Positions 1 through 64,000 of a stretch of DNA of 64,000 nucleotides are shown here, piece by piece. The notes under the pieces are model-generated. The model did no database searches and was not told the DNA's origin. It saw only the letters and a list, made by a program, of their open reading frames with translations. A program made the translations under genes and the position numbers. Positions within the stretch are counted from its first letter, which is position 1; each line of letters begins with the position of its first letter. The stretch covers positions 62,001 to 126,000 of the forward strand of contig JAFWSJ010000011.1 of NCBI GenBank assembly GCA_017524405.1, given 5' to 3'. Origin of the DNA: Candidatus Saccharimonadota bacterium. Its GTDB lineage: Bacteria; Patescibacteriota; Saccharimonadia; Saccharimonadales; Saccharimonadaceae.

Positions 1-14
1 TGTTTTGCCCTTTC

Positions 15-1451
15 TTAAATGCTGCGTATTTGAATGCTATCAGTCCCGCCCTCGACATCGCGGAGACCAGATACTAAGACCACTTTCAGGTTTTCCTTCC
101 CTTCTGGAAGCTTGAGATAGCCGTCTGCCTTGAGATCCTGAACTACCTCGAAGGCATAGTTGTCATCATATTCGCGTACATATGCGGTGTTTGCGTAAAT
201 AAGCGCAAGCTGACCAGCCACGCGTGGATTGCTCGTAACAGAAACAATCGGCATATTAGGACGCTGAGCGGCAATCGCCTGCGCGGTCGCACCGGTCTTA
301 GTCGCTACGGCAATCAAGTCTGCCTTAATTTCCTCAGCAATCTTCACTGCGGAGTAAGCGATCGCATCGTAGTTCTTGAAGCTACCGGTCGGCAACGAAT
401 CGAGCGCAACAATGCGCGTATGATCCTGCGTATAAAGAATCACCTTCTTCATCTCGCGAACCGTTTCAACTGGGTATTTACCGTTTGCGGTCTCATCGGA
501 AAGCATCACTACGTCAGCACCGAGAATCACGGCCGTCGCCACATCGCTAACCTCTGCACGGGTCGGTTCTGGATTCTCGACCATGCTCGCCATCATCTGA
601 GTTGCGACGATACAAAGCTTCGAATGCTGGCGGCAAAGCGCAATCAACTTACGCTGGACAATCGGGACAACCTCGGCACCCGCCTCAATCGCCATATCGC
701 CACGCGCAATCATAATGCCATCCGTAGCTTTTACGATTTCTTCCATCACCTCGTCGCTCTCGACTGCCTTCTTCGTCTCGATCTTCGCGATAATCTTCGC
801 AGTCGAGCCATGGGAAACGAGAATCTGGCGAAGCTTATTGATATCCTCTGCGCTCTGGATAAAGCTCATTGCGACATAATCAAAGTCGCGCCCTGCCCCG
901 TACTCGATATCTGCCAAATCCTTTGGCGTGATAATATCGCCACCGAGGTCGGTATCTGGCAAATTAATGCCCTTGCGGCTCATAATATAGCCGTCGTTCT
1001 GCACCTCAACTTCAATCGCAGTCGCAGAAACGATACGCTTCACGATCGTGCGAATCTTGCCATCGAATAGGAAGATTGGCTCGCCTTCTTTTACCTTCTC
1101 GGCGAGATTGTATTGCACCGGCAAAGTCTTGCTACCGTCATGCTCTTTCATGGCATAGTCGAGCACGATAAGGTCGCCAGCCTTCAAATCCATGTGGTTG
1201 TTCTGTATTTCGCCGAGACGAATCTTCGGGCCCTGAAGGTCCTGCAAAATCGCAACGGATTTGCCGCGCTCCTGCGCGTATTTGCGAATGAGGCGAATCT
1301 GCTCATCGCGTTCTTCATAGCTACCATGGCTAAAATTCAAACGGAAGCCGTTCACGCCTGCGTAAACTAATTCTCTAATTTTGCCTTCAGCGAATACTGC
1401 TGGTCCAACAGTCGCAAGTATTTTTGTTCTCTTGAAAAGCTTATTACTCAT
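15..1451 (-). CDS. pyk: Pyruvate kinase
   Basis: Catalyses the last ATP-forming step of glycolysis (phosphoenolpyruvate + ADP to pyruvate + ATP) in the cytoplasm. The 478 residues match the usual bacterial length. Visible motifs in order are RLNFSHG near residue 37, QDLQGPKIRLG near 70, the catalytic-lysine region IAKIETKKAVE, the metal site IMIARGDMAIEAG, and the signature starting VATQMMASMVENPEPTRAEV followed by MLSDETANGKYP. A C-terminal domain with KTGATAQAIA follows. The ATG sits six nucleotides after an extended -10 (TGCTAAAAT) with no Shine-Dalgarno, so the message is probably leaderless. With enolase and glucose-6-phosphate isomerase elsewhere in the window it supports sugar fermentation. 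Identification is secure. Confidence 0.97.
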   Translation of the reverse strand: MSNKLFKRTKILATVGPAVFAEGKIRELVYAGVNGFRLNFSHGSYEERDEQIRLIRKYAQERGKSVAILQDLQGPKIRLGEIQNNHMDLKAGDLIVLDYAMKEHDGSKTLPVQYNLAEKVKEGEPIFLFDGKIRTIVKRIVSATAIEVEVQNDGYIMSRKGINLPDTDLGGDIITPKDLADIEYGAGRDFDYVAMSFIQSAEDINKLRQILVSHGSTAKIIAKIETKKAVESDEVMEEIVKATDGIMIARGDMAIEAGAEVVPIVQRKLIALCRQHSKLCIVATQMMASMVENPEPTRAEVSDVATAVILGADVVMLSDETANGKYPVETVREMKKVILYTQDHTRIVALDSLPTGSFKNYDAIAYSAVKIAEEIKADLIAVATKTGATAQAIAAQRPNMPIVSVTSNPRVAGQLALIYANTAYVREYDDNYAFEVVQDLKADGYLKLPEGKENLKVVLVSGLRDVEGGTDSIQIRSI

Positions 1452-1457
1452 ACTAGT

Positions 1458-1466
1458 ATTTTAGCA
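1458..1466 (-). promoter_or_regulatory. Extended -10 promoter of pyk, leaderless
   Basis: TGC-TAAAAT on the minus strand, ending six nt before the pyk ATG. It lies between the tRNA-Glu terminator and the gene, so little room remains for a 5' leader. Confidence 0.7.
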
Positions 1467-1477
1467 TAAACGGATAC

Positions 1478-1507
1478 AAAAAGCACCCTGCTTAAAGGGT
1501 GCTTTTT
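1478..1507 (-). terminator. Rho-independent terminator after tRNA-Glu
   Basis: Perfect 11-bp stem (AAAAAGCACCC/GGGTGCTTTTT) with a short loop and a T run on the minus strand. It separates tRNA-Glu from pyk. Confidence 0.85.
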
Positions 1508-1521
1508 GCAAAAATCATATC

Positions 1522-1597
1522 TGGTGATCACGGAGGGATTCGAACCCTCGATTGCCAGGATGAAAACCTGGAGTCCTAACCACTAGACGACGTGACC
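1522..1597 (-). tRNA. tRNA-Glu (UUC)
   Basis: A 76-nt cloverleaf on the minus strand. The acceptor GGTCACG pairs with CGTGATC (one G-U). The D arm is of Glu type, the anticodon loop TTTTCAT gives UUC, and the T arm GAGGG-TTCGAAT-CCCTC is intact. The 3' CCA is encoded. Confidence 0.97.
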
Positions 1598-1649
1598 AGT
1601 ACTGCCTATTTTACATTAAAAAACAGGATTAATCAAGCAGTAACTAATT

Positions 1650-3506
1650 CTACGGAATAATATATGGGTCAGTGCTTGTGCCGCTACCAGACGTAAAGCG
1701 CGTTCCCGCCTTCAGGGAAACCATCGGGCGAATTTTTTTCCGATCTACCGTCAGACAGGTATTGCCATGGTTAGAATCCCAACAATAGTTTGATGCATCA
1801 TGGAAGTAATGCGGCGTCATCGTAGCCGAAGCATAGCCAAAATACAAATACGCAGACGAAGAATTCATGCCAGCTAATATTAACTCGTCGTCCGTAATAA
1901 GGCCGATTTTATGCTTTAGCTTCGCATTTTCGTTCGATACCTGGAATGCGTCCCTAGGGTTAGAACAATCTAGGCTAGGCTCATAATTATTATCTGCATT
2001 TCTGATATTATTTCGGCCATGACTGCCAAAATAGCTCAACGACATCTCGCTGGCATCCTCGTCTTTTCCTTTCAGACTACCAGAATATAAACTGCGGTCG
2101 TTGCAGAAAACAGCGTCTTCGAGGTCGTTTTCATAATTTCTCGTCCCCTCTATATGTCCGTCAAGGTTCTCATTCTCAAACCAAGATTCAATAACCGTCT
2201 TGGCATTAGAATCGTGCTCATTAGCAAACATAGCCGTCTTTGCTGCCTCAATATCATCATAGCCACCAATTGCAAGATAATAAATCGTAGAAGTACTTCT
2301 GAAATTATAGAGATATCCAATTTCATCACTGCTGCAGCTAGCAGCGCCGTTACTACAGAAGTAGTGATAACGAGTAGCCGCCTCGGCCCTCTTATCCGAC
2401 CAGGTGCCAGTAATCGATTGGCCAGCTGACGTGTCGAGTGTATAGGTATCGCCGCTCCTTGAGACATTGTTCGAGAATATATACGTAGAATCAACATCGT
2501 ATGTATACTTGTAATATACACGATCTCCGTACATATAACCGACATCGGCCGGAGATACTTCGTTTATTACTTTATTATTGAATGGGTGCCAAGTTTGCCC
2601 GTCGACAGTAATACCGTCCGCATTTATGCCGGCGTTACATTGTCCGCTCGCAGGTGCCTGCACCCCGTCATAAATCATCTTCACGCCTCCGGTCGCGGTC
2701 GTACGTACGATCTTCCAGCAATAATTTGCCCAAATCACATAATTATCCGGTATTTTATCTCCACGAAAATAATAAACATCCTTGCCATTCTCAGTATACT
2801 TATTGACGCCCCACCCGTTCGTCCCAGTGAATTGAGTCGAATAATATCTTGGCTCTTCAGCGTATCGCGTAAAATCGATATCCATCGGCCCATTGACCTT
2901 TGCGGCAATAGCATTATATAGGTTAGACCACTCGTGCCTTGCGTCTGCTTGAATCGTTTGCACCGTAGCCTTTAAGTGATACGTTGCGTAATACCAAATC
3001 GAAGAACTATCGCTGTTAGAGCTACTATCAAAATTCGCATCACAATTCAATGTAACTCCAGTGATTAATGAGGTAGTAGTTTCGCCTGGAGCCAAATCAG
3101 TATCATACTCATAATAACCGTCCTTGAATGTCCAACCAGAATTCTCGGTAAAATTAACGATTGCGACGGTCATATCGGTACCGTACTTCACGAGCGGCTG
3201 ATGCCTACCGCTCTGATCAAGCCAATCCTCCTCGAGTTTGATACGTGCCGCAACAGGAATACTCGTCGATTCATTCGTCACGGTAATTGTTTTCGGAACG
3301 GTCTCACATGGCTGCCAATTGGCTGGCGCAGTAAAAACATCCGCCGCCGTCGTACGATAAACGGAAGGTCTAAACTCATTGCCGATAACTGCACGGCTGC
3401 TACTGAATGCATACGTAATGCCAATCCCTGCCCCAACTGCAACGAGACCGACTATCGCAATCAACGCTCCTTTTTTCTTTATGGAGATGCCAAACTTTTT
3501 CCCCAT
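1650..3506 (-). CDS. Exported surface protein, SipW-dependent/TasA-like N-terminus
   Basis: A 618-residue predicted surface protein. Residues about 11-36 form a hydrophobic export segment after a lysine-rich start. The next roughly 170 residues (VIGNEFRPSV, TITVTNESTSIPVAARIKLEEDW, then LAPGETTTS) resemble the alternate-signal-exported proteins processed by SipW in Firmicutes (BsaA/TasA type). The middle holds NYCWKIVRTTATGGVKMIYDG-type sequence and the end has a DRKKIRPMVSLKAGTRF motif, both common in large clostridial surface proteins. Function is unknown; a matrix or adhesive role is inference. The ATG at 3506 is preceded by a perfect AGGAGG five nt upstream, so I prefer it to the in-frame TTG at 3509. 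A terminator downstream is not obvious. Confidence 0.7.
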   Translation of the reverse strand: MGKKFGISIKKKGALIAIVGLVAVGAGIGITYAFSSSRAVIGNEFRPSVYRTTAADVFTAPANWQPCETVPKTITVTNESTSIPVAARIKLEEDWLDQSGRHQPLVKYGTDMTVAIVNFTENSGWTFKDGYYEYDTDLAPGETTTSLITGVTLNCDANFDSSSNSDSSSIWYYATYHLKATVQTIQADARHEWSNLYNAIAAKVNGPMDIDFTRYAEEPRYYSTQFTGTNGWGVNKYTENGKDVYYFRGDKIPDNYVIWANYCWKIVRTTATGGVKMIYDGVQAPASGQCNAGINADGITVDGQTWHPFNNKVINEVSPADVGYMYGDRVYYKYTYDVDSTYIFSNNVSRSGDTYTLDTSAGQSITGTWSDKRAEAATRYHYFCSNGAASCSSDEIGYLYNFRSTSTIYYLAIGGYDDIEAAKTAMFANEHDSNAKTVIESWFENENLDGHIEGTRNYENDLEDAVFCNDRSLYSGSLKGKDEDASEMSLSYFGSHGRNNIRNADNNYEPSLDCSNPRDAFQVSNENAKLKHKIGLITDDELILAGMNSSSAYLYFGYASATMTPHYFHDASNYCWDSNHGNTCLTVDRKKIRPMVSLKAGTRFTSGSGTSTDPYIIP

Positions 3507-3536
3507 CAAAACCTCCTAACAGAAATGCTTACCCTT

Positions 3537-3542
3537 ATTATA
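3537..3542 (-). promoter_or_regulatory. -10 element of the surface protein gene
   Basis: TATAAT on the minus strand about 30 nt before the ATG. It gives a short leader that carries the AGGAGG ribosome site, unlike the leaderless genes. Confidence 0.6.
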
Positions 3543-3620
3543 CTTTACTCTTCCCCCATTTTCAACGAAACACATCACAAATTATGACATATTTTTTAAT
3601 AAATGCCAAAAACATTGAAC

Positions 3621-3822
3621 TTATGCTTCACGATTTATTAGAGGCGCAATACAATCTGGACATACTTTCGCGAATTCATCGCAAAGTCGCACGTTCGAGT
3701 CTTCGTGGCGTTTTGCTTATCTATGTAAGTTCTATATGCAGTTTTTCTAGGAGTCTTTTAGTGACCGTCTTTTTCTCATTCTTTTCGCAGTGAGTGCACT
3801 CAAAAAACAGAAACAGTTCCAT
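3621..3822 (-). pseudogene. Possible remnant of a small CxxC zinc-ribbon protein
   Basis: The 336 nt between murG and the surface protein gene hold no clear gene. On the minus strand one frame (3822-3721, from an ATG) reads 33 codons with a CTHC motif. Another frame (3716-3621) reads 31 codons with CDEFAKVCPDC. Together they resemble two halves of a CxxC...CxxC zinc ribbon broken by at least two frame changes. Ten-base inverted repeats (CTTCGTGGCG at 3701-3710 and its complement at 3827-3836) bracket the first half. I do not recognise a family and the similarity may be chance. A plus-strand frame of 69 codons over the same stretch has no ribosome site. Confidence 0.2.
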
Positions 3823-3845
3823 GTTGCGCCACGAAGTTTCTCGGG

Positions 3846-5024
3846 TTAGTCCTGGTCTTTTGCTACAGAAATAATTGTATTTGCGAGTCTTTCCGCCGCA
3901 TCATCTTTGACGAAAGAACGCAAAGCTACAGCCATATCTAAGCGCTTCTTCGGGCTACGCATTAGCGTCCTGACGGCTTCGAGAAGCAAAGTCGGCTTCT
4001 TTACCATTTCACTATCTTCAACCACCATCACAGCATTGGCCTTTTCGTAGGCCTTCGCATTCTTGACCTGATGGAAACCAGGTAACTTCGCGTTTGGCAC
4101 CATAATCACGGCCTTCGCCATACTTGATAGTTCCGTCATCGTAGAAGCGCCTGCACGGCTCACGACGACGTCCGCTGCACCAAATAGCTTCCACATTTCG
4201 CTCGAGAACTTAATCATACGGAAATTCGTTTTGAGTTCCCCGTCTTCCCAGTCTTCGTATTCCTTGAGATCCATCATTTCCGGATAGCGCTCACGACCAG
4301 CAACGAGCATCACGCTCGTCGTCTTTAGGAGCTCCGGCAAGATTTCGCGAATCGCTACGTTGATGTTCTGTGCGCCAAGGCTGCCGCCAGTCACGACGAG
4401 CAACGGCTTAGTCTCATCGAAGCCAAGTTCCTTCTTATATTTACGCTGCTTCGCTTCGGTAATCGGATGGAATTCGTCGTTAATTGGGATGCCGGTCCAC
4501 TCGGCTTTTTCCGGTGGATACGAATAATATTCTAGCGGCATACCGGTTGCAATTTTCGCCGCCTTCTTCGACAGGAGGCGATTCGTGAGACCAGGCGCCG
4601 CATCGCTATCGTGGATCACATATGGAATGCGGAGTAGCTTGGCCGCCGTACCGACCGGCAAGCACACAAAGCCGCCCTTGAAGAAAATAACATCCGGGCG
4701 GTTAAATGCTAATCGGAAGAATGACTGGAAAAACCCAATGATATTTTTGAAGAAATCACGAATATTTTTTAACACGACGTCAAAATGCTGCAAGTAAGTT
4801 GCGAAAGTAAAGTTCGTATAGCGGCGGAATTTACCCGCAACAACTTTGCGGATCTTTAATTCCATGCCATTCTCTACCGTTATACGGCGAGCGTTCTTGT
4901 AATATTTTCTATCGGTCCAAAATTCAACTTTAGCGCGTGGGCGAACTTTCCAGATTTCACGAACGACGGCTACTACCGGCGTGACGTGTCCCCCGCTGCC
5001 CCCGCCAACTACTAGAGTCTTCAT
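3846..5024 (-). CDS. murG: UDP-GlcNAc:lipid I N-acetylglucosaminyltransferase
   Basis: Transfers GlcNAc from UDP-GlcNAc to lipid I to make lipid II on the inner face of the membrane. The N-terminus has the family loop GGGSGGHVTP (residues 7-16). Later motifs are HDSDAAPGLTNR, VTGGSLGAQNIN for the second Rossmann domain, and SRAGASTMTEL with the donor-site residues HQVKNA. At 392 residues it is slightly longer than typical MurG (about 360). The first 68 nt overlap the 3' end of ftsW in another frame. A weak AAGGA precedes the ATG. It is the last gene of the cell-wall cluster and follows the flippase-family gene ftsW and mraY, in pathway order. Confidence 0.95.
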   Translation of the reverse strand: MKTLVVGGGSGGHVTPVVAVVREIWKVRPRAKVEFWTDRKYYKNARRITVENGMELKIRKVVAGKFRRYTNFTFATYLQHFDVVLKNIRDFFKNIIGFFQSFFRLAFNRPDVIFFKGGFVCLPVGTAAKLLRIPYVIHDSDAAPGLTNRLLSKKAAKIATGMPLEYYSYPPEKAEWTGIPINDEFHPITEAKQRKYKKELGFDETKPLLVVTGGSLGAQNINVAIREILPELLKTTSVMLVAGRERYPEMMDLKEYEDWEDGELKTNFRMIKFSSEMWKLFGAADVVVSRAGASTMTELSSMAKAVIMVPNAKLPGFHQVKNAKAYEKANAVMVVEDSEMVKKPTLLLEAVRTLMRSPKKRLDMAVALRSFVKDDAAERLANTIISVAKDQD

Positions 5025-6156
5025 TATCTATTTTCCTTTTTGTCCAACCAGAAATTTGAAGGACTATGCCGACCGCGAATGCTGCAAATAGCATACTCGT
5101 GCCGCCATAGCTCAAAAATGGTAGAGTGATACCTTTCATAGGGATTAACCCCGTCATACCACCTATGTTAATTATAACATGGCTAACCAGCCAGGCAAAA
5201 AGCCCCGCCGCAAAAAGATTCTTGCTCTTATCTTCCGAGTACTCGCTCACGCGCACGATGCGCCCAAGCAGTACCACGTACGCAAGCACGATTAGCCCCG
5301 CACCTAGGAAGCCCCAAATTTCACCAATAATCGAGAAGATTGAGTCTGTAAGCGACTCTGGCAGATAGCCAGAAGATTGAATACTATTCCCTAACCCGAC
5401 GCCAAGCAAACCGCCCGTACCGAGTGAAATTAGTGAGCTTTCCTTATGATAATTATTGCCGCTGCCTTCCCAGCCCATGATGCGATCGATGCGGTGCTGC
5501 TGCGTCGCAATCAAAACACCCGCCGCAAGCGCCAATGCTAGCAAAGCCAAACCGAGCTGTTTTAAATTCACGCCGCCGACAAAGGCCATCGTCGCCATCA
5601 TAACCGAAATCACCATCGTGCTGCCAAAATCTTTTTGCCACCAACCAATCAGAACTACCGTCACAAGGAAGATTGTCGCAAACGGAATCCAGAAGTTTCG
5701 TGTCTCCAGTTCGCCGGACTCTTTCCTGGTTTTAATAAGCCGCGAGACGTAAAGCAGAATGCTGATTTTCAAAACTTCAACCGGCGCAAAACCAATGCTA
5801 ATGATCGGAACATAGAACGAACGACAAGCACCCCTATCGCAGGTCACTAGCCCAACGTTCATCTTCCCGAGCAGAGTCACCAAAAGACATAGCCCTGCTG
5901 CGATCCAGAACAGACGCTTCGCGTATTTATCCATAAAATCATACGGAATTTTGTATGCCACAAACAGCGCCACAATCGACGCCACCACCACCGCGGCGTG
6001 ACGAATCAAGAAATACGTATCACTGAAATTACTGCCCGAAGCGGCGTTCTGCGCCTGCGCTACGCGACCGCCAATCGAATAAACAACAATAAGGCCAACA
6101 AGCATCAAAATAATCGTCACAATCGCGATTATTTTGTCTGCTCGGTGTTTTCTCAT
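4957..6156 (-). CDS. ftsW: SEDS-family peptidoglycan glycosyltransferase FtsW
   Basis: A polytopic membrane protein of 399 residues, the septal peptidoglycan polymerase that pairs with FtsI. About ten hydrophobic segments run from residue 9 to about 370. Diagnostic stretches are GTGGLLGVGLGNSIQ, YLPESLTDSIFSIIGEIWG and KGITLPFLSYGGTSML. The C-terminal 30 residues are charged and basic, and their codons overlap the start of murG. The ATG overlaps the mraY stop as TAATG, which implies translational coupling. RodA is the main alternative, but the neighbourhood and the paired transpeptidase favour FtsW. Confidence 0.93.
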   Translation of the reverse strand: MRKHRADKIIAIVTIILMLVGLIVVYSIGGRVAQAQNAASGSNFSDTYFLIRHAAVVVASIVALFVAYKIPYDFMDKYAKRLFWIAAGLCLLVTLLGKMNVGLVTCDRGACRSFYVPIISIGFAPVEVLKISILLYVSRLIKTRKESGELETRNFWIPFATIFLVTVVLIGWWQKDFGSTMVISVMMATMAFVGGVNLKQLGLALLALALAAGVLIATQQHRIDRIMGWEGSGNNYHKESSLISLGTGGLLGVGLGNSIQSSGYLPESLTDSIFSIIGEIWGFLGAGLIVLAYVVLLGRIVRVSEYSEDKSKNLFAAGLFAWLVSHVIINIGGMTGLIPMKGITLPFLSYGGTSMLFAAFAVGIVLQISGWTKRKIDNEDSSSWRGQRGTRHAGSSRRS

Positions 6157-7190
6157 TAGTTAATTACGCCCCCACCCATTGCGAGGAAGATGCCAAGCAT
6201 CGCGAGCACGCCACCGATAATCCAGAAACGCATCATGACCTTGCTCTCTTCCCATCCCTTCGCCTGCAAATGATGATGTAGCGGTGCTGAAATAAACACT
6301 TTTCGCTTGAAAACTTTTTTCGAAATAATTTGGATTAGCGCACTGCCTGCCTCAATAACGAAGAGACCGCCAATGATTGGGAGCAAGAAGAATGCATTCG
6401 TCATCATCGCCACCACGCCGAGGCCAGCGCCAAGCGCGAAGGAGCCCGTGTCGCCCATCATGAAACGCGCCGGGAAAACATTGAACCAAATATACGACAA
6501 TAATGCGCCAAATACGACGAAGCAGAAGCCCGCTAGAAGCCATTGTTCCTGAAGGAGTGCAATGACGCCATATGAACCGTATGCGAGCATCGTGAGGCCG
6601 CCTGCGAGGCCGTCAAGACCATCAGTAATGTTTACTGCATTGCCAGTTGCTACGACCGCAAAGGCAAACAGTGCGATCATTGCCGGAACGCCGATATTGA
6701 AAGCGCCAATATATGGGATTTCTACACTGGTCCAGCCAAGCTTCACGGCAAAGAACCAACCGAGGAAAATACCGAGCGCAGTAATCATCGCGAACTTCAC
6801 CGGCGCGCGAAGCCCTGCGGTCGCCTTCTTGCCAAGCAAGTTGATCACGTCATCAATGAAACCAATTACACCACCGCCAACAAAGGCCGCAAGCGGGAGC
6901 CAAGTCTGACCGCGATCAAGGCAGTTGCAGGCGATAATAACCGTCGGAACCGTAATGAGCATAATGACGCCAGCCATCGTTGGGAAATGACGCTTGATTT
7001 TGTCTGCGTGAAGCTTATTCATCACAGTCAATTTTTGGCCGGATACGTCTACGGTCTTCTGGCGCTTCCAAAGTTTATGCTTATAGGCAAACGTCGTATA
7101 AATCGGCGTCAAAAACATGGCGAGCAAGAATGCCCCGAGCGACAGAATTAGCTCGTGTCCGATGTTAGCGTTTATATCTTGTAGCAACAT
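6156..7190 (-). CDS. mraY: Phospho-MurNAc-pentapeptide transferase
   Basis: Makes lipid I from UDP-MurNAc-pentapeptide and undecaprenyl phosphate. The 344-residue polytopic protein has about ten membrane segments. The catalytic motifs are visible: NITDGLDGLAGG, MMGDTGSFALG and the histidine cluster APLHHHLQAKGWEE. The usual GTPTMGG loop is altered to HFPTMAG. A purine-rich AAAGGGAAAAAC sits just before the ATG. It lies 12 nt after ftsI and runs directly into ftsW by a one-base overlap. Confidence 0.95.
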   Translation of the reverse strand: MLLQDINANIGHELILSLGAFLLAMFLTPIYTTFAYKHKLWKRQKTVDVSGQKLTVMNKLHADKIKRHFPTMAGVIMLITVPTVIIACNCLDRGQTWLPLAAFVGGGVIGFIDDVINLLGKKATAGLRAPVKFAMITALGIFLGWFFAVKLGWTSVEIPYIGAFNIGVPAMIALFAFAVVATGNAVNITDGLDGLAGGLTMLAYGSYGVIALLQEQWLLAGFCFVVFGALLSYIWFNVFPARFMMGDTGSFALGAGLGVVAMMTNAFFLLPIIGGLFVIEAGSALIQIISKKVFKRKVFISAPLHHHLQAKGWEESKVMMRFWIIGGVLAMLGIFLAMGGGVIN

Positions 7191-7202
7191 GTTTTTCCCT
7201 TT

Positions 7203-8972
7203 CTATATTTGTGGTGCTATCCTTAAATATTCCAACATGAAATTACTAATTTCCGTAAAGACTGGGATCGCATCTGTCGAACCCCATAGCAGCCTATTTC
7301 CATCTAATCTTACCATGACTACGTATTCTGGCAAAGCACCGTCCGCCTTCGAACCACCAAATCCAAGCGCACCAGCAATCGTTTTTTCTGAAGTATAATG
7401 ACCGTTTTTCAAAGTCTCTGCCGTACCGGTTTTAACACCGATGCTATAGCCTGCCGGATCATGTCTACCGCCATTCTGACCGCGCACCTCCTCGAGCATA
7501 CGACGCATTTCCGTGCTCGTGGCTTTCGTGACGGTTCTCCTTACCGGCAACTTTGCTTCTGCCGGCTTCAGAGCGCCATCTTCATAAGTACCAGCGATTA
7601 CGGTTGGCGTATAGTAATCACCGCCATTAATGAGCGACGAAAAAGCTGCCGCCATCTGAATCATCGTTGGGTTTAAGCCCTGCCCGAAGGTCATGTTTGC
7701 ATAGCGCACTGCGTTGCCATCGGAATCGTCTGGGCTAATAACAATACCCTTCGACTCAAATAATTCGATGCCAGTTCGTTCACCGAGGCCAAAAATATCG
7801 TGGAAATAATTGTATAGTGTTTTTCTCGCACTCTTCGTGATCTCGCCATCGCCCATTCGGCGTAATACTTCCACGCTACCAGTGTTTAGCGAGTAGTCGA
7901 GCGCTTTGCGGAAAGTCAGCTGCCCAAGCACATCCGCCGAGCTATACGCATTCTTAATCGTTCGGTCGTCAACCTTCGTGTACCCATAATTCGTGTACGT
8001 CGAATCCGGATTCAACTTCCCCGTATCAATTGCCGCAGCATACGTAAATGGCTTGCAAGTACTTGCCGGCTCATATGGCGTCTCCGTCACGCGGTTCACA
8101 TATACATTCGCATCCTTTTCTTTCCAATATTGCTCTGGATTATACGTCGGGTAATTTGCCATCGCCCAAACTTTACCAGTCGTCGGCTGCATCACAATTG
8201 CGCTCGCTGCCGCAATGCCGCCGTTATATCTTTTCACTACATCTTCTAGAACCGCGTCGGCTTTGCGTTGAATATTCTCATCAATCGTCAAAACAATGCT
8301 TTCGCCATTTTGTGCCGGGACCTCAATATTGTCGTTGCCGATCGAAATCGGAATTTCATTAACATCCGTCACAGTCTTCAGAGAACCATTCGTGCCAGTC
8401 AGACGATCATTGAGCGCACCTTCGACGCCGGACGCCGTTCCTTCGGCGTTCATGAAGCCAAGCAACTGCGCTGCCATCGTGCCGTTTGGATAAACTCTAC
8501 GTGACGTCTCCTTACGCCCTACGCCTTTCAAGCCAATGTCCTTGATCTTCACTACCGTGTCGTAATCGATCTGCTTTGCAATCTCAACATACATGTTGTC
8601 TTCGTTTTCCCAAACCTTTTCCCATTTCACGATAAGATTATCGCCGAGAACCTCCGTCAACTTCTCCTGAACGTATTCCTTTTTCTTCACGCCGTTCGTG
8701 CCAGCATTCTTAATAATGAAGCTAGGGTCGACGAAAATCGTCCATGTACGCTCATTGAGGATCGCAGGAGAGACCTTATTGTCACCATCCATAAAATATA
8801 CCTCTCCGCGCTTTGCCAATAGTTCATACTGCTTGATGCGCATCGCATTCGCTTCACGAACGTACTTGCCGTGCTCAACAATCTGGACAAAGAATAGTCG
8901 TGCTAGAAAAATCAACGCCACAGAAACCAAGCCAAATCTCAGCCAAAAATACCGCCATTCACGACTTGTCAT
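7203..8972 (-). CDS. ftsI: Class B penicillin-binding protein (septal transpeptidase)
   Basis: A 589-residue D,D-transpeptidase that cross-links septal peptidoglycan outside the membrane. One N-terminal membrane anchor lies at about residues 9-30. A PBP dimerisation region follows, then the transpeptidase domain with the acyl-enzyme motif STCK (in PASTCKPF), the SLN triad (YSLNTGSV) and the KTGT motif (GVKTGTAET). Length is usual for FtsI/PBP2. It has its own promoter in the gap after the ftsL terminator, with the -10 ending eight nt before the ATG. The gene heads the ftsI-mraY-ftsW-murG operon. MrdA-type PBP2 is less likely given the location. Confidence 0.93.
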   Translation of the reverse strand: MTSREWRYFWLRFGLVSVALIFLARLFFVQIVEHGKYVREANAMRIKQYELLAKRGEVYFMDGDNKVSPAILNERTWTIFVDPSFIIKNAGTNGVKKKEYVQEKLTEVLGDNLIVKWEKVWENEDNMYVEIAKQIDYDTVVKIKDIGLKGVGRKETSRRVYPNGTMAAQLLGFMNAEGTASGVEGALNDRLTGTNGSLKTVTDVNEIPISIGNDNIEVPAQNGESIVLTIDENIQRKADAVLEDVVKRYNGGIAAASAIVMQPTTGKVWAMANYPTYNPEQYWKEKDANVYVNRVTETPYEPASTCKPFTYAAAIDTGKLNPDSTYTNYGYTKVDDRTIKNAYSSADVLGQLTFRKALDYSLNTGSVEVLRRMGDGEITKSARKTLYNYFHDIFGLGERTGIELFESKGIVISPDDSDGNAVRYANMTFGQGLNPTMIQMAAAFSSLINGGDYYTPTVIAGTYEDGALKPAEAKLPVRRTVTKATSTEMRRMLEEVRGQNGGRHDPAGYSIGVKTGTAETLKNGHYTSEKTIAGALGFGGSKADGALPEYVVMVRLDGNRLLWGSTDAIPVFTEISNFMLEYLRIAPQI

Positions 8973-8980
8973 ATGCTTAT

Positions 8981-8986
8981 ATTTTA
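8981..8986 (-). promoter_or_regulatory. -10 element of the ftsI operon
   Basis: TAAAAT on the minus strand, eight nt before the ftsI ATG and immediately downstream of a strong terminator, so ftsI-mraY-ftsW-murG appear to form an independent unit. Confidence 0.6.
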
Positions 8987-9010
8987 TCGCACTTGTGCTT
9001 TTTCTTCCAT

Positions 9011-9041
9011 AAAAAAGAACGGTGTCGTGTCACCGTTCTTC
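9011..9041 (-). terminator. Rho-independent terminator after ftsL-like gene
   Basis: Ten-bp stem AAGAACGGTG/CACCGTTCTT with a six-nt loop followed by TTTTTT on the minus strand. It splits the cell-wall cluster into two transcription units. Confidence 0.88.
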
Positions 9042-9063
9042 TCACCTTTTATAAGCTCCGCCG

Positions 9064-9429
9064 CTATTCGCGTGCGTGTTCTGGATAACTGTTCGTATTC
9101 ACCATCGTCGAAGCAACCTCGTTCGACTCGTCCTTTGCCGCTGCCGCCGTAATCTTCGCATTCTCGACAGTCAAAGCATCGCGCCTAGCTTCAAGCTCGG
9201 CAATTTCACTGTTAACACCTGCAATATCAGCATCGTACTGCGCCACTTTCGTGCCCTGCGTCAAAGCAAAGAGCCCGATAAGCACAGCAATCAGGAATAA
9301 AATAAATACGTGCATGAGAGAACCGATCTGAATATTCGCATTGTGACGTACCGCGTTGCGGTTACGTGACCAGGACATCGTGTTCATCCCAGTCGTCATC
9401 GTCCTTCTGCTCGCATAGTATGCTGACAT
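9064..9429 (-). CDS. ftsL: FtsL/FtsB-like division protein
   Basis: A 121-residue bitopic protein. A basic N-terminal tail of about 35 residues is followed by one membrane segment (about 39-59, LMHVFILFLIAVLIGLFAL) and a short coiled coil (about 65-97, AGVNSEIAELEARRDAL). This topology, size and position between rsmH and ftsI fit FtsL, the divisome protein that bridges FtsQ/FtsB and FtsW/FtsI. The sequence itself is too divergent to name with certainty. No good Shine-Dalgarno precedes the ATG. The gene sits between a structured RNA segment upstream and a strong terminator downstream. Confidence 0.7.
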   Translation of the reverse strand: MSAYYASRRTMTTGMNTMSWSRNRNAVRHNANIQIGSLMHVFILFLIAVLIGLFALTQGTKVAQYDADIAGVNSEIAELEARRDALTVENAKITAAAAKDESNEVASTMVNTNSYPEHARE

Positions 9430-9439
9430 TTAATAATTT

Positions 9440-9664
9440 CTTTCTATTCTTTATTTTTGTTTTTCAATTGGAGTTTTAGAGCTTTGGCGGTAAGCCAGGC
9501 GACAAGAGATAAACACCTGGCTTCCTACCAAAGAAGGTCAAAAATTTTTACACACTCCGAAAACTTCACCTATTTCGGTACCCCCGGTCAATAGGGGCAT
9601 ATATAGGTAGTTTCTCTAGTCTTAATGTCCCCCGTAAGACTTTAGGCCGATAAAGCCTAAAGCC
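9440..9664 (-). ncRNA. Highly structured untranslated RNA between a 20-codon ORF and ftsL
   Basis: About 225 nt with stops in all minus-strand frames. Reading the minus strand, successive hairpins are GCTTTAGGC/GCCTAAAG, GTCTTA/TAAGAC, a nested ACCTAT/ATAGGT enclosing GCCCC/GGGGG, and an 18-bp imperfect helix in which CTTTGG...AAGCCAGG pairs with CCTGGCTT...CCAAAG. It could be an ftsL leader that responds to a signal, or a separate small RNA. It lacks RNase P, tmRNA or SRP signatures. No known riboswitch class is recognised. Confidence 0.4.
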
Positions 9665-9727
9665 CTAGCGGAAGTTCACTTTGATTTGCTGTGCACGAGA
9701 CCTGTTGGTCACAATGATCTTTGCCAT
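9665..9727 (-). CDS. 20-residue small protein or leader peptide
   Basis: ATG followed by 20 codons (MAKIIVTNRSRAQQIKVNFR), with a very good ribosome site AGGAG five nt upstream. The product is basic, with five Arg/Lys in 20 residues. It lies about 70 nt downstream of rsmH and immediately before a strongly folded RNA. A 10-bp hairpin (TTGCGCTGCC/GGCAGCGCAA) fills the gap after rsmH. I do not recognise the peptide. It could be a functional microprotein or a leader peptide whose translation controls folding of the following RNA and hence ftsL expression. Confidence 0.45.
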   Translation of the reverse strand: MAKIIVTNRSRAQQIKVNFR

Positions 9728-9795
9728 CTTGGCTCCTTTTTGTTTTTGTTTTTTACGATTGCGCTGCCCTGCGAGCCATCGGCAGCGCAAAAAAA

Positions 9796-10671
9796 CTAAC
9801 GTTTTTCGGCCACCCTCAACTTCGCACTGCGAGCGCGTGGATTATTAACAATTTCATTTTCGTCCGCAACTACGGGCTTTTTCGTAAGAATTGTCAGCGT
9901 CGACTCGATACCTTTGCTACTTTCGTCCTTAAAGAAATCTTTGACAAGTCGATCTTCTAGGCTATGGAAAGAGATAATCGCTACCCTACCACCGGGATTT
10001 AGCAATTTTGGCAAAAGCGGCAAAGTCTGTTCAATTATCCCAAGCTCGTCATTTACGACAATGCGTAAAGCCTGAAATATCTTCGTCGCTGGGTGCGTGT
10101 GCGAATATGGCGACTTAGACCGAATCAAATCGGCAAGCTCGGTCGTCGTATTAATTGGGCGGTGCATACAAATTTCGCGAGCCAACATCTTCGCACGACC
10201 TGGCCGCTCTTCTGCGTAACGCTCAAAAATATCCGCTAGTTTCCCTTCGCTCCATTTGTTCACGACAGTCCAAGCATCAAGTTCCTGCTCGCCATTCATT
10301 CGCATATCTAAGCGAGCTTCCTTCGCAAAGGAAAAACCTCTTTCCGCAATATCTAGTTGCGGTGAAGAAACGCCAAAGTCCGCCAGTATCATATCAAACT
10401 TTTTTTCACTCTCCACAAGTCGTAGCGCCGTACTATAAAAATCATCATGGACCAATTTCGGCTTCTCCTCTTGGTACTTCGCCTCTAAGAAATCAATCGC
10501 ATTCTGATCACGATCATTTAAGACCGCATCTTTATAATTCCGCGTTACTTCCAAAATTTTATCTGCGTGCCCACCATAACCTGCTGTTAAATCCAAATAG
10601 CTTTCGCCTGCTCTAGGACGCAGCAACTGTAACACATCTGATAATAAAACTGGAATATGTACTTCGTTCAT
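9796..10671 (-). CDS. rsmH: 16S rRNA (cytosine-1402-N4)-methyltransferase
   Basis: Methylates N4 of C1402 in the decoding centre of 16S rRNA using S-adenosylmethionine. The 291 residues carry the family start HIPVLLSDV, the SAM-binding loop YLDLTAGYGGHADKILE, ILADFGVSSPQLDIAERGFSF, LRIVVNDEL and GGRVAIISFHSLEDRLVKDFF. It is the first gene of the division/cell-wall cluster, as in many bacteria, but no mraZ precedes it. The ATG is six nt after a TATAAT hexamer, so it is probably leaderless from this promoter. A second promoter about 430 nt upstream could produce a long-leader transcript. Confidence 0.96.
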   Translation of the reverse strand: MNEVHIPVLLSDVLQLLRPRAGESYLDLTAGYGGHADKILEVTRNYKDAVLNDRDQNAIDFLEAKYQEEKPKLVHDDFYSTALRLVESEKKFDMILADFGVSSPQLDIAERGFSFAKEARLDMRMNGEQELDAWTVVNKWSEGKLADIFERYAEERPGRAKMLAREICMHRPINTTTELADLIRSKSPYSHTHPATKIFQALRIVVNDELGIIEQTLPLLPKLLNPGGRVAIISFHSLEDRLVKDFFKDESSKGIESTLTILTKKPVVADENEIVNNPRARSAKLRVAEKR

Positions 10672-10677
10672 TCCTTC

Positions 10678-10683
10678 ATTATA
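10678..10683 (-). promoter_or_regulatory. -10 element of rsmH, leaderless
   Basis: TATAAT on the minus strand exactly six nt before the rsmH ATG. Confidence 0.7.
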
Positions 10684-11354
10684 CTTTGTTCGAGCCCGTT
10701 CATCTAGAAATTTCAGGTGTTTGTGTTTTTTGGTTGTTTATTTTTTTCCTTAACACATTAAGATTCCATAACTGCCTGGTAGCGTATAGCTAACATATTG
10801 TTACGGAGTTGAGAGACTTAATTTGTGTGAGGTGGAGTTTTTTATTTGTTTGGGAGGTGTGTATTTGTGTTAAAAGAGCCTACAGTTTCTGTTTCGCGTA
10901 TCCTAAACGCGCCCAAAACTCCTAGATGATCGGGTTCGAACGTTGTAAATGTACTGCAAAAACAAGCTATTTGCGCTTTGACAACGTAATAATCTGATAG
11001 TCTTGCGATTGGCTAATAGTGCATTGAGACATTTTTGTAATTGTTCCAATCGTTATTGCTTATTTTTGTTTTGTTTCGTGGTGTTTGTTTTTATTGTTTC
11101 CACTTGTTCCTAGTTTAAGCAAAAAACCGAAAAATTTCAAGACCCATTTTGGATCGTTTTTACACATTTCGGTGGAAAAATGGTCAAAATAACAGATACA
11201 AACCGAACATAAAATAATTTTTAAGCTTATTTTTCCACACTTGCTTTTTTGATAATTTTATTGTTCAAAAACCGAACAAAACACGCTTGACAATTGTTCA
11301 ATTCGATTTTGAAATTCTGAATGCCCTGCCCTTGCCAAATTCGAAAAAAGATAT
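10684..11354 (-). other. Gene-free AT-rich region upstream of rsmH
   Basis: About 670 nt, far less GC-rich than its surroundings, with no convincing gene. Reading the minus strand, the hexamer GAACAA or its complement TTGTTC recurs. Examples are the inverted pair TTGTTC...GAACAA near 11262-11278 and TTGAACAATTGTCAA near 11288-11302. A related GTTCGGTTT recurs near 11200 and 11270. Downstream of the promoter at 11112-11140 is a 21-codon frame (11032-10967, MSQCTISQSQDYQIITLSKRK) with no clear ribosome site. It overlaps a hairpin with outer stem ACGTTGT/ACAACGT. A regulatory region for the cluster or an unrecognised small RNA are both possible. Confidence 0.45.
11112..11140 (-). promoter_or_regulatory. 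Sigma-70-like promoter far upstream of rsmH
   Basis: TTGAAA (-35), 17-nt spacer, TAAACT (-10) on the minus strand, predicting a start near 11105. A transcript from here would have a leader of about 430 nt before rsmH, or define a separate small RNA. Confidence 0.5.
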
Positions 11355-11388
11355 TAAAAAATGCGGGTTCAATCTATAAACCCGCATC
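11355..11388 (-). terminator. Rho-independent terminator
   Basis: Nine-bp stem ATGCGGGTT/AACCCGCAT followed by TTTTTT on the minus strand. It ends the 11393-12043 membrane protein gene. Confidence 0.87.
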
Positions 11389-11392
11389 ATTT

Positions 11393-12043
11393 TTAGTCAG
11401 CTTTCTCAAACGCCTCCCGTTCCTCTTCGCTCCATTCGTCGACATCTGTCGCGCCTAATGATGGAGCCCAGATATAATCGAAGACGCAATAGACCTTGCC
11501 CTCTTTTATGAGCGCGAATAGCTCAGGGTTATCCTTGAAGCTGAACATATGGCGATAGGGCTTAGGCTCTTCTCCTTCTGCAGCCGAATTGCCATACTCA
11601 AGCGTAGCCGTCTTTGCAAAATCATCGACTATAGTAACCCTTCCAATAGCGCAAGCAGTCCGACATTCCGCTGGCTTAATTATTATATAAAAATAGTAAA
11701 CTGCCAGCCAAAGCCCCATAAGAGCACTAATTGGGATATCTATACGAGACGACCAGCGGTAGAGGACAAACGCAAGCATGGCGTAGATGACCGCATAGAA
11801 TACCGCCACCGCATTAACCGTTCGTATCCTAGCGATCAGCTCCTTCTCCAATACATCATTGTTCTCTTCCTCGTCTTTACCCCTACCATGATCAAGAAGA
11901 TAATCATAAATACGAGAAAACCTAATTTTCATTAGACATCTACCGACGACGACGTAATAAAACGCCATCGCTAGGAAGGCGCCAATAAAAAACGAAATGA
12001 ATGCTATCGCGATGATAGCGCCGATATGTTCGAAAAAGTTCAT
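11393..12043 (-). CDS. Hypothetical membrane protein
   Basis: A 216-residue protein I do not recognise. There are three hydrophobic segments (about 6-32, 76-95 and 99-117), with a charged loop of about 40 residues between the first two. A C-terminal hydrophilic domain of about 95 residues includes MFSFKDNPELFALIKEGKVYCVF and ends with acidic DEWSEEEREAFEKAD. A strong GGAGGTG precedes the ATG by seven nt, and an extended -10 (TGC-TAGAAT) lies about 60 nt upstream, so it is expressed alone with a normal leader. A terminator follows directly. Confidence 0.8.
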   Translation of the reverse strand: MNFFEHIGAIIAIAFISFFIGAFLAMAFYYVVVGRCLMKIRFSRIYDYLLDHGRGKDEEENNDVLEKELIARIRTVNAVAVFYAVIYAMLAFVLYRWSSRIDIPISALMGLWLAVYYFYIIIKPAECRTACAIGRVTIVDDFAKTATLEYGNSAAEGEEPKPYRHMFSFKDNPELFALIKEGKVYCVFDYIWAPSLGATDVDEWSEEEREAFEKAD

Positions 12044-12104
12044 CCAGCCACCTCCTTTTTCAAAAAACTGACCATTTTAAGGTACCTTGCCCACAATTAA
12101 GTCA

Positions 12105-12113
12105 ATTCTAGCA
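12105..12113 (-). promoter_or_regulatory. Extended -10 promoter of the 11393-12043 gene
   Basis: TGC-TAGAAT on the minus strand, giving a leader of about 55 nt that contains the GGAGGTG ribosome site. Confidence 0.55.
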
Positions 12114-12187
12114 CGAAACGCAAAAAATGTGTTCTAATGGCCCAAGTGTATAAAATTTTTATTCAATTCTACCCCTGTTCTTGACAC

Positions 12188-12222
12188 AAAAAAGGCGGGT
12201 CTCTGAAACCAGAGCCCGCCTT
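12188..12222 (-). terminator. Rho-independent terminator of typA
   Basis: Long GC-rich stem (AAGGCGGGCTCTGG pairing with CAGAGACCCGCCTT, one mismatch) and a T run on the minus strand, ending just after the typA stop. Confidence 0.9.
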
Positions 12223-12232
12223 CACTATCAGC

Positions 12233-14053
12233 TTAAGCGGCGTGATTACGAGCACGCTTGCGAAGAGTTGGGTTGAGTTCCTTCTTGCGGAGGCGAAGAG
12301 ACTTCGGCGTAACCTCAAGAAGCTCGTCTTCCATCAAGAAATCCAAGCATTGCTCGAGACTGAGCTGCGTATATGGAGTAAGCTGGATTGCACCATCGGA
12401 AGCATGCGTGCGCATATTCGTGAGCTGCTTCTCGCGGCAAACATTAATATCGAGCTCGTCCTTCTTTGAAAGGCCAACAATCATACCCATATAGACGTCA
12501 ACCTGTGGTGGAATATAAAGCACACCGCGTGCCTGAGCGGCATCGAGCGCATATGCGGTGCTCTGCCCGGCTTCAGAAGCCACGAGCGCGCCATTGCGTT
12601 CCTGGCGATAATGCGAAGTAACCGGCTGGTAGCCTTTCGGCAAAGTATTCATAATTGCCGTACCCTTCGTACCGGTCAAAAGATTATTGCGAAGACCAAT
12701 AAGCGCAGCCGTCGTAATCGTATAGATAAAGCGAGTACTACCGGAAGTCGTCATTTCCTGAGAAACGAGCTCCGCCTTGCGCGTACCGAGTTCCTGCGAA
12801 ACGGCACCGACATACTCTGGCGAAACCTCAATCGTAAGCTCCTCGACTGGCTCCATTTCGACGCCATTCTCGGTCTTATAGACCACCTCTGGGCGGCCAA
12901 CTTCCATCTCATAGCCTTCACGGCGCATCGTCTCAATCAAGACAGAGAGATGAAGCTCGCCACGACCAGAAACCTTATAGCCAAGGCCCTGCGGTTCGAG
13001 ACGCAATGCAATATTCGTCTCAAGCTCGCGCTGCAAGCGATCACCAATCTGGCGAGAAGTCGTGAATTCACCTTCTCTTCCTTTAAGCGGCGAAGTATTT
13101 GGACCAATATAAATAGAGAGCGTTGGGGCCTCAAGCTCAATCGTCGGAAGAGCTTCTGGGTTGTCGCCAGTCGCAATCGTATCGCCAATCGAAGCGGCAC
13201 CAAGACCAGCGAGCGCCACAATATCGCCCGCAATTGCCTCATTCGCTTCCTCGCGACCAAGGCCACGATAAGTATAGAGGCTGTCAATCTTGCCGCGGAC
13301 GACCTCGCCATTCACTTTCATGATACTGACGGAGTCATTCTTCTTCAATTTGCCACGGAAAATCTTACCAATGGCATACTTACCGAGGTAGCTATCAGCT
13401 GCAAGCGCCGCCACGAGGAGCTGCGCGCCCTTCGAGCCATCAGTATCAACCTGAGGCTCTGGAATCTCGTTAATAATCGCGTCAAAAATCACATGGAGAT
13501 CGTTGTCGAGTTCTGGCGTCTTACCAGCCTTGCCATCGCGAGCAATCGCATAATAAATCGGGTATTTGAGCTGCTCTTCGTTCGTCGCGAGCTCAAGAAA
13601 GAGATCGGCGATTTCATCTTCGACTTCACCGAGACGAGCCGCTGGCTTATCAATCTTATTAATCACGACAATCGGGGTCAAATTGAGTTCCAAAGCCTTC
13701 TGAAGCACAAACTTCGTCTGTGGCATCGGACCTTCCTGGGCATCAACAATAAGAAGCACACCATCGGCCATATTGAGCGTACGCTCAACCTCGCCAGAGA
13801 AATCGGCGTGGCCTGGGGTGTCGATAATATTAATCTTGTAGCCGTTATGGTAGACCGCAGTCTGTTTTGCGGTAATCGTGATACCTCGCTCATGCTCCTG
13901 GTCACCAGAATCCATGATGAGCGTCTGGCCCATCTCCGCCTGGTTCTCGCGGAAAGTATTGCTCTGCTTGAGGAGCGCATCAACAAGCGTCGTCTTCCCG
14001 TGGTCGACGTGCGCAATAATTGCTACATTCCTGATTTTGCTCTTATCGTTCAT
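12233..14053 (-). CDS. typA: Ribosome-associated GTPase TypA/BipA
   Basis: A 606-residue translational GTPase of the elongation-factor family that acts on the ribosome and in 50S assembly. G1 is AHVDHGKTT (near residue 15), then the switch-I threonine in [12 protein letters not shown]3 DTPGHADF and G4 NKIDKPAAR. Domain II, EF-G-like domains III and V, and the BipA-specific C-terminal domain ([15 protein letters not shown], then [14 protein letters not shown]) follow. Full length for the family. The ATG is preceded by AAAGGG at a short distance. It is monocistronic, with its own terminator. Confidence 0.97.
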
Positions 14054-14210
14054 ATATGCCCTTTTATAATGCCGAGATCTATTTCTCCTTGCCTATGGTT
14101 CTGAAGAGGATGAAGTCGTCGAGATTGGTATTTTCTTCTTGCCTTGCGCGATTATTGATCGAGCAACGGCAAGAAAAAATGCCGATATCGGCGAGTTCGT
14201 CCCTTCAGAA

Positions 14211-14287
14211 TGGTGGGCGGTATAGGATTCGAACCTATGACCTTATCTACGTCAAAGATACGCTCTAGCCAACTGAGCTAACCGCCC
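14211..14287 (-). tRNA. tRNA-Val (GAC)
   Basis: A 77-nt cloverleaf on the minus strand. The acceptor GGGCGGT pairs with ACCGCCC. The anticodon stem TATCT/AGATA encloses TTGACGT, giving GAC. The CCA is encoded. A short GCCGATATCGGC palindrome followed by TTTTTT at about 14173-14192 could act as its terminator. Confidence 0.96.
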
Positions 14288-14334
14288 ATAGACATAGCTA
14301 ATTATACCAAAAAGTTCCCCCTTATGCAAGCATT

Positions 14335-15510
14335 TTAGCTCGCCCAAGTAACTTCGAAACCAAAATCCAGTTTTCCAAGCTTTTCCTGATAGACCGCAAT
14401 GATGCTCTTGTCGTCAAACGGACTGCCCGTTTCCATGTAGACAATATAGAGATTGTCGCCGGGACGTACATTGTTAAACTTCGAACGGCTCAAATTTACG
14501 GTATGACCACTTGCGAGGCGTACTGGCATCTGCTCATGAATAAAGCGATAGCTAAAGTTTGCAGTATCATGCTCTTCTGTCGCTTCGACCTTATCAAGAA
14601 CCACTTTATAATGCCCTGCCAGGATTTCCTTTTTCCTGTTTCGTGCCTTTCCGCCCGTAAGAAAGCGAACTAAAAGAAAAATCAATATAATTGGCAGCAC
14701 CGAAACCAAGAAAGAGCCGAGACCAACTAGAAGCCCGTTAAAACCGCCCAATATAACGAAAGTAAATGGCACAGCACCAAACACTACTGCGAGCACCAAA
14801 AACGCAAAGACGCCGCTAATAACGCTCGACACCTTGCTCCTTTTATCTTTTGCTGGCATCCAATAGGCGTTCATATCATCCACAATCTGCTCTGGCGTAA
14901 TTCGTTTCACGCCGCCATCGTTCACGACCGGCTGCTCCTCTGGCGCATACCAACGCCAATGGGTTCTACGCTCGAGCTCTTTCGCATCCGGGATAAGCGC
15001 ATGCTCAGCGGTCGCAGTGAGGCGATATTGTTCGACGGAATAAACCTTCATGCTCTGCATACCATGGACAATACCGATATAATAATCCTTACCAATTTCC
15101 GTCTGATTATATACCTTTTGCGAAACCTCGGTTTGCTTCTTGAAGCGACCAAAAATCTGATCAAAGTACAGGTAATAATAGTAGGTCTCGTGCGTATGCC
15201 CGTCATCATCAGTATGTGTCACGACGCGGATATACTTGTCGCGAAGCGTATCCTTATAAATGTCAATACGCCCAAACATTAGCGTCGCGAGCTTATAAAT
15301 ATTGCGAATGACTAGAACAGCAAAAAGACAAGCAATGCCAATAATCATCGCGTCGAGTGCCCTATTATAATTCTCTGGCTTTCCCCCGCCAATTACTTTC
15401 GCGAGCGGGTTAATTAAAAAACAAGCAACTCCGACGTAAAAAACCATCAAAATAAATCTAGCGACTATCGTCGAATATGGCCGAAATTTCGAAGAAGAAA
15501 GTGTTTCCAT
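14335..15510 (-). CDS. Hypothetical multi-pass membrane protein
   Basis: A 391-residue protein without a family I recognise. Two N-terminal membrane segments (about 15-35 and 52-72) are followed by a hydrophilic domain with a tyrosine run (HTHETYYYYLYFDQI). A second pair of membrane segments lies at about 230-255 and 262-287, and a C-terminal hydrophilic domain contains VKLDK/VNLSRSKFNNVRPGDNLYIVY-type beta strands. The last part resembles small beta-barrel modules seen in integral membrane proteins, but this is inference. The ATG is exactly six nt after an extended -10 and lacks a ribosome site. Divergent from the gene at 15614. Confidence 0.8.
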   Translation of the reverse strand: METLSSSKFRPYSTIVARFILMVFYVGVACFLINPLAKVIGGGKPENYNRALDAMIIGIACLFAVLVIRNIYKLATLMFGRIDIYKDTLRDKYIRVVTHTDDDGHTHETYYYYLYFDQIFGRFKKQTEVSQKVYNQTEIGKDYYIGIVHGMQSMKVYSVEQYRLTATAEHALIPDAKELERRTHWRWYAPEEQPVVNDGGVKRITPEQIVDDMNAYWMPAKDKRSKVSSVISGVFAFLVLAVVFGAVPFTFVILGGFNGLLVGLGSFLVSVLPIILIFLLVRFLTGGKARNRKKEILAGHYKVVLDKVEATEEHDTANFSYRFIHEQMPVRLASGHTVNLSRSKFNNVRPGDNLYIVYMETGSPFDDKSIIAVYQEKLGKLDFGFEVTWAS

Positions 15511-15516
15511 ACCCCT

Positions 15517-15525
15517 ATTATAGCA
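15517..15525 (-). promoter_or_regulatory. Extended -10, leaderless, for the 14335-15510 gene
   Basis: TGC-TATAAT on the minus strand, six nt before the ATG. Confidence 0.7.
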
Positions 15526-15556
15526 TAAGCTTCATCTTGACAAATCGGATAATCTG

Positions 15557-15565
15557 TGATAAAAT
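15557..15565 (+). promoter_or_regulatory. Extended -10 with an ATG six nt downstream
   Basis: TGA-TAAAAT on the plus strand. Position 15572, the expected transcription start, is the A of an ATG in frame with the gene whose Shine-Dalgarno start is at 15614. Confidence 0.65.
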
Positions 15566-15613
15566 AAAAATATGTGGCATGCCACTAAATTTTTATATGT
15601 AGGAGGAACCCCT

Positions 15614-16096
15614 ATGTCCTTTGAAAACGAACATGATGACTTTAAAAAGCTCGAAATCGTGGATAAAAAATTCCCGGGAGCACTCTGCAATCTCATTATT
15701 GGCGTAAATGATGGCTGCTACGAATTAGTCGATTCTAGCAATACTCACATGGAAGTTAAGCCGGTCGACATCAGTAAGATTGACCACGAGATCCATCAGG
15801 TCTTCGGAAACGCAGTTGTCCGATACACTATTGGATACGGCGCCTGCAAAGACGTAGTCTCTGAAGACAATCAGTCCGGTAGATCAATTTGGATTCAGTC
15901 ATTTTCGAATCCCTACATCCATGAGTATCCAGAGCGATTCGGCAACGCGCCGCTCGCCAAACTCAGCTACGACGACTGGAGGGAGAAGATGATAAATATC
16001 GCACGATTCCTCAGAAATCTCCTGAAGCAGAAAGGCGACGTCGTCCTCTATTTCGACGACCTCCCGAATGGGGATGCCGAAAAAGTCACGATCTAA
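15614..16096 (+). CDS. Hypothetical soluble protein
   Basis: A 160-residue hydrophilic protein with no signal peptide or membrane segment and no family I recognise. It has an acidic start (FENEHDDFKKLEIVDKKF) and a mixed alpha/beta composition. AGGAGG lies seven nt before the ATG at 15614, which I take as the start. A second in-frame ATG at 15572 sits exactly where the promoter predicts transcription to begin, and would add 14 residues (MWHATKFLYVGGTP). The 42 nt between them contain a perfect GTGGCATGCCAC palindrome. Monocistronic, with a terminator directly after the stop. Confidence 0.75.
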   Translation: MSFENEHDDFKKLEIVDKKFPGALCNLIIGVNDGCYELVDSSNTHMEVKPVDISKIDHEIHQVFGNAVVRYTIGYGACKDVVSEDNQSGRSIWIQSFSNPYIHEYPERFGNAPLAKLSYDDWREKMINIARFLRNLLKQKGDVVLYFDDLPNGDAEKVTI

Positions 16097-16098
16097 GC

Positions 16099-16127
16099 AA
16101 AAGGCGGCTCGTCAGAGCCGCCTTTTC
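16099..16127 (+). terminator. Rho-independent terminator
   Basis: Stem AAAAGGCGGCTC/GAGCCGCCTTTT with a GTCA loop, directly after the 15614-16096 gene. Confidence 0.88.
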
Positions 16128-16157
16128 CCTTGCGCTTGCAAAATGCCCGAAAAGGCG

Positions 16158-16163
16158 TATAAT
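16158..16163 (+). promoter_or_regulatory. -10 element of tRNA-Lys
   Basis: TATAAT ten nt before the tRNA, with TTGCAA 16 nt further upstream as a plausible -35. Confidence 0.6.
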
Positions 16164-16173
16164 CTTATGTGTT

Positions 16174-16250
16174 GGGTCCGTAGCTCAGCCGGTTAGAGCA
16201 CCTGCCTTTTAAGCAGGGTGTCGTGAGTTCAAGTCTCACCGGACTCACCA
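16174..16250 (+). tRNA. tRNA-Lys (UUU)
   Basis: A 77-nt cloverleaf. The acceptor GGGTCCG pairs with CGGACTC. The anticodon loop CTTTTAA gives UUU, the T loop TTCAAGT is intact and the CCA is encoded. Its 3' end is partly repeated 68 nt downstream. Confidence 0.97.
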
Positions 16251-16254
16251 TTTT
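16238..16254 (+). repeat. First copy of a 17-bp direct repeat (tRNA-Lys 3' end)
   Basis: ACCGGACTCACCATTTT, covering the last 13 nt of tRNA-Lys plus four flanking bases. It is repeated exactly at 16306-16322. Confidence 0.85.
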
Positions 16255-16305
16255 TTATGCAGCAAAAAATGTGAGGACGGCGGATTTGAATATTTGAAAA
16301 TCGAA

Positions 16306-16322
16306 ACCGGACTCACCATTTT
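16306..16322 (+). repeat. Second copy of the tRNA-Lys 3' end repeat
   Basis: Identical 17 bp. The 51 nt between the copies hold no gene. The arrangement resembles att sites left at a tRNA 3' end by integration and loss of an element, or a slip-duplication. Confidence 0.8.
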
Positions 16323-16350
16323 AAAAAATAGCCCCGTAGGGCTACTTTTT
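16323..16350. terminator. Bidirectional terminator
   Basis: TAGCCC-CGTA-GGGCTA with T runs on both sides. It serves tRNA-Lys on the plus strand and the 16349-17455 gene on the minus strand. Confidence 0.82.
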
Positions 16351-17455
16351 ATTGAATCTTGATTCTCTTCGGACTCGGCTTCGCAACCGGTTTCTTTGCG
16401 ACAGGTTTCTTTACTGCTACCGCAACCTTCACCGGCTCTGGCTCCGCGACAGGTTCCACCGCTGGCTCTTCTTCGATCTCCTCGACTACGTCCTCGGTTA
16501 CCTTTGGTGCCTTTTCGAGCTCTTCCGGCTCGTCGTCATCAGAGTGCTTCTTGCCCTTCTTTTTCGCAATAATCACAACAACAATGATCAGCAGAATCAC
16601 GCCGCCGGCGATCGCAAGCGACCACCAAGGCAGATTAAATACTACGCGCGTGATCAGCGACTCAACCATGCGACCTTCACTATTCACGTAAGTAACGCGC
16701 TGTTCGACATTATAGATACCAAAACCAAGCTTGCTGCTATCTTTAAAGCTATATTCCTTGCCCGGCAAAACCTCAGCCGTCGTCTCTTGGACAACCTGCC
16801 AATCGCCGCCAAAGAAGCCCTTCGACTTTATCTGGTAAGCCGCCGTAAAGCCCGCCGTGCCAGTATTTTTGATGGTTGCGCTAGCGGACAAATTTTCATC
16901 GAGATGAACCGGATCAATCCACGCGCTGACCACTTCGCTGTTATACTTCAAATCGTCGCCGGCGACATCCAACTTCACTACGACTTCGGCCGTATAGCCA
17001 TTCGCATCGGCCAACTTCACTAAAGCATACTGCGAACCGGACGTCGCATCGCTCGGCACGACCGCGCGAACATTCAAATTATACGATGCGCCTTTCGCGA
17101 CACTAAAGTGCGACGCCCCGCCAACGAACGCGATCCAATCGGACAGCTCCTGGCTCTCGCCGCTTGCTTCGGTATATTTTTCAACCGTCGCGTCGATAAT
17201 AACGTCGTTGCTCGTCTTATTATTGATAACGATCTGCTTCGTATAGCTCCTGTCAAGCTCCGTTACGCGGCCAAAATCAAGCGTGCTGCTCTCGACCGCA
17301 AAATGGTCGGCGGCAGTTTCTTCAATACAATTTGCCGCCTCGCCATCAACGCCCTCGACCGGTTTTCCATCCGGCCCGATACAAGCGCTCGCCGGGCTAA
17401 CAGCAACGGCAATAAGCCCAACTACAACAGCTAATCCACAGAGAAGTTTTTTCAT
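16349..17455 (-). CDS. Exported Ig-like protein with C-terminal membrane anchor
   Basis: A 368-residue predicted type I membrane protein. A signal peptide (about 2-25, ending SPASA before CIGPDG) is followed by two beta-sandwich regions (about 50-160 and 165-270). These have SSTLDFGRVTELDRSYTKQI and NLNVRAVVPSDATSGSQYALV signatures reminiscent of the DUF916/WxL-interacting family. A membrane segment lies at about 280-303. The long cytoplasmic tail has an acidic part (DDDEPEEL, VVEEIEEEPAVE) then a Lys/Pro/Ala-rich basic end. The ATG at 17455 follows GAGGTG; an upstream in-frame GTG at 17461 is less well spaced. Function is unknown; binding of surface polymers or proteins is inference. Confidence 0.72.
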   Translation of the reverse strand: MKKLLCGLAVVVGLIAVAVSPASACIGPDGKPVEGVDGEAANCIEETAADHFAVESSTLDFGRVTELDRSYTKQIVINNKTSNDVIIDATVEKYTEASGESQELSDWIAFVGGASHFSVAKGASYNLNVRAVVPSDATSGSQYALVKLADANGYTAEVVVKLDVAGDDLKYNSEVVSAWIDPVHLDENLSASATIKNTGTAGFTAAYQIKSKGFFGGDWQVVQETTAEVLPGKEYSFKDSSKLGFGIYNVEQRVTYVNSEGRMVESLITRVVFNLPWWSLAIAGGVILLIIVVVIIAKKKGKKHSDDDEPEELEKAPKVTEDVVEEIEEEPAVEPVAEPEPVKVAVAVKKPVAKKPVAKPSPKRIKIQ

Positions 17456-17481
17456 CCACACCTCACTCTTTACTTGTGCTA

Positions 17482-17490
17482 ATTATAGCA
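17482..17490 (-). promoter_or_regulatory. Extended -10 promoter of the 16349-17455 gene
   Basis: TGC-TATAAT on the minus strand, giving a leader of about 20 nt containing GAGGTG. Confidence 0.65.
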
Positions 17491-17526
17491 CGAACTAATC
17501 GCTTATACATGAAAAGCTTATGCTTT

Positions 17527-18024
17527 TTATTTTTCGAGCCAAGCCATCAGACGCTCAAATTCATCGATGTGATTCGAAAGGAATTCCCCGCTTTTGATCG
17601 CCGCACGAATCTCATCTACCGTCAACCAAAGCGCCTCGTCGACTTCGTCGTCTTGCAATTTCAAATCCGCTAAATCCACATCCACTCGCGCATAGTAATC
17701 GTCAAAGAATACGCGCGACGAGTCCTCGCGCCCAGAATAATAGACCTGCAAATCAGAAGGTTTCAAGCTAAGCCCCAGCTCTTCCTCTACTTCCTCGATA
17801 ATTCCCTCGACGCTCGTCGTTCCCGCCTTCACATGACCACCGGTCGTCGCTAGCTTTCCGTCCTTATACTGGCGGCTACGACGCTGAATCAAAAATTTGC
17901 CCTCAGAATTCTGGATGAAGACCAGCACCACGATAATATATCGCCCCTCTGGCGTCGGCTCAATCTTGGCAATAGTCTCGCCCGTAAGATTACGATCAAT
18001 ATCGTATAAGTCACGTCGTTCCAT
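17527..18024 (-). CDS. Nudix hydrolase family protein (YfcD/IPP-isomerase-like)
   Basis: A 165-residue cytoplasmic Nudix-fold protein. It begins RDLYDIDRNLTGE, typical of the YfcD/isopentenyl-diphosphate isomerase-like branch. The Nudix box lies at residues 63-85 (GHVKAGTT...IEEVEEELGL). Two box positions deviate: the first glutamate is Thr69 and the arginine is Glu77. The metal-binding glutamates 78, 81 and 82 remain. Substrate cannot be deduced; nucleoside- or isoprenoid-diphosphate hydrolysis are both possible, and reduced activity cannot be excluded. The ATG is six nt after an extended -10, so leaderless. Divergent from tRNA-Leu. Confidence 0.85.
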   Translation of the reverse strand: MERRDLYDIDRNLTGETIAKIEPTPEGRYIIVVLVFIQNSEGKFLIQRRSRQYKDGKLATTGGHVKAGTTSVEGIIEEVEEELGLSLKPSDLQVYYSGREDSSRVFFDDYYARVDVDLADLKLQDDEVDEALWLTVDEIRAAIKSGEFLSNHIDEFERLMAWLEK

Positions 18025-18030
18025 ATCTAC

Positions 18031-18039
18031 ATCATAGCA
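18031..18039 (-). promoter_or_regulatory. Extended -10, leaderless, for the Nudix gene
   Basis: TGC-TATGAT on the minus strand, six nt before the ATG. Confidence 0.65.
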
Positions 18040-18081
18040 TTATTTACAATCGCTCGAGAGTATGCTAATATATCTCTATCT

Positions 18082-18172
18082 GCGCCCGTGGTGGAATTGG
18101 TAGACACGCTAGCTTGAGGTGCTAGTGGCTATTCAAACGGCTGTGCTAGTTCGAGTCTAGTCGGGCGCACCA
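18082..18172 (+). tRNA. tRNA-Leu (GAG)
   Basis: A 91-nt class II tRNA. The acceptor GCGCCCG/CGGGCGC is perfect. The anticodon stem CTAGC/GCTAG encloses TTGAGGT, giving GAG. It has a long variable arm and an encoded CCA. A CGCCC/GGGCG hairpin with a T run follows at about 18184-18206. Confidence 0.96.
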
Positions 18173-18238
18173 AGTTTAAAAACCGCCCTTTCGGGCGTCT
18201 TTTTATTACATCTCAAGCACGAACCGAAAAACAAGATC

Positions 18239-20029
18239 CTAAGGCGTAATATTTACGGTCTTTCTTGCGGTTGCCCAATAGCGCACATCAACGAAGCGAT
18301 CAAGCGCGTCGGTCAATATAACACTTTCGGAATAAATCTGGACATTCGGCACATGATAATAATCCATTGCCGACTGATAGAACGCAATCGCTGGCACGTC
18401 GTTCTGCCAAGCCTTCAAGAAGTACTCGTACTTAGTCTTGCGCACCGAACGATTCGTCGTCGTATGAGCCGAAAGTAGCGCATCGTCAACGAGGCTGTTT
18501 GAATAATTGCTAAAGTTCCAACCGCCAGCCGTAGCCTGCGTCGAACTATAGTAAACAAATGGATCGGCTGAAACACCAAGGTCTACCTCGTAAAGAAGGA
18601 TGTCAAATTCGCGCGGACGCACCACTGCCGAGAAGAAATCTGCAGACTCTGCCGACTCGTCATAAATCGTCAAATTTGCCTCAAAGCCTAGTTTATTTAG
18701 CTCCTCAACGAAGCGTTCCGCGGCCGCGGTAAGATTATCTCTCTTCTGCGCCACCACATTCAAGGTCGCAGGAGTACCATCTTTTTTGAGTAGTTTACCC
18801 TTCTTGTCGTAATAATACTCTAGCTTACCAAATAATTCCTTCGCTGCCGCCTTATCTTGCTTGATCGGCTCGGGGAACATCAAATCCTCTTCCTGGCGCG
18901 CAATAATTGGGAAATCGAGATATTGCGCCTCGCTAATGCCGGCACGCACTTCGTTCATATCGATGCCCTTCTGAATCGCCTGGCGAAGCTCTCTCGAAGA
19001 AACTGCATCGCTACGCGTATTAAAGAATGCAAACACGCCACCATTCAAAAGGCTCTTACGCATCTCGATCTTGTCCGAAAGCCCCTTGCTAGATTCGCCG
19101 CTGAGCTCCGCCGTAGCAGTTACTACCGAAGCGTTTAGATCCGACACGATATCATCACGCTTTTCGTAAGTCTTAAGCGTGAAGCTCTTCAGCTTCGTCT
19201 TACTAAGGAAATAATTATCATTTCGGCTAAGGAATACTGTCTTTTTCGCGAGGCTAGTCGGCGCATTCACTTGCAACGACTTCAGCACGAACGGGCCAGA
19301 TCCAACCGGATTCATCGAGAAATCACTTTCGTAAACAAGCGCAGGGCTCGTCTCGCCAAGAATGTGCTTCGGCAAAACTGGGAATTCGAGCGTATCGATA
19401 AAATCGATGTACGGCGAAGGCAGCGTGAATTCGACTACCTTATCACTCTTCTTTTTCATCTTGATTCTCGAGAAATCAACCGCCATCGTCGTACGCGCAG
19501 TCGGATCGCGAATCAAATCGATCGTATAAATAACGTCATCTGTAGTAATCGGCTCGCCATCAGACCAGCGCAAATTGTCGCGAAGCGTGAGTGTCCAAAC
19601 CGTTCCATCGTCGTTCATGCGGACCGTCTTTGCCAAATCGCCACGGCTACTACCGGTCATATCTGGCGAAACCAGGTTCGCAAACAACAACTTACCAAGC
19701 GTCCTCTCGGCGCTCGTCGAAGCGTAAAGCGGGTTCATCGAATTTATATCGCCAAGTACCGCCTCGGTATAGTCACCACCATCACCGAAGCTCTCGGTGC
19801 CATAAGATTCCGTGTACCAAATATTCTGGACAATCGCAAACAAGAAAACCACGACAACGAGTAACACCCATTCGACCACCCATAGGCGAACCGAATGGAC
19901 ATTCTCTAGGCGCGAAATGAAATTATTCGTAAAATGACGGCCAGCTTTATCGGCCGACTCATGATAGACCTTTGCAATATGCTTGCGGTCCAAACGAATA
20001 TGCCCACTCTTTTTCTTGAAAATCTTCAT
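18239..20029 (-). CDS. Membrane-anchored peptide-binding protein (SBP family 5)
   Basis: A 596-residue extracellular solute-binding protein of the OppA/DppA family. Instead of a lipoprotein signal it has a basic cytoplasmic start of about 50 residues and one membrane anchor (about 52-73, VVEWVLLVVVVFLFAIV). The family start follows (VLGDINSMNPLYASTSAERTL) with WTLTLRDNLRWSDGEPIT. Known members deliver peptides to an ABC permease or act as sensors. No permease or ATPase gene is nearby. The ATG overlaps the secG stop (TAATG), so it is translationally coupled to secG. Peptide capture in an organism that must import amino acids is a reasonable inference. Confidence 0.9.
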   Translation of the reverse strand: MKIFKKKSGHIRLDRKHIAKVYHESADKAGRHFTNNFISRLENVHSVRLWVVEWVLLVVVVFLFAIVQNIWYTESYGTESFGDGGDYTEAVLGDINSMNPLYASTSAERTLGKLLFANLVSPDMTGSSRGDLAKTVRMNDDGTVWTLTLRDNLRWSDGEPITTDDVIYTIDLIRDPTARTTMAVDFSRIKMKKKSDKVVEFTLPSPYIDFIDTLEFPVLPKHILGETSPALVYESDFSMNPVGSGPFVLKSLQVNAPTSLAKKTVFLSRNDNYFLSKTKLKSFTLKTYEKRDDIVSDLNASVVTATAELSGESSKGLSDKIEMRKSLLNGGVFAFFNTRSDAVSSRELRQAIQKGIDMNEVRAGISEAQYLDFPIIARQEEDLMFPEPIKQDKAAAKELFGKLEYYYDKKGKLLKKDGTPATLNVVAQKRDNLTAAAERFVEELNKLGFEANLTIYDESAESADFFSAVVRPREFDILLYEVDLGVSADPFVYYSSTQATAGGWNFSNYSNSLVDDALLSAHTTTNRSVRKTKYEYFLKAWQNDVPAIAFYQSAMDYYHVPNVQIYSESVILTDALDRFVDVRYWATARKTVNITP

Positions 20030-20253
20030 TATCCAATAATTAGTGTGGCCAAGATCGACAATGCGAAGATCACTGCGATCACGACCGTCGTATTAAACAT
20101 CGATTTCTCGAGACCACGGCGCTCTGTAAAGAGCTCACCACTTGCACCGAAGCCAGCGCCAAGGCTTGCGCCGCGCTGCTGCAACAAAATCAATAGAATT
20201 AGTAGAATCGCCGAAGCGAAAGTCACAATATTACAAATAGCACCTATTTCCAT
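20029..20253 (-). CDS. secG: Preprotein translocase subunit SecG
   Basis: A 74-residue subunit of the SecYEG channel with two membrane helices (about 9-25 and 54-73). The conserved cytoplasmic loop LLQQRGASLGAGFGASGE is followed by FTERRGLEK. Length is normal. A TAAAAT hexamer ends six nt before the ATG, so the transcript is probably leaderless. It is directly coupled to the peptide-binding protein gene downstream. Confidence 0.95.
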   Translation of the reverse strand: MEIGAICNIVTFASAILLILLILLQQRGASLGAGFGASGELFTERRGLEKSMFNTTVVIAVIFALSILATLIIG

Positions 20254-20257
20254 ATGA

Positions 20258-20635
20258 CTATTTTACATCAGGCATAGCCAAGTTGACAAGGAAGTTTATG
20301 AGAGAAATCAGGAGACAGCTGCAGATTGCGCCGCCCAGCGTCATCTGAACATCCGGCAAAATCCAAATCGTAAGCCCGACCATTGCCGCGTTCACGAGAA
20401 TCGTAAAAAGCCCGAGCGTCAAGAAAATCATCGGAAGCGCGATAATCGTCGCAATTGGCTTCACCACGGTGTTTATAATCGAGAAAATCAAACCGGCAGT
20501 CGCATATAACCAAAAAGACGAGCGCATCATCTCAGAACCTTCGCGGAAGCTTCCAAAGAAGTTGATGCAGATATACATCGCAACAGTCGAAACGAGCCAC
20601 CTGAGGAGGAAGCTCAACATTTGCCTCTTTACCAT
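20258..20635 (-). CDS. Four-helix membrane protein of the phage-holin IV / YvlD family
   Basis: A 125-residue protein made of four membrane helices (about 8-27, 42-60, 63-87 and 93-118). The family pattern is LIFSIINTVVKPIATIIALPM followed by LTLGLFTILVNAAM, matching the DUF/PF04020 family often annotated as mycobacterial phage holin IV. Chromosomal members are not phage genes and their function is unknown. A TAAAAT hexamer six nt before the ATG lies inside the last codons of uvrC, so this gene is leaderless with a promoter nested in the upstream reading frame. Confidence 0.85.
   Translation of the reverse strand: MVKRQMLSFLLRWLVSTVAMYICINFFGSFREGSEMMRSSFWLYATAGLIFSIINTVVKPIATIIALPMIFLTLGLFTILVNAAMVGLTIWILPDVQMTLGGAICSCLLISLINFLVNLAMPDVK
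20260..20265 (-). promoter_or_regulatory. -10 element of secG, leaderless
   Basis: TAAAAT on the minus strand, six nt before the secG ATG and overlapping the last codons of the holin-like gene. Confidence 0.65.
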
Positions 20636-20639
20636 AAGC

Positions 20640-21911
20640 CTATTTTAGCGCATCTTTGCGTTTTAATAAAGTGTGGTACTGAATCGCAAAGCGATGGCTT
20701 TCCTCGTCGATTCTCGCGATCAGTTTCGCGATGTGGCTATCCGGTGCAAGTTCCACCATTCGATAGTCGTCGCCTTCGGCGAGCACAATCCTAACCCTAG
20801 CATTGCGGCTATGATCACCACTCTTGTCGCGCCCTATCACGGGCACGCCTACTTCTTCGCAGAGAGCCTTAACGGCCGATAATTGCCCTACAGAGCCATC
20901 AAGCACAATCAAATCTGGCCTGCCCCAATCGTGAAGATGACGCAACCTTCGCTCAATCACTTCATGCATGCTCTCAGTATCGTTGTTCTGTTGCTTATGC
21001 AGCTTGAACCGACGATATTTCGTCCTATCCGCCGTGCCATTCATAAAACAAACCATCGACGCCGCAACGTTCTTCCCAGATTGATGGCTGATGTCGTAGC
21101 CCTCAATTCGCACGAGCGGCTTCTCGAGCTTCAAGAGCTCCTGCAGCTCTTCGAGCGCCCTATCGCCAGAAATGTCCAGAAACTCTTTGTCGGAGAACAC
21201 AATTTTTGTACCGAGACCCTTCAGCCCAAAGAACTGATTCCGATAAGTCGCCGCCTTCTCGTAATCGCCGCGCGCCGAAGCCTCATACATTAGCTTCTCG
21301 AGATCCCTTACAAGGCGCTTTCTGTTCCCTTTTAGATAGCTAATCATGCGACGCAAATCGCGCTTATATTCCGCGGGCGTCACCTTGCCAGCCTCAATAC
21401 CCGGCGTCAAGCCTAAATCCGTGTTCAAAGTCTTACGACCGGTATAAGGCCTGTCGTAATACGGAAAAATCCTTCTTAAAATCCGAAGCGCCCGACTAAT
21501 CGCAGTCTTGCCATAATACGGCCCGAAATACTCTGCTCCATCGTCCTCAGGATTGCGCGTCATCGTGACGCACGGCACCTCAGACTTCATATCAATGCGC
21601 ACATAGCAAACTGACTTGTCGTCACGCAGCAAAATGTTCCACTTCGGCATGTAGCGCTTAATCATCTCGCTTTCGAGAAATAGCGCATCCATCTCCGTAT
21701 CAACTACGATCCAGTCCGTATCATCAATCTCAGCCACGAGCGCCCGCGTCTTAGCATCCTTCTGCTTCGGCGAATGAAAATATTGTGACACCCGATTCTT
21801 CAAAATTGCTGCCTTGCCGACATAGATAACTTCGCCCTCGCGATTTTTATGAAAATACACCCCCGGTTCTTTCGGGAGTTCCTTCAATTTCGCTTTAAGC
21901 TTAGGCGTCAT
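20640..21911 (-). CDS. uvrC: Excinuclease ABC subunit C, shortened
   Basis: The nuclease of UvrABC nucleotide excision repair, which makes both incisions. The N-terminal GIY-YIG domain is intact (PGVYFHKN at 16-23, VIYVGKA at 28-34, Arg40). A UvrB-binding UVR motif lies near 200-225 (LEKLMYEASARGDYEKAATYR). The RNase H-like domain has EGYDISHQSGKN, DLIVLDGSVGQL and DEESHRFAIQYH. At 423 residues it is about 170 shorter than usual. The sequence stops directly after the nuclease domain, so the C-terminal double helix-hairpin-helix DNA-binding domain is missing. A GATAAT hexamer lies five nt before the ATG. Confidence 0.94.
   Translation of the reverse strand: MTPKLKAKLKELPKEPGVYFHKNREGEVIYVGKAAILKNRVSQYFHSPKQKDAKTRALVAEIDDTDWIVVDTEMDALFLESEMIKRYMPKWNILLRDDKSVCYVRIDMKSEVPCVTMTRNPEDDGAEYFGPYYGKTAISRALRILRRIFPYYDRPYTGRKTLNTDLGLTPGIEAGKVTPAEYKRDLRRMISYLKGNRKRLVRDLEKLMYEASARGDYEKAATYRNQFFGLKGLGTKIVFSDKEFLDISGDRALEELQELLKLEKPLVRIEGYDISHQSGKNVAASMVCFMNGTADRTKYRRFKLHKQQNNDTESMHEVIERRLRHLHDWGRPDLIVLDGSVGQLSAVKALCEEVGVPVIGRDKSGDHSRNARVRIVLAEGDDYRMVELAPDSHIAKLIARIDEESHRFAIQYHTLLKRKDALK
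20642..20647 (-). promoter_or_regulatory. -10 element of the holin-like gene, nested in the uvrC stop
   Basis: TAAAAT on the minus strand formed by the last uvrC codons and its TAG stop. It ends six nt before the downstream ATG. Confidence 0.6.
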
Positions 21912-21916
21912 ATACT

Positions 21917-21922
21917 ATTATC
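21917..21922 (-). promoter_or_regulatory. -10 element of uvrC
   Basis: GATAAT on the minus strand, five nt before the ATG. Confidence 0.5.
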
Positions 21923-21927
21923 CTACC

Positions 21928-21960
21928 ACAAAAAGCCACCCGTTTACGGGGTGGCTTTTG
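21928..21960 (-). terminator. Rho-independent terminator
   Basis: Stem AAAAGCCACCC/GGGTGGCTTTT with a T run on the minus strand. It ends the two-gene unit 23826-21974. Confidence 0.9.
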
Positions 21961-21973
21961 AAGTAACAGTAGT

Positions 21974-23503
21974 TTAGCTTTCGACGCTAGAACCGCCGCC
22001 CAAGAGGCTCGAGAACAATGGCCCGAAAAGTTGGCTCATGTCAAAGTTCTCAAATTGCTTCTTCATTTGTGGCAAGTACGTATCGACGCAAGCTTCGACG
22101 TAGGCGGAGCCATAGGAGCCATAAGTGCTCTGGCACAATTCCTTCGTATAGTCTTCAGCATACTCGTTCATAGCTGTCTTCAAGGCTTTCTCAATCTCAG
22201 AGCCGAGAGTCAAGAGAGACTTAGCACTGCTTGGCTTTTCAATATCGGCCTTGTCGTAGTTGAACTTGAGTTCATAATCTTTCTTACCATCATTAATACG
22301 GACAACGGAGAGATCATGCGACCATGGCTTAACGCCAAGGACAATCGTCGACTCTTTTTCGTCTTCTTTCTTGTCATCTTCGACGCATTTGCTTGCGCCG
22401 TCACCGACCATAGCCTTCGCGAAGTTCTTGCTCTTTTCCTGATCGACCTTAACTTTGATATATTTAACGCCGTCCTCTTCCTTGACGTCTGCGCTCTCGT
22501 CGCGTTTGATGAAGGCGTTATCTTTATAAGCATCTTTTAGCTTGCTTGCGTCAGCGCTGAGAAGAGACTGGACATCGAACGAACAGCCATCGCTCTTCGG
22601 GATCAAGTTGCTAATCATATCGAGATCGAGCTTAATCCAGTTGTCATCGATCGCACCAGACATCGCCTTAATAATGGCGTTAACCATCTTCATCTGGGAA
22701 CCCATCGTTGAGATACTATCTGCATCCATAAAGTTCTTAATGTCCAACTTGCTAAGGCCGCTGAATTTGACATATGTTTCACTCTTATACTGAATGGCGT
22801 CAATGTCGACTTTCATGCCTTCCATCTCGAGCTTGCCTGCAAGCTTTAGATTTTCGCCAGATTTCTTGATATCGAAATCAAAGGTGCCGGTTTTATCGCC
22901 ACTCTCGACGTCAATCTTGCTTGTAATTCCGAGGTTTTCAGATTCGTAAATCTTCGCAACCGCATCGTTAACCATCGTTTCTGGCGATTCGCGCATCACG
23001 AGAAGCAAGAATGCAGCTACGCCACCACCGATAAGAAGAACTGCGAGGACACAAATCGTAATAATAAGGCCCGCTTTAGACTTCTTCTTTGGTGCAGGTG
23101 CAGCACCCGTAGCAGCAGCATTAGCGACTACTGGCTGTTCTGCTGGAGCCGGGGCTGGTGCTGGAGCAGCAGCTGGCTCTTCCTTTTTAGCTTCTTTTTT
23201 CTTACCGAAGATAGGTGCGCCATCTTCAGCCGGCGCTGCAGGCGCAGCAGCCTTTGGCTTGTCGAAAATCGACTTTGGTTCGTCTGGATTCTCCACAATC
23301 TCTCCTTTCATATTAGTTTCATTATTAATAACATCGCCACCCCCCGTAAAATCGTCGTGAGTAAAATCACCCGAGCTAATTATAGTACCTGCACCAGCGG
23401 GGACGAGAGGATTATTTACTCTATCTTCCGGAGCCGAAATAAACTCTTCCTCGGCACGAGCTTCCTCCAGTTCTTCCGCCGTCAAATCAGGCTCTTCGCT
23501 CAC
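21974..23503 (-). CDS. Hypothetical single-pass membrane protein with extracellular domain
   Basis: A 509-residue protein. The first roughly 145 residues are low-complexity and cytoplasmic: acidic (EELEEARAEEEF), then Ala/Pro-rich. One membrane segment (about 146-170, GLIITICVLAVLLIGGGVAAFLLL) precedes an extracellular region of about 340 residues with four scattered cysteines and beta-rich repeats such as DFDIKKSGENLKLAGKLEMEG. The overall shape recalls DUF-type lipoprotein-like lipid or peptide carriers, but I do not recognise a family. The start is a GTG overlapping the previous stop (TAGTG), indicating coupling to the upstream gene. Confidence 0.75.
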   Translation of the reverse strand: MSEEPDLTAEELEEARAEEEFISAPEDRVNNPLVPAGAGTIISSGDFTHDDFTGGGDVINNETNMKGEIVENPDEPKSIFDKPKAAAPAAPAEDGAPIFGKKKEAKKEEPAAAPAPAPAPAEQPVVANAAATGAAPAPKKKSKAGLIITICVLAVLLIGGGVAAFLLLVMRESPETMVNDAVAKIYESENLGITSKIDVESGDKTGTFDFDIKKSGENLKLAGKLEMEGMKVDIDAIQYKSETYVKFSGLSKLDIKNFMDADSISTMGSQMKMVNAIIKAMSGAIDDNWIKLDLDMISNLIPKSDGCSFDVQSLLSADASKLKDAYKDNAFIKRDESADVKEEDGVKYIKVKVDQEKSKNFAKAMVGDGASKCVEDDKKEDEKESTIVLGVKPWSHDLSVVRINDGKKDYELKFNYDKADIEKPSSAKSLLTLGSEIEKALKTAMNEYAEDYTKELCQSTYGSYGSAYVEACVDTYLPQMKKQFENFDMSQLFGPLFSSLLGGGSSVES

Positions 23504-23826
23504 TACTCTTCGCCCCCGTCAACGTTGACAACGCCGTCGCTATAGGTAACCTTGCAGCTCGTATGTGCGCGAGTACAGGCCTCAATCGACTGATATTTGT
23601 TCAAAATGTCTTGCGAGAAGAAGAATAGTTGAACGGCAATAATCGCAAAGATTAACGTAGTAGCTGCGAAAAAGAAATAGAAAAACCTGAATTTTCCAGT
23701 AACCTTGTGGTTCTCCGGATTACGTTCCTTATAAATAAGCTCTGCTGGGTTGGTTTTTCGAGCAGAATTAACCGGCTTAGAGACCTTCGCAGTGGTCTTC
23801 TTCGCCGCTGGCTTCTTAGTAGCCAT
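23503..23826 (-). CDS. Hypothetical small bitopic membrane protein
   Basis: A 107-residue protein. A very basic Lys/Ala-rich cytoplasmic start of about 45 residues (KKPAAKKTTAKVSKP) is followed by one membrane segment (about 46-70, FRFFYFFFAATTLIFAIIAVQLFFF) and a short extracellular tail with two cysteines that ends in acidic residues. AAGGAGGG lies about ten nt before the ATG. It is coupled to the larger membrane protein downstream, so the two may form a complex. No family recognised. Divergent from eno. Confidence 0.75.
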   Translation of the reverse strand: MATKKPAAKKTTAKVSKPVNSARKTNPAELIYKERNPENHKVTGKFRFFYFFFAATTLIFAIIAVQLFFFSQDILNKYQSIEACTRAHTSCKVTYSDGVVNVDGGEE

Positions 23827-23881
23827 CTATGGCGCCCTCCTTATAAATATTTCCTTTATAGTATCATAATCACATTATTTT

Positions 23882-23890
23882 TGCTATTAT
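23882..23890 (+). promoter_or_regulatory. Extended -10 promoter of eno
   Basis: TGC-TATTAT on the plus strand, about 47 nt before the ATG. The leader contains GGGAGAAAGG as ribosome site. Confidence 0.6.
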
Positions 23891-23937
23891 ATACATAAGA
23901 ATTTTCATAGTATTTTAGGGAGAAAGGCATCGATATT

Positions 23938-25233
23938 ATGCAAGAAAAAAGCACAATTATTAAATATATTCACGCGCGTCAAATTCTCGACTCGCGCGGC
24001 AATCCGACTGTCGAAGCAGACGTCATGCTTGAGAGCGGCGACGCTGGTCGCGCCGCTGTCCCATCTGGCGCATCTACCGGCGCCGGTGAGGCCCTTGAGC
24101 TCCGTGATGGCGACAAAGAACGCTTCGGCGGTAAGGGCGTCTTGAAGGCCGTCTGGAATGTTAATAACAAGATTGCTGACGTATTGATCGGCAACGATGC
24201 CGCCGACCAACGCGCCATAGATCAGCTCATGATTGATCTTGATGGCACACCGAACAAATCAAAGCTCGGCGCCAACGCCATTCTCGCCGTTTCCCTAGCG
24301 GCCGCTAAAGCCGTTGCGCATGCTAAAGATATGCGTTTCTATGAATATGTCGCCGAACTTGCCGGCACAACCGACGAAATGTGTCTCCCAATGCCGATGA
24401 TGAACGTCATGAACGGCGGCGCACACGCTGCCTGGTCTACCGACTTCCAGGAATACATGATTATCCCTGTATCTGCCCCAAATATAAGCGACGCCGTTCG
24501 CATGGGCGCCGAAGTCTTTCACGCTCTCGCAAAGATTCTCAAAGAGCGCGACTATGTTACCACTGTCGGCGACGAGGGTGGCTATGCCCCACGCGTAAAA
24601 GATGGCAACAACGAGCCACTCGAGCTCATCAAACTTGCCATCGAAGCCGCAGGCTATCGTCTCGGTGACGATATCTGCATTGCAATGGACGTTGCTGCAT
24701 CCGAATTTGCCGTAGACGACCACTACGAGCTCAAGACTAATGGTGACTGGAAGACGAGCGAAGACCTAGCGAACTGGTATCAATGGATTACCGACAACTA
24801 CCCAGTAGTTTCAATCGAGGATGGCCTCGGCGAAAACGACTGGGATGGCTGGGCAAAGCTCACTGAACGCTTCGGCGAAGACATCCAGCTCGTCGGCGAC
24901 GACCTCTTCGTTACGAACAGCAAACTGCTCCAAAAAGGCATCGATAAAAAGGTGGCAAACTCGATTCTCATCAAGCCAAACCAAATTGGCTCCCTCACCG
25001 AAACCATCGACGCCGTACTGCTTGCGAAAAAGAATGGCTATACCTGCGTAATGTCACACCGCTCCGGCGAAACCGAAGACGTTTCGATCGCCCACCTCGC
25101 AGTTGGCCTCGGCACTGGCCAAATCAAGACCGGTTCCCTCAGCCGTTCCGAACGCATCGCAAAATACAACGAGCTCATCCGTATTGCAGAAGCAAACTCT
25201 ACGCTCGGGCTCACCAATCCATTCAAGCAATAA
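23938..25233 (+). CDS. eno: Enolase
   Basis: Interconverts 2-phosphoglycerate and phosphoenolpyruvate. The 431 residues are full length. The N-terminal domain has [18 protein letters not shown] and [17 protein letters not shown]. The barrel has [10 protein letters not shown], the metal site [24 protein letters not shown], the catalytic lysine in [16 protein letters not shown], and [10 protein letters not shown] followed by [17 protein letters not shown]. Monocistronic with a bidirectional terminator. It forms a partial lower glycolytic set with pyk and pgi. Confidence 0.98.
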
Positions 25234-25263
25234 CAAAAAGCCGCCCCGAAGGGCGGTTTTTTG
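25232..25263. terminator. Bidirectional terminator between eno and the DsbA-like gene
   Basis: CCGCCC/GGGCGG stem with a CGAA loop, followed by TTTTTT on the plus strand and CTTTTT on the minus strand. It serves both convergent genes. Confidence 0.88.
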
Positions 25264-25267
25264 ATTG

Positions 25268-26038
25268 CTACTCTTCGTCGAGGGCTTCTTCGATCATTTC
25301 CTTAATCTGAGTCTCGACGGATCTATCAGACATGAAGTCGACCTGTTCGCCATTTACAATAATCGTTGGTGTCGCGCTGACCTTATCGTCCACGCCCTTC
25401 GATTTATCATTATTAATCTTCTTTTCGAGCTTAGAGTTCTTCAAATTTGCCTTAAACTCATCCACATCCCCTTTACTCTTTGAGGCAGTCTTGAAAAGTT
25501 CAACATACTTATCGGTCAATTTCGTACCGGAAAGATTCTCCCAATCATCTTGGTTTTCAAAGACAGTACTCAGCATCTCCCAGAAGTAGCCCTGCAACCC
25601 AGCAGATTCAATCGCAATTGCAGCAGACATTGCATTCCTGTGATAGTTCAATGGATAGTGTCTGTAGGTAAAGGCTACTTTATCCTTGTATTTCTCATAG
25701 ATTGCGTCCATTCTCGGCATCATGCTAGCGCAACCAGGACACTGTGGATCCGCATATTCCACGACCAATACTTTCGAGTTCCGATTGCCACGGATGTGCT
25801 CTTCCGGGACCTTCTCCTCATTAGGCTCTTTGTCGATAACAACCGTCTCTTCATCGGGCTTATCCACACTGCTCGGCTTATTGCCTTGAGTCGTAGTCAA
25901 GATAATAGCAAGCACGACACCTACTGCGACTACAGCAACGCTCAAGATAATCACAGTCACGATAAGGCCAACTGGCTTTTTCTCTCCAGAGTTCGTCTTA
26001 GCGGGGGCCTGTTTCAAAATTGGTGTTTCTTCGTTCAT
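25268..26038 (-). CDS. DsbA-family thiol-disulfide oxidoreductase, membrane anchored
   Basis: A 256-residue extracytoplasmic oxidoreductase. An N-terminal membrane segment (about 23-47) is followed by a linker and a thioredoxin fold with a helical insertion. The active site is C100-P-G-C103 (YADPQCPGCASM) and the cis-proline loop is SATPTIIVNG. This matches the DsbA/BdbD-like Thioredoxin_4 group that introduces disulfides into exported proteins. No DsbB or VKOR partner is nearby. The many cysteine-containing surface proteins at 38-51 kb are plausible substrates (inference). The ATG overlaps the upstream stop by ATGA, and AGGAGGAG precedes it. Confidence 0.92.
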   Translation of the reverse strand: MNEETPILKQAPAKTNSGEKKPVGLIVTVIILSVAVVAVGVVLAIILTTTQGNKPSSVDKPDEETVVIDKEPNEEKVPEEHIRGNRNSKVLVVEYADPQCPGCASMMPRMDAIYEKYKDKVAFTYRHYPLNYHRNAMSAAIAIESAGLQGYFWEMLSTVFENQDDWENLSGTKLTDKYVELFKTASKSKGDVDEFKANLKNSKLEKKINNDKSKGVDDKVSATPTIIVNGEQVDFMSDRSVETQIKEMIEEALDEE

Positions 26039-26502
26039 AATACCGCTCCTCCTAAAGCGCTAATTGTCATCATTATAATCCCGGCAAGCAAAACGCCACA
26101 CATAATTGCAATCGAAGATTTTTTGAGGCCAAAGCCAAGGAAGCTCGCCGCAAAAGTTCCAGTCCATGCGCCAGTCCCAGGAAGAGGAATGCCTACGAAC
26201 AGCATGAGCGCTAAGAACGCCCCATTCTTTCCGGCCTTTTTCGAGATCTTATCGCCTGCACGATGCCCTTTCTTCAGGCACCATGAGCAAAACTTGCCGA
26301 CAAATTTCTTGTCCTTACCCCAGTTCAAGAAACGCTCAGCAAAGAAATAAATAAACGGCACCGGCAACATATTTCCGATAATGCAAACGATATACGAAGG
26401 AATGATTGGCATACCCCAAATCTGAGACACCGGAATCGCACCGCGAAGCTCGACAAGCGGCACCATCGAAATCAAAAAGATTTTTACAAAATTCCAAAAC
26501 AT
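26035..26502 (-). CDS. Small multidrug export family protein (PF06695)
   Basis: A 155-residue membrane protein with about four helices. Conserved family stretches are VPLVELRGAIPVSQIWGMP near the N-terminus and FVGIPLPGTGAWTGTFAASF in the second half. Despite the family name its transport substrate is not established. A TATAAT hexamer seven nt before the ATG lies inside the last codons of pgi, so it probably has its own near-leaderless message. The stop overlaps the start of the DsbA-like gene. Confidence 0.85.
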   Translation of the reverse strand: MFWNFVKIFLISMVPLVELRGAIPVSQIWGMPIIPSYIVCIIGNMLPVPFIYFFAERFLNWGKDKKFVGKFCSWCLKKGHRAGDKISKKAGKNGAFLALMLFVGIPLPGTGAWTGTFAASFLGFGLKKSSIAIMCGVLLAGIIMMTISALGGAVL

Positions 26503-26506
26503 CTAT

Positions 26507-27763
26507 CTAATTATAACCCGGCTTACCGAGTAATCTGAACATTTTAACCTTGTAATCGTCAACGCCAGGCTGGTTAAACGGATTCACACCAAGCGTAAAT
26601 GCGCTAAGCGCACAGGCCATTTCGAAGAAATAAATCAAAGCGCCCATCGAGTATTCGCTAATATCCGGCATGATGACGCGCATCACCGGCACGCCACCAG
26701 CTTCATGCGCTTCACGCGTCGCCTGTGCGACCGTATGCTTGATTTCGTCAAGCTTTTGGCCGGCGAGATAATTCAATTCATCGATGTCGCTGACCGCAAT
26801 TGGCACAACGATTTGCTCTGCCTCGGTCTGCTCCGACTCAACAAAAGTTTCGAAGACGATACGCTGGCCATCCTGCATGTACTGGCCAAGCGAATGAAGG
26901 TCCGTCGAATAAATCACGCTCGCCGGGAAGATACCTTTTCCATCCTTACCTTCACTCTCGCCGAATAGCTGTTTCCACCACTCGGAGAAATATTTAAAGC
27001 TAGGCTCGAAATTCGCCAATACCTCAACATTGAAGCCGCGCTCCAAAAGCACGTTGCGCATCACGGCATATTTCGTTGCATTTCCGCCAGTGTAAATCAA
27101 GGCTTCGCGCTCTTTTTCCGCACCCTTCATCAGCTGATCAACGTCAATTCCGGCCACTGCCATCGGCAACATGCCAACAGGCGTCAAAACCGAGAAACGT
27201 CCACCGATATTATGCGGAATCGCAAAACTCTCGTAATGATTCCCCGCGATTTCCTGCTGGAGCACGCTCTCGTCGTCGGTCGTGATAAAGATTCGCTTCG
27301 GGGCCTCCTCGGCGCCATAGCGCTCAATCAGTCGCTGTCTGAGGAAGCGGAACGCAATCGCCGTTTCCATCGTCGTACCAGACTTCGAAATCACATTCAC
27401 CGAGAAATCCGCATCTTTTATCTGGTCGAGAACCTTCTCAAGTTCACGTGCCGAGAACGAATTACCAGTAAAAATCAGCTTTGTGCGTCCACGCTCGCCG
27501 CCGAGCGCTTCAACGACTGCACGAAAACCAAGATAACTCCCGCCAACACCGACGCAGACAAGATAATCAGAGTCGCTACGGATCTTTTCTGCAGCTTTTT
27601 TAATACGCTCAAATTCCGCTGCGTTATAGTTTACCGGCCAATCCACCCAGCCGCCCTTCGTAGAACGCTGAGAAAGCCAAACAAAATGCCCCGTCTGGCG
27701 AATTCGCTCAGAAAGTTCAGCCTCTGATAAGAATTTCGAGTAATCACATTCGAACTTTATCAT
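26507..27763 (-). CDS. pgi: Glucose-6-phosphate isomerase
   Basis: Interconverts glucose-6-phosphate and fructose-6-phosphate. The 418 residues are somewhat shorter than Bacillus-type enzymes (about 450). Motifs are VGVGGSYLGFRAVVEAL, VISKSGTTMETAIAFRFL, NIGGRFSVLTPVGMLPMAVAG, the conserved histidine region, and the C-terminal GVNPFNQPGVDDYKVKMF. AAAGGGTGG precedes the ATG. The last codons (Y-N-stop) double as the -10 hexamer of the next gene. Confidence 0.97.
   Translation of the reverse strand: MIKFECDYSKFLSEAELSERIRQTGHFVWLSQRSTKGGWVDWPVNYNAAEFERIKKAAEKIRSDSDYLVCVGVGGSYLGFRAVVEALGGERGRTKLIFTGNSFSARELEKVLDQIKDADFSVNVISKSGTTMETAIAFRFLRQRLIERYGAEEAPKRIFITTDDESVLQQEIAGNHYESFAIPHNIGGRFSVLTPVGMLPMAVAGIDVDQLMKGAEKEREALIYTGGNATKYAVMRNVLLERGFNVEVLANFEPSFKYFSEWWKQLFGESEGKDGKGIFPASVIYSTDLHSLGQYMQDGQRIVFETFVESEQTEAEQIVVPIAVSDIDELNYLAGQKLDEIKHTVAQATREAHEAGGVPVMRVIMPDISEYSMGALIYFFEMACALSAFTLGVNPFNQPGVDDYKVKMFRLLGKPGYN
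26510..26515 (-). promoter_or_regulatory. -10 element nested in the pgi 3' end
   Basis: TATAAT on the minus strand within the final pgi codons, seven nt before the ATG of the small multidrug export family gene. Confidence 0.6.
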
Positions 27764-27781
27764 CGACCACCCTTTCTTTTA

Positions 27782-28783
27782 TTACAAACTTACTGCTATA
27801 TCGTGCAAATCGCTCGAATTTAGCGCATCACTCTCATCGACAATCAAATAGAACACGCCGCCATTCACCCAAGCTGCGCTCGAGCCAGAGATATAAATCG
27901 TTAGACCCTGATCCTTTGCTACAGAATAATCATCACCCCATTTTTCAGATACATAATTCGTAAGAACTGCGGCCGAATCCCAAGAAGATTTTTCCTCGAC
28001 GAGCGAGAAACGCTGACCCTGATCGTTCTTGAAAGCCATCGTAATGCGGCCCTGCTCCTCCTTTGCTAGGCCATCGAGACGATAATTCGCTGGCACATAG
28101 CTAGGATAAGATTTATCAATGCCACTATGGATAGCCGCAACACGAACTGAAATATCAGGAAGGTTAACGCTCACGAGATAGCCGAGCACCACGAGCGAAA
28201 TCACCGCTACGACAGCTGCAACAGCAACCTTCTTTTTCTGCCAAAATTTCTTCGTCTTTTTAAGCGTACGAACATCTGAGACGTCCTCCATCGTCGATAC
28301 ACGACGAAGCGCCTGCTGAATCGCACGGTCCTTGAGCTCCTGAGCGGAAAGCTGTTTCGGTTCTGGCGCCTTACGCGCAGCGAGACGAGCCTTGGCGATC
28401 CTTGCAACTTTCGTATCGACAGCCGGCTCAATTGGATCGTCATCGATCGCTTTTACCTGCGCCAAATCTTTCAACGAAACCATGCGAGCAGTCGTACGAT
28501 TCTCGACGCGCTTCTGAACGCTTTTTTCATCATCGGCCTGTTTTGCCAGAGGTTTTAATTGTACTTTATTCGTTTTCGAAACCAAAGCGCGACGCATCGT
28601 CTTCTGATTTTTAAGCGTGCGGCTAGCGGCACCAGCGGCAGCCCTGATCTGTGGATGATTGACGGTCGGCTTCTTGACGAAACGACGATTAAGCGTAGTA
28701 GAACGTTGTGCGCGAGAGCGATTCAAAGCGCTGGCGTTCTTCGCGCCGGCAGTATTATTCGTAACTCTCACAACTCCGTCCAT
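27782..28783 (-). CDS. Single-pass membrane protein with DUF4367-like C-terminal domain
   Basis: A 333-residue protein. Residues 1-185 are strongly basic and low in hydrophobics (many Arg/Lys/Ala/Thr), probably disordered in the cytoplasm. A membrane segment lies at about 187-207 (VAVAAVVAVISLVVLGYLVSV). The extracellular domain (about 225-333) has the DUF4367 pattern: SYPSYVPANYRLDGLA, then LTIYISGSSAAWVNGGVFYL and a final LHDIAVSL. In Firmicutes this domain occurs in anti-sigma and signalling proteins. No sigma factor gene is adjacent. GAGAGG precedes the ATG. It is divergent from the PEGA protein gene. Confidence 0.82.
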   Translation of the reverse strand: MDGVVRVTNNTAGAKNASALNRSRAQRSTTLNRRFVKKPTVNHPQIRAAAGAASRTLKNQKTMRRALVSKTNKVQLKPLAKQADDEKSVQKRVENRTTARMVSLKDLAQVKAIDDDPIEPAVDTKVARIAKARLAARKAPEPKQLSAQELKDRAIQQALRRVSTMEDVSDVRTLKKTKKFWQKKKVAVAAVVAVISLVVLGYLVSVNLPDISVRVAAIHSGIDKSYPSYVPANYRLDGLAKEEQGRITMAFKNDQGQRFSLVEEKSSWDSAAVLTNYVSEKWGDDYSVAKDQGLTIYISGSSAAWVNGGVFYLIVDESDALNSSDLHDIAVSL

Positions 28784-28870
28784 TCACTACCTCTCACTTA
28801 TTCTGCTAATGTTAGTTTAAAACATAAGCGTACAAATATCAACAACATTTTTAAGCGTAAGCACTTTGTG

Positions 28871-28879
28871 TGATATAAT
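28871..28879 (+). promoter_or_regulatory. Extended -10 promoter of the PEGA protein gene
   Basis: TGA-TATAAT on the plus strand, 13 nt before the ATG. The leader would be about six nt. Confidence 0.62.
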
Positions 28880-28892
28880 ATGAACACAGAAT

Positions 28893-30344
28893 ATGGATCG
28901 TGCGAAACAAAAAAAGATACGCAATATCCGCGTTATCTTGACTAATATCTTTATGAGCATTTCTGTTGTCGCGATAGTTTTTGTACTCATGCTCATCGCG
29001 ATGGGTTTTTCATTCAATGAATCCGGCAAACTCGAGCAGGCTGGCTTGCTCCAACTCAGCTCCCACCCATCCGGGGCTTCCGTCGAAATCGACAAAAGCG
29101 TCCAGTTTGGGCATACCGATTTTAGCAAAATGCTAAGTGCCGGCGAGCACTCTATTTATATCGACAAAGAAGGCTATGATTATTGGAAGCAAGACGTTAA
29201 GATTGACGCCGGCCTCGTCACACGCGTCGAATGGATCCGCCTCTTCCCTAAGAACGCTCAAATTAGCAACGTCTCCGGCTTCAAGCTAGTTCGCCTCGCG
29301 ACCTTCTCCCCTGACCGTCGCTGGCTCATTCTCGCCGAGCAAGATTCAAACAACCTTATTCGCATCAATATCCAAGACGAGAAGCTCAAGCGCAGCACTC
29401 TTCCTCTCGCAAATCTCCTCAGCACTAATAGCACCAACGCCCAAATTGGCGATATTACAATCATGGCTTGGAGCGAGAACTGCAATAAGCTCCTCGCTCG
29501 CTGGGATCACGACGACAAAACCACTTGGCACCTCTTCGACCTCGAGCATTCCGAAAATAGTCTAAACCTTTCCAGCAAATTCGACCTCAGTTTCGAAGAC
29601 GTCCAGATCGCAAATGGTTCCGCTTCTAAGCTCTGGGCGCTTGCGAATGGCAAACTGTATTCAATCGACCTCGAAAAATACTCCGTTTCCGACCCGATCG
29701 CCGAAAACGTTCTACTTTTTGCTCATAACAGAGATAATGTCGCCTTCATCTCGACTGGCAAAGACGAGAACGGCAAAACCAAACGCTATCTCCTCCTCTA
29801 TAAAGAAGGCGAAAAAGGCTCAACTCACATCCGCACGTTCTCCGGCAAAAAGGATTTAGCCGTACGCCTCGCCATGGGTACACACTGGAACGAAGAGTGG
29901 ATCGCCTTCCAAGCTGGTCAGCAAATCAATATCCTAAGCGGCCGTTACCCTTCCTATGGCAAAGACGAGGCCGACAAGCTCAAAACCAAGCTCGAAGAAA
30001 CGCTCGATTATACCCCGCTCGCCCTCTCTGCTAATCAGAAGCAGCGCATCGTCGTCTTCGCCGGCGAAAACAGTTATTATCACTACGATATCGAGACCGC
30101 TAGCAAAAACAACGTCGCCGTCAATAACCCCATCAACAGCATCAACTGGCTCGACGATTATCTCCTCTGGCAAAACGTCAACAACAAAGTCGTCATTCGC
30201 GACTTCGACGGCAGCAATCGCCGCACCGTAGCGAAGAAAGCTAGCGCAAATCTGCCAGTTGTCATCAGCGAAAATAATCGCTGGCTCTACTACTTCAGCG
30301 AAAAAGACGAAGCCGTCACTCTCAAGCGCTATAAAATCGATTAA
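28893..30344 (+). CDS. PEGA-domain protein with extracellular beta-propeller-like region
   Basis: A 483-residue protein. A basic start is followed by a membrane segment (about 17-38, IFMSISVVAIVFVLMLIAMG). A PEGA surface domain (about 50-110) has LLQLSSHPSGASVEIDK and AGEHSIYIDKEGYDYWKQDV. The remaining 370 residues are repeated short beta blades (FSPDRRWLILAEQDS, IMAWSENCNKLLARWDH, NSINWLDDYLLWQ, ISENNRWLYYFSEKDEA), consistent with a WD40/TolB-like propeller. Such proteins usually bind ligands or cell-wall material at the surface; the actual role is unknown. Its stop abuts the stop of the convergent sortase gene with no spacer. Confidence 0.82.
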   Translation: MDRAKQKKIRNIRVILTNIFMSISVVAIVFVLMLIAMGFSFNESGKLEQAGLLQLSSHPSGASVEIDKSVQFGHTDFSKMLSAGEHSIYIDKEGYDYWKQDVKIDAGLVTRVEWIRLFPKNAQISNVSGFKLVRLATFSPDRRWLILAEQDSNNLIRINIQDEKLKRSTLPLANLLSTNSTNAQIGDITIMAWSENCNKLLARWDHDDKTTWHLFDLEHSENSLNLSSKFDLSFEDVQIANGSASKLWALANGKLYSIDLEKYSVSDPIAENVLLFAHNRDNVAFISTGKDENGKTKRYLLLYKEGEKGSTHIRTFSGKKDLAVRLAMGTHWNEEWIAFQAGQQINILSGRYPSYGKDEADKLKTKLEETLDYTPLALSANQKQRIVVFAGENSYYHYDIETASKNNVAVNNPINSINWLDDYLLWQNVNNKVVIRDFDGSNRRTVAKKASANLPVVISENNRWLYYFSEKDEAVTLKRYKID

Positions 30345-31607
30345 TTAATCTTGGCCGGTTAGCCACTTCCAGAACTGCTCGAGCGGAGAGTCGGAGTTCT
30401 TCGGCATCGTGTGTTCTTCGTTTTCGGTATTCGTTGCCGGGGCCTGGCTTGCGGTATCGTCGTCGACAGATGGGTGAATTTGCTCGCCATAAACCAGCAA
30501 GCGATACTTCGATGTGCCAAGCGGCGTGCAAGTAATCAAGGTAATCATCGGCTTCCCCGGGTTATCATTAGCAATTCGGCGCAAAGCCGCCGAATCGGAC
30601 GGATCAACCGTATTCGTGCCGGTCACGCGATAACTGTAGCGCGTACCGTTGTAGTCCATATAGATCAAATCGCCGTTCGTCAAACGCGTTAAACCAGAGA
30701 AGATAAACTTATACTGCGTCGTCTCGTAGACGTTCCCTGCTGAATGACCAGAGACCGCAAAGTTGCCAATCTCACCCGGAACCGCCGAAGCGCCTGGAAT
30801 CGAGAAATGCGCCACACCATTCATCATCGCCGCCGCCATCGATTTCACATCGCTCTTTGCGCCAAAAGTCACCGGCACCTCAACATTGAGCTTCGGAATC
30901 ATTAGCGTCGGACTCTCGTGAACATTCGTCGAGACAGTCGGATCAATCGCCGAAATATCATTCACCTCAGAACCGCCCGGCGACATAAACGCCACCGCGT
31001 TCGCAATGATGACCTGGTTGTACTGGAATAATAGCCCTAAGAGTAATACGGATAAACCGACGACAATAGGAATAAAATGGCGAGACTTGCGCATCTTCTT
31101 CGCGCGCTTCGCGACCTTATCCTGAATCTGTGCTTTGAAATTCTTCGGATCGTTTTCGCCAGCCGCGACCGACATAATCGCCTTTGTCGGCGTATCCTTT
31201 TCGGCCTTCTCGGCCGCCGCGCGCTCATACTTCAAGCGCTCCTTTGCGACGTAATCGCGCGCTGCTTTCTGGTAATAATCCCCATAATACTTCTGATAAT
31301 AATCCTGCCAAGCCGAATGATACTTACGCCAGTCTTCAGTGCGCACGCGCGGCGCAACGGTCTGAGCCACCGCCGCCTTCTTCTCGGTATTGCGAAGAGC
31401 CCGCGCCGCCGCCCTACCAAGCGAGCGCTTTTTCTTCTTCGTTTCCGGCGCCACTACTGGTTTCAGCGTAGCAGATGGACGTGCGGCCGCCGCGCTCTTG
31501 TATGCCTGTTGCTTGTAGGCATCGAGAACTTTTTGGCGCGCCAAACTAGCAGCCGTCTGTTGCTGCTTTTGCGCCGAAGATAGCTGCCCACCGCTTTTAT
31601 TATCCAT
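30345..31607 (-). CDS. Sortase-family transpeptidase with long cytoplasmic N-terminus
   Basis: A 420-residue protein. Residues 1-175 are cytoplasmic, Ala/Lys/Arg-rich, with a tyrosine-rich stretch (SAWQDYYQKYYGDYYQK). A membrane helix lies at about 178-195. The sortase barrel has the catalytic triad His288 (VSGHSAGN), Cys360 (TLITCTPLG) and Arg369 (SKYRLLVYGEQI). Sortases join exported proteins to cell wall or to each other. No LPxTG-type sorting signal is evident in the large surface proteins of this window. I place the start at 31607 because the -10 TAGAAT is seven nt upstream; the earlier in-frame ATG at 31616 lies within that hexamer. A tail of about 50 polar residues follows the sortase domain. 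Confidence 0.9.
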   Translation of the reverse strand: MDNKSGGQLSSAQKQQQTAASLARQKVLDAYKQQAYKSAAAARPSATLKPVVAPETKKKKRSLGRAAARALRNTEKKAAVAQTVAPRVRTEDWRKYHSAWQDYYQKYYGDYYQKAARDYVAKERLKYERAAAEKAEKDTPTKAIMSVAAGENDPKNFKAQIQDKVAKRAKKMRKSRHFIPIVVGLSVLLLGLLFQYNQVIIANAVAFMSPGGSEVNDISAIDPTVSTNVHESPTLMIPKLNVEVPVTFGAKSDVKSMAAAMMNGVAHFSIPGASAVPGEIGNFAVSGHSAGNVYETTQYKFIFSGLTRLTNGDLIYMDYNGTRYSYRVTGTNTVDPSDSAALRRIANDNPGKPMITLITCTPLGTSKYRLLVYGEQIHPSVDDDTASQAPATNTENEEHTMPKNSDSPLEQFWKWLTGQD

Positions 31608-31614
31608 TAGACTC

Positions 31615-31623
31615 ATTCTAGCA
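31615..31623 (-). promoter_or_regulatory. Extended -10 of the sortase gene
   Basis: TGC-TAGAAT on the minus strand, seven nt before the ATG at 31607. It rules against the ATG at 31616, which overlaps the hexamer. Confidence 0.6.
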
Positions 31624-31662
31624 CAATCAGCCCTTTTATGCTAAACTTATATTGTTCTTTGA

Positions 31663-31749
31663 GGGCGAATGGCGGAACTGGTAGACGCGCTAGACTCAAA
31701 ATCTGGTAACAGCAATGTTGTGTGGGTTCGATTCCCACTTCGCCCACCA
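31663..31749 (+). tRNA. tRNA-Leu (CAA)
   Basis: An 87-nt class II tRNA. The acceptor GGGCGAA/TTCGCCC pairs. The anticodon loop CTCAAAA gives CAA. It has a variable arm and an encoded CCA. TGC-TAAACT about 25 nt upstream is a likely -10. A weak GGCCC/GGGTC hairpin with TTTTTT follows at 31757-31780. Confidence 0.95.
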
Positions 31750-31797
31750 AAAAAAATGGCCCAGCAGGGTCTTTTTTATTGCCCACGATTCCGTTTA

Positions 31798-31806
31798 TGC
31801 TATACT
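31798..31806 (+). promoter_or_regulatory. Extended -10 promoter of the 31836 gene
   Basis: TGC-TATACT on the plus strand. The leader of about 23 nt contains AAAGGATGG. Confidence 0.58.
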
Positions 31807-31835
31807 AAAAGCAATAAATAAAAGGATGGTTTGTA

Positions 31836-32579
31836 ATGAACAAAAAACTTATTAATAGCATTATCATGCTTCTAGCATCAGGGGTCTGCTTCTTCTTCGC
31901 GATCACTGGTTTCAATATTGGCATCTATCACCTTCACGCTTACAACGAAGCTTCGAGCTCCGTAAATGAGCTAAAGGACGCCGCCAAGAAAGCAACTAGC
32001 GACTACGTCAAGGAATACTACGAAAAGCAGATCAAGAACTTCGAAGAAAAACTCTCCGAAACGACTGGCCCGCTCATTCGTAACGCCTTCACTGGCTTCC
32101 TTCTCTCTATTGCTGGTATCTGCGGCATCGTATTCGCAGTTCGTTACTTCATCGGCAAAAATCATTACTGCATTTTCAGCTGGATCGCCGCAGGCGTAAC
32201 CACCGCCGCCGCAATTGCCTACCTCGTCGGCGCAATCGTCGCAATGGCAGACAAGAAGACCTACAGCTTCAATATGCTAACCGTTAAGGATTCTCCGCTC
32301 GGCGTATTCTTCATTCTCTTCGCTGTGCTCTATGTTCTTATCCTCGGCGCGCAGTTTATCACGATTCTCTTCGCAAAGAGCGGCGAGAATGTTCCTCTTA
32401 CTTTTAGCAACCCAGCACCAGCTACCCCAGCTGCACCAGCTCCAGTTGCACCAATCGCGCCAACCCCAGCACCAGCCGCTCCGGTAGCCCCAGTTACCCC
32501 AGCTCCAGCCGCACCAATCGCGCCTGAAGCACCTGTAGATCAGCCAGTCGAAAATCCTGGCATGCCAACCGCTGCTTAG
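31836..32579 (+). CDS. Four-helix membrane protein with Pro/Ala-rich tail
   Basis: A 247-residue protein not assigned to a family. Membrane segments lie at about 8-30, 88-108, 112-138 and 158-182. A charged helical loop of about 50 residues follows the first (SSVNELKDAAKKATSDYVKEY). The last 55 residues are a low-complexity tail of PAAPAPVAP-type repeats, probably cytoplasmic or wall-spanning depending on topology. AAAGGATGG lies about seven nt before the ATG. The next gene starts 14 nt downstream with its own promoter. Confidence 0.75.
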   Translation: MNKKLINSIIMLLASGVCFFFAITGFNIGIYHLHAYNEASSSVNELKDAAKKATSDYVKEYYEKQIKNFEEKLSETTGPLIRNAFTGFLLSIAGICGIVFAVRYFIGKNHYCIFSWIAAGVTTAAAIAYLVGAIVAMADKKTYSFNMLTVKDSPLGVFFILFAVLYVLILGAQFITILFAKSGENVPLTFSNPAPATPAAPAPVAPIAPTPAPAAPVAPVTPAPAAPIAPEAPVDQPVENPGMPTAA

Positions 32580-32581
32580 CA

Positions 32582-32587
32582 TATAAT
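32582..32587 (+). promoter_or_regulatory. -10 element, leaderless, of the zinc-ribbon membrane protein gene
   Basis: TATAAT on the plus strand, six nt before the ATG at 32594 and starting two nt after the previous stop. Confidence 0.68.
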
Positions 32588-32593
32588 AGCGTC

Positions 32594-33196
32594 ATGAGTA
32601 TTCAGAATTTCTCAATTCGCCTCAATTGGCCGCGCCTCGTGTGCAGCCTCCCGGTCTTACTCGTGACGCTATATTTTGTGCCTGCGCTCGGGGTAATTTT
32701 GACTATCGCACGCCTCTTTATCTACGGCAGCTACCGCTATTATCGCGTACCGGCCGCCTTGCTTGTCGTCGCTTTGTTCTGCCTTATTCCGCGCGCCTAT
32801 GAGCTCGCTCAGCAAAACTTCCAAATCCCAGTTTTCCAACCGCTTATCGACTTCCGAAGTCATGCGTTTTACGAAAAGCTCACAGCGTTCGGCCGCTTCA
32901 CGGCCATTTTCAGCATCATTATGCTCGTGCTTAGTCAAATACTCGGGAAACTAGCGACAAGCGTGTCAGGCGCCCTCAGAATGGCTCAAATGGCCAAATC
33001 CGTCGACACCAGCAACCGTAAGCCCGGCCTCACGCCAGACAAGCCAACTCCGTCCCAAACTGACCAAACCACCCCGCACGTCTTGAAGTGCCCACACTGC
33101 GGCAAAGTCAACCACATCAAAGGCACTGTCGGCGATTGCAAATCCTGCCGCAACCCGATCGAATGGACTCCGCCTCGTCCAAAAAAGCGGTCTTAA
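32594..33196 (+). CDS. Membrane protein with C-terminal zinc ribbon
   Basis: A 200-residue protein. About four hydrophobic segments (15-32, 34-48, 55-72 and 103-122) are followed by a polar linker and a C-terminal zinc ribbon in which CPHCGK and CKSCRNP supply two CxxC pairs (about 166-188). No family recognised. The transcript is probably leaderless. Its final codons overlap the end of the convergent NnrD-like gene by four nt. Confidence 0.75.
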   Translation: MSIQNFSIRLNWPRLVCSLPVLLVTLYFVPALGVILTIARLFIYGSYRYYRVPAALLVVALFCLIPRAYELAQQNFQIPVFQPLIDFRSHAFYEKLTAFGRFTAIFSIIMLVLSQILGKLATSVSGALRMAQMAKSVDTSNRKPGLTPDKPTPSQTDQTTPHVLKCPHCGKVNHIKGTVGDCKSCRNPIEWTPPRPKKRS

Positions 33197-34020
33197 CGGC
33201 CGCCTTTTTCGTTCCCCGGTGCCGCTACGCTCGCAAAAATATGATTGAATTGCTTGCCGCTATTCCAAAGACGCGCGACCATCGCCTGCGTCACAAGGCT
33301 GCCGCCCCAGAGCGAAATCGGCGAGTAGCTCGTCTCGTCAAGTGCCTGTGTCACTACCTCGCCCTTCTCCGCCATGACAATCAAGCCATTATGGAAGGTT
33401 GCCACGCTAGTCTCATAGCTCAAAGTAAACTTATGGAGCGTTTCGACTAGCTGATTCGTTGGCATCGACAAGGTAATCACTTTCGGATAATAAAGGGTAC
33501 GAAGCAGCTTCTGGAGCTGCGGCATCGTTACAAACAGATCGGTCTCGGCCTCTCTGGTTAGCCAGTCGCCAACACTCGGACAAACCGCATCGACTGCGTC
33601 GCGCGTAATTAAAACTGGCTTCTCGACCTTCTCTAGGAATTCCGCAAACACTAGCGAAGTTTCTGCGTTACGCCCGCTATCGCCAATCAAAATCACCGCT
33701 TCAGCCCAATCGGCCAAACGTAACATCTCAGATAAAGAGTCCGCACAAAACGCACCGGAATTACCAGACTTTGCGAAGTAGACTTCGCTCGTGCTCGGCA
33801 CCTGACCTTTGAGATCCTCGGGCAAAAGCGCTCGCACTTCGCCAACGCCCATACGTTTTGCCGTCTCGAGCGCACTCGCGACCGCAAAAAATGCCATGCG
33901 ATTGCCGCCAATCACGAGTAGTTTTCCCGCCATTCGCTTCTGCTCAGGCGGAAGCAAATCTATATCATTGAACAATTTTTTTATACTCTGCCTACGCCAG
34001 TAGTCGAGGTTTTCACTCAT
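33193..34020 (-). CDS. NAD(P)HX dehydratase-like / YjeF C-terminal family protein
   Basis: A 275-residue ribokinase-fold protein. KRMAGKLLVIGGNRMAFFAVA and LIGDSGRNAETS match the carbohydrate-kinase-like domain of NnrD, which repairs hydrated NAD(P)H with ADP or ATP. ITRDAVDAV takes the place of the usual DADAL nucleotide motif. Several glycine motifs are changed from the standard GPGLG pattern, so activity is uncertain. No YjeF_N epimerase domain is fused. The start overlaps the end of the exonuclease III gene by ATGA, so both are on one transcript. Confidence 0.7.
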   Translation of the reverse strand: MSENLDYWRRQSIKKLFNDIDLLPPEQKRMAGKLLVIGGNRMAFFAVASALETAKRMGVGEVRALLPEDLKGQVPSTSEVYFAKSGNSGAFCADSLSEMLRLADWAEAVILIGDSGRNAETSLVFAEFLEKVEKPVLITRDAVDAVCPSVGDWLTREAETDLFVTMPQLQKLLRTLYYPKVITLSMPTNQLVETLHKFTLSYETSVATFHNGLIVMAEKGEVVTQALDETSYSPISLWGGSLVTQAMVARLWNSGKQFNHIFASVAAPGNEKGGR

Positions 34021-34808
34021 GCCAGCTCCAGCTCAATCGGGCAGTGGTCCGAGCCCATCACTTCGTTATAAATCTCGGCATTTTTAATCTGTTTTTCGAG
34101 TTTTTTGCTTACCAAGAAATAGTCGATACGCCAGCCAATATTTCTCGCCCGCGCGCCCATCCGGAAGCTCCACCATGTATACTTTTGTTCACCAGGATGC
34201 AGCATGCGCCACGAATCGATATAGCCGCCATCCAAAAAATTAGTCATTCCCTGCCGGCCGGATTTCGTGAAACCAGCGTTGCCTTCGTTGTCTTTTGGAC
34301 GCGCCAAGTCGATCGGCTCGTGCGCGACATTGAAGTCGCCACATACAATCACTGGCTTCGTCCGCTCAAGCTGTTTCATGTAGCTAAGCAAAGCCTTATC
34401 CCAGACTTTCTCGCGGTATTTCATACGCTCAAGACTGTGTTTTTCGTTCGGCACGTAGACATTTACGAGATAAAAACCATCAAATTCCGCTGTCAACACG
34501 CGGCCCTCACGACGCGCATCGCCGAAGGCATCTTCCCAGCCACTCAGCGCTTCCTGCTCCCCGAAGAAGCCAAAACGTACAGACAGGGGCTTCACCTTTG
34601 TAAAAATCGCCGTACCAGAATAACCGGCACGCTCCGCAGAATTCCAAATCTCTTCATACTCCGGCAAATCCACTTCGGCCTGCCCTTGCTTCGCCTTCGT
34701 TTCCTGGAGGCACAGGATATCCGGCTGGTATTTCTCTATAAAGCCCTGAAGGGCGCCCTTCGTCAGCACCGCTCTAAGCCCATTCACGTTCCAGGAGAAT
34801 AACTTCAT
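34017..34808 (-). CDS. xth: Exodeoxyribonuclease III (AP endonuclease)
   Basis: A 263-residue base-excision repair enzyme that incises at abasic sites and trims 3' ends. It starts MKLFSWNVNGLRAV, then ILCLQETKAKQGQ with the metal-binding Glu, YSGTAIFTKVKP, VYVPNE, VCGDFNVAHEPIDLARP, the Trp-rich YTWWSFRMGARARNIGWRIDY, and the catalytic end MGSDHCPIELEL. A longer frame exists, but the -10 TATGAT six nt before the ATG at 34808 and the family N-terminus fix the start. The end overlaps the NnrD-like gene. Confidence 0.96.
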   Translation of the reverse strand: MKLFSWNVNGLRAVLTKGALQGFIEKYQPDILCLQETKAKQGQAEVDLPEYEEIWNSAERAGYSGTAIFTKVKPLSVRFGFFGEQEALSGWEDAFGDARREGRVLTAEFDGFYLVNVYVPNEKHSLERMKYREKVWDKALLSYMKQLERTKPVIVCGDFNVAHEPIDLARPKDNEGNAGFTKSGRQGMTNFLDGGYIDSWRMLHPGEQKYTWWSFRMGARARNIGWRIDYFLVSKKLEKQIKNAEIYNEVMGSDHCPIELELA

Positions 34809-34814
34809 ATCTCT

Positions 34815-34823
34815 ATCATACCA
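34815..34823 (-). promoter_or_regulatory. Extended -10 of xth, leaderless
   Basis: TGG-TATGAT on the minus strand, six nt before the xth ATG. Confidence 0.66.
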
Positions 34824-34857
34824 CAGCCTCGCGATTGATTTTTCTAGCATTTCATTG

Positions 34858-34863
34858 TATAAT
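34858..34863 (+). promoter_or_regulatory. -10 element of the small acidic protein gene
   Basis: TATAAT on the plus strand. The leader of about 40 nt ends with AGGAGG at 34896-34901. Confidence 0.6.
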
Positions 34864-34910
34864 CGCGCCATGCGCCCCAGGCGTAAATCTATAGCAGGAG
34901 GAGTATTGCC

Positions 34911-35219
34911 ATGGCAAAGATATTCCTAGACCCTTATGACAACAGCGAGGAGTCTAAAAACTACATAAACGAACTCGCCGAAACAATTCTATACGGGATT
35001 AAGGATGGGACTTACTCATGGGAAGACGATTACGATGGCTACGTCGTTCCGATCGAAGATCTCAAGTACGACTTTCCCGACGATAACGAAGAACTGGCCT
35101 CCATTGGCGAAAAGCTCGCCAATGCACTTCCGGAGCAGGCCGAAGAACTCAGCATCAACACTCCGTTGGGAGACGACCCCAGCGTCGCATTCGAAGGGAG
35201 TATCATCGTTGTCAGCTAG
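34911..35219 (+). CDS. Small acidic hypothetical protein
   Basis: A 102-residue soluble protein with no recognised family. It is strongly acidic (YDNSEESKNYINEL, SWEDDYDGYVVPIEDL, FPDDNEELASIGEK), with helical predicted segments and a hydrophobic last strand (GSIIVVS). AGGAGG lies nine nt before the ATG and a terminator follows, so it is an independently transcribed small gene. It shares the strong-SD, leader-bearing layout with the 15614 gene, another small soluble acidic protein. Confidence 0.75.
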   Translation: MAKIFLDPYDNSEESKNYINELAETILYGIKDGTYSWEDDYDGYVVPIEDLKYDFPDDNEELASIGEKLANALPEQAEELSINTPLGDDPSVAFEGSIIVVS

Positions 35220-35228
35220 CCCGTAGCG

Positions 35229-35255
35229 CCCACTCTGTTATAGAGTGGGTTTTTT
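35229..35255 (+). terminator. Rho-independent terminator
   Basis: CCCACTCT/AGAGTGGG stem, GTTAT loop and TTTTTT, after the small acidic protein gene. Confidence 0.9.
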
Positions 35256-35256
35256 A

Positions 35257-35265
35257 TGATACAAT
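35257..35265 (+). promoter_or_regulatory. Extended -10 promoter of the deaminase-RSH unit
   Basis: TGA-TACAAT on the plus strand, starting immediately after the preceding terminator. Predicted transcription start is near 35272. Confidence 0.6.
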
Positions 35266-35289
35266 ATTCTTAAGTTTATGGAGTGTAAT

Positions 35290-35763
35290 ATGCGTAAAGA
35301 TTATATCAAGTGGGACGAATATTTCATGGGGCTAGCCAAGCTCTCCGCCGAACGCAGCAAGGACCCAAATACACAGGTCGGCGCTTGTATTGTCAATGAA
35401 GCCCACAAAGTCGTCGCACTAGGCTATAATGGCATGCCACGTGGCGTCCAAGATTCAGATATGCCATGGGAGCGCGAAGGCGATTTTCTCAATACGAAGT
35501 ACGCCTACGTCTGCCACTCTGAGCTCAATGCCATCTTGAACTCCGTCGCAAACACCGATGGCTGCACGATTTACGTCACTCTCTTCCCTTGCAATGAATG
35601 TGCCAAGGCCATTGTCCAAGCCGGCATCAAGCGCGTCGTTTATGCCGACGACAAGTATGCTGACACCGACGGCACCAAAGCTTCGAAGACTATCTTCAAT
35701 CGCTGCGGCGTCGAATACGTCGAATATAAGCCATCCGGCAAAAACATTACCTTATCTCTTTAA
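35290..35763 (+). CDS. dCMP deaminase (ComEB-like)
   Basis: A 157-residue zinc-dependent cytidine/deoxycytidylate deaminase family enzyme that makes dUMP for thymidylate synthesis. Zinc ligands are in the CHSELNAIL (HxE) and FPCNECAKAI (PCxxC) motifs. The N-terminus DYIKWDEYFMGLAKLSAERS and the SKDPNTQVGACIV motif are typical. I take ATG 35290 because TGGAG lies six nt upstream. ATG 35278 would add four residues and is also possible. The stop overlaps the AAGGAG ribosome site of the RSH gene, so the two are cotranscribed. Confidence 0.93.
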   Translation: MRKDYIKWDEYFMGLAKLSAERSKDPNTQVGACIVNEAHKVVALGYNGMPRGVQDSDMPWEREGDFLNTKYAYVCHSELNAILNSVANTDGCTIYVTLFPCNECAKAIVQAGIKRVVYADDKYADTDGTKASKTIFNRCGVEYVEYKPSGKNITLSL

Positions 35764-35771
35764 GGAGTAAT

Positions 35772-37247
35772 ATGACTAAATCCCCAAAAATCCAAGAAGC
35801 CGTCAAGCTCGCCACTAAGGCGCATGATGGCCAATTGCGCAAAACCGGGGAACCCTACATTGTCCACCCTCTAGCAGTGAAGAAAATCCTCGAAGAGTGG
35901 AACATGGACGACGACACAATTATCGCCGGCATTCTCCACGACACCGTCGAGGACACCGAAATCACATTGAAAGATATCGAGGAACAGTTTGGCCACGATG
36001 TCGCTTTCCTCGTTGATGGCGTTACGAAGCTTAGCAAGGCCCGCAGCGGCATGAAAAACCTTGACAGCTACCTCCCCGAAACCAGCGACAACCTCTTGAA
36101 GCTTCTGATTGCTACCGGACAAGACGTCCGTGTTCTCATCATCAAGCTTGCCGACCGCCTACATAATCTCCGAACCCTCAGTGCCCTCCCACCGGATAAA
36201 CAGAAGAAAATCGCCCGCGAATCACTTGATGTCTTCGCGCCGCTTGCTGACCGACTCCAGATGGGTCGCGTACGCGTGGAGATCGAAGAAACCAGCTTCC
36301 GCTATCTCGACCCAAAGCGCTACGAAGAGCTAAAGAAACTTACCGAAGAACGCCTCAAGCGCGCCGACAAGAAGCTAAACAATGCGCGCCAAGCCGTCGA
36401 AGACCTCTTGAAGAAAGAACATATCAAATACAAGTGCGACGGACGCGTAAAGTCTATCTATTCGCTTCACAAAAAGCTCGCGAAATATGACCAGAACATC
36501 GACCGCGTCTATGACCTTATTGCGCTTCGTTTCATCGTCGAGGACGTCACGACATGTTATCTTACGCTCGGTCTTATTCATTCCCTTTTCCGCCCGATGG
36601 ACGGCCGCGTGAAGGACTATATTGCCGTTCCGAAGCAAAATGGTTACCAGTCCATCCACACCACCGTCATCACCCCAGACAAACAAGTCGTCGAATTCCA
36701 GATTCGCACCAAAGAAATGCACGACTATGCAGAGCGCGGTCTTGCGGCAACCTTCTTCTACAACGAGCAGAAGCTCACTTCCGCCTACACTGAAGGACGC
36801 ATCAGCAAGCTTCCAAGTCACCTCCTTTGGATTAAGGAGCTCCAGGAAACCGCCGCAAAGCTCGCCTCCGGCGAAAAAGTCGACACAAAGAAGCTCAAAC
36901 TAACCCTCTTCGCCGATAAAATCTTCGTCTACACTCCAAAGGGCGATATTATTGATCTTCCGAAGGACTCCATGCCACTCGACTTCGCCTATCGCCTGCA
37001 TAGCGAAATTGGCGCAACCTGTACCGGCGCCATCGTAAACGGCAAGATGGTGTCCCTAAACACTAAGCTTCATAACGGCGACATTGTCGAAATTGTCACA
37101 ACAAAAAACAGCAAGCCAAATCCTGGCTGGCTCGACAAAGTCGGGAGTAAGCACGCCCGCCACAAACTTCTTAGCCAGCTCCACGCCCTCTTCCCGAACT
37201 TCGTCGCAAACCCAGATCCGCCGACAAAACCAGAAAAGAAAAAATAA
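35772..37247 (+). CDS. (p)ppGpp synthetase/hydrolase without ACT domain
   Basis: A 491-residue RelA/SpoT homologue that controls the stringent alarmone. The HD hydrolase domain has IVHPLAV (His32) and AGILHDTVEDTE (His56-Asp57). The synthetase domain has GRVKSIYSLHKKL, VYDLIALRFIV, KDYIAVPKQNGYQSIHTTV and EFQIRTKEMH. A TGS domain (about 378-440, IFVYTPKGDIIDLPKDSMPLDFA) follows. The protein then ends about 50 residues later, without the helical, zinc-finger and ACT regions of the usual roughly 740-residue RSH. Catalytic residues look intact in both halves, so both making and breaking (p)ppGpp seem possible. It follows the deaminase gene by eight nt. Confidence 0.94.
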   Translation: MTKSPKIQEAVKLATKAHDGQLRKTGEPYIVHPLAVKKILEEWNMDDDTIIAGILHDTVEDTEITLKDIEEQFGHDVAFLVDGVTKLSKARSGMKNLDSYLPETSDNLLKLLIATGQDVRVLIIKLADRLHNLRTLSALPPDKQKKIARESLDVFAPLADRLQMGRVRVEIEETSFRYLDPKRYEELKKLTEERLKRADKKLNNARQAVEDLLKKEHIKYKCDGRVKSIYSLHKKLAKYDQNIDRVYDLIALRFIVEDVTTCYLTLGLIHSLFRPMDGRVKDYIAVPKQNGYQSIHTTVITPDKQVVEFQIRTKEMHDYAERGLAATFFYNEQKLTSAYTEGRISKLPSHLLWIKELQETAAKLASGEKVDTKKLKLTLFADKIFVYTPKGDIIDLPKDSMPLDFAYRLHSEIGATCTGAIVNGKMVSLNTKLHNGDIVEIVTTKNSKPNPGWLDKVGSKHARHKLLSQLHALFPNFVANPDPPTKPEKKK

Positions 37248-37275
37248 CCCCCGTTCATTCGGGGGAATATTTTTA
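37248..37275. terminator. Shared terminator between convergent RSH and type-A genes
   Basis: CCCCCG/CGGGGG stem with a TTCATT loop. T-rich sequence follows on both strands, stronger on the minus strand (TTATTTTTT). Confidence 0.75.
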
Positions 37276-38022
37276 TCCTTCGCCTTCCTCTTCGGGGACC
37301 GTTTTCTTCAGACGTTCTTCTTGTTTCTGCTGATATTTCTGAGCGTTCTCTGCATCGCCCATTAATTCATAAATCGTCTTGAGCCAATTCGCGGACTTCG
37401 CCGATTTTTCCAACTTCTCTGCCTCTTTTGCGTCTTCTAGCTCTTTCTCTCTAAAACTCTCAATTGTATAGAGCAGACCTATTCTCCGGTAGAGACAAGC
37501 AAGCCTAATCTCTTTGTCCTCGTACTGGTCGTAAATGCCGCCTAAATATTTATAAATCGCCTCGGCATCTTCATCAATTTCGTCATCGCTCTTCTCGAAA
37601 TAATAGTTCTTCACATCGCTTAGCACTCTAGCGCGTTCCTCATCCGATATTGTCGACGTCTTCTCAGTTTTCCAGTACGTGTTATATAAGTAGATCATGC
37701 CCAAAGTAATTCCGGTAACTGCCGCCGCCGAGGCTATCACGATAAGAACGATAAATACCGCTTTGCGAATACGCAATCTTGTCTCGCTCGACATCGGCAC
37801 ATGCTCGCTACGGCTCTGCTTGATTCGACCCGGACCGACTGCCTTCGAAGACCTCGACTCCCTAAGAACGCGCTTCGCCTCAGCTCGCGCACGCTTCTCT
37901 TCCTCTTTCTTTTTACGCTTCACATCGCTCGGTTTTTCAAAAAACGACGCGTTATCAATCTTCTCAATTTCTCGTGCTCGATATTGGATATCTTCTGGAG
38001 CCACTTTCTTTCCTTCGTCCAT
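37273..38022 (-). CDS. Type-A tether protein A1 (bitopic, TPR-like exodomain)
   Basis: A 249-residue single-pass protein with cytoplasmic residues 1-85. It begins with the motif shared by all three A proteins: PEDIQYRAREIEKIDNASFF, then EKP followed by a basic helix rich in KRKKKEEEKRARAEAKRV. A conserved EHVPMSS precedes the membrane segment (about 87-113), which ends LYNTYWK. The extracellular part (about 118-245) is fully helical and TPR-like (AIYKYLGGIYDQYEDKEIRL, ACLYRRIGLLY). It is closest to A2 (270 residues). AAGGAG lies nine nt after the stop of surface protein B1, so it is the second gene of that unit. Function is unknown; anchoring or exporting the partner B protein is inference. 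Confidence 0.82.
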   Translation of the reverse strand: MDEGKKVAPEDIQYRAREIEKIDNASFFEKPSDVKRKKKEEEKRARAEAKRVLRESRSSKAVGPGRIKQSRSEHVPMSSETRLRIRKAVFIVLIVIASAAAVTGITLGMIYLYNTYWKTEKTSTISDEERARVLSDVKNYYFEKSDDEIDEDAEAIYKYLGGIYDQYEDKEIRLACLYRRIGLLYTIESFREKELEDAKEAEKLEKSAKSANWLKTIYELMGDAENAQKYQQKQEERLKKTVPEEEGEG

Positions 38023-38031
38023 CTTCTCTCC

Positions 38032-41000
38032 TTAATACCTCGTCGGAATCTCTCTTAAGTAAGTCGTCATCGCTTGGCTAAGTCTGGACATTTGGTTAAA
38101 GCTCCAGAGATAATTTGCCATATTCAAGTTGAAAATCTCAGCACGCACAATCGAGCTAGCACCTTGACCAGCGCCAGCAGTACGGTTTAAGACTATCTTC
38201 TTTACCACAACCGGGGCATCGAAACGCAACGTACGATTACATTGGTTCTGATTTATCGTCCCGGACGCACCTTTCCCTCCAACCGAAACCTTTGTCGTTC
38301 CAACGAATTTACAGGTATTTACCTCATCAGCAATGATAATAGCGTTTATATAGGTCGGGCGATCAGTGATATAGACTTTCTTAGCGAAGATAATCGTCTG
38401 CGTCAAGCTATCTATCGTCCCCTTCTGGCCATTGTCATACCCAATATCACCATCGATAACTATATTATTTTCAGGCGCGCTATAGACCACTGTGCGATTC
38501 GGCTTATCGATACCTTTGTCTATAAATTGAGAATCTGAGATATTCGGCAATGAGCCGATATAGAGATTCTTCTTGCTATCAAACCTCATCACGCCGGACG
38601 GAGAAACAATAATATCACTTCCGTTATAACCAGACACGTCATAATAAACTGCGTTATCGTAGTTCTTCATTCCGAGCCCATTCACCTCAAAAGACCCCGT
38701 CGTCGACGCATAGCGCTCTTTCATGCGCTGCTCGTATTGGCTAGCCATTACGCCGCCAATCGAGGAGCTACTCGCGTTACAATTCGCGTTCGCGAATGTT
38801 TGTGTCACAAAAGTACAGTTATTTGAATTCTGCCTAGTCGACACATTGTCCGTATTATTATCCGTCCTGACCTCATTTACGGCGCGCGAAGCTGGATAGC
38901 CAGCGCGGGAATAGCCGAGAGCAGCCCCGGAAGCGAATAACAACGTCGAATTATCAGTTCTCACCCTACCAAACACGCCATACTCGGACCATGACCCATA
39001 TCGATAATCCAAGTTATTCTGTCGTTTTACATAGCTTGCCGTATCGATTTTGGTTGCGCTATAAGTATTCGAGGATTCTACGCTCATCGTCGGCTTTTTC
39101 GCAATCGTGCTACAGGAAACCGCCGTTAGCCACGAGCTAGAGTTCGACCCTTCCTGAAGAGCAATATCGCCAACTCCAGCACCATTCACAATGTCGCTGC
39201 CAGACAAGTCATGGCTATCGGCCGGATATACCGAAAGCTCAACGCAAACCCTATCGCCAACGTTTACCGTGCCATCGTCAGGGACGACAAATGAAACCGA
39301 GCCGAGTTTGGTGCCGCCGTTATCAACAGTACTCGAAGCCGTCGCATTATCGTTCCCGTTGCCGTCAAGCAAACCATTCTGGTTCAGTCTAAAATCGCTT
39401 CTGCTACTCGCCGGAACGTCATACTCAGCAATCATCGCGCCACCAGCGGTTTTGAAATAATACTTTACGTTAATCTGGGTCGGCTTAGTGATCGTCGCGT
39501 ATGGGCTGCTATTATCTCCGAGAGCAGTGTTTTTGCGCGCTTTCACAACGACACCAGGGCCCATCGACGAAGGCTCGCCAAGATACGCAACTTTACTTGA
39601 CCCGCCATTATCGACGAACGGAACAAGCTGATAATTATATGGCACTTTAACGGATGCCGTCGCAGACACGTCGCCGCCACCGCTTTTCACGCCATTATCA
39701 TAGCCAAGATTTGTCCAAGTTAATGATTGCGTAATCGTATGCCCAGTATCGAGCGTCTTCACGCGGTTATTGCATGTCGAAGCATTAACGCCGCCCGCCA
39801 ATTTATAATACCCTTTTGTCTTAGTCGTACTTCCGCCGGTGTTGCAATTATTATAGTAATCATTCTCGCCCGGCGAAACGCTCGTGTTGCCAAGTGTCTG
39901 GCTCAAAATATTTGACTCTGTAATATTTGTATAAACCATATTCTTCGGCGAGCTAGTCTTCGTGCTATCGTTCCAGCCAGAAACCTGTTCGCCAAAGAGA
40001 TAACGACTCTTCACATCGGCATTGTCTGTAGAATCGGATGTGCCGCTATAGCTAAAAGTACTGCTAACTGTTTCTTTCGCACCTGCCGCCCTTGCATATA
40101 CGCCGCCCGCGCACATATTATGCTCAAACTTTATCTCGTCACCCGGACGTGCCCAAATCGAAACCGCGCCGCTCGTGTTGTTTGACCCATAATACAAATA
40201 ACTATCGTTTATATTTCGGTTTTTAACACCAATTTGACCGTAGTTATAGCCCTTATCGCGCGAATAGATCGTGCCGGCGAGATCGCCTTTTAGCGATGCG
40301 CAAACGTCACTCGCGCGCTTAACTTTCACGCAAGCGGTCTTTGAGCTGCGCTGCGTAGTTTTCCCGGTAGCCTTAAATGTATCGAAGGATAGAGTTTCGC
40401 AATAAGTAATCGTCTGCCCGGCATATAGTTTGCCTGCTGAGTAATTATAGTCTCGAACCGTATAGGACTGCTTTGTGGTTGTCGGTTTAGAACCGCTCGA
40501 GGCCGCACCAAGAGAGTTTAGTGCATTCGGCTTCGAAGTTGGGCTGATCGAAGTGCTCCAATCATTGTTTGCACTATGGCCAAGCGAATCGGTTCTATTC
40601 ACAGTGTGCACAAAATGAATCGTATAGTCAGCGCTACCTACATTCAGGGTCTGAGCATCACCAGGATTATTTGTCGTACTCTCTACGTAGGCACCCGTGC
40701 TGTTGTTCCACGCCTTTACGTAGACCGATCCAGTAAACGTTGCTTCTGGCTCCCTTCTTACGATAACACAAGACGTCTTAGAGCCATTTTCAGTAGTCAC
40801 CCCCTCGCCCTTCTTGGAGTTATAGGTTAGCGTCTCGCAGTACTTGATTGTCTGACCAGGATTAATTTTTCCACTATAATCATAAGATCTAACCGTATAC
40901 CCTGTCTTGTTCTTAGTAGAAACACTCCCACTCGTTGCGGTACCTAAAGCGTTCACGCTCTGAGGCTTTGAAGTCGGACTAATAGAAGTGCTCCAACTAT

Positions 41001-42009
41001 TACTAATCGTCTCACCACCAGAATCTGTTCGATTTATGACGTGATCAAAGTGAATCTTATAGCTGTCTCCGCTCACGGTAATAGTCTGATTAGCGCCAGG
41101 ATTATTTGTTGTACTAGTCGCATAGTTACTACTATTAGCTGTATCAGTCGCCGTAGCGGTCACGGACCCAGTAAAGGTCGCAGCGGCATTTTTCTTAACA
41201 ATCAACTTCATCGGCGTGATACCGTCACTACCCGTAAAACCATACCTTCGGTGCATATATATCACTACTTCATCGTAACCGTCCTTATGATAAGTGGTTG
41301 GGTTTTTACTAAGGAATGTATCCATATCGATCTCAATCGACGCCGACTGCGGGTTCGTCCACCAGTTAACATATACACTATCGGCATCGGGTGCCGATTC
41401 ATAAGCGCGCGCAAAATACCAACCGTCGCTAGATCCGCCGTTATACCAATCACTACCAGTGCGCCTAATACCTGCTTTTTCCCAGCAAGTGCTTGAGGCG
41501 CTCGAGTCTACGCATAATCTTACCTGCGTCGCATAATTGATGCGATACCAACTACCATCAACTTTCGAGCGCTTTTGCCCCACGACCGATCCGACAATAT
41601 ACATGCTCTTCTTGCCGGTACGATCGAGAACCGTGTTTACGTTAATGACGTTTGGCCAACCCGTAGTATAATCATCCGCAAGCCACACGACAGCGCGCCC
41701 CGCATCGCCACCACTACACGCCCATTCGACGCCATACTCGCCGCTCCCCGATCCGACTTTTGTAATATCCGAATAAGGCTTCTTCTCGCCATTACTATTT
41801 GTGTTCACCTCAAATTTAGCCTTCGCGTTCGCAATACAGCTGCTATAATTTCTCGCGCTCGCGAAACCAGTTAGCGAAAACTGCTGGACCAAGAAAGAAA
41901 GAGTCAATACCAAGCAGGCAAAAAAGAGCGTTTTACCAAAGGAATATTTCCGTCCTCGCTCAAACCTGAACGGGACCCCCAAAAACAGCTCCACGCCACC
42001 ACTTTCCAT
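38032..42009 (-). CDS. Giant surface protein B1
   Basis: A 1325-residue exported protein. The unusual N-terminus (MESGGVELFLGVPFRFERG) precedes a hydrophobic signal (about 27-52). An N-terminal domain with cysteines is homologous to that of B2 (KPYSDITKV, YGVEWAC, RAVVWLA). Two tandem Ig-like repeats of about 150 residues follow (ATFTGSV...NNPG...INRTDS...CVIVRR). The rest (about 750 residues) is the core shared with B2 and B3: WARPGDEIKFEHNMCAG, YPADSHDLSG, SCSTIAKKPTMSVESSN, a beta-helix-like stretch (FAKKVYITDRPTYINAIII) and the invariant tail from NLNMANYLWSFNQMSRLSQA to PTRY. No LPxTG signal is present. Leaderless promoter. Confidence 0.85.
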   Translation of the reverse strand: MESGGVELFLGVPFRFERGRKYSFGKTLFFACLVLTLSFLVQQFSLTGFASARNYSSCIANAKAKFEVNTNSNGEKKPYSDITKVGSGSGEYGVEWACSGGDAGRAVVWLADDYTTGWPNVINVNTVLDRTGKKSMYIVGSVVGQKRSKVDGSWYRINYATQVRLCVDSSASSTCWEKAGIRRTGSDWYNGGSSDGWYFARAYESAPDADSVYVNWWTNPQSASIEIDMDTFLSKNPTTYHKDGYDEVVIYMHRRYGFTGSDGITPMKLIVKKNAAATFTGSVTATATDTANSSNYATSTTNNPGANQTITVSGDSYKIHFDHVINRTDSGGETISNSWSTSISPTSKPQSVNALGTATSGSVSTKNKTGYTVRSYDYSGKINPGQTIKYCETLTYNSKKGEGVTTENGSKTSCVIVRREPEATFTGSVYVKAWNNSTGAYVESTTNNPGDAQTLNVGSADYTIHFVHTVNRTDSLGHSANNDWSTSISPTSKPNALNSLGAASSGSKPTTTKQSYTVRDYNYSAGKLYAGQTITYCETLSFDTFKATGKTTQRSSKTACVKVKRASDVCASLKGDLAGTIYSRDKGYNYGQIGVKNRNINDSYLYYGSNNTSGAVSIWARPGDEIKFEHNMCAGGVYARAAGAKETVSSTFSYSGTSDSTDNADVKSRYLFGEQVSGWNDSTKTSSPKNMVYTNITESNILSQTLGNTSVSPGENDYYNNCNTGGSTTKTKGYYKLAGGVNASTCNNRVKTLDTGHTITQSLTWTNLGYDNGVKSGGGDVSATASVKVPYNYQLVPFVDNGGSSKVAYLGEPSSMGPGVVVKARKNTALGDNSSPYATITKPTQINVKYYFKTAGGAMIAEYDVPASSRSDFRLNQNGLLDGNGNDNATASSTVDNGGTKLGSVSFVVPDDGTVNVGDRVCVELSVYPADSHDLSGSDIVNGAGVGDIALQEGSNSSSWLTAVSCSTIAKKPTMSVESSNTYSATKIDTASYVKRQNNLDYRYGSWSEYGVFGRVRTDNSTLLFASGAALGYSRAGYPASRAVNEVRTDNNTDNVSTRQNSNNCTFVTQTFANANCNASSSSIGGVMASQYEQRMKERYASTTGSFEVNGLGMKNYDNAVYYDVSGYNGSDIIVSPSGVMRFDSKKNLYIGSLPNISDSQFIDKGIDKPNRTVVYSAPENNIVIDGDIGYDNGQKGTIDSLTQTIIFAKKVYITDRPTYINAIIIADEVNTCKFVGTTKVSVGGKGASGTINQNQCNRTLRFDAPVVVKKIVLNRTAGAGQGASSIVRAEIFNLNMANYLWSFNQMSRLSQAMTTYLREIPTRY

Positions 42010-42015
42010 ATCTAT

Positions 42016-42024
42016 ATTTTAGCA
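42016..42024 (-). promoter_or_regulatory. Extended -10 of B1, leaderless
   Basis: TGC-TAAAAT on the minus strand, six nt before the ATG. The surrounding sequence (CTCATGCTAA...ATATGGA) matches the promoter of the type-A gene A2. Confidence 0.7.
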
Positions 42025-42052
42025 TGAGCGAGATGAAAAATATCAACGTTTT

Positions 42053-45000
42053 TTAGTATCTAGACGGCAATTCGCGCAAATAGGTCGTAGTCGCCTGGCT
42101 GAGGCGCGACATTTGGTTGAAGCTCCAGAGATAATTCGCCATATTGAGATTGAAGATTTCGGCGCGGCGAATGGCATAATTACCATTATCGGCACCAGCC
42201 GTGCGATTAAGAATCAGCTTACTAGCCACTACTGGCGCGTCGAAACGCAGCGTTTGGTTGCAACGCCCAGAACCAAGCACCGACGCACCACTCTTTCCTC
42301 CAACGGAGACCGCTTCGCTGCCAGCATATTTGCAGGTGTTAACCGACTCGGCAATAATAACCGCATTAATATAGGTCGGGTTATCTGTAATGTATACACT
42401 CTTCGCGAATATAATTACCTGCGTCAAGCCATCAATCGTACTATTTGCGCCATTGCTCGTCCCAATGTTTCCATCGATAATGACTCTTCTATCCGGCGCA
42501 TCATAGACGATCGTTCGGTTACGCCTATCGACGCCCTTGCTTGCAAATTGAGCATCGGTCAAATTCGGAAGCGAAGAGATATAAAGGTTTTTCGACGAGC
42601 GGAAGCGCACAATACCGCTACCCTCAGCGATCACGTCAGAGCCATTATACCCAGACAGATCCACATAAGCAGCACTGCCATAGTTCTTCACCGGAAGACC
42701 ATTCGTGTTAAACTCCGCACCACCACTATATCGATCCTTCATACGCTCTGAATAAATCCGCGCCGAAACACTACCGATATTCGTATTACTCGATTCGCAA
42801 TTAGCATTCGCGAAAGTTTGCGTCATGAAGGTGCAGTTATTCGTATTTGAACTTGCAGCGATCTTGTTATTATTTACGCTCGCCACGTCGTTAACGCGAG
42901 GGGCGTTCACACCCTGAGCGTTCGGATAGCCATCGCGCGAATAGCCAAGCGCCGCACCCGACACAAACAGCGAAGAATTATTATCGGTCCTCACTCTGCC
43001 AAACACGCCGTATTCTGACCAGGAGCCGAAGGTAACTTTCATCAAATCGACATTGCGATTATACTTCGCCGTCTTGAACTGAGTGGCGCTGTACGCATTC
43101 GACGACTCAACACTCATCGTCGGCTTCTTCGCAATCGTGCTGCAAGATACAGCCGTAGCCCAGTTTGCGCGATTATTTCTGTCTAGCGTAGAACCTTCAA
43201 TGAGAGCTGGTTCTAGGCCGGCAGCCACACCGGCTCCATTCACCGAACCCGCATTGCGATTGTCATGGCTGTCCGCTGGGAAAACCGAGACCTCAACGCA
43301 GACTTTATCGCCTACGCTAACGCCACTATTTGCAATAGCAATCTTCACATCTGGCAATTGCGTACCGCCGTTATCGACGGATTTTTGACTTGCCTGTTCC
43401 GTCGTACCCTCAATCAGCCCATCGCGGTTTAGTCGGATAGCGCTACGGCTACTACTCGTTACGTAGTTTTCTGTCACACCGTTAACGCTAATAACACCAC
43501 CACTTGACGAGCGATAATAATACTTCACCTCAATATCCGTCGGCTTCGTTATGGTCGCATAATTCTGTTTATCGCTCGGGAATGCGATGTTCGTCCTAGG
43601 AACAGTTACGACGCCAGGACGCATCGTCACGTCCTCGCCAAGATATGCAATCTTCCCAGAAGTCTGGTTATCGACATATGGGGTAAGCGTATAATTATAC
43701 GGTACTTTCACTTGAGCCGTAGCGGATTTGTCGCCATTATTATACTTGCTTCCGTTATTCATGCCGTAATCATTCCAAGTCAAAGTCTGCGAGAAGCTAT
43801 GACCAACATCAAGCGTCTTCGTGCGATTATTGCAGCCCGTCAAACTCCCATCCGTCGCAAAAACGCCACCGCCAACTACCTTATAGTAACCGTTCGTACC
43901 ATTCGCGCCACAAGAGTTGTAGTTGTTAATCCCGCTCGGAGAATGGAGTCGCTTACTAATGTTCGCTAGATTCGCGACAATATTGCTGCTGCTAATATTA
44001 TTGAAGTTGAAAGTCTTCGGTGTAGTACTTCCATTTCCATCACTCCCGCTATATGTCGATACGTCGTTCGAGAAAAGATAATTTCCTTTTAATTGCGCAT
44101 TAACGGCGCCGTCGCTATCGGCGCTCGGCCTAAACGAAATATTGCTCACAGTCTCGCCGCCGCCCGTTGCGCGCGCGTACACGCCACCAGCACAATAGTT
44201 ATAGCGGAAGCGAATATCGTCGCCTGGACGCGCATAAATCGAGTCCACGCCGCTAGACACAAACTTGTAGTTGTTTCCCAGCGTAGTGTTCAAGACACCA
44301 ATTTGTCCCAAATTCTGACCGTTGCTGAAACTATAAATCGAGTTTGCTAAATCTCCCTCGAGGTCACTACAGGTGCTCGACGCCTTCTTTACCTTTATGC
44401 ATACTTTCTTCGTATCATACTGAGTTGTCTCGCCCGACTTAATATAAGTCGCGAACTTAAACTCTTCACAATAAGTAATCGTTTGCCCGGCGAAAATGGT
44501 TCCAGAATACGTCTTATCTCTTGGCGTATAAGTAGTTTTTGTCGTAGTCGCCTGAGTACCGTTAGCATTGGAGGTCGTCGCATTCCCCGTCACAATGCCA
44601 GAATTCGACGTCGTTACGGTCCAAGGGTTGCCAACCGAATGGCCATTTGAATCGGTCCTCGTAATCGTATGCCTGAAGTTAATCGAATAGGTATCGCCAG
44701 AAACAGTCAAAGTCTGCTCATCGCCAGGATTGTCCGTCGTGCTAGTGACAGAAGCGTCGCCAGAAGAAGCCTTAGCAGTGACCGCACCAGTATAGGTCGA
44801 CGGCAAAGCCTTCATGACGTTGACGTAAACCGGGGAAACACCTTCTCCGCCATTATTGAAGCCATACTTGCGATGCATGTATAGAATATATTGGTCGTAA
44901 GTGCTGTACGATTTATGAACCGAAAATGAAGAGACGAATTTATCCATATCGATTTTGACAGTCACTTTTCTCGGGTTCGACCAGTGATATTCGCTATCCG

Positions 45001-45565
45001 ACAAACTACTCTCTTTTGAGCGGATAAAACACTCGTAATGACTGCTGTTTTCGCAGTCAGAACTCCATCCAGAGCCCTTGGTGATGCCTACGCTGCCCCA
45101 ACATTTCGACGTGGTATTGTTATTGGCTGCCGATTTCGTGCTACAAAGCCTCACTTTCGTTGCATAAACCGTTTTGTTTACTTGATGCCTAACGGAGCTT
45201 ACAATCGATGCCGTAACAGTACCGGTCCTCGGGAATATGTTATTTACGTTTACTCTATATTTCCCACTGCCAAGGGAGGTAAAGCCATCAGCGTCCGACG
45301 CAAGCCAAACAACCGCCCGCGTGCCAGAAGCCGCACACGCCCAGTTGACACCATAATCGTTATCGCCAGGCGCCACTTTAGTAATATCGGAATATGGTTT
45401 CGGAGTATTATCGTTCACCTTAAATTTATTCTTCGCGGCACTCTTACAATCAGAAGAGCTAAAAGCGGAGACATTACGCCCGGGAATAGTAACAGCGGCT
45501 AGCGCAGAGACGAAAAGCCCAACGGCCAATACTCGCCAAAAGCAAAAAATCCTATCCTTCTCCAT
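42053..45565 (-). CDS. Giant surface protein B2
   Basis: A 1170-residue exported protein. I place the start at 45565, where GGAGGA lies seven nt upstream and the product begins MEKDRIFCFWRV with a signal segment (about 7-30) ending NVSA. Longer in-frame starts (up to 45625) would overlap A2 further without a ribosome site. The domain order is a B1-like N-terminal domain with several cysteines, one Ig-like repeat (STYTGAVTAK...CIKVKKAS), then the common roughly 750-residue core with IYARPGDDIRFRYNYCAG, PADSHDNRNAG and FAKSVYITDNPTYINAVII, and the tail ending LPSRY. The start overlaps the end of A2 by 14 nt, so the two are one unit. Confidence 0.85.
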   Translation of the reverse strand: MEKDRIFCFWRVLAVGLFVSALAAVTIPGRNVSAFSSSDCKSAAKNKFKVNDNTPKPYSDITKVAPGDNDYGVNWACAASGTRAVVWLASDADGFTSLGSGKYRVNVNNIFPRTGTVTASIVSSVRHQVNKTVYATKVRLCSTKSAANNNTTSKCWGSVGITKGSGWSSDCENSSHYECFIRSKESSLSDSEYHWSNPRKVTVKIDMDKFVSSFSVHKSYSTYDQYILYMHRKYGFNNGGEGVSPVYVNVMKALPSTYTGAVTAKASSGDASVTSTTDNPGDEQTLTVSGDTYSINFRHTITRTDSNGHSVGNPWTVTTSNSGIVTGNATTSNANGTQATTTKTTYTPRDKTYSGTIFAGQTITYCEEFKFATYIKSGETTQYDTKKVCIKVKKASSTCSDLEGDLANSIYSFSNGQNLGQIGVLNTTLGNNYKFVSSGVDSIYARPGDDIRFRYNYCAGGVYARATGGGETVSNISFRPSADSDGAVNAQLKGNYLFSNDVSTYSGSDGNGSTTPKTFNFNNISSSNIVANLANISKRLHSPSGINNYNSCGANGTNGYYKVVGGGVFATDGSLTGCNNRTKTLDVGHSFSQTLTWNDYGMNNGSKYNNGDKSATAQVKVPYNYTLTPYVDNQTSGKIAYLGEDVTMRPGVVTVPRTNIAFPSDKQNYATITKPTDIEVKYYYRSSSGGVISVNGVTENYVTSSSRSAIRLNRDGLIEGTTEQASQKSVDNGGTQLPDVKIAIANSGVSVGDKVCVEVSVFPADSHDNRNAGSVNGAGVAAGLEPALIEGSTLDRNNRANWATAVSCSTIAKKPTMSVESSNAYSATQFKTAKYNRNVDLMKVTFGSWSEYGVFGRVRTDNNSSLFVSGAALGYSRDGYPNAQGVNAPRVNDVASVNNNKIAASSNTNNCTFMTQTFANANCESSNTNIGSVSARIYSERMKDRYSGGAEFNTNGLPVKNYGSAAYVDLSGYNGSDVIAEGSGIVRFRSSKNLYISSLPNLTDAQFASKGVDRRNRTIVYDAPDRRVIIDGNIGTSNGANSTIDGLTQVIIFAKSVYITDNPTYINAVIIAESVNTCKYAGSEAVSVGGKSGASVLGSGRCNQTLRFDAPVVASKLILNRTAGADNGNYAIRRAEIFNLNMANYLWSFNQMSRLSQATTTYLRELPSRY

Positions 45566-46364
45566 TGCTGTCATCCTCCATATTCTTCGCTCTTTCCTGA
45601 ATAATCCCCTCGTATTTCGCGACATTCTTCTCGTCGCCGAGAATAGAATATAGCTTCTTCAACCAACCAGCGGAATTAATTGACTGGTCGATCTCATCGG
45701 CTTTTTTTGCATCGTCAAGCAATTTCTCGGCAAAGCCATCAATCTCGCCTAGAAGCTCCAGTTTTCGATACAGACAGGCGAGCCTGATCTCCTCATCTTC
45801 ATAGGCTTCATATTTTTCCCCAAGGTACTCATAAATCTTATTAGCATCCTTTGCGATTTTTGCGTCGGTCTCATCGGAATAATAGCTCGCAACACTATTC
45901 AGTGCCTCCTGACGCTCCTCTTCACTGAGCACCACCGGCTCTTTTGGCTTCCAATAAGTGTTATACATATAAACTAGACCCGCCCCAGAGCCAAACAACA
46001 AGAACGCAGCAAAAGAGGCTATAAGAATCTTTTTCTTTTTGCTAGACATCGGAACATGCTCTTTTTGGGGCATAGCGCTCCGAGCCTCCTGTTTCTTCCG
46101 CCTTCGCTCTTCTTTTACAATGCGCTTCGCCTCGACCCTCATCCGCTTCTGCTCTTCCTTCTTTTTCCGCTCGCGGTCTTCAGGCTTATCAAAATACTCA
46201 GAACTATCAACCCTAGTAATATTAGAGGAATGAAAATGCATGTCTTCTGCAGGAATTGCCTCTGCAGAATTATTACTCTCCACTGCCCCACCAGATTCTG
46301 CAACCGGGTTCGTATCCGGCACAAAATCTACGGCACCAGAAGACTCCACATCTCCACTGTCCAT
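45552..46364 (-). CDS. Type-A tether protein A2 (bitopic, TPR-like exodomain)
   Basis: A 270-residue single-pass protein. Its N-terminus MDSGDVESSGAVDFVPD is shared with A3. Next come the common motif (AEDMHFHSSNITRVDSSEYF, DKPEDRERKKKEEQKRM), QKEHVPMSS, a membrane segment (about 112-135) ending MYNTYWK, and a helical TPR-like extracellular domain (IYEYLGEKYEAYEDEEIRL, ACLYRKLELLG). That domain is clearly homologous to A1. It is leaderless (TAATAT six nt upstream) and followed by B2 with a 14-nt overlap. Same proposed role as A1. Confidence 0.82.
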   Translation of the reverse strand: MDSGDVESSGAVDFVPDTNPVAESGGAVESNNSAEAIPAEDMHFHSSNITRVDSSEYFDKPEDRERKKKEEQKRMRVEAKRIVKEERRRKKQEARSAMPQKEHVPMSSKKKKILIASFAAFLLFGSGAGLVYMYNTYWKPKEPVVLSEEERQEALNSVASYYSDETDAKIAKDANKIYEYLGEKYEAYEDEEIRLACLYRKLELLGEIDGFAEKLLDDAKKADEIDQSINSAGWLKKLYSILGDEKNVAKYEGIIQERAKNMEDDSNGEG

Positions 46365-46370
46365 ATATCT

Positions 46371-46379
46371 ATATTAGCA
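46371..46379 (-). promoter_or_regulatory. Extended -10 of the A2-B2 unit, leaderless
   Basis: TGC-TAATAT on the minus strand, six nt before the A2 ATG, in the 39-nt gap after B3. Confidence 0.68.
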
Positions 46380-46403
46380 TGAGCGCAATAAAAATGTATA
46401 CTT

Positions 46404-49400
46404 TTAATACCGAGTCGGTAATTCACGAGAATAAGTTGTTGCCGCCTGGCTGAGACGAGACATCTGGTTGAAGCTCCAAAGGAAATTCGCCATGTTGAGG
46501 TTGAAGATTTCGGCACGGCGAATCGCATCGTCACCATTTCCGGCACCCGCAGTACGATTCAGCGCTAATTTTTTCACTACGACTGGCGCATCAAAGCGAA
46601 GTGACTGATTGCACACGTTGCTACTAATAATACTAGCGCCGGACTTGCCGCCAACTGCGACCCTAGTGCCTGAATCAAATCTACAAGTATTAACATTATC
46701 AGCAATAATCACGGCATTAATATATGTAGGTTGACTCGTAAAGTATACATTCTTCGCTATAATGATCACCTGCGTCAAATCGTCCGACCCAACCTTAAGG
46801 CCACCATCATAGTTTAGATTACCATCAATTACGATACTGTTTTCAGGCGCACTGTAAACTATAGTATGGTTCGGACTCTCAATGCCTTTCTCGGCAAATT
46901 GCTCATTCGAAATATTCGGCAATGAACTAATATAGAGATTCTTCTTGCTGTCAAAACGAATAATACCGGAAGGCGAAACAATCACGTCGCTTCCGCTGTA
47001 TCCGGATACGTCGTAATAAGTAGCAGTACCGCCGAATACTTTAGTCGGCAAACCAGTTATTTCAAACGTCCCGCCAGACGAAGCATAACGCTCTTTTATA
47101 CGCTGTTCGTATTGGCTTGCCATCACGCCACCAATCGAAGTGCTGCTAGTATTGCAATTCGCATTCGCAAAAGTCTGCGTCATAAAAGTGCACTCGTTCG
47201 AGTTTGTCTTTGTGGATACCTTGTTCCCGTCCGCACTCGCATCGTCGTTCGCGCGAGTCACATTCGCCACTCCATTTGCGCCCGAATAGCCATTACGCGA
47301 GTAGCCAAGCGCTGCGCCAGAAGCAAAGAGTGAAGCGTTAGACGAATTACTTACCCATACGCGACCGAATACGCCATATTCCGACCAAGAGCCAAAGTTA
47401 AACTTCTTTGAGCCAATAGTTCTCGTGTAATTTGCCGTTTTGAAGCTAGTGGCACTATAGGCATTCGAGGACTCGACACTCATCGACGGCTTCTTTGCGA
47501 TCGTGCTACAAGACACTGAGCTAACCCAATTCGATCCATTGCCAGAGCCATCGCTTATGGCAATATTATTATTGCCTGCACCATATACCGAAGCCGCATC
47601 TTTCTCGTCATGGCTGTCGGCCGGATAAACCGATACCTCAACGCAAACCTTATCGCCAACGCTCACGCCAGAGTTAGGAATCTGAATGTTTACCACTGGC
47701 AACTGGTTACCGCCATTATCGACGGACGTCTGGCTCTCCTGACCGGTCGTGCCGCTCAGATAGCCCTGGTTATTCAAGCGCGCCCCAGACCTGCTGCTAT
47801 TTGGCGCCGAAGCCTCGCTAATAATGCTCCCGCTAGCAGTCTTGAAATAATATTTAACATTTATTTCCGTTGGCTTCGTAATTGTAGCGTAATTCTGCTT
47901 GCCGCTTGGGAATGCAGTATTTGTACGTGCAACCGTCACAACACCAGGCGTCATCTTTAGAGACTCGCCAAGATATGCAACCTTACCGGTGTTACCGCTA
48001 TTGTTCGTCACATATGGTCTCAAGACGTAGTTGTACGGGACTACAACACTTGCCGAAGCGGTCCTTGGGGAATTGCCGAACGAACTTCCATTATAAGTCT
48101 GTTCATTCCAATTTAGCTTCTGCGTAATAACGCTGCCGACATCTATCGCGCCAACATCATATGTGCTATTGCGGGCGCAGTCGTCCTTACCGGCAATCTG
48201 ATAATAACCATCTTGCGTATTCGCCCCGCAAAGATAATTCTTGCCAGCCTGGCCATTTGGCGACCAGAAATCACCAACCAGGTTCTTGCCTCTCAAAAAA
48301 TTATAATTATGGCCATCATCGTAACTATGCCAGAAGCGCGGATTATAGAAAGTGCCATCAACTACCGACACGGACTGGCGGAATAAGTATCCATTCCCCC
48401 CATTATTTAGCCTCGTACTCTCGCCAGACGCCGAATAAGTCACGGTGTTCGATAAGTTCTTTTCTCGAATCGGATATAGTACGCCGGCACACATCTTATA
48501 GTAGAAGCGAATATTATCTGCTGGTCGCGCAAAAATCGAAACACCCATTTCCGAATAAGGCGTCGTATAAGTGGGGTCGCCATCACCAGTCAAATCATAG
48601 TTCTTTACGCCAATTTTACCAACGTTAGCGCCGTAATTTAGGCCGTACTGGAAACCTGGGAAATCATCGCAGGTCGCATTATCGCGCCAAACCGTCACGC
48701 ATTCCGACGCAGTCGCTGTAATATTTCCATTCGATGCGTCAATTTTACTCTTATAGGTTATATTGCCGCAGAATGTGATCGACTCTCCATAACGAAGATT
48801 TCCAGAATAAGTCTGCCCGGTAATATCGTCTCCCTTGCTCTGACCTTCCGTTCTATACGCTGCCCCGCTCGCTTCGTGGCTAGGAGAAGGAATACTGCCA
48901 TCTTTCTTCATCTCCGTATTCCACGGATCCCCGACCGTATCGCCGGCCGTGTCATTATTACGTTTGATATTATATGCAAAGTTTACAGTATACTTGCCCT
49001 CCGAATCGGTAATCTTCACCTTCTTGTTACTATCGATCGACGCATTCGTGCTGCCGTTTTTTACAGTAGGCGTCACACTCGCAGTAAACGTGGCCGGCGG
49101 ACGTTTCAGAACAATGGTTCTCTCTCCGGCAGATGCATAGGCCTTATTATTAACATTCGAAAGACGATATTGAAGTTCATGTTTATAAGTCTTCGCCTGC
49201 CCAGGAGTCAACGAAGCCCTATACCCACCAGAACCATTAGCATACTCAGTCGTTGAATATACTGGTTTATATTCATGGTCGGTAACGGCCTCGAACCTTA
49301 TACTTCCCTCAGCCGTGTCGGACCCTAGCCAATCGTTCTTTATCACCTTATAAGGCTCATCCTCGCCCGTAATAATCCCCATATCTCTTCTAATAAAATG

Positions 49401-50738
49401 GCTAAAAATTATTGGTTTACTAGTCGCACTATTAACGGTAATCGGGTTACTGGCACTAATCTCTGCGCCATTATAGGTCAATGATCCATCATAACTAAGA
49501 TCAGTCTTCCCTGTAAATTTGCTATACGGGGCCGTGTCGATCGTAGTACCACACTTGCTACCGCCCCATTCGAATGCAAAATCGGTCGTGTCAATCAAGA
49601 ATAGAGCACTCGTGCTGTTGTCGTCAGTCGCGCCGTTCTCGGAATTCGTGCAGTGGTTCCAAACATTCGTGCCGCTCACATTTACTAGAAAATTATGATA
49701 AATCGTATCGTCGTCAAAGACGAGCTCCTGTTCACCCGCGCGAACGGCCTTCTTACACTCGCCGTGTGTCCCGCCATCAAGGATATCTACCATCGAGACA
49801 TAGGTCTTCAGCCTTTTGCCGTCAACTTCTTCGTCGACGGCGCCCCTGATGTTGCCATCCCCGTCCCTCAAAAATTTGAAGTGCTCCGCATAGCGATAAG
49901 CCGAACTATACTCATTTGCGCCTTCTTTAGAGTGCATCCTATCGCCAATATCTATATCATTGAGTGCCCAAATCATCTTTTTTCCATCGATCTTATCGTG
50001 AGTCAAATGGTCATGGAGCTCGACCTTTACGTCAAAAATCGCACCGCCACGACAACGAGATTTGTCGACAAGCGACTTCCCAGAGAAAAATGACCAACCC
50101 TTACGCGCCTCATATCCAGAGTTCATGTTGTTGCCGTAGCCATACGCAATCGATACCACGGTCGAAGGACCGTCGTCCTTATCGCACGCGTATGTCCTAA
50201 CTCTAATATTCGAAATTGTCATGTACACGTCGTATGCTGCGCCAGTCTGTACATCAATTGCCGCCTCCGACGAAACAATCTTGATATAATCATTAGCTCC
50301 GTTATAAGTATAAGTTTTTTCGGTCGTCGAATCGCCATGGTTCCATGCAATAGCATAGCTATTTCCATGGTTTTCACCCTCGAAAACCATGTTTGTCGTT
50401 TTGTCTTTGTCTTTCGCATAGCAATCGAATGCACTACTCGTAGTCCCACTGAACGAGATGCTATAACCAGCCCATTCCGGGTGCTTGTTATCGTCGCCAG
50501 TATGCTTTTTGTTATAGCAAGCATAGTAGAAGCCGACCTTGTTTCGGTCCAATATGACGTCCGTCGGAATCATTTCGTTCTTAATGACAAGATTACCTTC
50601 CACCGTACTATATGCCTGGTCGTGCTTTCCCTCGATAGAAGCAACCCCTGCCGCCGAAACGCCTGGCGAACAAATCGCCGCTAAACCCACAGCAACTATC
50701 ATCGCCACCAGAACCGAAAGCATCTTCCGCTTAGTCAT
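46404..50738 (-). CDS. Giant surface protein B3
   Basis: A 1444-residue exported protein. The start is ATG 50738 with GGGGGAG six nt upstream; it overlaps the A3 stop (TGATG), and a GTG three nt earlier is too close to the SD. The signal peptide ends near CSPGVSAAG (about 30). A roughly 400-residue N-terminal domain differs from B1/B2 (VGFYYACYNKKHTGDDNK, SGYEARKGWSFFSG). Two Ig-like repeats follow, then the common core (IFARPADNIRFYYKMCAG, YPADSHDEKDA, SCSTIAKKPSMSVESSN, IIAKNVYFTSQPTYINAVII) and the tail ending LPTRY. It is the largest protein in the window. Many cysteines suggest disulfides. Confidence 0.85.
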   Translation of the reverse strand: MTKRKMLSVLVAMIVAVGLAAICSPGVSAAGVASIEGKHDQAYSTVEGNLVIKNEMIPTDVILDRNKVGFYYACYNKKHTGDDNKHPEWAGYSISFSGTTSSAFDCYAKDKDKTTNMVFEGENHGNSYAIAWNHGDSTTEKTYTYNGANDYIKIVSSEAAIDVQTGAAYDVYMTISNIRVRTYACDKDDGPSTVVSIAYGYGNNMNSGYEARKGWSFFSGKSLVDKSRCRGGAIFDVKVELHDHLTHDKIDGKKMIWALNDIDIGDRMHSKEGANEYSSAYRYAEHFKFLRDGDGNIRGAVDEEVDGKRLKTYVSMVDILDGGTHGECKKAVRAGEQELVFDDDTIYHNFLVNVSGTNVWNHCTNSENGATDDNSTSALFLIDTTDFAFEWGGSKCGTTIDTAPYSKFTGKTDLSYDGSLTYNGAEISASNPITVNSATSKPIIFSHFIRRDMGIITGEDEPYKVIKNDWLGSDTAEGSIRFEAVTDHEYKPVYSTTEYANGSGGYRASLTPGQAKTYKHELQYRLSNVNNKAYASAGERTIVLKRPPATFTASVTPTVKNGSTNASIDSNKKVKITDSEGKYTVNFAYNIKRNNDTAGDTVGDPWNTEMKKDGSIPSPSHEASGAAYRTEGQSKGDDITGQTYSGNLRYGESITFCGNITYKSKIDASNGNITATASECVTVWRDNATCDDFPGFQYGLNYGANVGKIGVKNYDLTGDGDPTYTTPYSEMGVSIFARPADNIRFYYKMCAGVLYPIREKNLSNTVTYSASGESTRLNNGGNGYLFRQSVSVVDGTFYNPRFWHSYDDGHNYNFLRGKNLVGDFWSPNGQAGKNYLCGANTQDGYYQIAGKDDCARNSTYDVGAIDVGSVITQKLNWNEQTYNGSSFGNSPRTASASVVVPYNYVLRPYVTNNSGNTGKVAYLGESLKMTPGVVTVARTNTAFPSGKQNYATITKPTEINVKYYFKTASGSIISEASAPNSSRSGARLNNQGYLSGTTGQESQTSVDNGGNQLPVVNIQIPNSGVSVGDKVCVEVSVYPADSHDEKDAASVYGAGNNNIAISDGSGNGSNWVSSVSCSTIAKKPSMSVESSNAYSATSFKTANYTRTIGSKKFNFGSWSEYGVFGRVWVSNSSNASLFASGAALGYSRNGYSGANGVANVTRANDDASADGNKVSTKTNSNECTFMTQTFANANCNTSSTSIGGVMASQYEQRIKERYASSGGTFEITGLPTKVFGGTATYYDVSGYSGSDVIVSPSGIIRFDSKKNLYISSLPNISNEQFAEKGIESPNHTIVYSAPENSIVIDGNLNYDGGLKVGSDDLTQVIIIAKNVYFTSQPTYINAVIIADNVNTCRFDSGTRVAVGGKSGASIISSNVCNQSLRFDAPVVVKKLALNRTAGAGNGDDAIRRAEIFNLNMANFLWSFNQMSRLSQAATTYSRELPTRY

Positions 50739-51610
50739 CACTTCTCCCCCTTTCTTGTGCCTAACAAATAGGCATCTATCGCTTCGCTTACGCTCTTATA
50801 CGTTTCGACCTCGCTATTATGAGAATATGCGATGCCGCTCTGCACAATTGTCATAGAAAATATATCTTCCCCACTCCTCTTTTCGTAACTGAACAAATGA
50901 TACATTCCAGATTCATCAAATTTTGGGAGCATTTTCACCGCTTCAAGATATCTTCCCTTTGGGTACACAGCACCTGCCTGAGGATAATACTCAGCCACCA
51001 AATCGCCATTATATTTAGCAACAAGCTCATTAATCTGAGTCTCGCTCAGCTCTTTTCCTGCAACTTCTTCAAAGAAGCGCAAGATAGGAGTCATATTTTC
51101 ACTCACATACTTCCGGTCATTAGCGTCGTTAATGTCTTTAATAATCTTCGGCACGAAAATCACACCGCAAACAATAAGCGTAACGGCCACAATTGCAGCT
51201 ACATAAATATACCAACGCTTCGCCCTGCGGCCGAGGAATCCTCTAATACGTGCTTGGCGATGCTCGCTCTCAAGCCTACTTTGTTCCTTTTTAAGCGCCT
51301 CCTCCTGCGCTACGACATCACTAGATGCTCCACTAATCTTGTCTTTTTTCTTCGATTCCTTCGAAACGCGCTTTGCCTCAGCTTCCATGCGCCTCTTTTC
51401 GGCGCGCTCCTTGCGCTTTTTATCTTCCGGCTTATCAAAATAATCAGCGTCATCGGACCTATCAATATCAGTGGCACGAAAACGTATATCTTCTGCGGCA
51501 ACTTTTCCCACAGAATTCATATCTACTGGCCCACCAGACTTCTCTTTAGGACTATTGTCCGGCTTAAAATCCACGGCACCACCAGAGAACTCCACATCTC
51601 CACTGTCCAT
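50738..51610 (-). CDS. Type-A tether protein A3 (bitopic, divergent exodomain)
   Basis: A 290-residue single-pass protein. The start MDSGDVEFSGGAVDFKPD is nearly identical to A2. The common motif follows (AEDIRFRATDIDRSDDADYF, DKPEDKKRKERAEKRRM, EAEAKRVSKES), then a longer coiled basic region. A membrane segment lies at about 133-155 (YIYVAAIVAVTLIVCGVIF). The extracellular domain (about 160-285) is unlike A1/A2: KELSETQINELVAKYNGDLV, AVYPKGRYLEAVKML, HLFSYEKRSGEDIFSMTIVQ. The inside part is thus conserved and the outside part variable. Leaderless, and directly coupled to B3 by a TGATG overlap. Confidence 0.82.
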   Translation of the reverse strand: MDSGDVEFSGGAVDFKPDNSPKEKSGGPVDMNSVGKVAAEDIRFRATDIDRSDDADYFDKPEDKKRKERAEKRRMEAEAKRVSKESKKKDKISGASSDVVAQEEALKKEQSRLESEHRQARIRGFLGRRAKRWYIYVAAIVAVTLIVCGVIFVPKIIKDINDANDRKYVSENMTPILRFFEEVAGKELSETQINELVAKYNGDLVAEYYPQAGAVYPKGRYLEAVKMLPKFDESGMYHLFSYEKRSGEDIFSMTIVQSGIAYSHNSEVETYKSVSEAIDAYLLGTRKGEK

Positions 51611-51616
51611 ACCATT

Positions 51617-51622
51617 ATTTTA
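51617..51622 (-). promoter_or_regulatory. -10 element of the A3-B3 unit, leaderless
   Basis: TAAAAT on the minus strand, six nt before the A3 ATG. Confidence 0.65.
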
Positions 51623-51657
51623 ACGCAAGCATAATAATAGCCGCAAGCATTTTCCAA

Positions 51658-51684
51658 ACAAAAAATGCCCCGTTTGGGGCATTT
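51658..51684 (-). terminator. Rho-independent terminator of glyS
   Basis: AAATGCCCC/GGGGCATTT stem with an AAAC loop and T run on the minus strand. Confidence 0.9.
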
Positions 51685-51686
51685 CC

Positions 51687-52997
51687 CTAAATCTCTTCTG
51701 GCTTCACGCGAATTTGTTCAGTCGTGTCACGATCGCGCACTGTCACAGTGCCATCCTCAAGCGTATCGAAATCAATAACAACACACTTTGGCGTACCAAT
51801 CTCGTCCTGCTTGAGATAACGCTTCCCGATATTTCCAGAATCATCCCAAGTCACATTCTTGTACTTGTTGCGGAGTATTTTGTATACTTCGCGCGCCTTC
51901 GCGACAAGCTCCGGCTTATTCTTGAGAAGCGGCGAAACACAGAAGCGATACGGCGCCAACTCTTCAGGGAGCGCCAAAACGATACGATTCTCCTCCTGGC
52001 GATACGCGTTTGCGAGCACCGCGAGAATCAAACGCTCAACGCCAATCGACGGCTCAATCACATGCGGGATAAAGCGCTCCGTGCTACCCTTCACGATATA
52101 TTCCATATTCTTGCCGCTCTCGCGCTGAATATTCGAAAGATCAAAGTCTGTACGATAGGCCAAACCCATCAATTCTTCCTGACCATTCGGATAGTCGAAC
52201 ATAATATCGACTGTACGCTTCGAATAGTGCGCACGGTCTTTCTCGCCAACCTCAATATCGTGGATATTTTCACTCTTCAAGCCCATTACATCGGTCAAGA
52301 ACTTATGGTTCTGTTCGAGCAATTTCTCGAAATTCTCTTCCCAAGTCGCCGGTGCAACAAAGTATTCAATCTCCATCTGCGAGCATTCGCGGTCGCGGAG
52401 AATGAAGTCGCGTGGCGAAATCTCATTACGGAAGGCTTTGCCCTGCTGAGCAAGACCAAATGGCAAGTCCGGATAAATCGAATCAACAACATTCTTGTAA
52501 TTTGTAAAAATGCCCTGCGCAGTTTCCGGACGGAGATAGGCAATAGAAGAATCGTCATTAACTGGACCAACATGCGTACTGAACATCATATTGAACTGGC
52601 GGATATCGCCCCATTCAATCTTGCCGCAAGTTGGGCACTTCACATTGAGCGCTTTAAATTCCTCTGTCGTCACGCTCTCGGTAATACCATCAGCGATTTT
52701 GTCCGCGCGGAAGCGACCATGGCAAGCGCCACATTCTACGAGCGGGTCAGAGAATGTCGCAGTGTGGCCAGAAGCAACCCAAGTACGTGGGTTCATAATA
52801 ATTGCTGCATCAACGCCGTAAATGTCCTCACGGCTCTCTACCCAGTAATTCCACCAGGCATCCATAATTTTGCGCTTCAAGGCAACGCCCATTGGGCCAA
52901 AATCCCAAGTACCAGCCATGCCGCCATAGACATCGCTGCCCGGATAAATAAATCCGCGGCGTTTGCACAAACTAACAATATCTTCCATTTTTGCCAT
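51687..52997 (-). CDS. glyS: Glycyl-tRNA synthetase (dimeric type)
   Basis: Charges tRNA-Gly in the cytoplasm. This is the single-chain alpha2 class II enzyme, 436 residues. It starts CKRRGFIYPGSDVYGGMAGTW, with motif 1 around LKRKIMDAWWNYWV. A zinc-binding insert has CGACHGRF and CPTCGKIEWGD. Motif 2 is FRNEISPRDFILRDREC and motif 3 HVIEPSIGVERLILAVLANAY. The C-terminal anticodon-binding domain ends with the usual HMRDRD-like VTVRDRDTTEQ. The TAAAAT hexamer is nine nt before the ATG. Monocistronic with a terminator. Confidence 0.97.
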   Translation of the reverse strand: MAKMEDIVSLCKRRGFIYPGSDVYGGMAGTWDFGPMGVALKRKIMDAWWNYWVESREDIYGVDAAIIMNPRTWVASGHTATFSDPLVECGACHGRFRADKIADGITESVTTEEFKALNVKCPTCGKIEWGDIRQFNMMFSTHVGPVNDDSSIAYLRPETAQGIFTNYKNVVDSIYPDLPFGLAQQGKAFRNEISPRDFILRDRECSQMEIEYFVAPATWEENFEKLLEQNHKFLTDVMGLKSENIHDIEVGEKDRAHYSKRTVDIMFDYPNGQEELMGLAYRTDFDLSNIQRESGKNMEYIVKGSTERFIPHVIEPSIGVERLILAVLANAYRQEENRIVLALPEELAPYRFCVSPLLKNKPELVAKAREVYKILRNKYKNVTWDDSGNIGKRYLKQDEIGTPKCVVIDFDTLEDGTVTVRDRDTTEQIRVKPEEI

Positions 52998-53006
52998 AAT
53001 GTTTAT

Positions 53007-53015
53007 ATTTTACCA
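53007..53015 (-). promoter_or_regulatory. Extended -10 of glyS
   Basis: TGG-TAAAAT on the minus strand, nine nt before the ATG, so the leader would be two or three nt. Confidence 0.58.
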
Positions 53016-53018
53016 CAA

Positions 53019-53720
53019 TTACAGGCTTTTGCTCTGCTCGGCACAGCGCACGATATATAGCACTTCGTCGAGCAGCTCACCGAAGCCCGCAACTTTCATG
53101 CAAATCTCGAGCGGCGACGAGACCATGAGCCGCATCAACTTGATATGCTCAGCCGTCACTGGACCGCCATCGCGCACCGAAAGCGCCCCATCCTCTACGT
53201 TCCAGACGTACTGACTCGAAGCCGAAAGCTTTTCGCCTGCCGTGTCGTATTTTAGGTTTATTTCCTCACCTGAAGCCATAAGCATATTCATACTCGCCCA
53301 AGCCCACAAAAGCTCCTTGTAGCGGCTAGGAGAGCCCGAGACGGCATGTTTCTGTGCGGCCTCCATACATTGGCGTAAAATATTAAAGAATTCTGGCGTC
53401 TCCGCCTGCTCTGCGCGACGCGAAGCCTCGCGCATAAGGCGCCCACCTAGGTCCAGAAGTTCGACATCTCCCACGAAAGCATCATAATGCTCCAACAGCT
53501 TCGCTGAAGTTAGGATCCCCAACTCGCCTTTGCCGTCATGAATCACCACTTCCGACACCGAAAACAGCTCAATTCCACCCGCGAGCTTGGATTTCTCGCG
53601 TCGGACGCCTTTTGCCATCACGGACTTCTTGCCTTCTGGCGTCAAAAGCTGCAAAATTCGGTCCGCCTCGCCAAAATTCGTCCGCTTCAGAACAATCGCC
53701 TTCGTCCTAAGATCACGCAT
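53019..53720 (-). CDS. recO: DNA repair protein RecO
   Basis: A 233-residue recombination mediator that helps load RecA on SSB-coated DNA. The N-terminal OB fold starts RDLRTKAIVLKRTNFGEADR, with LLTPEGKKSVMAKGVRREKSK, followed by a helical domain. Zinc-ligand cysteines usual in many RecO proteins are not evident. I place the start at 53720 from the family N-terminus; longer in-frame starts read into the receiver gene. It overlaps that gene's end by eight nt, making recO the third gene of a histidine kinase-receiver-recO operon. Confidence 0.92.
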   Translation of the reverse strand: MRDLRTKAIVLKRTNFGEADRILQLLTPEGKKSVMAKGVRREKSKLAGGIELFSVSEVVIHDGKGELGILTSAKLLEHYDAFVGDVELLDLGGRLMREASRRAEQAETPEFFNILRQCMEAAQKHAVSGSPSRYKELLWAWASMNMLMASGEEINLKYDTAGEKLSASSQYVWNVEDGALSVRDGGPVTAEHIKLMRLMVSSPLEICMKVAGFGELLDEVLYIVRCAEQSKSL

Positions 53721-54060
53721 AGCGCCCCACAATCTCAAGCAAATCGCTTGGCCGCATCGAACCCTTGTCGAACGCCGCCACAACACCGTATTTCTCAGCG
53801 ATATCGTCAGGCAACGAAACGCTGCTCACAATCACGACTGGCACATCCATGAGCTGCGGGTAGCTGCGCATCTCGTTGAGCACCGCAAATCCCGTCGGCC
53901 CAGTCAACAATACATCCAAAATCACGAGCCGAGGCGGCTCGTCAAAATCCATCGCCGCAATCGCCGCGATGCCGTCATGGAAGAATGCCAATTCCTGCCC
54001 CTTCAAAAGCCGGCGGTAGTAGCTTTCCCACCCACAATCATCTTCGAGAACAAAAATCAT
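53713..54060 (-). CDS. Stand-alone response-regulator receiver domain
   Basis: A 115-residue CheY-like receiver with no output domain. The acidic pocket is Glu6-Asp7-Asp8 (MIFVLEDDCG), the phosphoacceptor Asp49 (RLVILDVLL), the switch Ser79/80 (VVIVSSVS) and the conserved Lys99 (AAFDKGSM). Such single-domain regulators pass phosphate or act by protein binding. The ATG overlaps the kinase stop by four nt, so the kinase is its likely donor. It overlaps recO at the other end. Confidence 0.92.
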   Translation of the reverse strand: MIFVLEDDCGWESYYRRLLKGQELAFFHDGIAAIAAMDFDEPPRLVILDVLLTGPTGFAVLNEMRSYPQLMDVPVVIVSSVSLPDDIAEKYGVVAAFDKGSMRPSDLLEIVGRYA

Positions 54061-54731
54061 AAGAAACTCAGCTGCCCGGAAACCGGTAAATCAATATAAA
54101 AGCTCGTTCCGTCGCGATGGCGAATGAGCCCAAAATCACTATGCATATAACTAGAAAAACGCGACGCAATATAGAGCCCCAAACCGCTCGAGCCCGGACG
54201 CATCGGCGTCGCCACCGGCTTCTTCACGAAGCCATCTTTGATTTCGCGCCAGATCTTCGTCGGAATCGTCGGGCCAAAATCGCGCACTTCAATTCGAATC
54301 TTCGCTCCGCGATCATAGACCGCGATTTCACTCGGCAACTCCTCGCCGCCATAATTCATCGCGTTGAGGCAAAAGTTATAAACCACCGAATGTAATAGTT
54401 GTGTATTTGCCACCGCCAATCTACGCTTATTTCGATAATCAATCGAGAGTTCACGACGATTAAACTTAAACCATTGCCAAAGTTCATTCACAACCTCATC
54501 GCAAACCGCGCGCGGATTCACCGGCTCCATTTCGAATAATGCCTCATCAAGCCGAGCAATTTTTGTCAGATCATTCACCTGACGAATCGCACGGTCGCTC
54601 GTTGCTACGATTTGCTTTCCGACCTCACGCGCCCCCTCGAGGCTTTCCTCATAGTCCAAAGACAAGGCGAGCTGCCGCATCAAACTTAGCGGCGCCTTCA
54701 ATTCATGCGCAACTACTACCTCGCTTTCCAT
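54057..54731 (-). CDS. Soluble sensor histidine kinase without input domain
   Basis: A 224-residue cytoplasmic kinase. It starts almost at the H-box: His9 in VVAHELKAPLSLMRQ. The DHp helices run to about residue 65. The HATPase domain has the N-box YNFCLNAMNYGG (Asn123), the G1 box VRDFGPTIP, and the G2 box GSSGLGLYIASRF. There is no membrane segment, PAS or other sensor. The usual DxGxG of G1 is DFGPT. TAAAAT ends six nt before the ATG, so the operon is leaderless. Forms a unit with the receiver and recO. Confidence 0.9.
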   Translation of the reverse strand: MESEVVVAHELKAPLSLMRQLALSLDYEESLEGAREVGKQIVATSDRAIRQVNDLTKIARLDEALFEMEPVNPRAVCDEVVNELWQWFKFNRRELSIDYRNKRRLAVANTQLLHSVVYNFCLNAMNYGGEELPSEIAVYDRGAKIRIEVRDFGPTIPTKIWREIKDGFVKKPVATPMRPGSSGLGLYIASRFSSYMHSDFGLIRHRDGTSFYIDLPVSGQLSFL

Positions 54732-54737
54732 GCCTTC

Positions 54738-54743
54738 ATTTTA
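54738..54743 (-). promoter_or_regulatory. -10 element of the kinase-receiver-recO operon, leaderless
   Basis: TAAAAT on the minus strand, six nt before the kinase ATG. Confidence 0.65.
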
Positions 54744-54746
54744 TAA

Positions 54747-54787
54747 CAAAAAGCCTCCCATATAAAAGCATAAGGGGAGGCTATTTT
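54747..54787 (-). terminator. Rho-independent terminator
   Basis: AGCCTCCC/GGGAGGCT stem with a 15-nt loop and TTTTT on the minus strand, ending the 54794-55669 gene. Confidence 0.85.
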
Positions 54788-54793
54788 TGCTAA

Positions 54794-55669
54794 TTACGAG
54801 TTGCGACGAAGTTTCTTGACGAGCGTTTCAAAATCGCTGCGATATGCTTCGGCGTCAGTCTGCATCACAAGCGTCTTGTCGTTCACCTTGAGGAGAATCA
54901 CGATACCACGAATGCCATCCGCAATCTCACCCTCATACCAAGTACCAGACAAGGCGTTATCATCGGACGAGAACGCACGGGAAGTCAACTTACCATTTTT
55001 AATCTTCGTCTCATAGGAAGTCTGAACAGTCGTAATCTGACGATTGAGAATCTGGAAACGCAAGGCGTAACGAGAAGCCTTATTATTAACTGGGTCTACC
55101 TGCTTTGGCTGGAAATAGGCAACATAGTCGTTGTTACTCGTGCCGTCTTTCTCAATGTAGACGCTCCAAGTCTTCGGATACTCAAAGCTAATCGAACCAT
55201 AGTCGCTCGGGCCAGTAAAGCTATAGAATGGTTCCTTGGCGCGCTCCTCATAAGCCGCTTCGTCTTTGTCGTGCTGAGTTTTCTCGGCCGCGGCGACGGC
55301 TAGATTCTTCTCAGATTCATAATTCGTCTTGAGCTCGTTGTACTGCATGAAGAAAATGACTGCAAACACAATCGCAGCCGCTGCGATGATACAAACACCA
55401 ACGAGAACCAAAGTCTCCACGAGGGTATTCTTCTTCTCTGGCTTGAGGCCTGCACTTGGCGCAGTAGCCGTAGGAGCCATCGGAGGATTAACTGGTTGGT
55501 TCGGTGCCGGAACAGGATTTACTGGAACGACCGGATTCATAGGAGCTGCGCCACCAAAACTATTTGCTTGGGGCACATTCCCAGCTGGCGCCGCCTGGAA
55601 ATCATTATTCGCACCGGCCGGCATATTCGGCATCGGATTGAAACCACCCATATTAGACTGTTGATCCAT
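54794..55669 (-). CDS. Hypothetical single-pass membrane protein
   Basis: A 291-residue protein. The first roughly 80 residues are Pro/Asn/Ala-rich and cytoplasmic (MNPVVPVNPVPAPNQPVNPP). A membrane segment lies at about 86-110 (ETLVLVGVCIIAAAAIVFAVIFF). A short coiled linker and an extracellular domain follow (about 145-290: FYSFTGPSDYGSISFEYPKTW, RALRFQI, LSGTWYEGEIADGIRG). The exodomain pattern resembles PsbP/lipoprotein-like beta domains, but the family is not certain. The ATG is six nt after TATAAT, so leaderless, and a terminator follows. Confidence 0.78.
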   Translation of the reverse strand: MDQQSNMGGFNPMPNMPAGANNDFQAAPAGNVPQANSFGGAAPMNPVVPVNPVPAPNQPVNPPMAPTATAPSAGLKPEKKNTLVETLVLVGVCIIAAAAIVFAVIFFMQYNELKTNYESEKNLAVAAAEKTQHDKDEAAYEERAKEPFYSFTGPSDYGSISFEYPKTWSVYIEKDGTSNNDYVAYFQPKQVDPVNNKASRYALRFQILNRQITTVQTSYETKIKNGKLTSRAFSSDDNALSGTWYEGEIADGIRGIVILLKVNDKTLVMQTDAEAYRSDFETLVKKLRRNS

Positions 55670-55675
55670 ACGCTA

Positions 55676-55681
55676 ATTATA
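55676..55681 (-). promoter_or_regulatory. -10 element, leaderless, of the 54794-55669 gene
   Basis: TATAAT on the minus strand, six nt before the ATG. Confidence 0.68.
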
Positions 55682-55712
55682 GTTAAGCGTGAGCTTTTTC
55701 GCAAGCGAAAAA

Positions 55713-55907
55713 TTACTCCTTGCTAAAATCTTCTTCGATAACCTTAATCTCGTTTTTCAAGCCATCGAGGTCTTTCTCGATGTCTTTCGCAAGAGCCGTC
55801 AAAGACTTGTATTTCTCGCTGGCTTCTTCGAGTTTAAAGTCATCAGAATAAAACCATTCCACGCCGGCCTTTAAATCTGAAATCTTGTCGCTGATAGTTT
55901 TTGCCAT
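55713..55907 (-). CDS. xseB: Exodeoxyribonuclease VII small subunit
   Basis: A 64-residue helical protein typical of XseB, which binds XseA in multiple copies to form exonuclease VII. It has a run of two amphipathic helices (SDKISDLKAGVEWFYSDDF, LEEASEKYKSLTALAKDIEK). The start codon abuts the xseA stop (TAA-ATG), and AGGAG lies within the end of xseA. Confidence 0.9.
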   Translation of the reverse strand: MAKTISDKISDLKAGVEWFYSDDFKLEEASEKYKSLTALAKDIEKDLDGLKNEIKVIEEDFSKE

Positions 55908-57005
55908 TTATTTCTCCTTTATTGCTTTTACGTTTGCCGTCAAAACTCGCTTTGCCATTTCGATTTCCACGTCACTTCCGACCGCCACATCGCCGCGCAC
56001 CAATGCATAGCCGCGCGCCAGCACATTTTCTGGATTAAGTTGCGCTAGAATTTTATTTTGGCCGGCAATTTCTGTACGAATTAATTCAATTTTATGGTAA
56101 ATTTCATCCGCAACGCGCGCAATTTCCTTGCAATTTACCTCTGTTATTTCGTCAATTTTGTCTTTGAGCAAATTATTTATTCGATTTACGTCAGCACGCA
56201 AACCGGACTTCACTTCCCGTCGGTCGCGCGTCAGCATTTGCGCCGCATTTGACGGCGTCGAAGCCACCACATCGGCTGCTAGGTCGCACAAACTTTCATC
56301 AATTTCATGTCCAATCCCCGTAATTACCGGAATCTTGCTGGCCGCAATTGCGCGTACCAATGCTTCATCATTAAACACTGCGAGATCGTCCGCCGAACCA
56401 CCACCGCGAATCACCGCAACCACGTCGACTTCGCCGCGCTCATTCATGTATTTTAGCGCGCGGATGATTTGGTCGGCCGCCGTCATGCCCTGCACCTGCG
56501 TATGTGCTGTAAGCACCGTAAGCCCGCCCCATCTCTCATTCAAAATCTTACAAAAGTCCGCATAGCCAGCCGCCTGCGTACTAGAAATCACACCAATCTT
56601 CTCAATCCTATCCGGTAGCGGGCGTTTCTTGGCCGGGTCAAACAGTCCCTCACCTGCCAGCTTCTTTTTGAGGAGCTCAAAGCTCTTCTTGAGGCTGCCC
56701 TCGCCCACCGGCTGAATCGCCTGAACCGTCAATGAGAATTTGCCCCAATTTGTCAGCTTTGGAAGCGCCCTAACACGCACCTTCATGCCATCTTCGAGCG
56801 GAAATCTCTGCTGGTAAACCATCATAAAGCAGCCGACACTCGACTGTTCGTCTTTCAAATCAAAGAAGACATACTTGCCCTGATTGACCTTATAGCTGGC
56901 GATCTCACCCTCAACGACCACCCCCGTAAAAGCCGTCTCAAGAATCTGGTTACAGACTGCCTGAAAATCCGAAACAGTATAGACTTGCTGCTCGCTATTT
57001 TCCAT
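55908..57005 (-). CDS. xseA: Exodeoxyribonuclease VII large subunit
   Basis: The catalytic subunit that degrades single-stranded DNA from both ends. The N-terminal OB fold has FTGVVVEGEIASYKVNQGKYVFFDLKD-type sequence. The catalytic region has IGVISSTQAAGYADF, VIRGGGSADDLAVFND and ITGIGHEIDESLCDLAAD. The coiled-coil part binding XseB is short, giving 365 residues against about 450 in E. coli. It ends with NPENVLARGYALV. The start overlaps the end of the upstream UPF0104 gene by 11 nt, so translation is coupled. Confidence 0.95.
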   Translation of the reverse strand: MENSEQQVYTVSDFQAVCNQILETAFTGVVVEGEIASYKVNQGKYVFFDLKDEQSSVGCFMMVYQQRFPLEDGMKVRVRALPKLTNWGKFSLTVQAIQPVGEGSLKKSFELLKKKLAGEGLFDPAKKRPLPDRIEKIGVISSTQAAGYADFCKILNERWGGLTVLTAHTQVQGMTAADQIIRALKYMNERGEVDVVAVIRGGGSADDLAVFNDEALVRAIAASKIPVITGIGHEIDESLCDLAADVVASTPSNAAQMLTRDRREVKSGLRADVNRINNLLKDKIDEITEVNCKEIARVADEIYHKIELIRTEIAGQNKILAQLNPENVLARGYALVRGDVAVGSDVEIEMAKRVLTANVKAIKEK

Positions 57006-58080
57006 CTTTGCCGGCCTTGAATTTATCTTTGCGACTCATCAATGCCTGCTGATAGAAGCCCCAACCGCTCACAATCGTACCAAGGAGCACACAGATGCGC
57101 GTCACGATCACCGTAATCACCGCGACCGAAGGTTCAACGCCCGTCGCTACCATAATGAGCACCATCGCACCCTCATAGCCGCCAAGACCGCCTGGTGTCA
57201 CCATCACTGTGCCGACCACGCTCGCCACACCCTCAGCAATCATGATCTGCGGCAAAACCTCTGGATGCCCTAATGAGCAAGCTACCACCCAATAAGTCGC
57301 TAGCTCGAGGAAGGAATAGAGCGCGCCCCAAATCGTCGGCTTCCACAAAATGCGCTTATTGCGTTTCATATTCAAATAGTCGCCGCGAAGATCGTTAAAG
57401 AATTTGCTAACCGATTCTTCCTTCAGGTATTTACGCTTCTTGCCACGCGAAAGTTTTCTCACGATACCGTTCACAAACTTTGAGGCCTTATCAGATAGCC
57501 AATCGATATTCTTCTGCTTCCTGACAATCAACCATACCGTCACGATAACCGTCTGGATGCCGAGCGCAACCGCAGCAGCGAGAAGTAGAATCCAATACTT
57601 ACCAGCGAGCACGCAGCCCGCAATCAAAACGACAGCAATCGCAATAAAGGTCTGAACCGTATTCGCGAGCGCGCAGATTGCGTAGCGCAAGATATGGACG
57701 AAGCTAATCTGTCCCGCCGTAATGCCCATATCTTTCAGACGCCAAATCAAGTAGCCCAAGCCACTCGCGCCGCCACTCGGCAAAGCATGGTTTACGAAGT
57801 TAATCTCGAGCGAAATGCGCGTTAACTTTGCTTGCGTCATCTTAAAATCCTTGCGCTGTTTAAGGAAGGCAAAATAAATCTGACCCGCCGCATAATACAT
57901 CAAAATCTGCTCTGGGATAAGAATCAGAAGAATCCACGGATTAAGGTGCTGGAACGAATAAACCAACGCATCCCACATCGGCATCATTTCGCCGTTAAGT
58001 TCGACCTCACCCGAAAAAGCCTGCCACGCAATGAAGGCGACCAAGGCCAACGTAATAATACTCAGAATTTTCTTTACCAT
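56995..58080 (-). CDS. UPF0104 / LPG synthase-like integral membrane protein
   Basis: A 361-residue protein with about eight membrane helices. It belongs to the membrane part of the lysylphosphatidylglycerol synthase/UPF0104 family (YbhN-like): NHALPSGGASGLGYLIWRLK and the later TPGGLGGYEGAM are the family motifs. The soluble aminoacyl-transferase domain of MprF is absent, so a flippase-like or other lipid-handling role is more likely than lysyl transfer. A TGA-TATACT extended -10 lies nine nt before the ATG. First gene of the UPF0104-xseA-xseB unit. Confidence 0.87.
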   Translation of the reverse strand: MVKKILSIITLALVAFIAWQAFSGEVELNGEMMPMWDALVYSFQHLNPWILLILIPEQILMYYAAGQIYFAFLKQRKDFKMTQAKLTRISLEINFVNHALPSGGASGLGYLIWRLKDMGITAGQISFVHILRYAICALANTVQTFIAIAVVLIAGCVLAGKYWILLLAAAVALGIQTVIVTVWLIVRKQKNIDWLSDKASKFVNGIVRKLSRGKKRKYLKEESVSKFFNDLRGDYLNMKRNKRILWKPTIWGALYSFLELATYWVVACSLGHPEVLPQIMIAEGVASVVGTVMVTPGGLGGYEGAMVLIMVATGVEPSVAVITVIVTRICVLLGTIVSGWGFYQQALMSRKDKFKAGKDGK

Positions 58081-58089
58081 ATCCTTTTT

Positions 58090-58098
58090 AGTATATCA
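58090..58098 (-). promoter_or_regulatory. Extended -10 promoter of the UPF0104-xseAB unit
   Basis: TGA-TATACT on the minus strand, facing the divergent promoter at 58115-58120. The two promoters share a 48-nt intergenic gap. Confidence 0.58.
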
Positions 58099-58114
58099 TT
58101 TTCCCCGTTTGTTG

Positions 58115-58120
58115 TATAAT
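58115..58120 (+). promoter_or_regulatory. -10 element of the methyltransferase-rpmA unit
   Basis: TATAAT on the plus strand, eight nt before the ATG. Confidence 0.62.
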
Positions 58121-58128
58121 TTAAGGGT

Positions 58129-59244
58129 ATGCAATATCTTGTTGTGCTTGGTCGCGAAGCGAAACTATCACTCGCCGAACTCGAGGCGCTTTTTTCGTCC
58201 AGCAAAGTCAAGCAAATTGCGCCGAGCCTCGCTCTCGTTACCGCCAAATACGTCGACATCAACCGTCTCGGCGGCGCCGTCAAAGTCGCGAAGGTCCTAG
58301 ACGAAGCTCCAACCGATTATCTCAGCCAACTTCCAGAAGGTAAAATCACCCTCGGCGTCTCGGATTACTCCGCAAAAGCCAGCCAAAAATCCGCCTGGAC
58401 GCTCGCGCTCAAGTACAAAAATCTCTTGAAGCGCCACGGCCGCAACGTTCGCCTCATCCCGGGCAAGTCTGCCGTCATTTCTAGCGCTACCGCTCATCAC
58501 AACCAGCTCGGCGAAAAGCTCAATCATATCGAACTTATCAAATTCGGCGACCAATTCGCGACTTCCATTGGTACCCAGAACATTACGGCCTATGCCAAGC
58601 GCGATCAAGCTCGCCCCGCCCGCGACGCCTTCGTCGGTATGCTACCGCCGAAACTTGCTCAAATTCTCATCAATCTTGCAACGAACGGCGCGCCAAAGGG
58701 CCGTCTCCTCGACCCATTTTGCGGTACCGGCGTCGTACTCCAGGAAGCCTCCCTTATGGGCTACTCCGTCTATGGTACTGACCTCTCCGAAAAGATGATT
58801 GATTATTCTGAGCGCAACCTCAAGTGGCTCGCTGGCCGTTACTCGGATATACCAGCCGAACCGCAGCTCGAAGTCGGCGACGCGACCAACCATACTTGGA
58901 AGCCCGCACCAGATTTTGTCGCGAGCGAAATCTATCTCGGCCATCCAATGTCTCAGCCACCTGCCGAGATTAAGTTCCGCACCGAAAAGGAAAACTCCGA
59001 AGCTCTGCTTGTGGCCTTCCTGAAGAATCTCGCCAGCCAAATCGCCTCCGGCACGACCATCGCGCTCGCCATCCCAGCCTGGCTCCGCCAAAACGGCAAA
59101 TATTCTGGCCTCGATATCCTTGACAGATTAGATGACCTCGGGTATAATCATACAAAGTATCGATACGCGACTTATGACGACCTCTTATATTACCGAGAGG
59201 GCCAAATCGTTGCGCGTCAAATAATAGTATTAAGGAAAAAGTAA
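58129..59244 (+). CDS. TRM11-like SAM-dependent methyltransferase
   Basis: A 371-residue protein of the THUMP-associated tRNA (guanine-N2) methyltransferase group. The N-terminal half (about 1-170) resembles the ferredoxin-like/THUMP region. YAKRDQARPARDAFVGMLPPK leads into the SAM-binding DPFCGTGVVLQEA (about 204-216) and GTDLSEKMIDYSERNL. The catalytic motif IV, usually DPPYG, reads ASEIYLGHP here, so the target base or chemistry may differ. A tRNA G10-type methylation is the default guess. rpmA follows by three nt on the same transcript. Confidence 0.82.
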   Translation: MQYLVVLGREAKLSLAELEALFSSSKVKQIAPSLALVTAKYVDINRLGGAVKVAKVLDEAPTDYLSQLPEGKITLGVSDYSAKASQKSAWTLALKYKNLLKRHGRNVRLIPGKSAVISSATAHHNQLGEKLNHIELIKFGDQFATSIGTQNITAYAKRDQARPARDAFVGMLPPKLAQILINLATNGAPKGRLLDPFCGTGVVLQEASLMGYSVYGTDLSEKMIDYSERNLKWLAGRYSDIPAEPQLEVGDATNHTWKPAPDFVASEIYLGHPMSQPPAEIKFRTEKENSEALLVAFLKNLASQIASGTTIALAIPAWLRQNGKYSGLDILDRLDDLGYNHTKYRYATYDDLLYYREGQIVARQIIVLRKK

Positions 59245-59247
59245 AGT

Positions 59248-59526
59248 ATGTCACATGTCAAAGCTGGCGGTACCAGTAAAAACATCCACAACAATGCTGG
59301 CCAACGCCTCGGCGTCAAGCGCTTTGGTGGCCAAACTGTCAAAACTGGCGAAGTTCTCGTCCGCCAAACTGGCGCAACAAAGCTCGCTGGCCCTGGCACT
59401 TTCATGAGCCGCAACTTCACGATTCATGCCGCCATCGATGGTAAGGTTGTCTTCGTGAAGACCAAGAAGAGCCACTTCTCTGGCAAGAGCGTTCGCCGCA
59501 CCCGCGTCGAAGTTCACGCAAAATAA
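59248..59526 (+). CDS. rpmA: 50S ribosomal protein L27
   Basis: A 92-residue large-subunit protein near the peptidyl-transferase centre. It starts SHVKAGGTSKNIHNNAGQRL followed by GVKRFGGQTVK and VLVRQTGATKLAGPGT, all typical. The N-terminus has no Firmicutes-style cleavable extension. It is not next to rplU (L21), which is its usual partner, but follows the TRM11-like gene. A terminator follows. Confidence 0.96.
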   Translation: MSHVKAGGTSKNIHNNAGQRLGVKRFGGQTVKTGEVLVRQTGATKLAGPGTFMSRNFTIHAAIDGKVVFVKTKKSHFSGKSVRRTRVEVHAK

Positions 59527-59539
59527 TCCAAGACTTCAA

Positions 59540-59568
59540 AAATCTCCCCTAACCGGGGAGATTTTTTA
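59540..59568. terminator. Bidirectional terminator between rpmA and holA
   Basis: AATCTCCCC/GGGGAGATT stem with a TAACC loop and T runs on both strands. Confidence 0.9.
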
Positions 59569-60177
59569 TTTAGCGATTTTGAGCAGCGCAATCTTCACTG
59601 CCTCCCACGGCTCGAGACTGCTCGTTTTCATATCCATATCGGCCTGCGCCAAAATCTTAATGGCGTGCACAGCTTTCGGGTTGTTATACTGCAATTTCTT
59701 AATCGCCTGCGTCGTCATGAGCCCCACAAACATGAACGCATCATTCGTCAGCTCAATCTTCTCGCAAGCCTTCACCGCACCCTTCCCGTCCCCGCGGAAA
59801 GCCATATCGAGAATGTCAAAAACCAACTTCTTGTCAGGATCTTCCGCGAGCTTAAACTCTTTAAACTCAACGTTTTTGCCCTTCGTAAGCTCCTTATAAG
59901 CCGCAGAGCGCTTGTCGAGCTTCGTCTCCCAAATCACGACGTTATGCGAGCATTCGCCGACTAGCTGCGGCAGCATCGCGAAACACTCCTTATTCTCCGA
60001 CAGATCCTTAATAAGAATCGCTCGCTCGGTCGCAAATAGTGAAGTGCCGAGTAGCGCCGACGGCATATCGCCGACCGTCAAGCTCTCGCCTTCGACAATT
60101 TCATAATCGTCGCCTAGCTGGCGGTCAATCTGCTTGCGCGCCGTCACGCGGTCATCGCCGTAAAAAACCCGAATCAT
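59566..60177 (-). CDS. holA: Short HolA-like DNA polymerase III delta subunit
   Basis: A 203-residue protein resembling CPR versions of the clamp-loader delta subunit. MIRVFYGDDRVTARKQIDRQ matches the N-terminal P-loop-like strand; SLFATERAILIKDLSENKE and NVVIWETKLDKRSAAYKEL match the domain I core. Standard HolA is about 340 residues, so domain III appears reduced. I place the start at 60177, which overlaps the mutM stop as ATGA; longer in-frame starts lie inside mutM. Assignment is moderate because the sequence is divergent. Confidence 0.7.
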   Translation of the reverse strand: MIRVFYGDDRVTARKQIDRQLGDDYEIVEGESLTVGDMPSALLGTSLFATERAILIKDLSENKECFAMLPQLVGECSHNVVIWETKLDKRSAAYKELTKGKNVEFKEFKLAEDPDKKLVFDILDMAFRGDGKGAVKACEKIELTNDAFMFVGLMTTQAIKKLQYNNPKAVHAIKILAQADMDMKTSSLEPWEAVKIALLKIAK

Positions 60178-61022
60178 TTCTGACAGCCTCCGCAGTAATG
60201 CGTCCCGCGCCCAGCCGTGCGCGTCTTCAAGATCTCGCCCCCGCATCGCGGACATTCCTGCCCTTCACGACGAAACACTGAGGCGAATTTCTCGAGGTAA
60301 TTCCCGCGCGTACCATCCGCGCGTACATAATCTTTCATCGTCGAGCCGCCACTATCGATTGACGCTTGCATTACCTTGCAAAGCCCCTCGAGCAGCTTAT
60401 CGGATTCCTTGCGGGAGAGCGAGCCGCACTTTCGCCACGGCAAAATTCCGGCATAGAAGCACCCTTCGTCGGCATAAATATTCCCCACCCCAGCGATATT
60501 ATGCTGGTCAAGAATCACCGCCTTTACCGGCGAACCAGCGTGACGCCCCAGCATCTCATAAAACTCTCCGGGCTTCATATCCCACGGCTCCGGACCAAGA
60601 CTCGTCAAGAACTTATCCGTTGCGAGACTCAATTCGTCCATTACGGCCCAAAAGCCGAACTTACGCAAATCGTTAAAATATAGGTGCGTCCCATCATCGA
60701 GATCGGCATAAATCCGCGTAAAGCGCCCCGGCATCTTCTCGCGGAAACTCTCGTCCGGATGCCCGGCCGCAAAACGCTCCGCCCCATCATAAATCATCTG
60801 CCCGGTCATGCGAAGATGCGCCATAATCGTCAAATCGTTCGAAAGGCGAATCAGTAACGCCTTCCCGCGACGCTCGATTGCGATTATCTCAGAACCCTCA
60901 ACGAGCGATGGATCGCCGCGAAAACTTTTCTCACAAAGAATATGAAGCTTCAAAAAGCGTTTCCCCACAAGATATTTTTCGAGACCACGTCGAATAGTCT
61001 CCACTTCTGGCAACTCCGGCAT
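60174..61022 (-). CDS. mutM: Formamidopyrimidine-DNA glycosylase
   Basis: A 282-residue Fpg enzyme that removes 8-oxoguanine and cleaves the abasic site. The catalytic N-terminus PELPEVETIRRGLEKYLVGK carries Pro1 and Glu2 (after Met removal). A lysine-containing beta turn, the H2TH region (VKAVILDQHNIAGVGNIYADE), and the C-terminal zinc finger CPRCGG...THYCGGCQ are all present. Leaderless: TAAAAT with upstream TGA ends six nt before the ATG. It shares its transcript with holA. Confidence 0.97.
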   Translation of the reverse strand: MPELPEVETIRRGLEKYLVGKRFLKLHILCEKSFRGDPSLVEGSEIIAIERRGKALLIRLSNDLTIMAHLRMTGQMIYDGAERFAAGHPDESFREKMPGRFTRIYADLDDGTHLYFNDLRKFGFWAVMDELSLATDKFLTSLGPEPWDMKPGEFYEMLGRHAGSPVKAVILDQHNIAGVGNIYADEGCFYAGILPWRKCGSLSRKESDKLLEGLCKVMQASIDSGGSTMKDYVRADGTRGNYLEKFASVFRREGQECPRCGGEILKTRTAGRGTHYCGGCQK

Positions 61023-61028
61023 ACCTCT

Positions 61029-61037
61029 ATTTTATCA
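61029..61037 (-). promoter_or_regulatory. Extended -10 of mutM-holA, leaderless
   Basis: TGA-TAAAAT on the minus strand, six nt before the mutM ATG. Confidence 0.68.
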
Positions 61038-61042
61038 CTAAG

Positions 61043-61852
61043 CTACATCCTAAAGAGGAAGTAGAATGCAATGCCGTTTTTGATCATGTGAATCAAAATA
61101 CCCGCCCAAATCGTACCGGTTAGCTCACGCGAAATACACATCGCAACGCTCATCGCAAAAACTACCACGCCAACATTCATCTGGCCATGCATAATACCAA
61201 ATAAAACAGATGTAATTAAAATCGCTGGCAACGCAGACATACGCACGCGTAGCTTTCCGTAAAGCCAGCCACGGAACATAATCTCCTCAACCACCGGCGC
61301 CAAAACCACAAGACAAACGAACGCCGCGATATAATCGCCAATCGCGTATAGTCCGCTAAAACCAACTTCCTGCGTCTGCTGCCAATCAATATTCGGCAAA
61401 ACCAGCATTAAGAGCGCCGTCAGAGCCGCTGCGACAATAAGAGAGATAATTAGCCCGATCGGCGCAAGCAACACGTCCGTCCAAGTCGGCAGCCCGCGCA
61501 AGCCAAGCTCGTCGCGCGTCGTCTTATTCTTCGAAAAACGCCAAGGTACGGCAATAATAATTGCCAAACTCGCAGCATAAACAACAAACGAAAAGACTGC
61601 GCTAAACCAATTCGAAACCAAAACTTCGACTGGCAAAACCGCCCGAGCTATCAAAATAAAAATCAATTGAACACTAAAAAGTACGATTCCGACCCACGCC
61701 GCAATGCCAATCGCCCAGAGGGTAGTACTCACTTTTTTATGCTTTTCAAGCCAATCGTTAATAGCGGCAAGCCTACCGCGTTCAACTTTTTTGTCCGATT
61801 TCTTGGCCGAGTTTGTCTTTTTTGCCGGAACAGTCTTTTTGGCTTCTGTCAT
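61043..61852 (-). CDS. CPBP-family intramembrane metalloprotease
   Basis: A 269-residue protein. A Lys-rich cytoplasmic start of about 40 residues precedes about seven membrane helices. The CPBP/Abi catalytic motifs are VVEEIMFRGWLYG (EExxxR), VLFGIMHGQMN (FxxxH) and a last conserved His in GILIHMIKNG. Family members process prenylated or other membrane proteins, or act in bacteriocin immunity. The ATG overlaps the rseP stop (ATGA), so two intramembrane proteases of different types are made together. Confidence 0.9.
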   Translation of the reverse strand: MTEAKKTVPAKKTNSAKKSDKKVERGRLAAINDWLEKHKKVSTTLWAIGIAAWVGIVLFSVQLIFILIARAVLPVEVLVSNWFSAVFSFVVYAASLAIIIAVPWRFSKNKTTRDELGLRGLPTWTDVLLAPIGLIISLIVAAALTALLMLVLPNIDWQQTQEVGFSGLYAIGDYIAAFVCLVVLAPVVEEIMFRGWLYGKLRVRMSALPAILITSVLFGIMHGQMNVGVVVFAMSVAMCISRELTGTIWAGILIHMIKNGIAFYFLFRM

Positions 61853-63093
61853 CGTATTAGCCTCACAATATCAAGCACCGTTACGATCGCAACAATCACG
61901 AGAAGTGCTGCAAACGCGCGACCGACGATCTTCTCTTCCGTTTCCTTCGTCAGCTTCTTCTTACGCAATTTGAAAACCAGAATCAACAACCAGCGGCCGC
62001 CATCAAGCGCCGGAATCGGCAAAACATTCATACATGCGAGCGAAATCGAAATGATCGCCGTCAAGAACAGCAAGGTGTTAATGCCGCTCGACATCATATT
62101 CGGGAACAAGACCCCAATAATACCAACTGGGCCACTCACCGAATCGCCAGCCTTCTGTACCGCCTCTGCCCCACTCTGGCGGGCGCCAGAATCGAAGAAA
62201 TTGAGCTGACGAGCAATGCCGCTAAAGAGATTCCAGACTAGCTCCCCTACACCTTTGAAAGTTTCGCCAGTGAGCTGCAAGGTCGTCATGAAGCCAACAA
62301 CTGGCGCGCTCCAAGTGCTTCGGTAATACACAACGCCACCAATCGTTGCGCCCAAAACATACTCATCATCGGACTTATTCAGCTGAATCTCCGAAGTCAT
62401 AATGTCCGAGTTTCTCTCGTAGGTCATCCATACCTTCTGACCGGCGTATTTCGCGTCAAATGCGAGCAAATCGTCGGTGGTAGTAATCTGTACCCTTTCG
62501 CCGCCAGAAGCCTCACAGTCGGCCTCAGAACAGCCCATATAACGCATTTGGCGCACAATATCTCCCTCGCGCAAGTTCGCGAGCGCAGCAGGACTGCCCT
62601 CCTTAACTTCGCCAATCGTCACCGGCGTCTTCACGACATACTGCGTATCCTCAGCGATCTGAAATTGATTCGGCACGAGGTGCGGCATACCAATCCAGGC
62701 CAAAATAGTTAACACAATAAATGCCATCAACCAGTTCATCGCTACGCCAGCAAAGAGAATCTTCGTCTTGCGCCAGAAGCTAGCCTTGCCAAAACTCCCC
62801 TTGCGCGTATCGGCATCGCTCTCGCCCTTCATCTGGCAGAAACCGCCGATCGGCAGCCAGTTGAGCGACAAAACCAAGCCTTCGCCTGGCATCTTCTCCC
62901 ACTCGGATTTCTTGATGCGACGCCACTTACCGTCAACTTTGCGCCAAGCGATCGCGCGCGGCGGAAAACCGATGCCGAATTCCTCGACCTCTACCCCGTT
63001 TTTGCGCGCAGCAATAAAATGCCCAAACTCATGCCCCGTCACGAGCAACATCAAGATTAATAGACCAACAATAATACCAATTACCACACTCAT
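61849..63093 (-). CDS. rseP: Site-2 protease RseP/RasP
   Basis: A 414-residue intramembrane zinc protease that cuts transmembrane anti-sigma factors or leftover signal peptides. The zinc site is GHEFGHF in the first helix (about 20-26). A PDZ domain (about 150-240, KEGSPAALANLREGDIVR) follows. The third zinc ligand is in NVLPIPALDGGRW (about 359-371). Length is typical. The ATG is eight nt after TATTAT with an upstream TGC. The usual genomic partners dxr, cdsA or uppS are not adjacent; a CPBP protease follows instead. Confidence 0.95.
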   Translation of the reverse strand: MSVVIGIIVGLLILMLLVTGHEFGHFIAARKNGVEVEEFGIGFPPRAIAWRKVDGKWRRIKKSEWEKMPGEGLVLSLNWLPIGGFCQMKGESDADTRKGSFGKASFWRKTKILFAGVAMNWLMAFIVLTILAWIGMPHLVPNQFQIAEDTQYVVKTPVTIGEVKEGSPAALANLREGDIVRQMRYMGCSEADCEASGGERVQITTTDDLLAFDAKYAGQKVWMTYERNSDIMTSEIQLNKSDDEYVLGATIGGVVYYRSTWSAPVVGFMTTLQLTGETFKGVGELVWNLFSGIARQLNFFDSGARQSGAEAVQKAGDSVSGPVGIIGVLFPNMMSSGINTLLFLTAIISISLACMNVLPIPALDGGRWLLILVFKLRKKKLTKETEEKIVGRAFAALLVIVAIVTVLDIVRLIR

Positions 63094-63101
63094 ATATATT
63101 T

Positions 63102-63110
63102 ATAATAGCA
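63102..63110 (-). promoter_or_regulatory. Extended -10 of rseP
   Basis: TGC-TATTAT on the minus strand, eight nt before the ATG. Confidence 0.6.
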
Positions 63111-63120
63111 CAAGCGCAAC

Positions 63121-63145
63121 AAAAATATCCCCACGCGGGGGATAC
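63121..63145 (-). terminator. Rho-independent terminator of the DUF285 protein gene
   Basis: TATCCCC/GGGGATA stem and TTTTT on the minus strand, between the DUF285 gene and rseP. Confidence 0.85.
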
Positions 63146-63152
63146 TTTCTTT

Positions 63153-64000
63153 CTATTCGTGATACCAATCCGGGCGAGCTACCGCAGCAGGGACTCCATC
63201 GAATATCTCAGTCATCGTGACGGCAGACGAATCAGACATCCAATCAAAAATTGGCGCCAAACTAGACAATGAGTAGTTCCGATAGAATAAGCGAGTCATA
63301 TTTGTCGCGCTCGAAACATCCCAAGTCGATAGCTTCGAAATATCGGATAGGCGCGAGCACTCATTGAACACAGCAGACATGTCTTTTACGTTTGAAACAT
63401 TCCAGCTTACATAGTCTCTTCCTGGATACCGCTTAGTCTCGAGTGCATCAACATTAGTGATGAGCGATCCCGCAACAAGATAAGACATATTTTCCAGACT
63501 TGCCGTATTCCAACTAGCCAATGCAGATATGTCCTCGAGATTACGGTTGGCAGAGAACACTTTCAGCATACTCTTAACGTTTGAAACATCCCAACTTACA
63601 TAATCCTTCCCAGGGTGTTGTTTAGTTTCAAATGCGTCAAGGTTAGTGAGAGCACCGGCTATAAACATATGATCCATACGAGTCACGCTAGAAGTATTCC
63701 AGCTCGAAAGCGGAGAATAATCAGCAATAGCCGACGCATATGCAAACATGCTTTGCATGTCTTCGACCCTAGACGTATCCCAATTAGCTAGAGCGGATAT
63801 GTCCGAAAGAGCAGAAGCTTCCCTAAATGCATCGTCCATTTTTTTCACCTTTGATGTGTTCCAACTGGCCACCGCAGAAATATCTACAAGCGATCTATCA
63901 AAGGCAAAAATATTAGTCAAAACCTCTACATTGGACATATCCCAGCTAATATAGTCTTTCCCTGGATGCTGCTTAGTCTCGAGTGCATCAACGCTCGTTA
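63153..64000 (-). CDS. BspA-like DUF285 repeat surface protein (3' part)
   Basis: The C-terminal roughly 280 residues of a gene that continues past the right edge of the window. The sequence is a run of DUF285-type repeats: NTSKVKKMDDAFREASALSD, NTSSVTRMDHMF, NVSNVKDMSAVFNECSRLSD, each built on W(D/N)xSxVxxMxxxF. A second, longer unit with DALETK...PGKDYVSWDVSNV occurs three times, the last copy at the window edge. In other bacteria such proteins are adhesins. The C-terminus (AAVARPDWYHE) has no sorting signal or membrane anchor. N-terminal features cannot be seen. Confidence 0.88.
   Translation of the reverse strand, partial: TSVDALETKQHPGKDYISWDMSNVEVLTNIFAFDRSLVDISAVASWNTSKVKKMDDAFREASALSDISALANWDTSRVEDMQSMFAYASAIADYSPLSSWNTSSVTRMDHMFIAGALTNLDAFETKQHPGKDYVSWDVSNVKSMLKVFSANRNLEDISALASWNTASLENMSYLVAGSLITNVDALETKRYPGRDYVSWNVSNVKDMSAVFNECSRLSDISKLSTWDVSSATNMTRLFYRNYSLSSLAPIFDWMSDSSAVTMTEIFDGVPAAVARPDWYHE

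Follow-up and report, generated by a model that had tools for sequence, protein, structure and literature searches.

Saccharibacteria are tiny host-dependent bacteria, and type IV pili (T4P) are implicated in how they recognise and hold the host bacterium, the tip being so far represented by candidate pilins. In the type IVa pili of Myxococcus, Pseudomonas and Neisseria, PilY1/PilC acts as tip adhesin and priming protein. Several alternative PilY1 copies per genome have been described in myxobacteria (PMC9109919, PMC13190605). Among Saccharibacteria, N. lyticus binds its host by means of T4P (PMC12206443), and in S. epibionticum the majority of T4P genes are essential (PMC10633639). The N. lyticus TM7x proteins PilX1 and PilX2, T4P components with expanded C-terminal domains and no predicted prepilin-peptidase signal, were discussed as PilY1-like; both have been classed as pilins bearing a pilin helix at the N-terminus, and PilX2 also has an RCC1 propeller (PMC12206443). 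Lastly, the PilB protein of Streptococcus sanguinis is a modular pilin (PMC8179133).

Here, we analysed a stretch of saccharibacterial (TM7) DNA of 64,000 nucleotides (the window), in which six minus-strand open reading frames at 37273-51610 form three units, A3-B3, A2-B2 and B1-A1. These cassettes are most likely interchangeable pilus tips gripping host bacteria, and not a separate new surface system. Their features are as follows.

51660..51684, minus strand: terminator-like stem-loop with T run, just ahead of the promoter of A3 (direct sequence reading)
51617..51622, minus strand: -10 box TAAAAT of the putative A3 leaderless promoter, 6 nt before the ATG (read from sequence)
50738..51610, minus strand: A3, 290 aa, single-pass membrane protein; motif as in A1/A2, exodomain unrelated in sequence
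51410..51502, minus strand: A3 cytoplasmic motif VAAEDIRFRATDIDRSDDADYFDKPEDKKRK, conserved in alignment
46404..50741, minus strand: B3, 1445 aa, large secreted protein; signal peptide at the N-terminus, cleavage-like site VSA, LPxTG absent
46407..48674, minus strand: B3 conserved core, 756 aa
46407..46514, minus strand: B3 C-terminal tail AEIFNLNMANFLWSFNQMSRLSQAATTYSRELPTRY
46371..46376, minus strand: -10 box TAATAT of the putative A2 leaderless promoter, 6 nt before the ATG
45552..46364, minus strand: A2, 270 aa, single-pass membrane protein; exodomain with a confident TPR fold
46161..46256, minus strand: A2 cytoplasmic motif IPAEDMHFHSSNITRVDSSEYFDKPEDRERK, conserved in alignment
42053..45625, minus strand: B2, 1190 aa, or 1170 aa from a later ATG, large secreted protein; overlaps A2
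42056..44374, minus strand: B2 conserved core
42056..42163, minus strand: B2 C-terminal tail
42016..42021, minus strand: -10 box TAAAAT of the putative B1 leaderless promoter, 6 nt before the ATG
38032..42009, minus strand: B1, 1325 aa, large secreted protein; repeat of ~144 residues, twice, ahead of the core
38035..40305, minus strand: B1 conserved core
38035..38142, minus strand: B1 C-terminal tail
37273..38022, minus strand: A1, 249 aa, single-pass membrane protein; TPR-type exodomain, downstream of its own B (B1)
37912..38004, minus strand: A1 cytoplasmic motif VAPEDIQYRAREIEKIDNASFFEKPSDVKRK, conserved in alignment
37248..37265, minus strand: terminator-like stem-loop after A1, common to a converging RelA/SpoT-type gene

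The preliminary description had seen six genes in three A-B units of overlapping or closely spaced genes, each unit with its own leaderless promoter, and this layout is confirmed. A3 and B3 overlap by 4 bp and A2 and B2 by up to 74 bp, while 9 bp separate B1 from A1. Each -10 box stops 6 nt short of the start codon of its gene (A3, A2 or B1), so that these starts look leaderless; a Shine-Dalgarno-like sequence is present instead at A1 and B3.

The B proteins combine a conserved core with a variable N-terminus, as had been claimed. Indeed, B1-B3 are 56-57% identical over the core (~760 aa), rising to 62-68% in the C-terminal 330 aa, whereas their N-terminal parts share 26-46%. The tail, previously called invariant, is near-invariant, B3 having F where B1 and B2 have Y. 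The ~144-residue repeat of B1 is genuine (80/144 identical; score 397 versus a shuffle maximum of 74), with one copy in B2 and one clear copy in B3. On the C-terminal side, a beta-rich core is followed by a helical tail; the beta-helix-like stretch proposed earlier is upheld as beta-rich, but model confidence is too low to name a fold. The predicted B2 structure is of low confidence (pLDDT 63), and Foldseek with the full model returned generic multi-Ig-like matches only, the C-terminal fold being too weakly modelled to name. Scans of A and B against Pfam, NCBIfam and PHROG gave no match above cut-off, and the C-terminal module of B, searched as a profile against the PDB, had no match either.

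Export signals are consistent with Sec-dependent secretion. B1-B3 carry AxA-type signal peptides; across 84 Bs, 70 contain just one hydrophobic segment, at the N-terminus, and 62 have an AxA-type site after the N-terminal segment (by a simple rule, not SignalP). No type IV (minor) pilin signature, a G/A-FxxxE prepilin signal ahead of a hydrophobic helix, was found in B1-B3 with Pfam N_methyl or the NCBIfam prepilin models. The reported lack of LPxTG holds for B1-B3, in which no sortase-anchor signature (C-terminal LPxTG, hydrophobic segment, positive tail) was detected; LPxT[GASN] occurs within the last 60 residues of 1/90 B proteins.

The genomic setting of relatives argues against the separate, undescribed surface system of the preliminary description. 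In 29 Saccharimonadia genomes from an even, not score-based, sample, the gene for B stood immediately before pilM-N-O-B-T-C in 20 and immediately before minor-pilin genes in four, this synteny spanning seven families (identities of PilM, PilB and PilC verified by Pfam/NCBIfam). Among 84 distinct B genes, 27 preceded minor pilins and 24 preceded pilM, and a T4P gene was out of reach for 30; of the control genes, only 3/177 had a T4P gene among the next four genes downstream. One genome (G332) reads RNaseY-A-B-A-B-A-B-H-I-J-K, with three pairs directly before the minor pilins, and at other loci (L008-L010) an A-B pair sits between RNase Y and the minor-pilin operon. At the level of gene order, synteny therefore links A-B with T4P. 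Attribution to a known secretion or pilus system, which had been named as an outcome that would overturn the first reading, applies in part: the B core is encoded in T4P loci, but neither protein falls in a Pfam or NCBIfam family.

The genome of the window carries a full T4P set, and here RNase Y precedes the minor-pilin operon just as at those other loci, but without an A-B pair between; the three pairs are found at the RelA/SpoT-type gene instead. No T4P gene lies near the three cassettes, which stand apart from all pilus genes of this genome, and the T4P link of these three copies is thus by homology. In the B tree, B1-B3 nest in the clade of minor-pilin operons, inside which the window copies originate. 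The isolated position, shared by about one-third of relatives, together with own promoters and the encoding of each B with a membrane protein A, would suit stand-alone surface fibres held by A, the T4P neighbourhood reflecting shared regulation only. We regard this first view as quite unlikely, as T4P synteny across seven families, present in the M as well as the P clade of the B tree, is hard to obtain via regulation alone. As A and B relatives sit in T4P operons class-wide, pilus tips are likelier than a separate new system.

Synteny with GspH-I-J-K-like pseudopilins is as compatible with type II secretion as with T4P, and a Sec-type N-terminus without wall anchor is what would be expected if B were a T4P-dependent secreted protein, pushed out in a type II-like manner with A as secretion chaperone, and then acting, free or bound to the wall, as an adhesin or enzyme. 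This appears unlikely: a retraction-type ATPase and a major pilin stand in the same gene row as B, there is no need for a substrate to keep core and tail almost unchanged from locus to locus when the rest diverges, and no catalytic domain was found in 33 diverse B proteins.

Turning to A, the cytoplasmic motif claimed to be common to A1-A3 is borne out: its regular expression matches 33/43 related A proteins, versus 0.4 in shuffled sequence. The exodomains likewise behave as first described, TPR-like in A1 and A2 (46% identical) and unrelated in sequence in A3 (18-25% identity to A1/A2, with many gaps). The A1/A2 exodomain fits the hallmark by which a TPR was recognised here, tandem helix pairs of ~34 residues. 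In A2, it is modelled in blocks with pLDDT above 90 and matches the designed TPR 5fzq (Foldseek TMt 0.75, probability 1.00, but E 0.026), and the A profile matches TPR chains (E 2e-16). In relatives, the gene immediately upstream of B usually encodes a TPR-type single-pass membrane protein, and hhalign of A with the pilM-locus partners gave 98.6%. The pairing of A and B holds beyond the window, but in the most distant B members an obvious A partner is not always present. No credible extra A copy without B was found in the genome of the window.

The motif, ~30 residues long and far from the membrane, could also suggest that A-B is chiefly a contact sensor, B touching the host and A signalling across the membrane. 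PilY1 has been connected with surface sensing in P. aeruginosa (PMC8806160), and in NCBIfam the basic/TM part of A shows weak, sub-threshold similarity to MapZ and MacP. We nevertheless hold a sensing role to be very improbable: the resemblance to MapZ and MacP involves low-complexity sequence and scores far under the cut-off, leading us to reject that relationship, and the pilM-locus partners of B have only a short cytoplasmic tail, so that signalling would not be general.

The interchangeability proposed for the units is supported by two genomes carrying copies at different loci, in which the B C-terminus is 92-96% identical, whereas the B N-terminus (34-43%) and the A exodomain (22-23%) differ. 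When comparison is limited to close relatives, the A exodomain varies with the B N-terminus (rho 0.37) and not with the C-terminus (0.16); this correlation is weak, and the rank correlation vanishes over all pairs, the mirror-tree over all 43 pairs being uninformative because distances are saturated. Binding of the B tail by the TPR exodomain was considered and is not favoured, since A3 is dissimilar to the TPR exodomains although B3 keeps the tail, and A exodomains track the B N-terminus instead.

Taken together, the three units are probably duplicated and diversified T4P accessory pairs, B being a PilY1 analogue and A its membrane partner, which supply alternative tips to recognise the host. 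That B sits at the tip, docks onto minor pilins, is loaded by A and binds the host is what we infer, as is the function of A. B would be a Sec-exported multidomain protein whose core and tail dock onto the GspH-I-J-K-like minor pilins that prime the pilus; this docking would carry B out at the pilus tip, where its variable N-terminal domains may bind the surface of the host bacterium. Outside the membrane, a domain of A, usually TPR, could hold or load its own B, and inside, the conserved motif may couple A to a shared partner, probably a component of the pilus machine, with PilM, PilB and PilC as first candidates. A single loading mechanism may not fit all A, given the different exodomain of A3. 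With several cassettes, one pilus machine could carry alternative tips.

The analysis yields an unannotated protein pair, encoded at T4P loci in most of the class members examined. Its variable ends are recognition-like and its fixed end docking-like, which makes host specificity testable, and cassette sets offer a marker to compare strains.

Compared with described systems, B resembles PilY1/PilC as a large Sec-exported non-pilin encoded with minor pilins, with a variable N-terminus and a conserved C-terminal part. Adjacency to minor pilins is seen in relatives (27/84 B genes) and not at the window locus, whose cassettes, unlike PilY1/PilC genes, are away from pilus genes; an N-terminal Sec signal without pilin signal is displayed by the B proteins themselves. 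B differs in its beta-rich core and terminal helical tail and in its dedicated TPR membrane partner. The PilY1/PilC C-terminal beta-propeller domain (Pfam) had no match in B1-B3 or in 33 diverse B proteins, and no PilY1 similarity emerged by sequence, PDB profile or Foldseek, the latter leading to Ig-like domain proteins; B would thus fill the PilY1 role through a non-homologous protein. TM7x PilX1 and PilX2 are close in being saccharibacterial, without prepilin signal and with a proposed PilY1-like role. PilX1 could be the pilM-locus type of B, while equating B with PilX2 through the RCC1 propeller was rejected (RCC1 in 0/33 B and 0/24 GspK-like proteins). S. sanguinis PilB likewise has an adhesive module borne by the T4P of a Gram-positive bacterium, but fused to a pilin, whereas B is a separate Sec-exported protein without pilin signal. 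It is conceivable, and we propose it tentatively, that Saccharibacteria evolved their own pilus-tip class, unrelated to PilY1, in which a TPR membrane loader and a large modular adhesin belong to the core T4P locus and have spread as copies in movable cassettes, with diversifying host-binding ends and a docking end that stays uniform; if so, the cassette set would decide which host bacterium each strain rides.

The A-B cassettes of the window, in which a single-pass membrane protein (A) is encoded with a large secreted surface protein (B), are a surface device with exchangeable parts, probably serving host contact. The preliminary description had proposed a candidate undescribed surface system of three units. 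Its six ORFs in three units, their overlaps and their three leaderless-type promoters are confirmed by our reading of the ORFs and sequence, and its view of an exchangeable, probably host-contact surface device stands. Its interpretation is partly supported, as the cassettes are better placed with the type IV pilus (T4P) than in a system of their own. The units, with the original numbering kept, are:

51610 to 46404: A3-B3
46364 to 42053: A2-B2
42009 to 37273: B1-A1

The array lies on contig C8 of an 898 kb, 99% complete genome (G000), in which neither a fourth B nor a further credible A was found by searching. Its end is closed by a bidirectional terminator-like hairpin, and a second hairpin can be read directly ahead of the A3 promoter. 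Two genes converge on the array, encoding a RelA/SpoT-type enzyme (35772-37247; 491 aa; HD, RelA_SpoT and TGS) and a dCMP deaminase-type protein (34911-35763). Two genes separate A3 from an overlapping gene pair (53713-54731; both Pfam matches, 4-bp overlap) that encodes a short histidine kinase and a response regulator of one domain, and that is also found at the related locus L004.

B1-B3 start with a signal peptide with AxA-type sites at its end, followed by variable N-terminal domains and a C-terminal core of approximately 760 residues (pairwise identity 56-57%), which finishes in the tail AEIFNLNMANYLWSFNQMSRLSQAxTTYxREL/IPxRY (F replaces Y in B3). A repeat of approximately 144 residues occurs twice in B1, once in B2 and in one clear copy in B3. 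In the A2 model, a disordered or helical cytoplasmic N-terminal part leads through a transmembrane helix to a TPR exodomain (pLDDT >90), the best structure match being a designed TPR; TPR chains were likewise matched by the A sequence profile. A3 has the cytoplasmic motif common to A1 and A2, but an unrelated exodomain. Among relatives, this motif reads (D/E)IxFxSxDIxKxxKxEYFVNVEGAExRK, and its regular expression matched 33 of 43 A proteins, versus 0.4 in shuffled sequences.

The attribution to the pilus comes from gene order. Relatives in public genomes all belong to Candidatus Saccharibacteria, and on three public contigs (L008, L009 and L010) one A-B pair comes immediately before a row of four genes, of which three encode prepilin-type N-termini. 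Their counterparts in the window genome match GspH, GspI and Pfam N_methyl, the fourth gene of this minor-pilin set (GspK-like by position) being without any curated-model match. Class-wide, the B core profile found matches in 240 of 393 Saccharimonadia genomes, many of which display B, then pilM, pilN, pilO, pilB, pilT, pilC and a pilin (PilM, PilB-type ATPase and PilC confirmed by curated models). Among 84 distinct B genes, minor pilins lie downstream of 27 and pilM downstream of 24; another three are near some T4P gene, and the remaining 30 are not; for control genes, a T4P gene lay within four genes downstream in 3 of 177. As the 84 came from the best-scoring loci, a second count used genomes sampled evenly over the phylum: of the 32 Saccharimonadia genomes with a match, 29 were examined, and contexts counted by hand placed B directly upstream of pilM in 20, adjoining minor pilins in four and elsewhere in five. 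Outside Saccharimonadia, the match is limited to part of the beta-rich stretch, with a T4P machinery locus in one (L178) of 12 such loci examined.

In other Patescibacteria classes, proteins of approximately 1300-2100 aa (L165, L167, L168, L179 and L180), not adjoining T4P genes, resemble the C-terminal module of B solely in its beta-rich stretch, possibly an older surface-protein module. In another Saccharimonadia genome, one match (G002:C2:316147-316800) falls within 25,343 codons of uninterrupted reading frame, which is either an artefact or a gene of extreme size.

The pairing itself is widespread: a single-pass membrane protein of 140-375 aa is found immediately upstream (gap of 20 bp or less) of 64 of the 78 B genes located away from a contig edge. 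At pilM loci, the cytoplasmic tail of this partner is short and its exodomain is of the TPR type, with weak Pfam TPR matches and 98.6% in hhalign against A. No convincing A was found at a few distant members (L048, L049, L050, L057, L067 and L080); at L048, L050, L057 and L067, B is preceded by a lipoprotein-like gene with long T/P/E-rich repeats.

In a tree of the C-terminal 330 residues of B, the pilM-locus clade is separate from the minor-pilin-operon clade, and B1-B3 nest inside the latter, beside copies from other genomes' minor-pilin operons. In the window genome, the minor-pilin operon begins 48 bp after an RNase Y gene (L013), where L008-L010 have their A-B pair; the pilM locus (L129) has no A-B pair either, and all three pairs sit at the RelA/SpoT-type gene. 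Near relatives display differing subsets there (A3-B3 and B1-A1 in L004; A3-B3 and A2-B2 in L005). Since this gene also flanks cassettes in L004, L005, L006, L090 and L092, the site is in repeated use. In both G241 and G092, this locus carries a single pair and a further pair adjoins the minor pilins (L090-L093), and G332 has three tandem pairs directly ahead of minor pilins (L106, L132). B genes in tandem within the pilM locus (L070:2824-7067, L079:7094-10875, L185 and L197) indicate that B duplication occurs there also. Apart from its main T4P loci, the window genome has a second PilB/GspE-type ATPase gene (G000:C13:159188-160354) and an isolated prepilin-like gene (G000:C13:164278-164385).

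Divergence within the cassettes is modular. The two B copies of G092 are 96% identical over their last 330 residues, with identical last alignment columns, versus 34% towards the N-terminus, and the two A exodomains are 22% identical; the corresponding values in G145 are 92%, 43% and 23%. Comparison of near relatives gives 38-44% identity for B3 N-termini versus 75-78% for C-termini, and 35-38% for A3 exodomains versus 72% for cytoplasmic parts. Among pairs whose C-termini are similar, the A exodomain tracks the B N-terminus (rho 0.37) rather than the B C-terminus (0.16), which is tracked by the A cytoplasmic part (0.58), values that are suggestive only, as the data points are not independent. 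This is the pattern of a docking end kept uniform, combined with recognition ends that can be exchanged.

Neither A nor B carries an annotation; both are common across the class and bear on how hosts are recognised, an open question, hence their high interest. Host binding in Nanosynbacter lyticus falls from about 10.6% to 4.6% of host cells once PilX2, a T4P component whose C-terminal domain is expanded, is lost (PMC12206443), and in S. epibionticum the majority of T4P genes are essential (PMC10633639); pilus tips are thus a plausible site of host recognition. The main text of PMC12206443 names no A-like protein among the T4P genes of TM7x; PilX1 might be the pilM-locus type of B.

In T4P of this kind, fibre start requires the minor-pilin complex, which Myxococcus PilY1 joins before finishing at the pilus tip (PMC7541494). 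What the sequences show is the architecture, synteny, pairing, ancestry and modular divergence; by inference from the analogy, B would dock to minor pilins and be carried to the tip, where it could bind the host. A would retain B at the membrane or load it there, and its cytoplasmic motif would couple B to a common partner. Family, profile and structure searches detected no relationship between B and PilY1; the likeness lies in gene position, export signal and a variable/constant layout, as expected of such a protein.

Follow-up and report, generated by a model that had tools for sequence, protein, structure and literature searches.

A sensorless histidine kinase and a lone receiver encoded with recO in Saccharibacteria: a possible clamp-tethered repair adaptor

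In a Saccharibacteria genome, the genes for a histidine kinase that has no sensor and a receiver that has no output domain overlap each other and recO. What would such a two-component pair do beside a recombination mediator? The original prediction was made on the window, the whole stretch of 64,000 nucleotides analysed here (contig JAFWSJ010000011.1, positions 62,001 to 126,000). It proposed that the kinase might respond to a cytoplasmic signal and that the receiver might act by protein contact. We compared the locus across the order and beyond, and the results suggest a kinase that may be held at the replication clamp by its C-terminal tail and a receiver that may work with RecO.

The operon and its conservation

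The kinase, receiver and recO genes form an overlapping minus-strand operon between UP1 and glyS, and they lie exactly where they had been predicted. The features are as follows (all on the minus strand).

51687..52997, glycyl-tRNA synthetase gene (glyS), neighbour downstream of recO, profile match
53019..53720, RecO, 233 aa, ATG start 8 nt inside the receiver frame
53713..54060, stand-alone receiver of 115 aa that retains the phospho-acceptor Asp49 and the acidic pair and shows the family signature E63..S66-Y67 plus K99
53914..53916, codon of the phospho-acceptor Asp49 of the receiver
54057..54731, histidine kinase of HisKA type with no sensor, 224 aa, made up of a two-helix DHp and an ATPase domain (Pfam, AlphaFold2, Foldseek)
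54060..54074, codons of Q220-L-S-F-L224, the clamp-binding-like tail of the kinase
54705..54707, codon of the phospho-acceptor His9 of the kinase
54738..54745, TATAAAAT, a -10-like element by sequence, ending 6 nt 5' of the kinase ATG
54747..54781, hairpin GCCTCCC/GGGAGGC and T-run in the gap between UP1 and the kinase, a probable terminator by sequence
54794..55669, UP1, predicted membrane protein (one hydrophobic segment by eye), usual neighbour upstream of the kinase

The kinase starts with an ATG, and no in-frame ATG, GTG or TTG is found back to the upstream stop. Eight residues precede His9, not nine as predicted, while the start close before the phospho-histidine and the lack of a sensor hold: no input or sensor domain was found in the reading frame or by Pfam. 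HATPase_c matched at 44 bits (cut-off 26.4) and HisKA at 25.2 bits, just below its cut-off of 26.9. The kinase keeps His9 and the N, G1 and G2 residues of the ATP site (alignment row HEPNNDG). Its AlphaFold2 model has a pLDDT of 83.5, and the closest folds in Foldseek are the HK853, DivL and YycG/WalK kinases, with the HK853-RR468 pair on top. Response_reg is the sole Pfam match of the receiver (28.9 bits, just below the cut-off of 30.2); no output domain was found by Pfam in its 115 aa, as predicted, and the response-regulator residues (EDD, D49, S and K) are kept. RecO matched RecO_N at 73.2 bits (cut-off 27, Pfam) and TIGR00613 at 68.4 (cut-off 48.7, NCBIfam). Its start was taken as the ATG at 53720; a GTG at 53786 would lengthen the frame. 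The frames overlap by 4 nt between kinase and receiver and by 8 nt between receiver and recO. Since a hairpin with a T-run and then TATAAAAT lie ahead of the kinase ATG, the sequence suggests that the kinase has its own, possibly leaderless, promoter.

UP1 matched no Pfam family above the cut-off, and by eye we presume that it may carry a PsbP/DcrB-like domain. PADLOC gave zero matches for the kinase, the receiver or RecO as defence proteins. The window genome (898 kb, 99% complete) contains four HATPase_c matches: the window kinase, a kinase on contig C11, and one each on C17 and C15, which we take to be gyrase/MutL-type ATPases. The C11 kinase adjoins the only other receiver match of the genome. 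Near the block, a 1445-aa open reading frame (46404-50741, minus strand) has a signal-peptide-like start by eye.

Among 138 genomes drawn from the order, 132 have recO, and four of the six without it are only 63-78% complete. Loci were fetched from 148 order genomes, and 147 recO loci were scored after one genome (G023) whose contig ends before recO was dropped; G090, G113 and G154, with recO fragmented or near a contig end, were outside the locus set. The receiver is directly upstream of recO in all 147, and the kinase is there as well in 146. The synteny survey that the original prediction called for thus found the triplet recurring across the order, and the arrangement is not chance. The triplet is also present in all eight further order loci. 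In one of these (G122, L297, 1556-2120, recO orientation) the kinase appears split in two frames, by a sequencing error or as a recent pseudogene, with the receiver and recO frames open. With start codons picked by rule, 105 of the 146 triplets show an overlap of the receiver frame with recO, and 55 show one of the kinase frame with the receiver. Natural fusions among the three proteins were not found in the loci searched. Records titled Nomurabacteria or Chloroflexi (L203, L213, L257) carry a Saccharibacteria-type locus and their titles are probably mislabelled.

In 20 of 20 loci, each from another family, there is no open reading frame of at least 80 aa among the three genes, and 9 of the 18 of these that show glyS have open reading frames between recO and glyS. 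Of the 20 order loci, 18 have UP1 ahead of the kinase, and a contig end cuts one of the remaining two; UP1 also precedes the kinase at L352, L353 and L357. Since this wider block, xseA-UP1-kinase-receiver-recO-glyS, is itself conserved in the order, some of the linkage may only reflect a gene order that became frozen. A close kinase homologue is present in 34 of 36 genomes of the same genus. The other two (G017, G027) are without the kinase, the paired receiver and recO, and they also have no proper glyS match; thus, these absences are likely to be assembly gaps, and we discarded the co-loss of the three genes as evidence.

The exceptions show which partners stay together. In two loci (L207, L211) receiver and recO are together beside other genes, from their translations a tyrosyl-tRNA synthetase and a phosphoesterase, and a methionyl-tRNA synthetase, and the kinase is elsewhere in the same genomes, at the xseA-UP1 locus. 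One of these two genomes (G316) has two short-kinase loci and thus may be a mixed bin. Another genome (G085) keeps receiver and recO, and there is no kinase at the locus, where UP1 is still present; the remaining kinase matches of this genome sit in frames of at least 377 aa. In family f20, recO was found in neither of two genomes. G081 keeps kinase-receiver-glyS, G055 has the kinase alone at the locus, and the tail is retained in both. Receiver and RecO are therefore the tightest pair, and a kinase, or a kinase and receiver, can outlive recO, which indicates that RecO is not the sole client. Independent movement of the pair in relatives would have refuted the predicted tie, and it is seen in part. 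The kinase is apart from recO in two genomes, and in f20 the kinase or both proteins persist where recO was not found, but the receiver stays with recO where the kinase has left. The predicted tie of the receiver to recO, and its action by protein contact instead of an output domain, are supported by both the 147 adjacent loci and these two genomes.

Related arrangements were found in both genomes from other orders of the class. In G261, a minimal active-looking kinase, a receiver and recO are in a row, and in G218 a PAS/GAF kinase and a receiver are followed by a NUDIX gene (L271, 2574-3020) and recO. Among other genomes of the phylum, 5 of the 48 recO loci read have a related arrangement, three of them with a kinase; in two of the 48 (L274, L385) the sequence ahead of recO is shorter than 900 nt. 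Outside the class, family f82 (G228 L302, G254 L368, G307 L369) has a long kinase, a receiver and recO in a row, and the clamp-like tail is absent. The G228 kinase, the only f82 member tested for PAS, has a PAS input domain. It is possible that the f82 arrangement is an ancestral stage. In family f99 (G268, G315), receivers precede recO and no kinase match is beside them. These are one or two lone receivers (L376 in G268, 2435-3323; L380 in G315, 2834-3253; recO orientation), and a penicillin-binding-protein gene is upstream of those in G268. In two other Patescibacteria (L375 in G198, L305 in G178) a DUF4012 protein of about 660 aa is encoded directly upstream of recO. The simplest path would be that a sensor kinase and a receiver came to lie beside recO, the sensor was then lost, and catalysis was lost later in many lineages.

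Catalytic residues and the receiver surface

Of the 146 triplets, 55 have His in the phospho-histidine column of the kinase, 61 have Glu and 11 have Asp, and the rest have other residues; one kinase (G049) is cut off before this column and was scored as not His among the 91. The phospho-aspartate column of the receiver is Asp in 68 and Glu in 74. Combined, 54 triplets have both His and Asp, 77 have neither, 14 have Asp without His and one has His without Asp. Since both catalytic residues are gone in 77 of 146, phosphotransfer is not the conserved function. The proposal of a kinase that answers a cytoplasmic signal is thus possible for the lineages that keep His and Asp, including the window, and does not extend to the 77. 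The window pair keeps both residues and hence is not itself a pseudo pair, and its family keeps both in 44 of 46; the other two (G155, G168) have lost both and retain the tail Gln. A strict coupling of His and Asp loss was considered and is inexact, because 14 of 146 lost His only (12 of these in family f36) and one shows the reverse.

A RecO tree, in which 30 same-genus rows were thinned to six and one recO fragment was dropped, was rooted with G228. The outgroups are active-looking, and well-supported branches force at least three changes of the His and Asp state. Three independent pairs lie on well-supported branches, nearly always in the same direction, and they are too few for significance. 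Eight pairs of close relatives were compared, three of them pseudo pairs. The pseudo pairs have dN/dS values of 0.03-0.05 (kinase) and 0.05-0.09 (receiver), and the five active pairs are similarly low; dS exceeds 1 in several of the eight. By this sample, the low values indicate that the kinase and receiver genes are not decaying.

The most conserved positions of the receiver include E63, S66, Y67 and K99, rather than the phospho-Asp. In its AlphaFold2 model (pLDDT 93.7), E63, S66 and Y67 fall where helix 3 ends and directly behind it, and K99 follows strand 5. These positions may form a contact face for RecO or for the kinase.

The C-terminal tail of the kinase

One column of the kinase alignment has zero entropy, and only one: a Gln (Gln220 in the window) within the final 5-10 residues, present in 146 of 146 sequences. 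The tail follows the pattern Q-[LM]-x-[LF]-[VLIF], and there are 4-9 residues after the Gln in all 146. Position 2 is Leu in 122, Met in 12 and Ile in 6 (140 together); position 4 is Leu in 105, Phe in 29 and Ile or Met in 11 (145 together); position 5 is Val in 77, Leu in 33, Ile in 23 and Phe in 7. The tails of relatives include QLSLF, QASLF, QARLF and QLNLF, and the kinases of G261 and G218, from other orders, end in QLSLFE and QLPLIE. A strict tail pattern of our own matches 128 of the 146 kinases, 49 of the 55 that have the His and 79 of the 91 scored as not His, compared with 2 of 742 other open reading frames. A looser pattern matches 141 of 146, compared with 13 of 742 other frames. 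The looser pattern was found in none of 22 other kinases whose C-terminus is complete, of which 20 were picked by hand and two were added. We also read the named loci, which are the best 80 of 543, partly the same as the genome sample and thus not independent. There the strict pattern fits only 41 of 76 kinases, because many have Ala, Val or Glu at position 2 or Trp at position 5; the looser pattern fits 76 of 77, and QASLF occurs in 16 of 77. The AlphaFold2 model has a pLDDT of 46 for the tail beyond the last strand, a predicted disordered and accessible end.

The tail resembles the sliding-clamp motif QL[S/D]LF, which is placed at the C-terminus in a review (PMC9690074, PMC13254535). The revised consensus is QPhi-x-[LM][FL] or QPhi-x-[LM]-x-[FL] (PMC13254535). 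Under a strict reading of this consensus, 19 of the 146 tails and 35 of the 77 tails from the named loci (best 80 of 543) agree with it, and the window tail QLSFL fails it with its Phe at position 4. Since the strict consensus fits few tails and not that of the window, we do not class the kinase among the clamp-binding proteins, although it probably works like them.

The Y-family polymerases of the same genomes (L311-L330), taken as a positive control, have QTDLF, QVDLF and QLGLF motifs, part of them read by eye; a regular expression caught 8 of 19, and QLGLF, QLSF and QLCF were seen by eye in others. Among eight Y-family polymerases of the window genus there are three with QLSF, three with QLCF, one with QLCL and one with QQSF, so that six of eight resemble the window tail QLSFL. 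The motifs QTDLF/QVDLF, QLGLF and QLSF/QLCF read as a local flavour of clamp motifs in the order. In the window, an open reading frame at 59566-60255 (minus strand) has by eye the look of a clamp-loader delta subunit, with a GTSLF segment that we take to be like the clamp contact of delta. DnaN is encoded in the window genome next to recF. RecF was above the cut-off in 47 of 61 genomes, the window genome included, which rules out the module as a substitute for a missing RecF. A 2026 paper states that the bacterial clamp has been shown acting in post-replication gap repair via RecF (PMC13254535), which makes a clamp route for the module plausible.

Proposed role, alternatives and known systems

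In the model that we propose, the two-helix DHp domain would hold two copies of the kinase-fold protein together as a dimer, and the C-terminal Q-[LM]-x-[LF]-[VLIF] tail of this protein would hook the DnaN sliding clamp. The receiver, made together with RecO, would bridge the clamp-bound kinase dimer and RecO, and RecO (with RecR and RecF) would thereby be placed or gated at post-replication gaps on newly replicated DNA. Where the pair keeps the catalytic residues, as in the window genus and in a minority of families, His-to-Asp phosphotransfer may switch the contact between receiver and RecO. In most families sampled, the two proteins would be a pseudokinase and a pseudoreceiver that work by binding alone, with the contact constitutive or otherwise switched. 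Judging from the sequences, the tail probably binds the clamp, and the receiver seems somewhat more apt to control RecO than not. For both parts together, with a kinase or pseudokinase tethered to the clamp as the adaptor for positioning or controlling receiver-RecO at replication gaps, the chances are evenly balanced. A shade below even, we tentatively suggest an order-wide conversion of a two-component pair into a clamp-tethered, receiver- and RecO-coupled repair adaptor, which was phosphorylation-controlled and then became repeatedly and independently phosphorylation-free.

Other explanations partly overlap with this proposal and with each other, and their probabilities need not sum to one. 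The pair might be an ordinary small two-component system that signals elsewhere, with recO merely a neighbour in the housekeeping block from xseA to glyS. The synteny of that block, the f20 genomes that keep kinase or kinase-receiver without recO, the HK853-RR468 pair as top fold matches, and window residues that look compatible with real phosphotransfer would all suit this. However, L207 and L211 have receiver and recO side by side away from the block, the one further receiver match of the window genome adjoins its own kinase, and 77 of 146 triplets are without both catalytic residues, yet the three sampled pseudo pairs are under purifying selection. We therefore regard an ordinary pair as unlikely. 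That UP1 is a split-off sensor of the kinase is more doubtful still and quite improbable: although it precedes the kinase in 18 of 20 loci and at L352, L353 and L357, a terminator-like hairpin separates the two genes in the window, G085 still has UP1 although it has no kinase at the locus, and the phospho-His is absent from most of the 146 kinases.

The tail itself might dock onto a partner other than the clamp, such as RecR, SSB, a protease adaptor, or the receiver or RecO, and the Val or Ile that ends most of the 146 tails in place of Phe or Leu, with only 19 fitting the strict consensus, would be explained in this way. But textbook QLSLF, QASLF and QLNLF tails occur in several lineages, Y-family polymerases of the same genomes have matching motifs, and the tail persists in G055 with receiver and RecO gone from the locus, which makes another partner improbable. 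A clamp-bound kinase or pseudokinase could also regulate replication or the access of translesion polymerases to the clamp, with RecO co-expressed and not the target. The two genomes in which the kinase is apart from receiver-recO and the kinase retained without recO in f20 fit such a role, but the three genes are together in 146 of 147 recO loci, and we give it a low probability. The RecO-coupled adaptor is the reading that we prefer.

To our knowledge, no histidine kinase has earlier been known to signal from, or merely to sit on, the replication clamp. A literature search on histidine kinases, clamp-binding motifs and DnaN found none (subscription papers and most preprints were outside the search), and no histidine kinase with a clamp-binding motif was among the matches listed. 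Similarly, no description of a kinase-receiver-RecO module was among the matches listed for recO, the clamp, or two-component systems of Saccharibacteria and Patescibacteria. If the proposal is true, it would join two-component signalling physically to recombination mediation in bacteria with reduced genomes (0.9 Mb here). Its lineages would form a natural gradation, from active kinase to pseudokinase, in which the genomic partners stay unchanged, and both the tail peptide and the receiver-RecO contact can be tested directly. How pseudo-receivers work, which is called a mystery in PMC12632262, is a question on which the module also bears.

Among known systems, HK853-RR468 of T. maritima has the same kinase core fold and a receiver partner, and the window pair keeps the His, the Asp and the ATP-site residues. 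In contrast to that system, the window kinase has no sensor or membrane part, is joined to recO and ends in a clamp-like motif, and most sampled relatives of the pair have lost the catalytic residues. DivL, a pseudokinase, is among the closest folds to the window kinase. Pseudo-histidine kinases and pseudo-receivers are described as missing key residues and still acting in signalling (PMC12632262). Unlike the DivL type, both partners are here degenerate in the same genomes and beside a DNA-repair gene, while the window copy is intact. Sliding-clamp clients with clamp-binding motifs include Pol II, IV and V, MutL, MutS, RecF and RecB. The kinase shares with them a Q-hydrophobic-x-hydrophobic-hydrophobic tail at the extreme C-terminus (motif as described in PMC13254535 and PMC9690074), but its position 5 is mostly Val or Ile. 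Compared with RecF-RecO-RecR gap repair, the module has a true RecO, and since RecF is present in most of the genomes (47 of 61), it is not simply a RecF substitute; what sets it apart is the extra kinase and receiver partners encoded beside recO.
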